From a virus: a stretch of 34,586 bases of DNA. Shown one piece after another: positions 1 through 34,586 of this stretch. The notes under the pieces are model-generated. The model saw only the letters and a list, made by a program, of their open reading frames with translations. It did not search any database and had not been told where the DNA came from. The DNA lies in the IMG/VR virus record IMGVR_UViG_3300027983_000051, positions 1-34,586 of that record; one strand, written 5' to 3'. Made by a program: the position numbers and the translations under genes. Position 1 is the first letter of the stretch; each line of letters begins with the position of its first letter.

Positions 1-1740
1 GCCAAGAATGTTTGGCGTATCCCAGTTTCGTGGACTGGATGCTTATCACTCCGGTCAACCTTCAAAGACCAGCTCGAAATCGGCCCTTTACTCAAAGAAT
101 GGGCAGCTAATGAGCGTTTAACAAGAGTTGACCCTGCAAATGCACTTAGAGAGCTTGAAACTTCAGACATTGGTGATGAAGACCTCTTCCCTCACCAAAG
201 GGCTGGCGTAGAGTTCCTCACAACAGCTCGCAGAGCACTCTTAGCGGACGAACCAGGTCTAGGTAAGACTGCTCAGGCTATTAGGTCTCTAAAGGCCTTA
301 CAGAACCGCGGAGAGGAAGTTTTCCCAGCTTTGATTGTCTGCCCCAACACTTTGAAGGCCAACTGGGCACGAGAGTTCGAGAAGTGGTGGCCAGGAACTA
401 ACGTTCAGATCATTAAGGGTACTGCTACCCAGCGGAGGAAGGCCCTTGAGACAGAAGCAGACGTCTACATCATAAATTGGGAGTCCCTACGGACCCACTC
501 TAAACTCCAGTCTTATGGTGGCATTGCCCTGGCCCGCTGTGTAGAATGCGGTGGTCACAATTCTGCTGTCTCAGAGGGTAGATGTGAGGTACACAATAGG
601 GAATTGAATGATATCCCCTTTAAGGCAGTAGTTGCCGACGAAATTCACCGCTCTAAGGACCCTAAGTCCAAGCAAACACGAGCTCTCTGGGCTGCCAGTG
701 GTGCTGCAGATCTTAGATTCGCACTTACCGGTACTCCTATAGCAAATAATGTTGTAGACCTGTATCCAATCCTGCGCTGGCTAGATGACAAAGAATGGCC
801 AAGTAAGACTAAGTGGATTGACCGATATGTCGACACTATGATGAATGCCTTTGGAGGATTGATGATTTTGGGGCTTAAGCCTCACATGGAGACCGAGTTC
901 TACGCTGGTATCCATCCCCGTATGAGGAGAATGCTTAAAGCACGAGTACTCTCATGGCTTCCAGAGGTCATTAATGACCGTAGGGACGTAGAGATGGGCG
1001 TAAAGCAGGCTAAGGCATATAAACAAATGCTTGAGAACATGATGGCCCTTCTCGACTCAACCCCTGAAGAGAGGTTTGAGGAGATTGACATGGCGTCCGG
1101 TAACGGTGAAGGCGGTGTGGTTGTAGCACCCAACCCTCTGACTCAGACTATGCGATTGCTACAATTTGCAAGCTCATACGGACAGATGGAGATCGATGAA
1201 TTTGGTAATGAGAAGTTACTACTATCTGATCCTTCCTGCAAGGTAGATGCTTTGATGGATGACGTCAAAAACGGAGACTTTGGAGATGACTCCGTTGCCG
1301 TCTGCGCCGTCTCTCGACAGTTGATCGAGATACTGAGCGCTCGTATGACTAAAGAAGGCATGGCCCACGGTTTAATTACTGGTGCTCAGTCGCAAGAGGA
1401 GCGCCAGCAAGCTGTTGACGACTTCCAGGCTGGTAAGACAAAGTGGATCCTTTTCACTGCGCAAGCTGGTGGTGTTGGAATTACCTTGACAGCAGCAAGA
1501 AGACTTGTTATGCTTCAGAGGCCGTGGTCACTTGTTGACCACAAGCAGGCAATGGATCGCGTTCACAGGATTGGGTCAGAGATACACGACTCAGTTATTA
1601 TTACGGACTATGTGACCGAAGGAACTATTGAAGAGCGTGTAATTGAAGCGCTTGACGTTAAGTCCGAGAATTTTGACCAGATTGTAAAAGATAAGGCCAA
1701 GCTACTAGAACTACTAAAGACCAGTAAGAAAGGAAAATAA
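1..1740 (+). CDS. SNF2-family (SF2) DNA helicase/ATPase, 5' end outside the window
   Basis: The frame is open from base 1, so the gene begins upstream; the first internal ATG (331) lies after the Walker A motif and cannot be the true start. Visible SF2 motifs are DEPGLGKT at 247-270 (motif I), DEIH at 637-648 (motif II) and QAMDRVHRIGS at about 1546-1578 (motif VI of SNF2 proteins), with the helicase C-terminal lobe between. A Cys-x2-Cys...Cys-x-x-His cluster at about 538-595 sits between motifs Ia and II and may be a small zinc-binding insertion. SNF2 ATPases translocate on double-stranded DNA and remodel protein-DNA complexes; phage versions usually accompany recombination genes. Its TAA stop shares one base with the next ATG, so the two are translationally coupled with the downstream nuclease and ATPase. 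Confidence 0.93.
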   Translation, partial: AKNVWRIPVSWTGCLSLRSTFKDQLEIGPLLKEWAANERLTRVDPANALRELETSDIGDEDLFPHQRAGVEFLTTARRALLADEPGLGKTAQAIRSLKALQNRGEEVFPALIVCPNTLKANWAREFEKWWPGTNVQIIKGTATQRRKALETEADVYIINWESLRTHSKLQSYGGIALARCVECGGHNSAVSEGRCEVHNRELNDIPFKAVVADEIHRSKDPKSKQTRALWAASGAADLRFALTGTPIANNVVDLYPILRWLDDKEWPSKTKWIDRYVDTMMNAFGGLMILGLKPHMETEFYAGIHPRMRRMLKARVLSWLPEVINDRRDVEMGVKQAKAYKQMLENMMALLDSTPEERFEEIDMASGNGEGGVVVAPNPLTQTMRLLQFASSYGQMEIDEFGNEKLLLSDPSCKVDALMDDVKNGDFGDDSVAVCAVSRQLIEILSARMTKEGMAHGLITGAQSQEERQQAVDDFQAGKTKWILFTAQAGGVGITLTAARRLVMLQRPWSLVDHKQAMDRVHRIGSEIHDSVIITDYVTEGTIEERVIEALDVKSENFDQIVKDKAKLLELLKTSKKGK

Positions 1741-2672
1741 TGTCAGAACCAATTAGAATCTCTAATTCAGAAATACAGACGTTCAAGGACTGCAGACGAC
1801 GTTGGTGGTTAACTTACTACCGACGCTTGAAGCCAAAAGTTAAGAATTTCACTGGTGCGCTTGCACTGGGCTCAAGAATTCACGAAGCACTAGACCGTCA
1901 CTACTCAACGGGGCAAGATCTCTTAGAAGCGCATACTGACCTAGTACGAGAAGATTTAAAAAAGATGAGCGACTCTTACAGAGACACTACGTCACTGGAA
2001 GCTGAGGCAGATCTTGGTCGCATTATGCTTGAGGGCTACCTCGAGTGGGTTGAGCAAGAAGGCATTGATGCAGAACTTGAAATAATCTCCACAGAAGAGA
2101 TTCTCGAGCGTCCTATGCTTGACGGTAAAGTTATCCTACAGGGCAAGATCGATATGCGCGTACGTCGAAAGATTGATGGTGCACGCATGATTCGTGACTT
2201 CAAGACCGTAGGTGGATCTTTTGCTGACTTTGGCTCCATGGCACACATGAACGAGCAGGTTAAGACCTATATGCTCCTGGACGAGGCGCAAGAAGTGCCA
2301 GGTGAGCGCACAGATGGGGCCATCTTTACTATGCTCCGTAAGGTCAAGCGTGGCGCATATGCTAAGCCACCATTCTACGAACAGATTGAAGTTCGACACA
2401 ATAGATTTACACTCCGTGCTTTTCTAGACCAACTAGAAGGCACACTGACCGACATGCTAGACGTGCGTGAAGCACTTGATGCTGGCGGCAGTCACTATAG
2501 AAATGCATATCCTACACCTACTAAGGATTGCAAGTGGAAGTGTCAATTCTTCGCTACTTGTCCGCTCTTTGATGACGGCTCTGCCGCAGAGGCGGCACTT
2601 AGCGATGCGTTTGCGGTCTCCGACCCTTACGGCTACTATGGAATAACAGATGAAAAGAAAGGAAGTGAGTAA
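1740..2672 (+). CDS. Cas4/RecB-like PD-(D/E)XK nuclease with Fe-S-type cysteines
   Basis: The 310-residue protein opens with a segment typical of the PDDEXK_1/Cas4-RecB family (SNSEIQTFKDCRRRWW). His48 falls in GSRIHEALDRHY. The nuclease core shows Asp138 in GKIDMR and Asp153-Phe-Lys155 in RDFKT, followed by Gln173 and Tyr177 of the QxxxY motif. One N-terminal cysteine (C18) and three near the C-terminus (C264, C268, C274) match the 4Fe-4S layout of Cas4 and AddB-type nucleases. Expected activity is single-strand exonuclease, with end processing for recombination. No cas1, cas2 or CRISPR repeats are present, so a phage recombination role is favoured over CRISPR adaptation. It overlaps both neighbours by one base (TAATG). 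Confidence 0.88.
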   Translation: MSEPIRISNSEIQTFKDCRRRWWLTYYRRLKPKVKNFTGALALGSRIHEALDRHYSTGQDLLEAHTDLVREDLKKMSDSYRDTTSLEAEADLGRIMLEGYLEWVEQEGIDAELEIISTEEILERPMLDGKVILQGKIDMRVRRKIDGARMIRDFKTVGGSFADFGSMAHMNEQVKTYMLLDEAQEVPGERTDGAIFTMLRKVKRGAYAKPPFYEQIEVRHNRFTLRAFLDQLEGTLTDMLDVREALDAGGSHYRNAYPTPTKDCKWKCQFFATCPLFDDGSAAEAALSDAFAVSDPYGYYGITDEKKGSE

Positions 2673-3439
2673 TGTCTGACGTCGATCGCAGTTTAACAAT
2701 TATGGTTTATGGCGAATCCAAGGTTGGAAAGTCCAGCTTTGCAGTCACGGCACCATACCCACGCCTAATGCTTGATGTTGAGGGTGGGCATAGATTCCTA
2801 CCTGTAACTATCAGGTATTGGGATCCAATGACCGAAGAGCCACCAGTGGCTGATGGAACTTGGGACACAGTTGTGGTCCAAGTCCGTGAGTACGATGTGG
2901 TCATGAAGACATTTCAGTGGCTTCAGAGCGGTAAGCACCAGTTCAAGTCCCTAATCATTGACTCCATCTCGGAGTTACAGGTTAAGTGCATGGACAACAT
3001 TGCTGGCACAGAGCAAATGAAGATGCAACAGTGGGGCGAACTACTTCGCCACATGGGAGCGTTACTTCGTGACCTTCGTGACCTCACTATGCACCCTACT
3101 CAGCCTTTAGAGGCTGTAGTACTGACAGCCATGGCGCGTAAGGGCCAAGACGGTGTATTCCGTCCGTACCTACAGGGCCAGCTAGCTATTCAGGCCCCCT
3201 ATTTCTATGACATCCTCGGAGCACTCACAGTGGAGACGGAACCAAACCCCGATCCAATGCAGGCCCCCCTGAAGGTAAGACGCATGTATGTTGAGCGTAC
3301 CCCTGAGTGGGAAGCTGGAGAGCGCGTCCAAGGGCGTCTAGGAAAAATAGTACAACAGGGCGACCTCGGGGTCGAACGTATGCTAGACATGGTCTTCGGA
3401 GAGAAGAAGACTAAACCAACAATCAAAACAACTAAGTAA
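2672..3439 (+). CDS. RecA-fold phage ATPase (AAA_24 / Sak4-like recombination protein)
   Basis: A P-loop GESKVGKS lies at residues 14-21 and a Walker B strand (LIIDS) at about 94-98, after a conserved LDVEGG segment. This matches the compact phage nucleotide-binding family (AAA_24), to which Sak4-type single-strand annealing ATPases belong. At 255 residues it lacks RecA's C-terminal domain. The next gene encodes an SSB-like protein; Sak4-type ATPases are often found beside one, and together with the upstream nuclease this suggests a complete recombination cassette. Family assignment is by motif and context; a generic KaiC/RecA-like ATPase remains possible. Confidence 0.8.
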   Translation: MSDVDRSLTIMVYGESKVGKSSFAVTAPYPRLMLDVEGGHRFLPVTIRYWDPMTEEPPVADGTWDTVVVQVREYDVVMKTFQWLQSGKHQFKSLIIDSISELQVKCMDNIAGTEQMKMQQWGELLRHMGALLRDLRDLTMHPTQPLEAVVLTAMARKGQDGVFRPYLQGQLAIQAPYFYDILGALTVETEPNPDPMQAPLKVRRMYVERTPEWEAGERVQGRLGKIVQQGDLGVERMLDMVFGEKKTKPTIKTTK

Positions 3440-3450
3440 GGAAAGAAGAT

Positions 3451-4035
3451 ATGACAACTGTTAATTTTGCAGAGCTACTGGCGCAAGCTGGTACCGCAGC
3501 AACAAGTAACAACTACGAGCCACTACCAGATGGCGACTACCAGCTAAAGGTGATTGAAGCTCAAGCAACAACCACTCAAACTGGAAAGCTGATGTTTAAG
3601 GTCACCAATGAGGTACAAGGCGGAGCGCACGACAAGCGCCGCGTCTGGGACCAGTTAGTAGTTACTACTGACAACCCGAAGGCTATGAACATGTTCTTCA
3701 TGAAGGCCAGCGCCATGGGTCTAGGTCAAGATTACTGGACACAAAACCCAACCCCCGCTCAAATCGAGCAGGCATTTCTTGGTCGTGTCTTCCGTGGAAC
3801 TCTAGGAACTCGTAGCTATAACGGCAATCAGAGTAACGAGATTAAGCGCTACTACGCAGCTACATCTACACCTACCGTTGCTGCTGCTGCACCAGCTGCT
3901 GCACCAGCACCCGCTCCGGCCGTTGCTCCAGCTTATGCTGCTGCACCAGCACCCGCTCCGGCCGTTGCTCCAGCTTATGCTGCTGCACCAGCACCAGCAC
4001 CAGCCGCTCCTATCAGCGCTGACACCCCGTTCTAA
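3451..4035 (+). CDS. SSB-like protein (DUF669-type) with Ala-Pro linker and DTPF tip
   Basis: The start has a clear ribosome site (AAGGAAAGAAG before ATG). Residues 1-140 form a beta-rich domain like the DUF669 family found beside RecA-fold phage recombinases, with PDGDYQLKV followed by KLMFKVTNEV. Residues from about 145 to 185 are almost pure Ala/Pro/Val/Tyr and include a perfect 14-residue duplication. The protein ends in DTPF, very like the D-I-P-F tip of bacterial SSB proteins that docks partner enzymes. OB-domain, flexible linker and acidic-hydrophobic tip together suggest a phage single-stranded DNA-binding protein. It is the last gene of the recombination group. Function is inferred from architecture. 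Confidence 0.72.
   Translation: MTTVNFAELLAQAGTAATSNNYEPLPDGDYQLKVIEAQATTTQTGKLMFKVTNEVQGGAHDKRRVWDQLVVTTDNPKAMNMFFMKASAMGLGQDYWTQNPTPAQIEQAFLGRVFRGTLGTRSYNGNQSNEIKRYYAATSTPTVAAAAPAAAPAPAPAVAPAYAAAPAPAPAVAPAYAAAPAPAPAAPISADTPF
3901..3984 (+). repeat. Perfect 42-bp tandem duplication inside the SSB-like gene
   Basis: Bases 3901-3942 and 3943-3984 are identical and encode APAPAPAVAPAYAA twice; a partial third unit follows. The array lengthens the disordered linker without breaking frame and looks like a recent slippage or unequal-recombination event. Confidence 0.95.
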
Positions 4036-4055
4036 GCAATAGAATATAAGAAGAA

Positions 4056-4079
4056 GGCGGGGCTCTTAGGGGCCCTGCC
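4056..4079 (+). terminator. GC-rich hairpin after the recombination cassette
   Basis: A 9-bp stem (4056-4064 with 4071-4079, two G-T wobbles) and 6-base loop follows the SSB-like stop codon. Only a weak T-containing stretch follows and the next gene's ribosome site comes directly after, so it may be an attenuator or mRNA-stabilising hairpin rather than a full terminator. Confidence 0.35.
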
Positions 4080-4098
4080 TCCTACTTAAGGAGAGACT

Positions 4099-5109
4099 AT
4101 GAAAATACTTTTTACTGGAATGAGCTCCAGTCACTGTAAGGAGACAAAGAATTCCTCATTCTTTGGTGCTTTAGCTACTGCGTACAGTGAGATTGCCACA
4201 ATAGTCTGGTCTGTACCTAAGATCTCATGGACCAGGACTGACCTAGAGGCCTTTGACCTCGTGGTATTTGGCTTCTCCCCTCCAACTTCCCCTGCAGCAA
4301 ATAAACTTTATGGCGCACTCCATGTGCTTAACCTGATGTACGAGTCTCCCAAGCTACGGCTGGTTGTAGATAGCCCTCAAATGTGGCAGTATAAAAATAG
4401 CATTCGGTCCTTTAAGCGCGACCCAGACCAAGTTTTTAGCAGTTTTTTCGCTAATCGTGCTGATTATTCTCTGGCAAAAAACGGCCCCACGCGGAATTCT
4501 GTAGACTCTATTGCGGATAAAATTGCAACAGTTAGTTGGCCAAAAACTCTTGTTCCGGCTATTCCTTGGCTGTCAAACAGCTCAATAGCAAGCAAGGTCT
4601 CCTTTGTTAGTAGCGAGTCTGTAGTCCCAGTATCTATTGATAGCTTTCTACTGTCAGGCCCAGCAATATCTGCCCTTAGGCACAATGCATGGGCAGTCGA
4701 GAATGCCTCAAGTCCGTGGTGGCAGACGGTAAATTCGACTACTAAATACTCTGGTATACCAACTAAGCCAGGAGCTAGGGCAAAAGACAGCGAGGCACTA
4801 GATATTATAAAAACCTCAATTGGGTTAATTGTTCCACCTCAGGATAGGAAAACTGGAACTTGGTGGTCCTACAGGTATATTCAAGCTTTAAACTCAGGAA
4901 CTCCGATTGTCACATATTGGCAGGAAACCTTAGACTTTAATAACTCTTGGGGTAATCTGGCATATCAGATAGAGGACGCTGACCCATTTGAACGTCAGCA
5001 GATAGCATCAGAGCAACTTAGTAGCTATAAAGAGAGCATCCCTAGCAGGGATCAAGTTCTTAACCAGTTAGAATCTATAGTGTTAGACTTACCAAAGGAG
5101 AGAATATAA
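4099..5109 (+). CDS. Glycosyltransferase-like protein (possible GT-B fold), function uncertain
   Basis: The 336-residue protein has a strong ribosome site (AAGGAGAGACT before ATG). The N-terminus (MKILFTG) and a following DLVVFGFSPP strand look like the first Rossmann half of a GT-B enzyme. The segment at about 240-275 (IGLIVPPQDR, then WWSYRYIQALNSGTPIVTYW) resembles the sugar-nucleotide half, where phage and bacterial GT-B enzymes have a short helix and a Gly-x-Pro turn. Phage enzymes of this shape can glycosylate modified DNA bases or virion proteins. No nucleotide hypermodification gene is visible here, so the acceptor is unknown. The stop overlaps the next start by one base. Assignment is tentative and depends on fold-like features rather than a diagnostic motif. 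Confidence 0.45.
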   Translation: MKILFTGMSSSHCKETKNSSFFGALATAYSEIATIVWSVPKISWTRTDLEAFDLVVFGFSPPTSPAANKLYGALHVLNLMYESPKLRLVVDSPQMWQYKNSIRSFKRDPDQVFSSFFANRADYSLAKNGPTRNSVDSIADKIATVSWPKTLVPAIPWLSNSSIASKVSFVSSESVVPVSIDSFLLSGPAISALRHNAWAVENASSPWWQTVNSTTKYSGIPTKPGARAKDSEALDIIKTSIGLIVPPQDRKTGTWWSYRYIQALNSGTPIVTYWQETLDFNNSWGNLAYQIEDADPFERQQIASEQLSSYKESIPSRDQVLNQLESIVLDLPKERI

Positions 5110-5546
5110 TGCCAGAACTAAATCCCGAGTGGATCAAAGAGCAACTAGAAGCCGCAAAAATTAAAGTTGGATCAGGTAAGGTTATCTTAAAGCTTCTTGA
5201 AGCTTGGGAGCAGACTGCAACCCTTAGTGACAATATGACCGAAGAGGTTCTTCGAGTATTTCCGCTATTGGCTAGAGGTCACGCTTTAAAGGTAGAGATT
5301 ACCGAGAACGACTACATCTGGGTACCGCTACAGCCTGGACAGATCACAGTTGGTGATGTTGTACGAGTAAAATCAGACGGCTTTTCAGACAAACTTGGAC
5401 CACTTCATAACGGGCGTGTTGGTTCCGTTGCAGCTATACGCTATGGAGACGTAATATTTAACGCCACTGATGGGAAATTACCAGAGCTCAAGGGCGTCCA
5501 CTATTCTCCTTACAAACTAGAGAAGCGCTACAGAAAGGCTCAATAA
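5109..5546 (+). CDS. Unknown protein with a likely SH3/KOW-like beta-barrel
   Basis: Not recognised by family. The N-terminal half (residues 1-65) is helical and charged. The C-terminal half contains ITVGDVVRVKSDGFSDKLG, then NGRVGSVAAI and a basic end (KLEKRYRKAQ), the alternation expected of a small SH3- or KOW-like barrel that binds nucleic acid or protein. It is translationally coupled to both neighbours by one-base TAATG overlaps, so the three genes 4099-5803 are probably made together. No catalytic motif is visible. Confidence 0.7.
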   Translation: MPELNPEWIKEQLEAAKIKVGSGKVILKLLEAWEQTATLSDNMTEEVLRVFPLLARGHALKVEITENDYIWVPLQPGQITVGDVVRVKSDGFSDKLGPLHNGRVGSVAAIRYGDVIFNATDGKLPELKGVHYSPYKLEKRYRKAQ

Positions 5547-5803
5547 TGAGAACATCTTTTGAGCTAAAAGTTGCAGCAGAGACTCTGGATGAAGCAAAAA
5601 CTCTAGCTATAGGTAAAATTTCATCTTTTCTAGAGATCCCCGCTGAGGATGTTTTGGATCAAGTTACTTTAGAGATCAAAGTTTCCTATCCTAAGGCTGA
5701 AACTATCTCTGAGGTTGAAGAGGCCCAGGAAGCCAATATATTTATAGTTACTGCTTTTGGGGCTCTAAAACAGGGCTCAGTCAACCCTTTTGGAAACAAT
5801 TAA
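5546..5803 (+). CDS. Small acidic protein of unknown function
   Basis: An 85-residue protein with no recognised family. It begins with a beta strand, then a helix (ETLDEAKTLAIGKISSFL), then a strand and an acidic segment (SEVEEAQEANIF), consistent with a small alpha/beta fold. The ATG overlaps the upstream stop (TAATG), which supports its being a real, co-translated gene. Confidence 0.65.
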   Translation: MRTSFELKVAAETLDEAKTLAIGKISSFLEIPAEDVLDQVTLEIKVSYPKAETISEVEEAQEANIFIVTAFGALKQGSVNPFGNN

Positions 5804-5842
5804 CTAATTTTGTAATCTACGGTACACTGCAATACCACTTTA

Positions 5843-5848
5843 TATAAA
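5843..5848 (+). promoter_or_regulatory. Possible -10 element (TATAAA) before the 5858/WhiB gene pair
   Basis: An AT-rich TATATAAAAT stretch lies in one of the few intergenic gaps on this strand, 9 bases before the GTG at 5858. That GTG has no visible ribosome site, so a leaderless transcript, common in Actinobacteria, is possible. No convincing -35 hexamer is present at 16-18 bases. Confidence 0.3.
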
Positions 5849-5857
5849 ATTGCTTAT

Positions 5858-6199
5858 GTGGATGTGTTAAAATTAAGATTACCTAAGGATCCTACTTGGA
5901 TTACTTGGGATGGTGACGGCTTCCCGCGCCAGGGCTCAGAAGACTCTATTATCTTCTTCCTCAGTGAACACGTATACTTCGACAGTGATATCTCCTACAG
6001 AAGGTCTTTAGCATCTGCTATACAGCAAGAAGGCGTATCAGAGACGATTGGCGCTGCCCATAGGCTTATAGACGCAGCATGGATGACTAAAGCTGGGTAT
6101 TCCTACCTTGAGGGCGAAAGATTCCCCACCTACTATGATCTGTCAGACGAAGAGTATGAACGAGACGCAACTTTTGTGGAGGTAGATATTGTTCATTGA
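5858..6199 (+). CDS. Unknown 113-residue protein upstream of WhiB
   Basis: No family recognised. The only workable starts are GTG at 5858 or 5864; the nearby ATG at 5856 runs into a stop in its own frame. The protein is aromatic and acidic (DPTWITWDGDGFPRQGSED at the start, YDLSDEEYERDATF near the end). It overlaps the WhiB gene by 11 bases, and the WhiB ribosome site lies inside it, so the two are likely co-expressed. Start assignment is uncertain because no Shine-Dalgarno sequence is visible. Confidence 0.6.
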   Translation: MDVLKLRLPKDPTWITWDGDGFPRQGSEDSIIFFLSEHVYFDSDISYRRSLASAIQQEGVSETIGAAHRLIDAAWMTKAGYSYLEGERFPTYYDLSDEEYERDATFVEVDIVH

Positions 6200-6650
6200 A
6201 TCGCCAGATTGGCACGATAGAGCAGAGTGTGCTAAACCAAAAAATCTAGATAAAATGGACAGTTTTTTCGCTAACAAGCCATCGCAACAGCTTGAAGCTA
6301 AGAAATTGTGTGGGGTATGCCCAGTGAAGCGCGATTGCGTGAAGTGGGCTCTTGATAGCAAGCAACTTTGGGGTATTTGGGGTGGCCTAGATTACCAGCA
6401 GATGAGAAATACTCTTTCCGTAAACTGGGACGGGCAAGAGATGAGATATAAGAAATTCCCGCTATGTCCAAGCTGTCGTGCAAAAACTGACAAACTAATA
6501 ACCGCTACAGTAGATCGACCTGACGGCGGCCGATGGGCAACTATGAAAATAGTTGGCTGCACTGAGTGTAAATTCACGTGGCAGAGTCGCACTAGCGCTA
6601 ACGCTGTAGAGGCATTTCACGCTCTTATCGAAAAGAATAAAAATAGCTAA
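6189..6650 (+). CDS. WhiB-family Fe-S transcriptional regulator with C-terminal zinc-ribbon-like extension
   Basis: The start is TTG at 6189, chosen because a perfect GGAGG lies at 6178-6182. Residues 1-70 are a WhiB domain: C14, then C41-x2-C44-x5-C50 to ligate a 4Fe-4S cluster, and the diagnostic turn GIWGG at 62-66. Beyond that, where cellular WhiB proteins usually have a short basic tail, there is a second pair of Cys knuckles (C93-x2-C96 and C124-x2-C127) spaced like a zinc ribbon. WhiB proteins act with the sigma factor and sense redox or nitric oxide; phage copies can interfere with host regulation. It converges with the minus-strand gene at 6647, overlapping by 4 bases. The WhiB call is secure; the ribbon role is inferred. 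Confidence 0.93.
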   Translation: MFIESPDWHDRAECAKPKNLDKMDSFFANKPSQQLEAKKLCGVCPVKRDCVKWALDSKQLWGIWGGLDYQQMRNTLSVNWDGQEMRYKKFPLCPSCRAKTDKLITATVDRPDGGRWATMKIVGCTECKFTWQSRTSANAVEAFHALIEKNKNS

Positions 6651-7708
6651 ATTTTACCTAAATAGTAATCTAGGTTTGTCTTTAGACGCAGTTCTTTAGG
6701 GCTTAACTCTATGGCCATTTTGCCGTACGTTACTGAATCCTGACTATTTCCAAGCCAGTAACTGGAAATTGCAGCCAGATCCCATGGGAGATGGCCCCAT
6801 GCAAAATCTTCGCAGAGAAAGTCCAGTGGTTTATCAACAATATCTAACGCCATTTGTGCGTACTTTAAGCATTCCTGCCAGTTAGACTCAGTGAAGTACA
6901 ATTGAGAGAGTTCAACTAAGGACTCTCTTCGACCAGGAGCTTGAACAATTGCTGATAGAAGCCACTTTTCACCCTCAAGCGGGATCATTTTGGCCAAATA
7001 CCTCATAGAGGCAGCTCGTTCTGGTGCCCAAAGAGCCGTAGGTAGACTCAGGTGGCGCTTAAACTCTTCTATTGCCTCAGAATACATATTCCAGAAGAAA
7101 AGCTCCCTGGCGTAATAGTATGCGTTCCTATCGTCATTTGGTGACTCCTCTATGGACATTTTTAAAAGAGAGAAGTACTGAGATCTTGACTTAGTTTTAT
7201 CTGGGTGATGGTGGATTTTTAGGCCTACCCAACCTTGGGTCTCTTTAATGTCGCCGTAAGCTGTTAATACTTCATGGACCGGATGAGTCCACCTATAGCC
7301 GGTCCTGGAGTGAATCTTGTCACCTCCATATTGGAGTCCAGCCTGTGTCTCTTCGGGGTCTTTCCAATTCCACGTGTATTCATACCTCGGACGCGTCCAG
7401 CCCCTCTCTAGGGCATTCTCGAGCTCCTCACGCCATCCGGGTAAGAGGACCTCGTCCATATCTAAGGCGATACAGTAGTCGACATCATCGGGAATCGAAA
7501 TAAGAGAGGAATTACGTGCATCATCAAATCGCCAAGGTCGAACTTTTACGTTTATTACGTTGATTCCGAGCTTTTTTGCTATTTTCACGGTTCTATCAGT
7601 GCTTCCGGTATCTGCGATTAAGAGATAATCAGCATCCTTTGCGCTTTCGTGCCATCTTGATACAAAATTCTCTTCATTGAGTGCAATTGCATAGACCGCT
7701 ACCTTCAT
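6647..7708 (-). CDS. Family 2 (GT-A) glycosyltransferase with helical repeat C-terminus
   Basis: The N-terminal 110 residues are a classic GT2 fold: AIALNEENF at 8-16, DTGSTDRT at 33-40, and the metal-binding D83-M-D85 in ALDMDEVLLP. Residues from about 180 to the end are helical and resemble tetratricopeptide-like repeats (SEAIEEFKRHL, WQECLKYAQMALDIV), an arrangement seen in glycosyltransferases that act on protein acceptors. It would transfer sugar from a nucleotide donor; donor and acceptor cannot be read from the sequence. It is the last gene of the minus-strand run that starts at the PrimPol gene. Confidence 0.85.
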   Translation of the reverse strand: MKVAVYAIALNEENFVSRWHESAKDADYLLIADTGSTDRTVKIAKKLGINVINVKVRPWRFDDARNSSLISIPDDVDYCIALDMDEVLLPGWREELENALERGWTRPRYEYTWNWKDPEETQAGLQYGGDKIHSRTGYRWTHPVHEVLTAYGDIKETQGWVGLKIHHHPDKTKSRSQYFSLLKMSIEESPNDDRNAYYYARELFFWNMYSEAIEEFKRHLSLPTALWAPERAASMRYLAKMIPLEGEKWLLSAIVQAPGRRESLVELSQLYFTESNWQECLKYAQMALDIVDKPLDFLCEDFAWGHLPWDLAAISSYWLGNSQDSVTYGKMAIELSPKELRLKTNLDYYLGKI

Positions 7709-7719
7709 TATTCGTACAC

Positions 7720-8925
7720 TTAACCTCTCACTGCTAGTACGCTTATGAATTCCCGTGGCTCGAAGTCCCCCCCAATGACTGCTGTCAGCAATCCTGGCTT
7801 TGACTCCATGCCGCTACGGTCTCGGTACCATTCGCTTCCGGGGTCTGTTGTGGGACACTGTAGCCACAATCTTTGGCTAATGTCCATACTCCTAAAGTTG
7901 TGAAAGTGTCCTGAGATCCAAAGATCAGCCGTACCTAGGGCCGTCTGCCCCGCTGCGTGACCGGACAAAAACTTCATAATGTTATTCTGACTAGCTTGGT
8001 GTCCGTGGAATAGACCCAACATTGTGCCAGCAACGTCCACGGTTAGCGTCTGATGCCCGCTGGATGGGTACCTGAACTCGACATGTGCAAGTGCAGGGTT
8101 CTCTGCGCAGATATCTTGCACTGCAGACGCAATCTCTACGTTCCACCCATCAGCTGGGTCGGCAGCAACTTGACGAGTTACCTCATCATGGTTACCGTTG
8201 ATCACAGGAACAATCATGCTCTCCGTGAGTGGTGCAAAGGCTTTAATCTGTGCTAAAAGCAATCTACGGGCAACCCTGGTCTGCTCTGTGAGCCCTAGAT
8301 CTGATGCAGCAAGCCCTTGAAGTCTTCCGTGCTGGCTAGTGTTACCCTCAACATGGTCTCCTGGTAGGGCAAGACATATGGTTCCTAGTGATAGCCCCAT
8401 TCGCTTATACGCTTCAAACTTATGTACAGCACTCTCAGTTAATTGCAGTAGTCGTCCTATAGACTGCTCTGTCCCCTGACCGTTAGCTTTCTTACCGATC
8501 TGCTGGTCGCTAGGGGCAACCAAGAAAGCACCAGTCCCTGTTGACTTTTTAATTCCTTTGGCCGGACGCCACTTTTTAATCTCATCCATTAGAGATTCAA
8601 CATCAAAGCTGTCTTCTGCAACCTGACCGGTTGGAAGTAGATTTACCCGAAGTGACTCTAGATAGTCCCCATCATATTTTTGCCACTTACCTCTTCGCAT
8701 CGATGAGACCACCCAATCGCGGGGGTCTAGACCGAACTCAGCTAAGACGCTAGTTGCATCTGCTGTCTGCTCGCCTTCCGGGCGTGGAGAGGATATTACA
8801 AATCCGCCTTTTACTGAGTCAAGGTCCATGCGAGAACGCCAATCCTCAGGGGTGCCAATCTTTTTAGAATCTGACCCACTGCGGCCAGGTGAACGAAGCT
8901 CTTCTAGTTTCTTTGCCAAATCCAT
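7720..8925 (-). CDS. Calcineurin-like metallophosphoesterase
   Basis: The metal-ligand signatures appear in order: D130 in APSDQQIG, GD170-H in LALPGDHVEGN, N225-H226-D in VINGNHDEV, the H287-G-H289 segment, and G-H320-F-H322 in WISGHFHNF. This is the di-metal phosphoesterase fold of Mre11/SbcD nucleases and related enzymes. About 110 N-terminal residues precede the catalytic core and contain no recognised motif. In a phage replication region a nuclease or nucleotide phosphatase role is plausible, but the substrate is not determined. The start codon overlaps the stop of the upstream gene (TAATG), so the pair is co-translated. Confidence 0.88.
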   Translation of the reverse strand: MDLAKKLEELRSPGRSGSDSKKIGTPEDWRSRMDLDSVKGGFVISSPRPEGEQTADATSVLAEFGLDPRDWVVSSMRRGKWQKYDGDYLESLRVNLLPTGQVAEDSFDVESLMDEIKKWRPAKGIKKSTGTGAFLVAPSDQQIGKKANGQGTEQSIGRLLQLTESAVHKFEAYKRMGLSLGTICLALPGDHVEGNTSQHGRLQGLAASDLGLTEQTRVARRLLLAQIKAFAPLTESMIVPVINGNHDEVTRQVAADPADGWNVEIASAVQDICAENPALAHVEFRYPSSGHQTLTVDVAGTMLGLFHGHQASQNNIMKFLSGHAAGQTALGTADLWISGHFHNFRSMDISQRLWLQCPTTDPGSEWYRDRSGMESKPGLLTAVIGGDFEPREFISVLAVRG

Positions 8926-9200
8926 TATGCTCCCGTTATCACCCTATAGCAAGAACAGTCTCTACGCCTATGGCGATCAACTGCGCTTGAACTTACATCA
9001 TATCCTTCTTCTCGAAGAGCGTATGCGAGTCGTGTGTTCGGCACATAACCTTCGGCTGACGGACTAGAGTTTATAACTGAAATAACGGCGTCTACGTCTG
9101 CTTCAGTTAGCTTTGGGTCTTGTAGGACTGATATCAGCTTACACATGAGGGTTTTCTTATATGATGTCTTAGCATTCGTTATTCGATCTACTAGAGCCAT
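8925..9200 (-). CDS. Small basic protein, possible helix-turn-helix DNA-binding
   Basis: A 91-residue protein with an excellent ribosome site (AAGGAGAG before ATG). The C-terminal third reads NTRLAYALREEGYDVSSSAV followed by DRHRRRDCSC, which looks like a recognition helix pair of a small helix-turn-helix domain. The family is not recognised with confidence. It is translationally coupled to the metallophosphoesterase and could guide or regulate it; that is inference. Confidence 0.65.
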   Translation of the reverse strand: MALVDRITNAKTSYKKTLMCKLISVLQDPKLTEADVDAVISVINSSPSAEGYVPNTRLAYALREEGYDVSSSAVDRHRRRDCSCYRVITGA

Positions 9201-9370
9201 AATCTCTCCTTAAGTACGGGTCAAGACTATGCTACTACATCGTTGGGGTTTTTGCTACTCTTTAATAGATATTTATTTGTGCTTGCTTTCGCATTCCCGC
9301 GCTAGCGATGGAACAACGTGATGCTTTACACAAATTGAGCAAACATACAGGTTTGAATTAGCCAATATTT

Positions 9371-9408
9371 AGTTACCTCGGATATCTAGGGAGCTTCCCT
9401 TAGTAACT
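9371..9408 (-). terminator. Nested inverted repeat just after the GT-A gene
   Basis: An outer perfect 6-bp arm pair (AGTTAC at 9371-9376, GTAACT at 9403-9408) encloses an inner stem around GGGA-GCT-TCCC (9389-9399). It lies immediately beyond the stop codon at 9418. No T-run follows on the minus strand, so it may be a factor-dependent or mRNA-end hairpin. The rest of the gap 9201-9417 shows no gene. Confidence 0.35.
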
Positions 9409-9417
9409 ATTTTCTCA

Positions 9418-10236
9418 CTATTTAGAAGGTTCTTCTTCTTCCGCTTCTGTAGATTTAATTTCTACTTGAGCTGCTTCTTGCCTCTTTATTAGTTCTTTTC
9501 TAACCTCTTCAATCTGTATTGAAGCGACAAGGGTCCCATTAAAACTGTAGTCACCCGAGTGAGTTATCCTCACCCAGGGGGCTGCCCAGATATCATGACC
9601 AGCACTTTGCCACATCCTACAAAAGGTGTAGTCTTCGGAGAGTAGGATACCGTTCTCATCAATTTTAGTAGTGAAAAACTCAGTAATTCTTTCGCCGATC
9701 TCTATGCCTGTACTACCTATAGAGTTATTAATATAGCTAGGTAGCCCTACTCTGAGCTCCTCTAGAACAGAACGTTTAATAGCAAGCATCCCTGTCCCTA
9801 TGTCTTTTACCTTAAAAGGCTCCTCGCTATCAAAGTCTATAGCTGTGTCTGGGAACATATTAGATGCAAAATACCCAGAATAGAGAGATAGGTCTTGGAA
9901 CCCAGCTAGTGCGGCAAGCCTAACGTTTTCCCAGTTAATGCCCTTCATGGGGTATATTGCACCGATTACATCTTTATTGGACTCAATCATTTTTATAATG
10001 TCCTCCGATTGAAACCCGTGATCAGCATCAATAAAAACTAGCACATCAAAATCTGTTTTCAGAAACTTATGTGCCAGTGTGTTTCTAGCTCTTGTTATTA
10101 GACTTTCGTTACCTATAGTTGTAGTTCCTACTGTATGGCCAGCCTGGGCTAGCGCTGAGACTAGGTTCTGCAAGCTTACGGTGTAATTACTTTTAGCTAG
10201 ACCACCATACATTGGTGTGGCGATGTAAATTTTCAC
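9418..10236 (-). CDS. GT-A-fold glycosyltransferase-like protein
   Basis: I set the start at GTG 10236 because AGGAGA stands 4-5 bases before it; the longer reading from 10287 would overlap the PrimPol gene by 35 bases and has no ribosome site. The product is about 272 residues. It begins KIYIATPMYGGL, has RARNTLAHKFL at about 49-59, and carries the DxD-like motif D70-A-D72 in VFIDADHGF, hallmarks of a nucleotide-sugar-binding GT-A fold seen in many phage genomes. The C-terminus is a charged Glu/Lys tail. Donor and acceptor are unknown. It lies just downstream of the PrimPol gene in the same transcription direction. Confidence 0.75.
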   Translation of the reverse strand: MKIYIATPMYGGLAKSNYTVSLQNLVSALAQAGHTVGTTTIGNESLITRARNTLAHKFLKTDFDVLVFIDADHGFQSEDIIKMIESNKDVIGAIYPMKGINWENVRLAALAGFQDLSLYSGYFASNMFPDTAIDFDSEEPFKVKDIGTGMLAIKRSVLEELRVGLPSYINNSIGSTGIEIGERITEFFTTKIDENGILLSEDYTFCRMWQSAGHDIWAAPWVRITHSGDYSFNGTLVASIQIEEVRKELIKRQEAAQVEIKSTEAEEEEPSK

Positions 10237-10252
10237 TTGCTCTCCTTTTTCT

Positions 10253-12946
10253 CTAGAATGGCCCTGCCGAATATCTTGCATGAGCACTGAAGTCTACCAC
10301 GGCAGCCGAGGGAACAGGCCTGGGAGTCATTTGATATCCCTTAATAGTTGCTCGATTTCCTACTCCTATTATGTCAACTCCTCTGTCTGATAATTTTCTT
10401 TGGAACCCTATTTGTGTCAAATTTTTCTCATCGCGGGCTGCACTCCAACCCTTGTATACTTGAAATAAGGAAGATAAATTAGTTGAAGCACCTTCTACAA
10501 CAAAGGCCTCCTCCTCTAAAAATGCACCAATCCTATCTTCATTCTTTTTGTAGATATCGTGAGCTTCTTGGACAACCGAGCACCACCCAAGCGGATCTTT
10601 TAAGCTTGAATTTAGATACTTAACCGCACCCTGGACTGCCCATGCCAAGACTGCTGGAAGTGCGCCTTCTGGGTCGGCCAAATACTCTTTTAGGCTAGGG
10701 TCCGGTACTTCTGGCTTGTTTGTCAGAGGGATAGGTCGCATACGACGCCACATAGCGTCATCTGTAATAATAGGACGGTGGTTTGTAGAAATCCACAGCT
10801 TGCCGTGCGATGTGAACTGAATTGGCTTCTCCCCAGGAGAACGTCCCTGCAGGGTACCGGAACCAGTTAACTTCTTAACTTGATTCTCTTTAATGCGACC
10901 ATTCTCTGGAAGCTCATCTACCCAAATCATACGGCGACCACGTAATTCTGCCATGTGGTACTCGTCGGTACTATTCATACGATCACCAGCTGCAAGAACA
11001 TTTGAATCCAGAGCCCAAGCATATTCCGATTTTCCTAGTGCTTCATATATGGTCTCAACAAAAGTATTCTTACCGGACCCCGGTGGACCATATATTAGGA
11101 ACATGATGTCTTGATTATTTAACCCGGTAAGTGTATAACCGACAGCGCGTTGTAGCCACTCTTGGAGCTCTTTATCCCCCCTGGTAGCCTCCTCTAAGAA
11201 CTTAGTCCAACGAACGTTAGTCATGCCTGGTACGTAGGATATCGGAGATCTTCTAGTTATGTGAAGGTCCGGTCTACCACTTATCAGTTCTCCGGTTTTT
11301 AGATCCACTACGCCATTAGCTACACCCAATAAGGTTGGACTGCTGTCCCACTGTGAGAGCTCTACCTGAATACGATCATCCGAGTTAGCCTGCTCTATAA
11401 GAGAAACAATTCTGCTGTTTGACTTAGCTTGGTTTGCCCATTTAACTATTTCGCCAGCTCTTGTATCATCAGTTGGGTAATTTACAACCTCACTGGCGCA
11501 AACCGTAGACACCATTTTAGATACTTCTCGTATAGCTAGTTTCTGTGCGTCAGGCTTCCAATAATTACCATCCCAAAGAAACCAGCCTACGTTAGGAGTA
11601 TATCTAATAGTAGATCCGAATGCGTCTACTAGCCTCCTACCATTACCAACATCACTAAGACTTCTATAGCCATGTCGTCCTCCAGCTTCTGCACTAAGGG
11701 CGTCTACATCTTTAGGAAGATTTAAGTTACCACCAAGGGCTACATCTTTGAGCCCCTTCCCTTCCGCTGCATATGATGCCATCTGGTCACCTATGTTATT
11801 TGCAATAGGAATATGTATCCCATCAACGGTACCTAGTGGTGCAAGATAAGTTCCAGTGTCACTCTCATAGCCAAAAGCTTTGGCAGCAGTAGTTGTAGTT
11901 AAAAACTGAGTTTGTAGATTTGCCCCTATCTGCATGCCCTGATCTTTTACCCAATCTGAAATTCCCTCCCAGTACAAGTTCATCTTAGGATTCTCTGCAA
12001 CCCAATCGAGAGCTCGCCGAGTGTGCATTAGAACAGAATTAGGCCCTTCAACTTCCATCGGAGGCCTGACCATCTCGGCGTTGAACCGGAGCATTAGGGA
12101 CTCTACAGCTAGTCTTCCCTCTAAATTAGTGCCATACTTATTTGCTAAGGCGCAAGCCAAAGAGTATAGTCCAATTGCTCTATTGCCCTCGGCGATACCC
12201 TCTTCAAGGATTTTAGCGATGTCCACCCGACCATCCCCTAGAGTCAAGTCAGATAGGAAGTCCCAGTCGCCTGCACTGTAACTGGTACCGGTTGGGCCCT
12301 TACGAGCAGACCTGGACCGGATAATTGCCAGCAGCTCCTCAGGAGCTTGTGCAACTTCCATCTTCCAGGGTTCGTGCCCCTCTTTCCATTCATACGTAAC
12401 CCCAGAATGGTGCCTTGAAGGGGAAATTAGCACATAACCATTGTGCTTAATGTCAATACCACCAAGCCCTTGAGAATTAAAGTTACCTATAAACTTCTCG
12501 TCTGCACCACATTTATAGATCATGTGCCTACCACGAACGTGCTCACCGGTCTCTGTACTGTAGTAGACCCCAGTTATAGCTTCTACTGTAGGGGGTAGGC
12601 CATCTTTAGCCATCTCCTTTAGTTTCTCAAAGGACTCGTCACCGCCATGCCGAGGGTCAATGTCAATTACAAAGTAACCTGACTCTTTGGCAAGCAGGGC
12701 TATGTTGTAGTTAGGGTCACCTGCCCACCACTTATCTAGCTGTAAAACATCAGTAGTTGCGTCTTTTTGCCCGTTAGGGGTCGCTGGATGCTTAGCAATT
12801 TCTTTACTGTCCTTATGGACTCTGCCGCAGGTGCACTTGCCAGCTCCGTCTATACCGTGTACTGGGAATACCTGCCAGTTTAAGGTCTGAGCGTAATATT
12901 TGGCTGCAGGCCCAAGTCGGCCGTCAGCTGAGGTCCAGTCTCCCAC
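10253..12946 (-). CDS. PrimPol primase-polymerase fused to D5-like SF3 helicase
   Basis: This 897-residue replication protein has two halves. The N-terminal half is an archaeo-eukaryotic primase/polymerase: VFPVHGI at about 26-32, a C38-x-C40...H44 knuckle, HPATPNGQKDATTD, and catalytic D95-x-D97 in YFVIDIDPRHGG. The C-terminal half is a superfamily 3 helicase: Walker A GPPGSGKN near residue 622, Walker B MIWVDELPE near 675, and WISTNHRP at motif C, with the D5_N region before it. Such proteins synthesise primers and unwind the phage origin as a hexamer. The start is GTG 12946, reached through a short leader frame. Length and domain order are typical of phage PrimPol-helicases. Confidence 0.93.
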   Translation of the reverse strand: MGDWTSADGRLGPAAKYYAQTLNWQVFPVHGIDGAGKCTCGRVHKDSKEIAKHPATPNGQKDATTDVLQLDKWWAGDPNYNIALLAKESGYFVIDIDPRHGGDESFEKLKEMAKDGLPPTVEAITGVYYSTETGEHVRGRHMIYKCGADEKFIGNFNSQGLGGIDIKHNGYVLISPSRHHSGVTYEWKEGHEPWKMEVAQAPEELLAIIRSRSARKGPTGTSYSAGDWDFLSDLTLGDGRVDIAKILEEGIAEGNRAIGLYSLACALANKYGTNLEGRLAVESLMLRFNAEMVRPPMEVEGPNSVLMHTRRALDWVAENPKMNLYWEGISDWVKDQGMQIGANLQTQFLTTTTAAKAFGYESDTGTYLAPLGTVDGIHIPIANNIGDQMASYAAEGKGLKDVALGGNLNLPKDVDALSAEAGGRHGYRSLSDVGNGRRLVDAFGSTIRYTPNVGWFLWDGNYWKPDAQKLAIREVSKMVSTVCASEVVNYPTDDTRAGEIVKWANQAKSNSRIVSLIEQANSDDRIQVELSQWDSSPTLLGVANGVVDLKTGELISGRPDLHITRRSPISYVPGMTNVRWTKFLEEATRGDKELQEWLQRAVGYTLTGLNNQDIMFLIYGPPGSGKNTFVETIYEALGKSEYAWALDSNVLAAGDRMNSTDEYHMAELRGRRMIWVDELPENGRIKENQVKKLTGSGTLQGRSPGEKPIQFTSHGKLWISTNHRPIITDDAMWRRMRPIPLTNKPEVPDPSLKEYLADPEGALPAVLAWAVQGAVKYLNSSLKDPLGWCSVVQEAHDIYKKNEDRIGAFLEEEAFVVEGASTNLSSLFQVYKGWSAARDEKNLTQIGFQRKLSDRGVDIIGVGNRATIKGYQMTPRPVPSAAVVDFSAHARYSAGPF

Positions 12947-12981
12947 TAGTTTACCGATCTTCTGTAGTCGCGAATAGTCAT
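12946..12981 (-). CDS. Possible 11-codon leader peptide coupled to the PrimPol start
   Basis: An ATG at 12981 has a GGAGAA ribosome site, whereas the PrimPol GTG has none. The 11-codon frame ends in TAG whose last base is the first base of that GTG (TAGTG). This arrangement would let ribosomes reach the PrimPol start by termination-reinitiation. Whether the peptide matters in itself is unknown. Confidence 0.4.
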   Translation of the reverse strand: MTIRDYRRSVN

Positions 12982-13003
12982 TATTTCTCCAAAATCTGTC
13001 ATC

Positions 13004-13031
13004 AGCTTACACCTTTTAAGTGCGTTTGCAA
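13004..13031 (-). promoter_or_regulatory. Candidate promoter and operator for the replication genes
   Basis: On the minus strand a TTGCAA (13031-13026) and a TAAGCT (13009-13004) are separated by 16 bases, a plausible -35/-10 pair that would start RNA about 15 bases before the leader ATG. An inverted repeat (GCGTTT at 13022-13027, AAACGC at 13036-13041) overlaps the -35 and could be an operator. The remainder of 12982-13169 holds no convincing gene. Confidence 0.35.
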
Positions 13032-13169
13032 AACAAAACGCAAAAAATGTTTTAAAAGATTGTAAGGAGTGACCAACTTAATGGCTAGACTCCCGAATCG
13101 GGGGGCCCTTAGTAGGGTAAAATAGGTAAAAGCAAACCTAATCGCTCTCCCTGGTAGGACTAATTATAT

Positions 13170-13529
13170 ATGAACAATGAACTCTTGATGGCTGTAACAG
13201 CATCAATTACTGCTTTTGGTGTCTTAATAGTAGCAATGCTTGCAATTTACCGGATTGCAAAACGTGTAGGAGACTCCTTAGGTGTAGATGCGAGCGGTAG
13301 GTCTATATCTGACCGCCTAGACCGGGTTGAGCATCAACTCTGGGAGAATGGCGGGAGCTCGCTAGCAGACCGTGTAAATAACATTGAGAAGCACGTTGTA
13401 AAAGTTTCTTCGCAGTTAGATATTATTCGTGACCTGACTATTGGCCTCCAAAAAGCTCAGACTAGAGAGATGAGAATAGTTGAGAGTCTAGAGACTCCCG
13501 TGACTCGCAGTAAGAAAAAATCTAGCTAG
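13170..13529 (+). CDS. Small single-span membrane protein with coiled coil
   Basis: Residues 5-27 are a clear hydrophobic span (MAVTASITAFGVLIVAMLAI), followed by a basic stop-transfer (RIAKR). Residues 45-100 are heptad-like with hydrophobic spacing and suggest a coiled coil; the tail is basic (RSKKKSS). This layout is common in short actinophage membrane proteins, some grouped as DUF2746, and in holin-associated proteins. No lysin is visible nearby, so a lysis role is only a possibility. Its ribosome site is weak (GGTAGGA). It is the only plus-strand gene in this part and its end overlaps the convergent gene at 13522 by 8 bases. Confidence 0.7.
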   Translation: MNNELLMAVTASITAFGVLIVAMLAIYRIAKRVGDSLGVDASGRSISDRLDRVEHQLWENGGSSLADRVNNIEKHVVKVSSQLDIIRDLTIGLQKAQTREMRIVESLETPVTRSKKKSS

Positions 13530-15357
13530 TAAAACTAGTTATCCAACTGCTAATACTTCTTACCTGTACGGTGCCTTCAACCCAGCCGCCAGCAGTTCTG
13601 ACATTTACTGTACCATCAACCCAAGATGAGCCGTTCCAAACTTTTACGTAACCTCCGGCTGCTTCAACTGACAGTGTCATAAACGCCGTATCAATAAAAT
13701 CTCCAGTACCATTTGTAGCACGTAATTTAAACGTGTATGTTCCCGGGGTGGCTACCGACCCAGTAATTGTACCGGTAGTGGAGTTAATAGTTAATCCCGT
13801 AGGGAGGGGCAGCCCAGGGGTTGACGTGTACGTCACTGATGCTGCACCCGCTGCGACTGAGACTTGGTCTGAAAAAGCTTCATCCTGAACTACGATACTG
13901 GACGCTAAAACTTGATCGGACCAGCTTAAAAAAGCATCCAATATTCCTATTGAGTAATTCTCGGTTGTTGCGGCCTCATTATAGGAGTTTCTTGGGGTTA
14001 GGCTAAAGGATACAGTGCCAAAATTATTAGGGGTACCTGATAACGTAGATGTGGCAAAGCCGTTTTCGTTAGTAAAAGAGTCAAAAGTTAGTCCGATACC
14101 TCCTAGATTTACAGCACTCCAGTTGTGAACAAAACTGGTGGAGACGGTGCTGCTGTAGAATTGACCAACTCGAGCACTATTAGTGAGGGATGTATCAGAC
14201 CAGACGGGCAACCGCGGTGAGACCGATATAGAAAAGTACCCGGTAGACCCTGACTCATTGGCAGAGTTTCTAGGTGTTGCATTAAAACTATAATTACCGG
14301 CAGCTGAGGGGGATCCTGAAAACGTGACGATCTCAGAACTTGTACCAGAAGTATTTATCCCGGGCGGCAGTGATCCTCCTATACTCCAGCTAGTGGCACC
14401 TGAGGCGGAAATGTTAGAACTGTAATTAGTTCCCACCCTTCCGGTGGTGGTTATAGAAGTGTCTGCCCAAACAGGGAGGGCGGCTAGAACTGTAACATTG
14501 TACTGATAAGTATCAGTAGATCCACCAGGGCCGTTTGCCCTAATTTGGATTGTATAGTCTCCGGTTGGGCCTTGAACAGCACCCCCAAGATAGGCTGTAC
14601 CGCTCACAACGTTAAGGGATTGTCCTGGTAGCCCCGATATTAGTTGATAGCTAGTAGTATCACTAGCAAAAATGCTGTCAGACCAATTCTCCCCAATTCT
14701 AGCTGGGTCACCAATGTTTATACCATTGCTAAAGACAGGAGCAGGTGTGTTAATGGTCCAGCTAGCAGTCGCAGTTACGTCACTGTTGACAGTATAGTTC
14801 TGGCCAGCAGAGTATGCTGACCCGCCTATAGTCCAGTAGTCAAAAGTGTAACCGGATCGTGAGGATGACGGCAGAGATATTGTAGTGCCTTCACTCACGG
14901 TTTGAGAACTTGGGGTACTGCCTCCATCTGCGTCAAACGAGATAGTTCTATTAACTACGGTAACAACCTGAGCTACACTTACAGTTGCAGTAGCTGAGCC
15001 CAGCAAGCTGTGACTCGCGGAAATAGAAACGGTAGTGCTGCCATTTGCGGAAGGTATGTACCTGCTGAATCCGCTATATATGGGAAAGCTTTGACCTGCA
15101 GCATAGCTGAAGGAGAAGGTTAGGTTGCTGTCCCCGCCCGACGGTACCAAGGTGCCACTAGTGCTGTTTGCCCTACCGTTGGGCACGGAATACGAGCGTG
15201 GGGACCCACTACTGCTTGGGCTATTGTTTACTGTTTGCCACTTTACTAGATCGGCAGAGATGTCAATTCTAGTTCCGCCAGACACCGCGTAAGACTCGGT
15301 GAAGAGCTCTATTCTGTATTGCGGGCGTGAGCTGAAGTTTGCATTTGTCTGAACCAC
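13522..15357 (-). CDS. Virion surface protein with InlB-type and Ig-like (He_PIG) repeats
   Basis: The GTG start has an AGGTGA ribosome site. The 611-residue protein begins with a beta-rich domain. Residues about 137-200 match a Listeria-Bacteroides (InlB B) repeat (FDADGGSTPSSQTVSEGTTI then SGYTFDYWTIGG). After that come at least four Ig-like repeats of the putative-Ig/He_PIG sort, marked by PVWSDTSL or PVWADTSI at the start and GNYSFNATPRNS or TYTFKLRATNGTG at the end. The C-terminus has short repeats (VKVWNGSSWVDGTV, GGWVEGTV) common at the ends of phage fibre proteins. Likely role is decorating the particle or binding the cell surface. It is the last gene of the structural group. Confidence 0.8.
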   Translation of the reverse strand: MVQTNANFSSRPQYRIELFTESYAVSGGTRIDISADLVKWQTVNNSPSSSGSPRSYSVPNGRANSTSGTLVPSGGDSNLTFSFSYAAGQSFPIYSGFSRYIPSANGSTTVSISASHSLLGSATATVSVAQVVTVVNRTISFDADGGSTPSSQTVSEGTTISLPSSSRSGYTFDYWTIGGSAYSAGQNYTVNSDVTATASWTINTPAPVFSNGINIGDPARIGENWSDSIFASDTTSYQLISGLPGQSLNVVSGTAYLGGAVQGPTGDYTIQIRANGPGGSTDTYQYNVTVLAALPVWADTSITTTGRVGTNYSSNISASGATSWSIGGSLPPGINTSGTSSEIVTFSGSPSAAGNYSFNATPRNSANESGSTGYFSISVSPRLPVWSDTSLTNSARVGQFYSSTVSTSFVHNWSAVNLGGIGLTFDSFTNENGFATSTLSGTPNNFGTVSFSLTPRNSYNEAATTENYSIGILDAFLSWSDQVLASSIVVQDEAFSDQVSVAAGAASVTYTSTPGLPLPTGLTINSTTGTITGSVATPGTYTFKLRATNGTGDFIDTAFMTLSVEAAGGYVKVWNGSSWVDGTVNVRTAGGWVEGTVQVRSISSWITSFTS

Positions 15358-15378
15358 TTAAATCACCTCTACTTCTAG

Positions 15379-18084
15379 TTAGAAGCTAATCCAGATGTCG
15401 CCCTCGCTGGGGCTCCCTGGCTCGGTTCCAATGTAGATAATTGGGAAGCTTGCTCCATATTTTGCGTAACCTCCGGAAAGTGACACTGTACTTCCGCTTA
15501 CTGCAACTGGTGCAACATTCCCAATAGTGACTGATGGTCCTGTCTCACCCGTAGCGCCAGTCGGACCAGTTACTCCCTGAACACCGGTCGGGCCAGTAGG
15601 GCCTAAGTCAGAAACTGCAATAGACCCAGCCATGCTGCTGTGATATTGGCAGACATAATAAAGATTATCGGGAGTATCAAATGGGACTTCCCAAATAATT
15701 GTTCCCACCGCAGCGCCTCCGCCAGTAACGCCGCCAGAGTAGACATTCCCAGAACTATATCCTCCAGACACTGTTTGAATCCAAAAAGGATGTCCAGAGG
15801 CATTTACGTTGAGAACGTACCTGTGCCCTCTAATAACAGAGAGAGTTGGGTTGCTTGCCCCATTTATATTGTATGCGCCAGACCCAGCGTTTGCGATTTC
15901 GTAAGTAATACCACCGCTTGGACCCGTTGATCCGGTAGGACCGGTTGGCCCTAAATCACCAGTTGATCCGGTTGGGCCTGTTACGAGACTGGCATCACCC
16001 GTTGATCCGGTAGGACCGGTTGGCCCTAAATCACCAGTTGATCCGGTTGGGCCTGTTACGAGACTGGCATCACCCTGAGCACCAGTAGGGCCAGTAGGGC
16101 CAGTAACGAAGCTATCAGCACCTGTCGGCCCTAAATCACCCTGAGAACCAGTCGGGCCAGTAGGGCCTGTTACAAAACTGTCAGCACCAGTTGGTCCAGT
16201 GACAAAGCTGTCAGCACCAGTTGGCCCAGTGGGACCAGTAACAAAGCTGTCAGCACCTGTGGGGCCAAGGGCACCAGTTGATCCGGTTGGACCAGTAGGA
16301 CCTAAATCTCCCTGACTCCCGGTAGGACCCGTCACTGTTGAAGCTAACCCGGTAACGCCTGTAGCACCAGTTGGCCCAGGTGCTCCAGTAGGTCCAGTCA
16401 CAAGTGACGCAGAGCCGGTTGAACCAGTAGCCCCTGTCGGCCCTAAATCACCCTGAGAACCAGTCGGGCCAGTAGGGCCTGTTACAAAACTGTCAGCACC
16501 AGTTGCACCTGTTGCACCAATTGGGCCAATAGGACCAACAATCTGACCTGCATCAGTCCAGGTATCTGCACCGTCTGAGACATAGAGATTGCCATCGGAG
16601 TCAACAATGTACGCATCGTTGCTAGCTGCCCCCGCAGGCAAGCTTGCGACATCTGCAACAGAGCCAACAAAGTGAATGTCAGTTCCTTGAGCTCCAGTTG
16701 GGCCCAGGGCTCCGGTCGGACCAGTAACAAAGCTGTCGGCTCCGGTTGGTCCAGTAGGCCCGGTTACAAAACTGTCAGCACCAGTTGGTCCAGTAACAAA
16801 GCTGTCAGCACCTGTGGGGCCAAGGGCACCAGTTGGACCAACAATAGTTGAGTCCTCGCCGGGTAGTCCCTGGACACCTTGAATGCCTTGAGGACCAGTG
16901 GCACCCTGCTCTCCAACTTCTCCTTGGATACCTTGAGGTCCTTCTACTGAGCTATCGGCTCCAGTCTCACCAATAGGTCCGTCTAAACCAATAGGACCCT
17001 GAGGACCGGTCACACCGGTTAATCCAGATAAACCTTGCGCTCCTGTTGGGCCCGTAGCTCCTTGGATACCAATAGGTCCGTCTAAACCAATAGGACCAGT
17101 TACTGACATACCAGATGAGCCCTGAGCCCCAGTAGCACCTATCGGCCCTTGGACACCTTGAGCCCCAGTAGGTCCTATCGGTCCAGTAATACTTAAACCT
17201 GAGATGCCAGTAGCGCCTGTAGGGCCACTAGAACCAGTCGGGCCAGCCGGTCCAGCTGCGCCGGCTTGGCCATTAGTCCCATTTTGACCGCTTGCACCAG
17301 TAGGGCCTGTGGCCCCGGTAGCACCAGTAGCGCCGGTAGATCCAGTACTACCAACTGATCCAGGGGTTCCGGCTGTACCAGTTGCACCAGTTGGACCCGT
17401 AATACTGAGCCCTTGGCCCCCCTGAGGTCCTGTTGCGCCTGTTGCGCCTGTTGCGCCTACTAAGCCTGTTGCTCCCGTGGGTCCTGCTATAGAAAGACCA
17501 GAGAGTCCCGTCGACCCTGTTGCGCCTGTTGCTCCTTGAGCTCCAGCTAATCCAGCGGTTCCAGTACCACCTGTTAGGCCTGTTGGGCCAGGAGCTCCAG
17601 TTGGTCCGGTAGCGCCTGTCAACCCAATTAAACCTGTTAGGCCTGTTGGGCCAGTAATGGATAGCCCCACAGAGCCTTGCAATCCAGTTGGGCCAGTGGC
17701 ACCTAGTTGCCCCTGAGGGCCCGCGGCCCCAGTTGGGCCTGTAATAGAGAGACCAGAAAGACCCGTAGATCCAGTTGCACCAGTTGCACCAGTCGGGCCA
17801 GTTGTGCCATTTACTCCGTTAATACCTGCTAAACCTGTTGGGCCAGTTGCACCAGTTGCACCAGTCGATCCTACAGAGCCAGTTGCTCCAGTAGGTCCAA
17901 CTGCCGTACTGTCTGCCCCAGTTGGGCCTGTCGCACCAGTAGCGCCAGTAGCGCCAGTTAGCCCCGCTGCTCCAGTAGGTCCCGTAGGGCCTCCAGCTGG
18001 TCCAGCCGCACCAGTTGGTCCAGCGGGTCCTTGCGGTCCAGGACCCTTTACATCTACATATGCAAAATTGTCTGAGAGTGTCAC
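15379..18084 (-). CDS. Collagen-like fibre protein with embedded cupredoxin-like domain
   Basis: A 901-residue protein dominated by Gly-x-Thr triplets ([21 protein letters not shown]) from about residue 14 to 720, with Pro mostly in the second position. Such repeats form collagen-like triple helices in phage fibres. Two folded inserts interrupt it: residues about 468-518 ([20 protein letters not shown]), a domain common in phage tail proteins, and residues about 725-825, which look like a cupredoxin with ligands H765, C812, H815 and M818. The final 45 residues ([20 protein letters not shown]) form a short tip. The GTG start overlaps the upstream TAG (TAGTG). No lysine occurs in the triplet runs I read, so proline is the obvious hydroxylation target. 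Confidence 0.9.
15923..16072 (-). repeat. Two perfect 75-bp tandem copies in the collagen-like gene
   Basis: Bases 15923-15997 and 15998-16072 are identical and encode 25 residues each ([20 protein letters not shown] plus five more). Imperfect versions of the same unit occur throughout 15900-16860, so length variation between related phages is expected. Confidence 0.9.
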
Positions 18085-18467
18085 TACTTGGTAACCTCTG
18101 CTCTCACGATAAATTTTCCTTGAATAATTCTAGTGGTATCTCCTGCGCTCTCAGACTCTACTTCTATGTCATAAACATAGCTATTTGGAGCAAATTGCGC
18201 CATCTCTGAAGGTGAAATTAACAATGTAACAGTCCCAGCTGGACCATTTACCGTAAGACTACCGCCCCCATCTTCAGTTGTGTACTCTGCGATTAGAAGA
18301 TCAGTTGTATTTCTAGTAGTTGGGTCTAAAGCTCTAATTTGCATTCTTGCAGTGTAACCCGTTAGGTCTAAAACCTTCCTCGCGGAGTTCTTTATAGTAA
18401 ATACTTGGTGCACCGTAGAGCCCTGGTCGGTTATTAGATTATAGACATTACCTCTAAGAGAACTCAT
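18084..18467 (-). CDS. Small beta-rich tail/baseplate-associated protein (BppU N-terminal-like)
   Basis: The 127-residue protein contains [27 protein letters not shown] and [20 protein letters not shown] in order. This is the pattern of the Ig-like domain found at the N-terminus of baseplate upper proteins and in many stand-alone actinophage and cyanophage tail genes. An AAGGA ribosome site stands 11 bases before the ATG. It is translationally coupled to the collagen-like fibre (TAGTG) and may attach the fibre to the particle. Fold assignment is reasonable; the exact structural position is inferred. Confidence 0.65.
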
Positions 18468-18525
18468 GGGAAAACGTCCTTACGGGGGGGAATAGACTAG
18501 TTCCTATAATTTTACCGCAGTTTAC

Positions 18526-19257
18526 CTAAACTGAGTTAGTAGGCCCTTCGAGATCACCGCTATCCATTGGATGCTGACCATTATCTAGCTGCTCTTTCCA
18601 CTCTTCCTGCTGAACTTTCTGCTCAGCGCGGACTCCTGATATCTCTTCTTCCCACTCTGCCATGCGTTCTTCAGAGTATTCAGACTCTTTAAAATCCCAG
18701 AAAGCGCCAATAGTGTGCCGAGTGCCACCCTTAACGATGAAAACTTGATGAACATTATCAATACCGCCTGGAAAGGTTATTAGCTCTCCTACTTTAGGGG
18801 CAATAGTTAGATTGTGGTCCCTAAAGTCTAGTTCTCCACCTTCATAGTCATTGTTGATATATAGTAAACAGACTAACTTACTCTTCTCCCAGGCGGACCA
18901 ATTGCCATCCATATCAGTATTATCAGAATGGAACGGGGCAAAAGCACCTTCTTGCCACTTTTGAGCATGGCTAGATACAGGTTTAAGTGGGCGTTTGAAA
19001 GCGTGCTCGACAACAAGTTGAAGTCTGTCTGCAAGGTTTTTCATGTAATCCCTGGGTAGACCGTACTGCTCTAATAGAGGATCTTCAGGCAGTAGGCTCA
19101 TACCATAAGACTCGAAGAACGCCGACATTGTCCACGGTTGCGACGGATCGTTAAAGTACTCAACAACTTTCTTGCACTCTTCGTCTGACATGAAGTTCTG
19201 GTAATAGATAATGTCATCTTTGTATTGGCCTTGTTCGCCGAATTCAGTGTTGGTCAT
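18526..19257 (-). CDS. P4Hc-like Fe(II)/2-oxoglutarate dioxygenase (copy 1)
   Basis: A 243-residue double-stranded beta-helix enzyme with iron ligands H110-S-D112 (FAPFHSDNTD) and H170 (GIDNVHQV), and R180 (GTRHTI) to hold 2-oxoglutarate. The family signature LLYINNDYEGGELDF is clear. It has a longer acidic C-terminal tail (residues 190-243) than the other copies, and an iron-binding loop spaced by 14 extra residues (DMDGNWSAWEK). The ATG has a strong AGGAGAA ribosome site. It is the last gene in this array, so it closes the transcription unit before the fibre genes. It would hydroxylate a peptide or other phage/host substrate. Confidence 0.9.
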   Translation of the reverse strand: MTNTEFGEQGQYKDDIIYYQNFMSDEECKKVVEYFNDPSQPWTMSAFFESYGMSLLPEDPLLEQYGLPRDYMKNLADRLQLVVEHAFKRPLKPVSSHAQKWQEGAFAPFHSDNTDMDGNWSAWEKSKLVCLLYINNDYEGGELDFRDHNLTIAPKVGELITFPGGIDNVHQVFIVKGGTRHTIGAFWDFKESEYSEERMAEWEEEISGVRAEQKVQQEEWKEQLDNGQHPMDSGDLEGPTNSV

Positions 19258-19714
19258 TAGTTTCTCCTGTATATCCTGTGTCGGTTAGGAACCGGTCGGG
19301 GGCAAATCTCTGGTTATCTTTAGAGAATAGTTTAGCAAACTCATATACTAAGTAATTATACTCTTCTATAGGGACGTTTTCTTTGGCTATAAGGAAAATA
19401 TCTTTAGCCTTGTGATAGTCATCTCTAACAAAAGTGCACTCTCCACCTCTTGGACGGTAAAGTGTCCTACTGTGCACTCTTCCAGTTGGTTCGTACAATT
19501 CAACCGTCAAGTATTCTTTTGAAAAACCCCAGTCTTGATAGGCTTCATAACCTGAGGCTGCGGCTAGGGCATCTCCGTAAAAGTATATAGAGCGAGCGGG
19601 ACTCTCCCCGTCGCGCGCAATGGTGAGCATATATGAGTCTCCCTTACCCTCGGCTACCCTGAGTTTAAATTCCTCAACCACACTAACGTGGCTACTGTTC
19701 AAGCTATCTGACAT
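19244..19714 (-). CDS. Unknown 156-residue protein inside the oxygenase array
   Basis: No family recognised and no HxD motif, so it is not another oxygenase. It mixes beta strands (YMLTIARDGE, YLTVELYEPTGRVHS, RTLYRPRGGECTF) with a C-terminal helical part (YHKAKDIFLIAKENVPIEEY). It resembles small substrate-adaptor proteins in shape only. The ribosome site is AAGGG before ATG, and its end overlaps the oxygenase at 18526 by 14 bases, placing it in the same operon. Confidence 0.65.
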   Translation of the reverse strand: MSDSLNSSHVSVVEEFKLRVAEGKGDSYMLTIARDGESPARSIYFYGDALAAASGYEAYQDWGFSKEYLTVELYEPTGRVHSRTLYRPRGGECTFVRDDYHKAKDIFLIAKENVPIEEYNYLVYEFAKLFSKDNQRFAPDRFLTDTGYTGETNDQH

Positions 19715-19728
19715 TGCTACCCTTCGGG

Positions 19729-20559
19729 TTAAAGTAGACCTAATGATGTGTAAAAGTCATCGTTGAAGCCTTCGCCTCTTAATGTGACTCCAGTGAATTT
19801 TCTCTGTCCGAACTCATGACCTGACAATACTGCATGGTACATGCTAAAGAGATCTACAAATAGAAGATCTCCCTCTTGCCAGGTTTGTGTAATCCTAATG
19901 TCTGTATTATCATACAGATCGTAACATAGGTCTGTATAGAACTGGTCGAATTTAAGTTTATCATTTTTACTGGGGCTCTCACCCATGAAGTAGAAAAGTT
20001 CTGGCATCAAGATGCACCCTGGATCTACTTCTAATCTCAGTGTCTTTCTACCATTCACTGGGCTTATTTCCACTGCTCTAGTGTAGAATGGTCCTGCACC
20101 ATCTGGCTTGCTCTCTACACCCTTATCCCATTTCACTGTGCAGCCATCCAAGAACTCTTTAGTATCTTGCGGTAAACTGTAGTAATAGTTAGAAGAATTT
20201 ATAAACAAAGTCTGACCAACTCCCGGGGTTCCAGTGAAGTGGTGCATGTTCCAGACTCCAGCGTACATAGGGTGTACATAATAAGCTTTTTCAATATGCC
20301 AATGCAGTGAGTACTCATTGGTAGAGGTACTATACACCTTATTAGGGTCATCAGAATGGCCACCTTCGTAAGTTGCTCCTACTGCGTACGAGCAGTACTC
20401 TGCAAACTTAGAAGTAAGTTCAGCATGATCTGATGAACTAAAACTGTGCCCTCTTAGTATTAAGACACCTTCTGTAGTAAATAAGTTAAATATTTCTGGT
20501 ATCTCTGCTATTGCGCTTTCAAGAGAGACTACCGAAATCATTCTAGGCTGTGTGGTCAT
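19729..20559 (-). CDS. TauD/TfdA-like Fe(II)/2-oxoglutarate dioxygenase
   Basis: Unlike its neighbours this 276-residue protein has the TauD/clavaminate-synthase arrangement. It shows GVLILRGH at 31-38, iron ligands H88-I-E90 (LHWHIEKAYY, glutamate replacing the usual aspartate), distal H242 (MYHAVLSGHEF), and R253 eleven residues later in the position that binds 2-oxoglutarate in TauD. TauD-type enzymes hydroxylate small molecules such as taurine or amino acids, sometimes carrier- or peptide-bound. The natural substrate here is unknown. It overlaps the upstream oxygenase by 17 bases. Confidence 0.85.
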   Translation of the reverse strand: MTTQPRMISVVSLESAIAEIPEIFNLFTTEGVLILRGHSFSSSDHAELTSKFAEYCSYAVGATYEGGHSDDPNKVYSTSTNEYSLHWHIEKAYYVHPMYAGVWNMHHFTGTPGVGQTLFINSSNYYYSLPQDTKEFLDGCTVKWDKGVESKPDGAGPFYTRAVEISPVNGRKTLRLEVDPGCILMPELFYFMGESPSKNDKLKFDQFYTDLCYDLYDNTDIRITQTWQEGDLLFVDLFSMYHAVLSGHEFGQRKFTGVTLRGEGFNDDFYTSLGLL

Positions 20560-21415
20560 TTTTACTTACCTTTATTGGTAGAGTTCCATTTTCTAGATGG
20601 GTGTAGTATTCCGATAAGGTGTACATCTCCTTCATATATGGCCTCATGATCTTCAAGTCGTACCTGCTCGTGCGCTCGCGTTCCATATCTTGGAAGGCTT
20701 CTCCGTACTTATCATGCAAAGCGTGCCACTCTGGACTCCCCTCGTATGTGTAGTGCCAATACAATCGAACTATGTATTTTGGTGCATCCCAAATTCTGCG
20801 GACCCCATGATAGTAAGGATAAGTTGATGGAAAAAATACAAAGTCTCCCTTTACTGGCTTGTAGTCTATTGGCTCTTTCACTGTACCAGTGGCGGGATCT
20901 ACAATACTAAAAGAGATCTCTCCGTCCCTATAGTCATCATTTGGGTAGAGTACAGCAGTGACTGCAAATTTTTCCCCGGGCTGGTCGGCTCGTTCGGCCA
21001 TAAAATCAGTATGGTAATTCATAGTGAGGTCTTCCATATTACCAACATTCTCATCCGGAATGTACCTTGCAAGAGACCAGTTCTTGCAAGTCCAGTTAGG
21101 AAGCTCTATCCCAGTAGCTTCTAGATATGCGGAAGAAGCTTTGTAAAACTGATCTGCTATCTCTGCCCTGTATGGGTCATCAGTAGAGTCAATGATACTG
21201 GATCTCCACTCTTCCGGCGTGGGGAAGTGAGGATGACCCTGAAGAGTAGGACCCACACTGTCTACCTGTCTTCCGAATCCATACCAGCCGCCCCATGGGT
21301 GGCTCCTCTCATAATACTTTATTAGCCCTTCCGGATCCTTAAGAACATTATGGAATACAATGATATTTGGATCTAAGAATGTTACATCGTAACCTCCCAG
21401 TGTGGATCTTTTCAT
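20543..21415 (-). CDS. P4Hc-like Fe(II)/2-oxoglutarate dioxygenase (copy 2)
   Basis: I start it at ATG 21415 because GAGGAG stands 7 bases upstream; a TTG directly before it (21418) is less well placed. Iron ligands are H135-T-D137 (NYHTDFM) and H203 (YYHGVRR), with R217 or K213 for 2-oxoglutarate. The signature AVLYPNDDYRDGEISF is present, and VKGDFVFFPSTYPYYHG matches the usual KPKAG...FPS strand pair. The C-terminal 70 residues are extra compared with the shorter copies. It overlaps the stop of the upstream oxygenase by one base (TGATG). Confidence 0.9.
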   Translation of the reverse strand: MKRSTLGGYDVTFLDPNIIVFHNVLKDPEGLIKYYERSHPWGGWYGFGRQVDSVGPTLQGHPHFPTPEEWRSSIIDSTDDPYRAEIADQFYKASSAYLEATGIELPNWTCKNWSLARYIPDENVGNMEDLTMNYHTDFMAERADQPGEKFAVTAVLYPNDDYRDGEISFSIVDPATGTVKEPIDYKPVKGDFVFFPSTYPYYHGVRRIWDAPKYIVRLYWHYTYEGSPEWHALHDKYGEAFQDMERERTSRYDLKIMRPYMKEMYTLSEYYTHLENGTLPIKVSKNDHTA

Positions 21416-22089
21416 CAATTAACTCCTCTAAGGACTGATACTAAATGCCTAATTCGTTTAACCCGCTCTCCACCTTTCCAATGGTGTGTTATTAACATCT
21501 TTCTACCATTGGATATGTGACACGACTCATGCTTGTAGGGCATAAATGACGGAAACACTACTATACTACCAGCTTTTGGTTTAATCTTTATGTCCAGCTC
21601 TGGCTCTACAAAATGCAGCTCGCCCCCGTCGTAGTCGTCGTTGAGATACACTACGATTGTGTACTCCACATCAGAATTATCCTCGTTCCAGTCAATATGA
21701 GGCCCCATCGCGCGGTCCGGCAAATACTTATTGACACCTGTTGTTGCACCCGGATGTCTCATTGACTGCACGGCATATCTAAGTGACACCTCGTCTATGT
21801 CAAATACAGAAGCATACACTTTGGCACAGTCCCCCATAGAAGTCGCAAGGGTATCCATTAGCCACGTGGATTTAGCTAACGCTTCAGGGTCTGGCTCGGA
21901 CTTTAAAAAGTGTCGTCTTAAGTACTTAACTTCTCCATAGCTAAAACCAGACTTGTCTCCCGTGTCCCACTTCTCCCACCCAGAAACGGCTGAGCAATCT
22001 AATTCCTCAATTAGATCTATTACCTCCCTAAGGTCATCAAACACATCTTCAAAGTACATAATTTGGCTTTTGATAATTTGATATTTCAT
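21415..22089 (-). CDS. P4Hc-like Fe(II)/2-oxoglutarate dioxygenase (copy 3)
   Basis: The 224-residue protein shows H131-I-D133 (MGPHIDWNED), H187 (PYKHESCH) and R196 (NGRKMLI), with YLNDDYDGGELHF and IKPKAGSIVVFPS. The N-terminal helical half (DLREVIDLIEELDCSAVSGW) is shared with copies 4-6, marking a subgroup that arose by duplication. The same segment WxxWD...YGEVK occurs in copy 4. A second ATG after ten residues (MYFEDVFDD) could also be used. Confidence 0.9.
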   Translation of the reverse strand: MKYQIIKSQIMYFEDVFDDLREVIDLIEELDCSAVSGWEKWDTGDKSGFSYGEVKYLRRHFLKSEPDPEALAKSTWLMDTLATSMGDCAKVYASVFDIDEVSLRYAVQSMRHPGATTGVNKYLPDRAMGPHIDWNEDNSDVEYTIVVYLNDDYDGGELHFVEPELDIKIKPKAGSIVVFPSFMPYKHESCHISNGRKMLITHHWKGGERVKRIRHLVSVLRGVN

Positions 22090-22100
22090 GCTGAGCCTCT

Positions 22101-22745
22101 CTAAAACTTAATTATTGGAGTAGAAGTGGTATGCACGTGAGTGATGATAGTTTTTCTACCATTTGCTGTCATCTTAGACTCATGCAAGTATCCAGATGGG
22201 AAGACCACAATCCCGCCAGCTTTGGGTTTTATGATGACTGCAACGCCTTCCTGAGAAATCCCTAATTCGCCCCCCTCATAAGAGTCGTCTAAGTACACGG
22301 AGATAGTGTAGGTATCTCGACCGTCTACCACTCTATCCGAGTGAGGACCCATGTCTTCATTTTCGTTGTATCGCCTAATACCATAAAAGTTATTGTCTTC
22401 AAACATTGTTTTTCTTATTAAAGAGACCTCAAAATCAGTGGCGCCATGAGCACGCATAAATACTTCGCAAGTGTCATGCATACGATCTAGGAGGGTGTTA
22501 ATCACATATGATGCCTTGGCTCGCACTTCTGGGTTAAATTCTTGATCTAATAGCTGTAGGTTTAGGGTTTTAACCTCCCCGTAAGGGTACCCTTCTAAGG
22601 TATTATCCGCGTACCAAGTCTCCCATGGGGTAACTGCGACGCTGTTTAATTCTTCTAAGGCCGCCATTAGCTCTACTATTTCAGGTATAGCACCTGGAAA
22701 ATAGTAGACATTCTCATGTAGTACTTCATAGTCTAAAGCGGCCAT
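22101..22745 (-). CDS. P4Hc-like Fe(II)/2-oxoglutarate dioxygenase (copy 4)
   Basis: I chose ATG 22745 over GTG 22760 because the resulting N-terminus (MAALDYEVLHENVYYF) aligns with copy 6 (MYLEEKLHENVYLY); the ribosome site is weak in either case. Numbered from that ATG: H135-S-D137 (MGPHSDRV), H188 (YLHESKM) and R197 (NGRKTII). YLDDSYEGGELGI and IKPKAGGIVVFPSG complete the fold. It is closest by eye to copy 3. It overlaps the end of copy 5 by about 13 bases. Confidence 0.88.
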   Translation of the reverse strand: MAALDYEVLHENVYYFPGAIPEIVELMAALEELNSVAVTPWETWYADNTLEGYPYGEVKTLNLQLLDQEFNPEVRAKASYVINTLLDRMHDTCEVFMRAHGATDFEVSLIRKTMFEDNNFYGIRRYNENEDMGPHSDRVVDGRDTYTISVYLDDSYEGGELGISQEGVAVIIKPKAGGIVVFPSGYLHESKMTANGRKTIITHVHTTSTPIIKF

Positions 22746-23407
22746 GAGTCTTCGGGCCACAAAGGTAATTGCTCACTTATAAACTTTCTGGAGACTACTT
22801 GGACTTCATTTGTGAAGTACTTGATGCCTTCTGTTAAGTGACTTGATCCGTGAATTGCTCTCGACGGAAATACGACTAAGCTGCCACCCTGAGGTTTGAT
22901 AGACACGTCTATGTCGGTCCAATAGATCTCTCCACCAGTGTACTCATCGTTTAGGTACAAGGTGGTAGTTATCCCGACTGGATCTTGTCCGTCAATATCT
23001 GGATGAACTCCGTGATGGCCTCCCGCTAAGTACTTTTTAATTGCAAAATTAGGTGACCTATTTTTCCAGTAGAACTGGTTAAATTTTTCTAGGTTCTCAT
23101 CGGTCATTCCTAGGTTTTTTAAGTAGATACTATAGCCAGTTATGATTGCAGTGTCTAGGGTGTTAATAATTTCCGCTACAACCTCTCTATGATTGGCAGT
23201 CTCCTCATTAAGTTTTCCGCGCTCTACGCTTTTCATAATGCCGTACTGGTAGGGGTTAACCTTATCATGAGCGTCCCATGGCCCCCACTCGCCTATAGCA
23301 GGCGTGCTTGTATCCTCTATATATTTAAGAAGTTCCTTGATATTAGGTATAATGGAAGGGAAGTATAGTATTTTTCCGTCGTAGTAACTCTCATAAAATG
23401 CGGTCAT
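22733..23407 (-). CDS. P4Hc-like Fe(II)/2-oxoglutarate dioxygenase (copy 5)
   Basis: Iron ligands H135-P-D137 (GVHPDIDGQD) and H186 (RAIHGSSH); the 2-oxoglutarate anchor is K196 (EGIKYFTN) rather than arginine, as in animal prolyl 4-hydroxylases. YLNDEYTGGEIYW and IKPQGGSLVVFPS are intact. A 25-residue tail with WPEDSWPL follows the fold. The ATG overlaps the stop of copy 6 by four bases (ATGA), indicating tight translational coupling. Confidence 0.9.
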   Translation of the reverse strand: MTAFYESYYDGKILYFPSIIPNIKELLKYIEDTSTPAIGEWGPWDAHDKVNPYQYGIMKSVERGKLNEETANHREVVAEIINTLDTAIITGYSIYLKNLGMTDENLEKFNQFYWKNRSPNFAIKKYLAGGHHGVHPDIDGQDPVGITTTLYLNDEYTGGEIYWTDIDVSIKPQGGSLVVFPSRAIHGSSHLTEGIKYFTNEVQVVSRKFISEQLPLWPEDSWPL

Positions 23408-24192
23408 TCTTGGTCATCATCTAGGTATTTTATCTCTGCGTTTACATCTCTGTAGCCAGACCCTGCGTTGTACTTCTCCCTGGACTCAGGGCTGCTGGAG
23501 TCAAACTCTCGTTGAAAGATGAATCCGGGGAACATATACTTATCACCATTCTTCATAAGATGTACCTGGTGCTTATAGGGATGAGTTGATGGGAAAATTA
23601 GTGCCTGACCGGCCTTGGGCTTAATGGTGAAATCAACTAAGTCCTTATTGGCCGGATCGGTTGCCTCTTTCTTAGGCTGCAGGTGGCCGTTCTTGGGGTT
23701 CCTAAGATCATAAGGTCTAATAATAAATGACAACTCACCACCATCGTAATCATCATTAACATATACTATTATCGACCATTTTAAGCTTTCGTCGCCCGCT
23801 TGTGCATCAAAATGAGCACCCATGTCGCACCCTGGACGATATTTCATCATTCCGGCAAAGGGTGATACATTTGGCTCTCCCTCTTCCTCGTGATCTGCGT
23901 AGAATGCAGCGGAGATTTTTTCGATTGCGCCCCTAATCTGACCCACAACCCACTCTACGTCAGCCTTGCGGTCAGACTCCAGTCCTTCCAGAGCATCTAG
24001 CGCAAAATCCTTCTTACTGCCAAAACTGTGACCGTCTTGAGTGTTAGAAAACCAAAAACCCCACTCTGGGATTACAGCCTGAACACTCTCATCTTCGTCA
24101 AGCTCCTCGATGAGGCGAATTAACCTCGCCGGATCGTCTAAGACATCAGAATAAAGGTAAACGTTCTCATGAAGCTTCTCTTCTAAATACAT
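23404..24192 (-). CDS. P4Hc-like Fe(II)/2-oxoglutarate dioxygenase (copy 6)
   Basis: Starting at ATG 24192 (AGGAAA ribosome site, beyond the stop of copy 7) gives 262 residues and avoids a 47-base overlap implied by the farther start at 24246. Ligands are H127-F-D129 (MGAHFDAQAGD), H208 (PYKHQVHL) and K218 (NGDKYMFPG). Between the strand YVNDDYDGGELSF and IKPKAGQALIFPS it carries an insert of about 35 residues (RPYDLRNPKNGHLQPKKEAT) not found in most copies, which would sit near the substrate opening. Confidence 0.9.
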   Translation of the reverse strand: MYLEEKLHENVYLYSDVLDDPARLIRLIEELDEDESVQAVIPEWGFWFSNTQDGHSFGSKKDFALDALEGLESDRKADVEWVVGQIRGAIEKISAAFYADHEEEGEPNVSPFAGMMKYRPGCDMGAHFDAQAGDESLKWSIIVYVNDDYDGGELSFIIRPYDLRNPKNGHLQPKKEATDPANKDLVDFTIKPKAGQALIFPSTHPYKHQVHLMKNGDKYMFPGFIFQREFDSSSPESREKYNAGSGYRDVNAEIKYLDDDQE

Positions 24193-24199
24193 TATTTTC

Positions 24200-24976
24200 C
24201 TAACTAAATTGCCACATTGGCGGTTGATCTTGTATAGCGTTGGCATTTATCATCCACCGCTTAACTCCTTCTCCGATTGGTGACACCGAATGCTCGTAGG
24301 GGAATGCGCATGGGAATATCACTATGTCCCCCGCTTTTGGTTTATGGGAGCCTTCTGTAAAGTCTGATTCGGTGTATGTACCATCTAATTGTTTGTGGTA
24401 TACACGAACAGTAATCTCTCCACCTTCCCCATAATCATCATTTAAATACAGATTATACGCAAATGTTTGATTTGCAATATCCTTCTCTTCTCTCGGATCT
24501 TGATTACCCCACGCGCCCTTAGGATGAAGATGCAGGTGACCAGAATAATCAGAGTGAGGCCCAACGCCTTGCGGTCCCTGGTAGTACCTAAACTCCAAGG
24601 GGGCATGCTGAATAATGTTAATGTCTAAGGACCATCGTGCAACGTAGTCAGAAACTACACCTTCGAGCAAACTTAGTACTCTAAGTATGGATTGGTATGC
24701 AGTGTCATCATCCTTTGGATTGGGATAGTAAGCTTTAAAGTCTTTGAAAACTGGACCGCCTAAAATTCCATAGTCTAGACCCTCGGGGATTCGATATCTC
24801 TCAAGCAGCGGCCTGCGCCGTAATCCATCTTGATCCTCCCACTCGTTTGGCGCCTCAAGGATATACCCATCCCCGAAGGGTGCAGTATAAAATGAAGAGA
24901 GCAACTCCTCGCAATGATCCCTCGTGAGTGCTCCTTCATATACTGTGACATACTTTAGCGGGTCAGAGCTTATCAA
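24200..24976 (-). CDS. P4Hc-like Fe(II)/2-oxoglutarate dioxygenase (copy 7)
   Basis: I start it at TTG 24976: GAGGAGA lies 5-6 bases upstream, and TTGA overlaps the stop of copy 8. The alternative start 25024 would overlap copy 8 by 52 bases. Ligands are H141-S-D143 (VGPHSDYSGH), H229 (PYEHSVSP) and K239/R240. YLNDDYGEGGEITV and KPKAGDIVIFPCA are present. The loop after HxD is long and histidine-rich (SGHLHLHPKGAWGNQDP), unlike the other copies, so its substrate pocket is probably different. Confidence 0.88.
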   Translation of the reverse strand: MISSDPLKYVTVYEGALTRDHCEELLSSFYTAPFGDGYILEAPNEWEDQDGLRRRPLLERYRIPEGLDYGILGGPVFKDFKAYYPNPKDDDTAYQSILRVLSLLEGVVSDYVARWSLDINIIQHAPLEFRYYQGPQGVGPHSDYSGHLHLHPKGAWGNQDPREEKDIANQTFAYNLYLNDDYGEGGEITVRVYHKQLDGTYTESDFTEGSHKPKAGDIVIFPCAFPYEHSVSPIGEGVKRWMINANAIQDQPPMWQFS

Positions 24977-25656
24977 GATGTCTCCTCTTTTTTGTGACCC
25001 CTGATTGCCCAAAAGAAGGGACATACGTACCTAATCCCAGACTTAACCTCAGTCACACCGTGTATGTAGTGCATATCCCCTGGGAAGAAATAAGCGGCAC
25101 CCGCTTTTGGTTTAAATTGAACCCCCTGATTTGGGAAATATAGCTCCCCACCCTCGTAGTCATCGTTAATATAAAATAATCCGGCTATGTCATAATACGG
25201 AAAGTCATTTGGTTTCCCGCGGTTTTCGCCTTCATGCAACTCTTTATCGGCGTGAGGCTGCTGACGTTGCCCTGGGAGCCAGCGTACTATAGCTGGGCTT
25301 GTAGGGTGAGCATCAACTTTAAAAAAAGAATCTACCTGCTCTTTGAGTCTAGCTTGCATACCTATAATTACTTCATTTATTTTAGGATCCAAAGCATCTA
25401 ATGTCGGAGCAGTGGCAACCCTGTGATCCCAGTAGCTCGAGTCATAGATTACTACGCCATCGTCATTGTAATGGGTCTCTGTTTTATCCCAAGTCTGGTT
25501 ATTTACTGCAAACTTAGTCAGGTACTCTAACTCTTTGGGAGTCATAAAATTTTCAATAGCTACAATATTATCTATCGAGTCCCCAAAGAAACCAGAAGGT
25601 GTTGACGACTCATAAGGGTGATCGTTGTTATTTGTTACGTTATCTGTCATGGCCAT
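24973..25656 (-). CDS. P4Hc-like Fe(II)/2-oxoglutarate dioxygenase (copy 8)
   Basis: 227 residues with H135-A-D137 (QQPHADKEL), H199 (MHYIHGVTEV) and R209 (SGIRYVCPF). YINDDYEGGELYF and FKPKAGAAYFFPGD are intact. A second ATG lies two codons in, so the exact start is open. This copy closely follows the pattern of stand-alone P4Hc proteins of cyanophages (PHADKELHEG, then DIAGLFYINDDYEGG), a reminder that such enzymes travel widely between aquatic phages. Confidence 0.9.
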   Translation of the reverse strand: MAMTDNVTNNNDHPYESSTPSGFFGDSIDNIVAIENFMTPKELEYLTKFAVNNQTWDKTETHYNDDGVVIYDSSYWDHRVATAPTLDALDPKINEVIIGMQARLKEQVDSFFKVDAHPTSPAIVRWLPGQRQQPHADKELHEGENRGKPNDFPYYDIAGLFYINDDYEGGELYFPNQGVQFKPKAGAAYFFPGDMHYIHGVTEVKSGIRYVCPFFWAIRGHKKEETS

Positions 25657-25670
25657 AGTACTATCCTACA

Positions 25671-26417
25671 CTATTCATATTTACGTCTTTCCCAAACTTG
25701 TTTTTGGTATATTCCGCCGTCTGGTCGTCTATATTTGGCACTATTTTCTTGATTTTTCTCCATCATTGTTGGCATGTCTACAGTAGCGTCTACTTCAGAA
25801 GTCCAATCTTCGCGCTTAAAGGGGAGCATTTGTGCGTAAGGTGTACCAGCTGGTATAACTCCAGTAAATCCTTTAATAATAAAGAATGGCATGGTACCCG
25901 GAAGATGTACGTGATCATTATCGATAATCCCGCTTGTGGTCAAGAATGGTAACTCAAAACGGTTAAAAGGTTGAGTGTATAGTACGCTGTAGCCCTCTGG
26001 CACCTCTACCGCCCAATCGGCCCACCAGGCAAAGTGAGTCTCATGATACCCCATCGGGGCCTTAAACTGAGCCATTGGTGGCCTAAATCCCACAAAATCT
26101 CTATTTCTTGCATCTAGAACTTTGCACTGGATACTACCTGCCGAGTCCTCAAAGAATTCGATATCGCAGGGGGTTCTATACACATAACCCGTTCCCATAA
26201 TGTCATAAATTGCTGGGCATGCCTTCCACGTAGGTATCTTCCCGCTGCCGTCTGGCATCTCCCACGGTTTCCCAGTCATAGGGTTTTGGGCAAAGCGATC
26301 GGCACTCTTATACCACTCTGGGATGGTCTTTATTGTGGCTTTTGGGGAAGAGTCGCTGTCATTCGTGAGCCAAGGCCTATTTCTGACAAACTTAATTAAC
26401 TGAGATATCTTAGCCAT
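25671..26417 (-). CDS. Unknown protein, paralogue of the DUF6065-like gene at 26410
   Basis: 248 residues with no HxD motif. Conserved-looking stretches are TIPEWYKSADRF near the N-terminus, GYVYRTPCDIEF, GFRPPMAQFKAPMGYHETHF, and PFNRFELPFLTTSGIIDND followed by IPAGTPYAQMLPFKREDW. The last block aligns with IPANTPIAAVLP of the next gene and the lengths match (248 and 247), so the two are diverged copies of one beta-rich family. Similar proteins occur in aquatic phages, but I know of no function. It overlaps the neighbour by 8 bases and sits within the oxygenase operon. Confidence 0.7.
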   Translation of the reverse strand: MAKISQLIKFVRNRPWLTNDSDSSPKATIKTIPEWYKSADRFAQNPMTGKPWEMPDGSGKIPTWKACPAIYDIMGTGYVYRTPCDIEFFEDSAGSIQCKVLDARNRDFVGFRPPMAQFKAPMGYHETHFAWWADWAVEVPEGYSVLYTQPFNRFELPFLTTSGIIDNDHVHLPGTMPFFIIKGFTGVIPAGTPYAQMLPFKREDWTSEVDATVDMPTMMEKNQENSAKYRRPDGGIYQKQVWERRKYE

Positions 26418-27153
26418 CAGTGTTCTCGACTTCGTGAGAAGCCCCAGTAAATGGGCAGGTAACTGTTTTTAGCTTTATAGACTTAGTTTCGTGCGCTCCT
26501 ACGGACTCTCCTGTGTAGCTCAGGGCGTCTCTATACATTTTTGACCAGTCGCCTACTCCATTTTTTATCTCTGCAAAATCTCCATACTTTCTGACTTCGT
26601 CCCAGTAATCTTCAGTTGCATAGCCATCTTGGATCTGCATCTCGTAGTCAGTCTCTAACAATTTTAAAGACACTGGTAGTACTGCTGCAATTGGAGTATT
26701 CGCTGGGATAAATATTTCGTGATTCGGCTCAGTCAGCCTCCAAGCTAGAGGTAGTTCATGGAAATAGAATGAAGTACTTATCAGTGTGGTATAGCACTGG
26801 GCCCCCCGGGTAAAAAGATTTGGCACAGGCATAGTCAACATTGAGGTCTCAGCGTCAGTGCCAAACTTTAAGGCAGAGTGAAAGCTAAGGGTAGCATTAC
26901 CTCTAGTATTGCTAGCAAACTCTGCACCTTCAAGTATTGTGACGTGGTCTGGCGTGGTGTCAGTTATACCATCCCATATAACTCTTATATCTCCCGGGAA
27001 AGAAATACCCCAGCCCAGCCTATTAGTAAGGTTCAAGGGAAAGCACATATACGCATGCTTCTCTGCTGTATCGTCCATCCATTCTCGCTTGGCGGATAGC
27101 TGCTCAATATCAGCTCCGTTTGGTTTAGTTTTAGATACAGTAACTATTCTCAC
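26410..27153 (-). CDS. DUF6065-like protein of unknown function
   Basis: The segment CFPLNLTNRLGWGISFPGDI followed by RVIWDGI matches the DUF6065 pattern (PL-x-x-x-N-x-x-GW...P...WDG) as I remember it. It continues with MPVPNLFTRGAQCYTTLIST and IFIPANTPIAAVLPVSL, all beta-rich. The C-terminal 40 residues hold a Cys in TVTCPFTGASHEV. The GTG start overlaps the upstream stop (TAGTG), so it is made with the oxygenase at 27153. The family has no established activity; a structural or substrate-binding role beside the hydroxylases is inference. Confidence 0.65.
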   Translation of the reverse strand: MRIVTVSKTKPNGADIEQLSAKREWMDDTAEKHAYMCFPLNLTNRLGWGISFPGDIRVIWDGITDTTPDHVTILEGAEFASNTRGNATLSFHSALKFGTDAETSMLTMPVPNLFTRGAQCYTTLISTSFYFHELPLAWRLTEPNHEIFIPANTPIAAVLPVSLKLLETDYEMQIQDGYATEDYWDEVRKYGDFAEIKNGVGDWSKMYRDALSYTGESVGAHETKSIKLKTVTCPFTGASHEVENTDG

Positions 27154-27935
27154 TAAGACCCAGTCTCCTCAAAGAAAACTGGTTGATGAAACTTATCCGA
27201 GAAGTCGAGCATAGTCACCATAGAGTACTTAGTGCCTGATGTCACTGGCATTGCCCGATGTGGGTACATAAAATTGGAGGGGAAAATGTAAAGATCTCCC
27301 GCTTTGGGTTTAATCTTAACGTCTTGTAATCTAAAATATAGCTCCCCGCCTTCGTAATCATCTGTAGGGAATGCAACTAATGATACTACGCAGTTATAAG
27401 AGTACCCGTGATCATGGTGCTCCTGAAAATGCTGCCCCTTGTGGTATCTAATATAATTTGTAGCCTCCCAGTAACGAAGTTCTCCAATATTGTACCGTCT
27501 AGTGTAGTCTTTTACTACCTGAAGCTGCCTATGCACGACGTCGTCTGCGAGACTCTTTAGGATCTCTGCCCCAACTGAGTCATCTTCTAGGATATCAGAT
27601 TTTTTGTATTTAAAGTCGACGCAATCGCGGTACTCTGGCATTTTCATTGCGTAACCCACCATTGCGTCTCTATACGAGTACCGGTTATCTGGGTCATCTA
27701 TTGCAGTCTCTAATCTACCTATTATGTCCAGCTCTTTAGGGAGCACATCTCTATAGACCCAAATTCCGGACCCTGGAGATACTTCTTGAGCGCTGCTCCA
27801 GGTCTGCTCTCCAATCGTATACCAGTCTTTTAGGCGCTGCTCAAGCAGAGCTTGCTCTTGCTTGCCTTTATCAGACAGATCTTGCTCTACTAGTTCCTGA
27901 TCTTCTGCCCTTTGACTGCTCTGCTCTTGCGACAT
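27153..27935 (-). CDS. P4Hc-like Fe(II)/2-oxoglutarate dioxygenase (copy 9)
   Basis: 260 residues with H173-H-D175 (QEHHDHGYSY), H226 (MYPHRAMP) and K236 (SGTKYSMV). FPTDDYEGGELYF and IKPKAGDLYIFPS are present. The first 45 residues are Gln/Glu-rich and helical (SQEQSSQRAEDQELVEQ), an N-terminal extension absent from other copies that could mediate oligomerisation. It is closest to copy 10 in motif spacing (YxxHADHG/HHDHG, then SGTKYS). Confidence 0.9.
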   Translation of the reverse strand: MSQEQSSQRAEDQELVEQDLSDKGKQEQALLEQRLKDWYTIGEQTWSSAQEVSPGSGIWVYRDVLPKELDIIGRLETAIDDPDNRYSYRDAMVGYAMKMPEYRDCVDFKYKKSDILEDDSVGAEILKSLADDVVHRQLQVVKDYTRRYNIGELRYWEATNYIRYHKGQHFQEHHDHGYSYNCVVSLVAFPTDDYEGGELYFRLQDVKIKPKAGDLYIFPSNFMYPHRAMPVTSGTKYSMVTMLDFSDKFHQPVFFEETGS

Positions 27936-27942
27936 GGGTTCC

Positions 27943-28686
27943 TTAATATTTTAATTCGTAATTTTCGATTACTTGTGAAACTTTTTGATTGACACCATCA
28001 CGATCATTATAGTCAGTCATAATCACAACTGAGTACTTGGTCCCGCTGATCATCTCCTGTGAAGCGTGCTCATAGATAAAAGTTGATGGAAAGACTACAA
28101 TATTACCTTGTTTAGGTTTTAACTCTAGCCCAAATCTGGGGAAAGCCAGCTCTCCGCCTTCATAGTTATGATTTAAATATATAACTGCGGATACTGTGGC
28201 AACATATGTAGGCCCATGGTCGGCGTGGATCCTGAAATGAGTGCCCGCTCCTTCGTACTTTACAAAATTGAAGGCCTCATACTTTTGAATACCTACTCCC
28301 CAATACCGCCCGTAGTCTTCCATGCATAGTCTTAAGGCTTGGAAAATTTCTTCGTGCATATCGTAAAGTGCAGAATTCTCGTCTCCACGGGGACCGTGAG
28401 AATTCTTAGCTATCTTAAAATCTTGTGCGTTTCTCGCCTCTAGGTCGGCCTCAGAGGTAGCAGTTACTTGAGCGCGATTCCAAGTGAACTGTGTTTGACC
28501 ATTTAAATTTGCTTCTAATGTGTCTATATACCTATCGCAATTAATTTCAGACAGTGCATTGCTGTATACGTTTATACCCAATGCTGGGTTACTCACTGAA
28601 ATTGGTCCTAGAGCTCTAATTTCTTCCCTACTAGAGTCAGTCTCTGACCTATCTTTTGTGTACCAAGGATTTTTGTAAATAGTCAT
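27943..28686 (-). CDS. P4Hc-like Fe(II)/2-oxoglutarate dioxygenase (copy 10)
   Basis: 247 residues with H154-A-D156 (FRIHADHGPT), H207 (IYEHASQE) and K217 (SGTKYSVV). YLNHNYEGGELAF and LKPKQGNIVVFPS complete the fold. It is the first gene transcribed in the array, immediately after the terminator at 28705-28742. There is no Shine-Dalgarno sequence before its ATG, but a TAGTAT lies seven bases upstream, the spacing expected for a leaderless message. Confidence 0.9.
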   Translation of the reverse strand: MTIYKNPWYTKDRSETDSSREEIRALGPISVSNPALGINVYSNALSEINCDRYIDTLEANLNGQTQFTWNRAQVTATSEADLEARNAQDFKIAKNSHGPRGDENSALYDMHEEIFQALRLCMEDYGRYWGVGIQKYEAFNFVKYEGAGTHFRIHADHGPTYVATVSAVIYLNHNYEGGELAFPRFGLELKPKQGNIVVFPSTFIYEHASQEMISGTKYSVVIMTDYNDRDGVNQKVSQVIENYELKY

Positions 28687-28693
28687 AACTGAA

Positions 28694-28699
28694 ATACTA
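28694..28699 (-). promoter_or_regulatory. Possible -10 (TAGTAT) giving a leaderless oxygenase transcript
   Basis: On the minus strand TAGTAT ends 7 bases before the ATG at 28686, so RNA could begin at the A of the start codon. No -35 match is seen; the expected place falls in the terminator stem. Confidence 0.3.
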
Positions 28700-28704
28700 C
28701 CACT

Positions 28705-28742
28705 AAAAAAAATAGGATTACCATTTACGGTAACCCTATTTT
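28705..28742 (-). terminator. Strong intrinsic terminator, active mainly on the minus strand
   Basis: A 12-bp stem with one mismatch (28711-28722 with 28729-28740) and six-base loop ATTTAC is followed on the minus strand by eight Ts (28712-28705). It lies just beyond the stop of the FN3-(FFPP)n gene and separates the tail-fibre group from the oxygenase array. A shorter T run on the plus side makes it possibly bidirectional. Confidence 0.8.
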
Positions 28743-28754
28743 CTCTACTTTATG

Positions 28755-29558
28755 TTAAATATACGTTGGACCGAAGCTAGGTGGGAAGAACGGTGGGAAG
28801 AACGGTGGGAAGAACGGTGGGAAGAACGGTGGGAAGAACGGTGGGAAGAACGGGAAGCTAGGTGGGAAGAACGGTGGGAAGAATGGTGGGAAGAACGGTG
28901 GGAAGAATGGTGGGAAGAACGGTGGGAGTGTGTCAATCTCGTTAGAGTATGCAGAGAAAACAGATATGCCATTGGCGTTTGTGGCATATACACGATACTT
29001 GTTTAAGAGTGTGCCTTCACCCTCTTGTGTAACTGTAAAGGAGTTGGTTGCAGTAGTACCTGTTTTAGCGGTGCCACCTTCAATCTCTACTGACTCCCAG
29101 TTGTACCCGGAGATAGCATTACCGCCATCTGATGGAATAGTAAAAGTAACATTGTCTTGATTCGCTGTTGTTGATGTAGCGGTAACGGATCCAGGGGCAG
29201 CCGGAACGGTAGTAACAGTAACTGAAGGGGCAGCTGTTGCATCCGACGTACCAGAAGGGTTAGTCAGAGAAACAGAAATTGTATAGGAGGTACTAGACAA
29301 TAGGCTTTCAATTATAACCGTATAGACTTCCCCCGAAGGTGTTGGTAGCGTACCAGATGAGAGGGTAGAACCACCTGCAACAATAGTGTAAGAAACCGGC
29401 GTTGGCGATAGAGGATCTACCTCCCAAGTTACGGTAACTGCACCATCGTTATACGCACGTGAAGTACCAACGTTAGTTGCTGTAACATTTAGCGGTGCTA
29501 GGGGCTCTAGAAAGTCATTCTGTGCAGAAGACTTTCCACCCGATTCTTTTTTTGCCAT
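28755..29558 (-). CDS. Fibronectin-III protein with (FFPP)n C-terminal tail
   Basis: Residues about 20-118 and 119-210 are two fibronectin type III domains (NVTATNVGTSRAYNDGAVTV, TSYTISVSLTNPSGTSDAT; then GSVTATSTTANQDNVTF and YRVYATNANGISVFSAYSN). From residue 212 to 261 the protein is built of FFPP units with one SFP interruption, ending SFGPTYI. FN3 domains are common decorations of phage particles. The Phe-Pro tail is very unusual and would form an extended, hydrophobic, proline-rich rod; it is an obvious candidate substrate for the proline-hydroxylase-like enzymes transcribed next. The ribosome site is weak. The long open frames in other phases here are by-products of the 12-base repeat. 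Confidence 0.82.
   Translation of the reverse strand: MAKKESGGKSSAQNDFLEPLAPLNVTATNVGTSRAYNDGAVTVTWEVDPLSPTPVSYTIVAGGSTLSSGTLPTPSGEVYTVIIESLLSSTSYTISVSLTNPSGTSDATAAPSVTVTTVPAAPGSVTATSTTANQDNVTFTIPSDGGNAISGYNWESVEIEGGTAKTGTTATNSFTVTQEGEGTLLNKYRVYATNANGISVFSAYSNEIDTLPPFFPPFFPPFFPPFFPPFFPPSFPFFPPFFPPFFPPFFPPFFPPFFPPSFGPTYI
28780..28926 (-). repeat. 12-bp minisatellite coding for (FFPP)n
   Basis: Six tandem 12-base units (28780-28851), a 9-base interruption GGGAAGCTA, then five more (28861-28920) and a half unit. Units are identical except a C/T change at the last base in two of them. The interruption repeats the sequence just before the first unit (GAAGCTA), so the array seems to have doubled as a block. 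Confidence 0.95.
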
Positions 29559-29585
29559 GATCTGTTACTCTCTCTTAACTAAGTC

Positions 29586-32003
29586 TTACGCTGTGAGGTC
29601 GCCGAATAGGATCCAGCTATCGGTGCTACGTTTCATTATAGTACAAGATGACCACTGCGTCCGGAGCTTGTTTCCAGGTGTGAAGTTTACAGTCACTCCT
29701 GATGCTCCAGATACGGTAACTTGACCTGCTCCAGTCTGCATAATGTCCATGCTAGCACCTACTGGCCAAGCTAGAGTCGAGTTGGCTGGGATAGTGAAGG
29801 TGGTCGCACTTCCGGAGTTCATCTCAACTACGGCATCCTGGTGAGGTAGGGCGTCCAGCGTATAGCTAGCCGTCTTCTCTGTGAAGGTTGTGAGGGATAC
29901 AACGCCTGCGGACGTCTGAGTAGTACCGTCTGGGAACACAAGGTTGGTGACGTCTAGGGTTGTGATAGTCGCGTCTACCAGGGTTGGGTCAGCCGCTAAT
30001 GATATCTGAGTTCCAGATACCTCTAGGTTTGTTCCAGCTGTAACGGATCCTGCACCAGAAAACTGTGTGAACTCTAGGTCGTCTGTTCCGACTGTTACAA
30101 CGTCACCAGAAGTTTTTACCCATCCGGTGTTGTCGTATAGGGTTCCTCCTAGTACGAATACAAAGTCTCCACCGCTCATCTCTAGTGGCTCATCAAAATC
30201 GAGCGCACGTGATGCTGCGCCAGAAGCTGCAGTTACGTAGATACCGTTTTCGCTTGCATCTGTCTGCGCTTTTACAAGAACCCTGTCACCTGTAGCTAGA
30301 GTTACTCCGTCGATTACGGTGCTGTCTACTAAACCAGTAGATAGATCTACGTTAGCTGTTGTAGCAGCTTGGGCAGCTTCGTGAATGTGAAGCCCCTGGG
30401 AGATTGAGTCTGCATACTGCTTTGTAACTACACCAAGAGCCTGTGTAGGATCTGCAGCAAGAAGTAGAGGTCCAGTCAATGTTCCACCAGCAAGGTTTAG
30501 TTTTGCGTCGAGAGCGGTCTGAGCTGCACTAGAAATAGGCTTTGCTAGATCTGCAGTGTTGTCTACGCTACCGAGGCTGACCATTGCAGCAGTTACACCA
30601 GAAACAGTTCCAGTAAACGTCGGGCTAGCAGTTGGCGCCTTAGTGTCAATCTGAACTTGAACATCTGAGGTTGCAGTAGATAGGTATCCAATTTCGGCTG
30701 CCGACACCCCATTAATACTGGTGTCTGAGGGCAACACTACGGTTCCAGTAAAAGTTGGACTATTAAGTGTTGCATATGTGGTTGACGCCACTGATATGGC
30801 TAACTTCCCGTCAATCTGAACTTGAATCCCAGAAGTTACATCACTTAGATAAGATATTTCAACTGCAGATACGTCTCCAATTGTAGTGGCTTGAGGCAAG
30901 GTTGCCGACACAACAATTACGGGAGATTCGAGTGGAGCGTAGACTGTCAGGTCACTCAGGTCACTCAGATAGGCAAGATTTGAGGTGTCTGTGATTCCAT
31001 GGACATTAGTTGTAGCTATAGTGTGTCCATCTATAGAATTAGCTACAGTGGTGATATCAGTCTGGTATGCGAGAAGCGTGGTGTCTGAGATACCGTGAAC
31101 GTCTTGAGTTAAAGAACTGTGCGTATCTAGGTCAGCTGTAACAAGTAAGTCAGAGGTGTCTGTGATTCCATGGACATTAGTTGTAGCTATAGTGTGTCCA
31201 TCTATAGAATTAGCTACAGTGGTGATATCAGTCTGGTATGCGAGAAGCGTGGTGTCTGAGATACCGTGAACGTCAACCTGTAGGGCATCATGGGTGTCAA
31301 TTCTGTTATCAATGTAAGTCCTACTGACCGGTGAAACAAGGTTGTATGAAGTTACACCATTCCCGAATCTAACCACGTCGGTATCGCTCTCGACGTAAAC
31401 CGTGTTTGCTTCGGTTATTGCATTTGCAGTCTCTAGATCAGAAGAGATTCCTACAATGTAAGCAAGCTTTGTGCTCAAAGAGGTTGTGAGAGTTGTGGAG
31501 AAATTTGCATCGTCACCAAGAGCAGCAGCAAGCTCGTTTAGAGTATTAAGGGTTCCTGGTGAGGAGTCTACTAGATTAGAGATGGAGGTATCAGTATAAC
31601 TAGTAGCGCTCAATAGCGCAGCGTCTGATTTACTCTGCGCGCCTGTTTGAGTTTCAAGCTCTGCAACATCTACTATCCCGTGAACTCCAGTTGTGTCGTC
31701 TTCGTGAGCAGACACTCTGTTCTCTATTGTCACCACAAAGTTGGGGTCGTTGCCGATGGCAGACGCAAGCTCATTTAGGGTGTCAAGAGTCTCGGGGGCC
31801 AGCCCAACGACGGCAGCTAGAGCACTGTCTACATAAGCCTCGCTCACTGCGCCGTAAGCCAGAGAGTCCCAAGATAAAGTACCATCACCAAGCTTAAAGG
31901 ACGCGGTATCAATCTCATACCCCAACTCGCCTGCGGCTAAAATGGGATTGGAAGTAGACCACTCCGCGGCGGTTCCACGCCTAAATTGAATTCTAACTGC
32001 CAT
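29586..32003 (-). CDS. Tail-fibre-like protein with Mtd-type N-terminal domain
   Basis: The N-terminus (VRIQFRRGTAAEWSTSNPIL, then AAGELGYEIDTASFKLGDG) is the short particle-attachment domain found on many phage fibres, including the major tropism determinant N-terminal family. Residues about 45-500 are repetitive, with DVHGISDTTLLAYQTDITTV and NVHGITDTS units suggesting a beta-helical or coiled shaft. Residues about 530-690 (GDRVLVKAQTDASENGIYVT, then FDEPLEMSGGDFVFV) form a domain also found in the fibre at 32294. It ends in a small beta domain (STDSWILFGDLTA). It probably forms a trimeric fibre for host contact. Length 805. Confidence 0.85.
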   Translation of the reverse strand: MAVRIQFRRGTAAEWSTSNPILAAGELGYEIDTASFKLGDGTLSWDSLAYGAVSEAYVDSALAAVVGLAPETLDTLNELASAIGNDPNFVVTIENRVSAHEDDTTGVHGIVDVAELETQTGAQSKSDAALLSATSYTDTSISNLVDSSPGTLNTLNELAAALGDDANFSTTLTTSLSTKLAYIVGISSDLETANAITEANTVYVESDTDVVRFGNGVTSYNLVSPVSRTYIDNRIDTHDALQVDVHGISDTTLLAYQTDITTVANSIDGHTIATTNVHGITDTSDLLVTADLDTHSSLTQDVHGISDTTLLAYQTDITTVANSIDGHTIATTNVHGITDTSNLAYLSDLSDLTVYAPLESPVIVVSATLPQATTIGDVSAVEISYLSDVTSGIQVQIDGKLAISVASTTYATLNSPTFTGTVVLPSDTSINGVSAAEIGYLSTATSDVQVQIDTKAPTASPTFTGTVSGVTAAMVSLGSVDNTADLAKPISSAAQTALDAKLNLAGGTLTGPLLLAADPTQALGVVTKQYADSISQGLHIHEAAQAATTANVDLSTGLVDSTVIDGVTLATGDRVLVKAQTDASENGIYVTAASGAASRALDFDEPLEMSGGDFVFVLGGTLYDNTGWVKTSGDVVTVGTDDLEFTQFSGAGSVTAGTNLEVSGTQISLAADPTLVDATITTLDVTNLVFPDGTTQTSAGVVSLTTFTEKTASYTLDALPHQDAVVEMNSGSATTFTIPANSTLAWPVGASMDIMQTGAGQVTVSGASGVTVNFTPGNKLRTQWSSCTIMKRSTDSWILFGDLTA
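30982..31274 (-). repeat. Exact 122-bp direct repeat in the tail-fibre gene
   Basis: Bases 30982-31103 and 31153-31274 are identical and offset by 171 bases (57 codons), keeping frame. Identity at the DNA level across 122 bases points to a recent duplication, able to lengthen or shorten the shaft by recombination. Confidence 0.95.
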
Positions 32004-32019
32004 TTTTAGTCCCTAGTCC

Positions 32020-32250
32020 TTAGAAAGAAGATGGTCCGCCACCGTCGTAGTTAATATTATAGACGCTAGTGGCATCGCCGCCATCAACGTTTGTTACATC
32101 AGATGCTATCATTGAGACCCATGCGATGCCGTCGTAGGCATACATGGACCCAACGTCGGAGCGGAAGAAGAGGTCACCCTGATCTGCATCTGCAGGAAAT
32201 GATGCTCCTTGCACAATGTTGATCGGGGTTAGGAATTTCTTGCTAGCCAT
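32020..32250 (-). CDS. Small tail-associated protein
   Basis: A 76-residue protein with AGAGG ribosome site. The N-terminus (KKFLTPINIVQG) resembles that of the fibre at 32294 (KQFLTGLNLNQN), and the middle (YAYDGIAWVSM) resembles its RYYDGSVWQLL. The C-terminus (VDGGDATSVYNINYDGGGPS) is a short motif found at the end of many phage tail proteins. It is probably a fibre tip or a stand-alone attachment module. Exact role unknown. Confidence 0.7.
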   Translation of the reverse strand: MASKKFLTPINIVQGASFPADADQGDLFFRSDVGSMYAYDGIAWVSMIASDVTNVDGGDATSVYNINYDGGGPSSF

Positions 32251-32293
32251 TTGGTAACCTCTTTCTTCTGTTCTATTTTAGCTTATTTCTGAA

Positions 32294-34501
32294 TTAGCCA
32301 GTTATTACGGCTCGGTAGCTGTCAGCAGCAATGGTTGTTGATGACATCCAAGAGATAGTAACGGTGTTTGTGTCAGTAACCACTACATCGGCCTCAACAA
32401 GTGCATTGGTCGATAAGTCACGCATTTGAGCTGTCACATCGGAAGTTCCAAAGTTGTGAGGGACAGTGAATGTAACTACCCCAGCCGAAGGTGTTAGCGT
32501 GGTGTTGTTTATTGCATACTTTGTGGTTGCGCCTAGGTTAGAGCGAGCACCCGCGGCACTGGTTGCGCCAGTACCACCATTAGCAATTGCAACTGTACCG
32601 TTTACGTTTGCAGCATTACCAGAGATGTCTCCAGTAATGTCAGCACCAGTAATGGTAGTTGATGCAGTGAATGCACCTGCACCATTACCAACTAAGTAGC
32701 CCGTTAGGCTGGTTGCGCCGGTACCGCCATTTGCAACATCAATAGTAGAGCCATTCCAGACACCAGTAGTGATGGTACCAAGAGTAGTAATGGACGTCTG
32801 ACCAACGTAACTATCGGCAATATCAATGCTATCAGCGTTAGCAGTAATGCGGTCTGCAGTTCCAATTACATTTAGGACTGAACCGTTCTTGACCATACCG
32901 GTACCAGCAACAATCTGACCAGTCCCGGAAAATTGGGTCCAGACCATGTCGTCAGTGCCGATAGTTAGTGGATTGTCGGATGATACAACAAATCCAGAAT
33001 CAGAGTTTAAGGCACCCTCTTCAACGAACACGAATGTTCCAGCGTTTAGCTCATCTGGCTCATCAGCGTCGGTTGCTCTAGTCCAAGCTCCACCGTCAAC
33101 TACAACGTAGATACCATTGGTAGACGCATCGCCTTGGTTCTTAACGAGAACACGATCGCCAGCAACCAGTACTACACTGTCGACTGTTTGTAGACCGGAT
33201 AGTGTGATTGCAGAATCAGTGGCGGCACGAACTGAACCCTTGATGTCCAGACCCTGAGCAGCAGACTGAATCTCAGATCGTAGAGTTGATAGGACAACAT
33301 CATCAGCATCGCCGAAAGCCGTAGTGAGTTGCGATACAACTGCATTGTCGGCATTGCCATAGGCAGTAGTCAGTGCGCTGGTTACAGCGTTGTCACCGTC
33401 CGTGATTGCCTGGCTTAGCGTACCACTAAGGGTAGTATTTGCACTAGCTGCAGTGTTGGCGGCATCAGATACAGCTTGAGTTACAGAGGCAACGGTAGCA
33501 ACATTTGCAGTGTCTACAGCAAACGCACCATCGGTTACGGTAAGGGTGCCGTCAGCAGCAGTAATTGCAGCACGTGCGCGAGCGGTGGTAAAGTACTGGC
33601 TAGTACCTTCAGCAATGTCGCTGGTGGTCAGACCATCAGCATATGAAACAGCATTACTGTAAGCAGTGCCCGCAATTGTGTTGGCGTGGTCTTTTGCATT
33701 CTGAAGGGCGGTAGCAGCAGTTCCTGCAGCGTCATAGTTAGAAGCTAGACCATCAGCGTATGAGACAGCGTTGCTGTAAGCAGTGCCAGCCTGAGAGGCT
33801 CCTGTACCTGCAGCGTCATAGTCAGATGCCAAGCTATCAGCATACGCATTAGAAGCAGCGCCTGCAGAGGCAGCAGCACCAGCGGCATCAAAAGTGCCAG
33901 CAGTGACCGAGATAGCATTACCGGTTACGGTAATTCCAGTTCCAGGTACTAATGTATCCTGCTTAGCAGCAACCAGACCGGTTACTGTGGCTGCAAAACC
34001 CTCATCATCCGCAATAGCTGCGGCAAGCTCATTTAGGGTATTTAGAAGATCTGGGGCTCCACCTATTAGGTCTGTAACTGCAGCGTCAGCGTAGTTCTGA
34101 GCAGCAGTCTGAGCGGCAGCGGCCGCACCGGCAACGTCGTAGTTAGGTGCCAAGCCATCAGCGTAACTCTGAGCAGCGGTTTGGGCGGTAGCAGCTGAGC
34201 CAGCAACGTCATAGTTTGAGGCGAGACCGTCAGCATATGACTTAGCATTAGCTTCTGCACCAATTGGCTCGTAGACAGTAGCTAGACCATCGATTGCTGC
34301 CTGGATTGCATCTTCAAGGTTTCCACCTTGAGCTAGAAGCTGCCACACTGAACCATCGTAGTAACGAAGGGTACTATCTACCGTGTTGTAGTAGAACTGA
34401 CCCGAGACTGGTGAAGAGGGCGCTGTGGCTAAGTTTTGAATCCTAGCATTCAGAAGCTCATTCTGGTTTAGATTGAGTCCTGTTAAGAACTGTTTTGCCA
34501 T
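32294..34501 (-). CDS. Tail-fibre-like protein with Ala-rich repeats
   Basis: 735 residues with AAGGAAAA ribosome site. The N-terminus (FLTGLNLNQNELLNARIQNL, YYDGSVWQLLAQGG) is a short attachment domain. Residues about 85-360 consist of repeats such as YADGLASNYDVAGSAATAQT and SNAVSYADGLAS that should form a coiled-coil or beta shaft. Residues about 415-530 repeat the GDRVLVKNQGDASTNGIYVV...TQFSG domain shared with the 29586 fibre. The C-terminal third has GGTGATSLTGYLVGNGAGAF and GGTGATSAAGARSNLG units typical of phage tail fibres, ending in a small beta domain. Confidence 0.87.
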   Translation of the reverse strand: MAKQFLTGLNLNQNELLNARIQNLATAPSSPVSGQFYYNTVDSTLRYYDGSVWQLLAQGGNLEDAIQAAIDGLATVYEPIGAEANAKSYADGLASNYDVAGSAATAQTAAQSYADGLAPNYDVAGAAAAAQTAAQNYADAAVTDLIGGAPDLLNTLNELAAAIADDEGFAATVTGLVAAKQDTLVPGTGITVTGNAISVTAGTFDAAGAAASAGAASNAYADSLASDYDAAGTGASQAGTAYSNAVSYADGLASNYDAAGTAATALQNAKDHANTIAGTAYSNAVSYADGLTTSDIAEGTSQYFTTARARAAITAADGTLTVTDGAFAVDTANVATVASVTQAVSDAANTAASANTTLSGTLSQAITDGDNAVTSALTTAYGNADNAVVSQLTTAFGDADDVVLSTLRSEIQSAAQGLDIKGSVRAATDSAITLSGLQTVDSVVLVAGDRVLVKNQGDASTNGIYVVVDGGAWTRATDADEPDELNAGTFVFVEEGALNSDSGFVVSSDNPLTIGTDDMVWTQFSGTGQIVAGTGMVKNGSVLNVIGTADRITANADSIDIADSYVGQTSITTLGTITTGVWNGSTIDVANGGTGATSLTGYLVGNGAGAFTASTTITGADITGDISGNAANVNGTVAIANGGTGATSAAGARSNLGATTKYAINNTTLTPSAGVVTFTVPHNFGTSDVTAQMRDLSTNALVEADVVVTDTNTVTISWMSSTTIAADSYRAVITG

Positions 34502-34512
34502 GGTCGTTTTCC

Positions 34513-34586
34513 TTAGGAGAGGTTCGCAGTGCCAGTTATGGCTACTGAAAAGGTTATGGTTAGAGCATTCTTATTAGTGTGTTCAA
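34513..34586 (-). CDS. 3' end of a further minus-strand gene, cut by the window edge
   Basis: Reading in from the right edge gives an open frame ending NALTITFSVAITGTANLS and TAA at 34513-34515. The stop stands 11 bases before the next start, the usual spacing here, and the beta-strand-like residues fit another virion protein. Too short to name. Confidence 0.6.
   Translation of the reverse strand, partial: EHTNKNALTITFSVAITGTANLS

Follow-up and report, generated by a model that had tools for sequence, protein, structure and literature searches.

A tandem 2-oxoglutarate oxygenase cassette that follows a PP[FY]F-repeat tail gene in uncultured aquatic phages

The window, which is the whole stretch of DNA analysed here, comprises 34,586 nucleotides of the viral IMG/VR record IMGVR_UViG_3300027983_000051. 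As identified by Pfam profile search, the region between positions 18526 and 28686 contains ten PF13640 (2OG-FeII_Oxy_3) genes and one PF02668 (TauD) gene. The array sits inside a tail-fibre module; its genes and their neighbours are as follows.

29586..34501, minus strand: two tail-fibre-like genes (29586-32003 and 32294-34501) and one small gene between them, upstream of the cassette
28755..29558, minus strand: fibronectin-III tail-type protein, 267 aa, with C-terminal (PPFF)n; first cassette gene and candidate substrate
28773..28925, minus strand: PP[FS]F repeat of 12 units, 49% proline, protein residues 212-262
27943..28686, minus strand: P10, PF13640 oxygenase, core copy, 46.7 bits; orthologue in all loci compared
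27153..27935, minus strand: P9, PF13640 oxygenase, core copy, 52.7 bits
26410..27153, minus strand: D, DUF6065 (PF19541), core, 93.6 bits; predicted dUTPase-like fold
25671..26417, minus strand: H, phrog_7084 protein (PHROG match), core; predicted weak dUTPase-like fold
24973..25656, minus strand: P8, PF13640 oxygenase, core copy, 35.1 bits
24200..25024, minus strand: P7, PF13640 oxygenase, variable copy with long post-HxD loop, 40.5 bits
23404..24246, minus strand: P6, PF13640 oxygenase, variable copy with insert, 41 bits
22733..23407, minus strand: P5, PF13640 oxygenase, variable copy, 33 bits
22101..22760, minus strand: P4, PF13640 oxygenase, variable copy, 41.2 bits
21415..22089, minus strand: P3, PF13640 oxygenase, variable copy, 52 bits
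20543..21418, minus strand: P2, PF13640 oxygenase, variable copy, 31.8 bits
19729..20559, minus strand: TauD-family (PF02668) oxygenase, 56.2 bits; present in some relatives only
19244..19714, minus strand: U, no family assigned; beside P1 in some relatives
18526..19257, minus strand: P1, PF13640 oxygenase, final array copy, 33.5 bits
18084..18467, minus strand: tail-fibre-assembly-like protein (phrog_1084, phrog_3304), downstream of the array
15379..18084, minus strand: collagen-like tail fibre, 901 aa, PF01391 (209 bits); rival substrate

The curated gathering cut-off of Pfam for PF13640 is 27 bits; all ten copies pass it, with scores of 31.8 to 52.7 bits, and a six-frame check was made over the whole record. 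The TauD gene is likewise above the cut-off for PF02668. The gaps between neighbouring genes of the array range from -52 to +14 nt, and three non-oxygenase genes (U, H and D) are embedded in it; for U, neither Pfam nor PHROG searches gave any match. The initial annotation had described ten P4Hc-type genes and one TauD-like gene, packed on one strand with three other genes among them, and our searches bear this out; with 11 of 11 genes in 2OG-Fe(II) families, the result is far from the share of less than half that the annotation had named as speaking against it. The insert in copy 6 and the post-HxD loop in copy 7, which it also reported, are both visible in the alignment.

The PF13640 copies are only 17-23% identical to the first row of the alignment. 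The HxD motif, the distal His and the Lys/Arg anchor are retained in 10/10 copies of the window, and the same HxD...H...K/R set is retained in 965 of the 967 PF13640 domains of related loci. Where measurable, dN/dS is 0.05-0.25; few pairs were computable, because dS was saturated. In the phylogeny, each window copy clusters with its orthologues from other phages and not with its neighbours in the array. Taken together, the low identity, the grouping with orthologues and the intact catalytic residues indicated a dedicated, diverged set rather than simple gene dosage, in line with the initial annotation. The annotation had also held that broken copies in relatives, as in a decaying array, would count against it; because the copies in related phages are intact, decay of the array was rejected.

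The 28755-29558 product matches fn3 (PF00041) at the cut-off, and its match to the minor tail protein family phrog_6977 is weak. Its repeat is also seen at the DNA level as one tandem repeat (28780-28927, period 12, 12.6 copies). This gene, just upstream of the array, had escaped the initial annotation. The AF2 models of D and H have pLDDT of 83.7 and 92.6, respectively, and the top Foldseek matches for both, including dUTPases for D, are of dUTPase/dCTP deaminase fold (E 2e-4 to 1e-3). However, the structural overlap is low and Pfam gives only DUF6065 for D and nothing for H, so enzyme activity of the two proteins is not implied. Matches of phrog_7084 are limited to haloviruses and one other record; in HSTV-2 it adjoins thymidylate synthase, a neighbourhood that offers no clue. 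The tail-fibre-like genes upstream match Mtd_N (PF18454) and several PHROG tail families. Glycosyltransferase-type genes are present elsewhere in the window. In the promoter and terminator scan, the promoter count was at chance level.

Among 49 related arrays, 4-11 PF13640 copies are consecutive, and one record can contain as many as 15. The initial annotation had regarded eleven copies as extraordinary in itself, which is not supported, as relatives have arrays of the same size and 24 2OG-Fe(II) ORFs were reported in the cultured cyanophage S-SCSM1 (PMC9602691). What recurs in the related arrays is one core, composed of P10, P9, the DUF6065 protein, the phrog_7084 protein and P8. It follows the repeat gene in the same direction, in the orders P10 P9 D H P8, P10 H P9 D P8, P9 D H P8, or P8 x P9 D; in the window, the repeat tail gene lies directly upstream of P10, P9, D, H and P8. 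The remaining copies turn over among phages, as the fibre genes also vary; in the window phage, this variable set, bounded by P8 and the tail-fibre assembly gene, contains seven PF13640 genes and the TauD gene. The array is part of a gene cassette common to many uncultured aquatic phages, the window phage being of freshwater type. No cultured phage with the cassette was found (DUF6065 has zero matches among 50,697 phage records), and a near-identity DNA search against phages gave no match to the window.

We searched IMG/VR with the PP[FY]F repeat as sole criterion, deduplicated the loci and scored same-strand oxygenases up to 2.5 kb downstream. Among the matches listed, 38 of 49 PP[FY]F loci have a downstream oxygenase, compared with 6/49 collagen GPT-repeat loci (Fisher 5.5e-11) and 2/57 PT-repeat loci (Fisher 1.8e-16). 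Upstream oxygenases were seen at 1/36, 0/70 and 0/66 of the PP[FY]F, collagen and PT loci, respectively, again among the matches listed. In records retrieved via one unrelated gene (Prim-Pol), the repeat is present in 13/17 with PF13640 and in 0/13 without it. DSL-LC01, a relative with colinear backbone, has five collagen genes, and no PP[FY]F repeat, PF13640, D or H was found in it. The GTDB scan found the repeat only 11 times; four of these stretches resemble real repeat genes, and the contigs of all four are phage-like; array-type oxygenases accompany three of them, and the remaining one has a weak D/H-type gene.

These loci are not independent, since 42 of the clustered PP-repeat termini, among the matches listed, belong to one homologous family, in which 33 of 34 eligible members precede an oxygenase. 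Three apparently unrelated PP families (clusters 3, 6 and 12) are followed by an oxygenase in 5/6 eligible members, whereas another PP-repeat family has a nearby oxygenase in 0/4. Relatives that lack both repeat and oxygenases are mostly within one clade, so the genome-level test amounts to one or two events. Array size correlates with repeat number in raw form (Spearman 0.44-0.52), but the relation is lost under phylogenetic contrasts (r 0.17, p 0.25) and was excluded as evidence; the Y content of the repeat has no relation to array size.

When the array profile was compared by sequence with solved structures, the closest were all peptide hydroxylases, namely PKHD hydroxylases, P3H1, LH3 and the bacterial P4H (B. 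anthracis type, 5hv0/3itq), and the PF13640 copies are predicted to be prolyl hydroxylases. The catalytic residues of P3H1, LH3 and bacterial P4H are the same; different from the tandem set of the window phage, these enzymes occur as single copies, and the proposed substrate here is PP[FY]F rather than Gly-X-Y. PBCV-1 is a chlorella virus, whose hosts are eukaryotic algae. Its virus-encoded prolyl 4-hydroxylase is described as acting on peptide substrates (Eriksson 1999, as cited in PMC9301287), and on that account is an experimental precedent for viral P4H on peptides; in the phage cassette, the candidate substrate is encoded next door. Like the array, the 2OG genes of T4-like cyanophages (phrog_61) are of the PF13640 family, occur as several diverged copies per genome (5-13 each) and are often beside tail-fibre genes, but they are mostly dispersed. 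In the genome stretch of S-SCSM1 examined, only three or four follow one another at a time, compared with eleven here. Testing of seven cyanophage isolate records and one MAG record gave no PP[FY]F repeat, indicating that the enzyme family has other uses.

The nearly constant position of the array directly behind the PP-repeat tail gene suggests that these phages chemically modify their own tails. On balance, we favour the reading that the array represents a locally expanded version of a tail-module maturation cassette, which probably hydroxylates the PP[FY]F tail protein and perhaps neighbouring fibres; both substrate and chemistry are inferred, the former from gene neighbourhood. The cassette genes would be expressed jointly, late in infection. 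The core oxygenases would then hydroxylate the repeat, consuming O2 and 2-oxoglutarate; proline would be modified first, as PP motifs are typical targets of prolyl hydroxylases, and aromatic residues are also possible. The product would be an extended, hydroxylated stretch of the tail that differs in stiffness, in adhesion or in the sites it offers for later modification. The variable copies may target other positions or fibre proteins nearby, and the dUTPase-fold pair D and H may, as a guess, help tail-protein assembly. Points against this reading include that one simple repeat would be served by ten enzymes, and that most of the signal comes from one tail-gene family.

Collagen is the textbook hydroxylase substrate, and the collagen-like fibre gene lies two genes downstream of the array, which might hydroxylate it as prolyl and lysyl hydroxylases do animal collagen. 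Consistent with this, collagen-repeat genes have oxygenases downstream (6/49) but not upstream (0/70) among the IMG/VR matches listed, and ACG-2014f has one PiuC-type gene near a collagen-repeat gene. However, collagen P4H modifies Y-position proline, which is present in just 5 of the 177 triplets of the fibre (X position, 56). Moreover, DSL-LC01 retains its collagen genes without PF13640, only 5/42 collagen records have any PF13640, and array size is unrelated to collagen gene number (Spearman 0.06). On these counts the array does not qualify as a collagen hydroxylation system with Y-position proline, and collagen as main substrate is disfavoured; we consider this explanation quite unlikely. 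That each oxygenase acts on something different, chiefly further tail or fibre proteins or molecules of the host surface, with the PPFF protein one of many targets or none of them, would suit the strong divergence of the copies with their differing loops and inserts, the turnover of variable copies alongside the fibre genes and the cyanophage 2OG genes that flank tail-fibre genes without PP repeats. It leaves unexplained the consistent succession of P10, P9, P8, D and H after the PP[FY]F gene, and appears unlikely.

Tail gene and oxygenases could also be linked neutrally, descending or recombining as a unit although the tail protein is no substrate of the enzymes; one homologous tail-gene family supplies most of the linkage, and the genome-level test reduces to one or two events. 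Yet the cassette order shuffles while the partners remain together, oxygenases also follow several PP genes that are apparently not homologous, and neutral carriage fits poorly with catalytic residues kept in 965/967 domains, which makes it very unlikely. The TauD family acts on small molecules, and for cyanophages the usual interpretation is that such genes are auxiliary metabolic genes, reprogramming host metabolism or oxygen/2-oxoglutarate sensing (PMC9602691). Here the array is without metabolic genes, is placed among the structural genes of the tail-fibre module and is linked to one tail gene; this role is highly improbable. Modification of DNA, RNA or glycans by Tet/JBP-like or sugar oxygenases is extremely improbable: beyond the glycosyltransferase-type genes, it could draw on one copy with a sub-threshold Tet_JBP match, but that best score is 18.8 bits against the cut-off of 34.9, zero copies exceed it, no DNA methyltransferase was found among the window genes scanned, and the closest solved structures are peptide hydroxylases. 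Tet/JBP-type DNA hypermodification was thus rejected.

The dedicated hydroxylation system proposed by the initial annotation is supported with a qualification: the array is a lineage-wide cassette in the tail-fibre module, coupled to the overlooked PP[FY]F tail protein. That a phage carries many 2OG oxygenases was already known; the conserved tandem cassette with its candidate substrate appears to be new. More tentatively, aquatic, mainly actinobacterial phages might equip their tails with a PP[FY]F segment that is rich in hydroxyproline, or hydroxylated in some other way, by means of tandem prolyl-hydroxylase paralogues and two dUTPase-fold helpers, a previously undescribed virion-protein hydroxylation. 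Because the cassette is linked to one repeat-bearing tail protein, both the enzymes and the peptide to be tested are defined, and attention turns from host metabolism to the chemistry of the virion. If true, this would add hydroxylated tail segments as a new kind of virion modification in phages, assign a function to one group of the abundant P4H genes that phages carry, and make PP[FY]F-specific hydroxylases a usable enzyme set.

The window spans an entire linear IMG/VR virus record of 34,586 bp. Between positions 18526 and 28686 it contains ten PF13640 genes that exceed the curated cut-off, one TauD gene and three embedded genes of other kinds. The initial annotation, which had described eleven 2OG-Fe(II) genes on one strand with three non-oxygenase genes embedded among them, was thus confirmed. 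All genes of the array are on the minus strand, and the gaps between neighbours range from -52 to +14 nt. The ten PF13640 copies (P1 to P10) are old paralogues, sharing 17-23% identity with the first row of their alignment; the iron and 2-oxoglutarate residues are kept in all ten. The oxygenases match phrog_274, phrog_2297 and phrog_3531, which bear the labels DNA endonuclease (V) and ferrochelatase, and 2OG genes of NC_023587 and NC_070962 are labelled 'ferrochelatase'; these labels on 2OG genes and PHROGs are probably annotation errors. The genes on which the analysis centres are as follows.

28755-29558, fibronectin-III tail-type gene with PP[FS]F repeat, directly upstream of the array
27943-28686, minus strand, oxygenase P10
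26410-27153, minus strand, D, a DUF6065 protein
25671-26417, minus strand, H, a phrog_7084 protein
18526-19257, minus strand, oxygenase P1
15379-18084, collagen-like tail fibre gene, downstream of the array

Scans of IMG/VR, whose records are often fragments, with Prim-Pol, P10 and the phrog_7084 protein gathered at least 203 related loci. Gene order reveals a constant core, P10-P9-D-H-P8, with a variable set of genes behind it. In the tree, P8, P9 and P10 form tight orthologous groups in all eleven loci compared, and the non-core copies evolve faster or have expanded in particular phages, for instance the P1- and P2-related copies of L139 and L145. Among the matches listed, the 49 arrays with a visible far end hold 4-11 copies, which places the window, with ten, near the top; the highest count of PF13640 genes in one record is at least 15, seen in G006 and G012, both of 154 kb. 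The array shows no sign of decay in relatives, as 965 of the 967 motif-spanning domains among the matches listed retain all catalytic residues.

The gene at 28755-29558, which the initial annotation overlooked, encodes a fibronectin-III tail-type protein with a C-terminal 12-unit PP[FS]F repeat; at the equivalent position relatives carry PPFF or PPYF repeats that reach about 20 units. The link between repeat and oxygenases was tested without the oxygenases as query, by scanning IMG/VR for DNA coding three PP[FY]F units in tandem, removing near-duplicate loci and counting only loci with enough downstream sequence. Among the matches listed, an array-group oxygenase lies within 2.5 kb downstream on the same strand in 38/49 PP[FY]F loci, compared to 6/49 for collagen GPT repeats (Fisher p 5.5e-11) and 2/57 for PT repeats (p 1.8e-16). 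Upstream, the corresponding counts among the matches listed are 1/36, 0/70 and 0/66. Where no cassette gene, or only a distant one, was assigned downstream, 22 of 30 repeat records have PF13640 elsewhere, and PF13640 occurs anywhere in 5 of 42 collagen records (both among the matches listed). Downstream of the repeat stand the core genes, in varying order. A single homologous fn3 family accounts for most of the linkage (an oxygenase in 33 of 34 eligible members, among the matches listed); three apparently unrelated PP-repeat families contribute 5/6 eligible members with an oxygenase nearby and one further family 0/4, again among the matches listed. Array size correlates with the number of repeat units, but the relationship is lost once ancestry is corrected for.

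A second PP[FY]F region or gene, in a different protein family and located apart from the array, is present in G030 (63153-63212), G006 (136407-136526), L220, L218 and L237; these proteins could be a second substrate in trans. The 154,192-bp record G006, a relative of the window, starts and stops within PPYF repeats, both on the same strand. This suggests that its genome is circular or circularly permuted, about 154 kb in size and opened at the repeat; in that case the window would represent roughly one quarter of the genome it comes from.

Repeat and oxygenases are also absent together. Among the matches listed, Prim-Pol-found records carry the repeat in 13/17 cases with PF13640 and 0/13 without; restricting the comparison to records of 50 kb or more gives 9/9 and 0/9. 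In the Prim-Pol tree the long negative records, including DSL-LC01, fall mainly in one clade, so the joint absence represents one or two events. The short negatives L009, L014, L024 and L041 are closely related to positive records, and could be incomplete sequences that miss the array. DSL-LC01 is a complete 129-kb Actinomycetia phage whose backbone corresponds to that of the window gene for gene (for instance with 80% for AAA24 and 61% for GT). It has five collagen-like genes; PF13640, D, H and PP[FY]F are all absent from it, which makes it the best natural control against collagen as the reason for the enzymes. Beside its collagen-like tail genes lies a gene annotated as tryptophan halogenase (12221-13792), which could be a further enzyme that modifies tail proteins. 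A scan of 84,980 bacterial and archaeal genomes detected the repeat DNA just 11 times; by our reading four of these stretches look like genuine repeat genes, and the rest look unrelated or out of frame. Three of the four are beside array-type oxygenases, and the fourth is beside a weak D/H-type gene.

Confidence in the predicted structures of D and H is good (pLDDT 83.7 and 92.6). Both match dUTPases in fold (E about 2e-4 and 4e-4, the match of H being weak by TM-score), and neither has a dUTPase sequence match in Pfam; on these models both seem to be dUTPase-fold proteins put to a new use. D matches the PHROG of H weakly, hence the two may be distant paralogues. Homologues of phrog_7084 occur in haloarchaeal tailed viruses, such as HSTV-2 gp40 (L571), with no oxygenase annotated nearby; H-type proteins are thus also used outside the cassette.

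Outside the array, the window has three glycosyltransferase-type genes, at 6647-7708 (GT2 match), 9418-10287 (weak Anp1 match) and 4099-5109; the last has no Pfam match but is similar to a DSL-LC01 gene that adjoins a glycosyltransferase. Since glycosylation often takes place at hydroxylated residues, a connection of these genes to the array is possible. Residues about 738-826 of the collagen-like fibre read like a cupredoxin domain (HPFWIQ...), and match phrog_677 as well as, below threshold, a Pfam family (At5g54830). A WhiB-family gene and the occurrence of Prim-Pol relatives in actinophages point to an actinobacterial host.

The anatomy, conservation and linkage of the cassette are direct observations, from which a mechanism can be proposed in steps of falling certainty. 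The cassette would act in the tail module, with the repeat protein as candidate substrate of the core enzymes. The hydroxylated residue may be proline, because the solved structures closest to the array oxygenases come from prolyl hydroxylases, lysyl hydroxylases and PKHD enzymes. The variable copies might act on other sites or other fibres, and the tail segment could conceivably become stiffer, stickier or better protected.

The array had been considered extraordinary in size. Cyanophages have 5-13 PF13640 genes per genome in the identical search, and S-SCSM1 is reported to have 24 2OG-Fe(II) ORFs (PMC9602691), in runs of three or four in the genome stretch examined, so many copies per genome are already known; we found no description of a long run of consecutive copies built on a conserved core or of such a cassette, and no paper naming DUF6065, in a literature search thin on subscription journals and preprints. 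The enzymes themselves are of a known kind in phages; what appears new is a tandem cassette, conserved and with a defined core, together with its two DUF-type partners and a candidate substrate in the virion.
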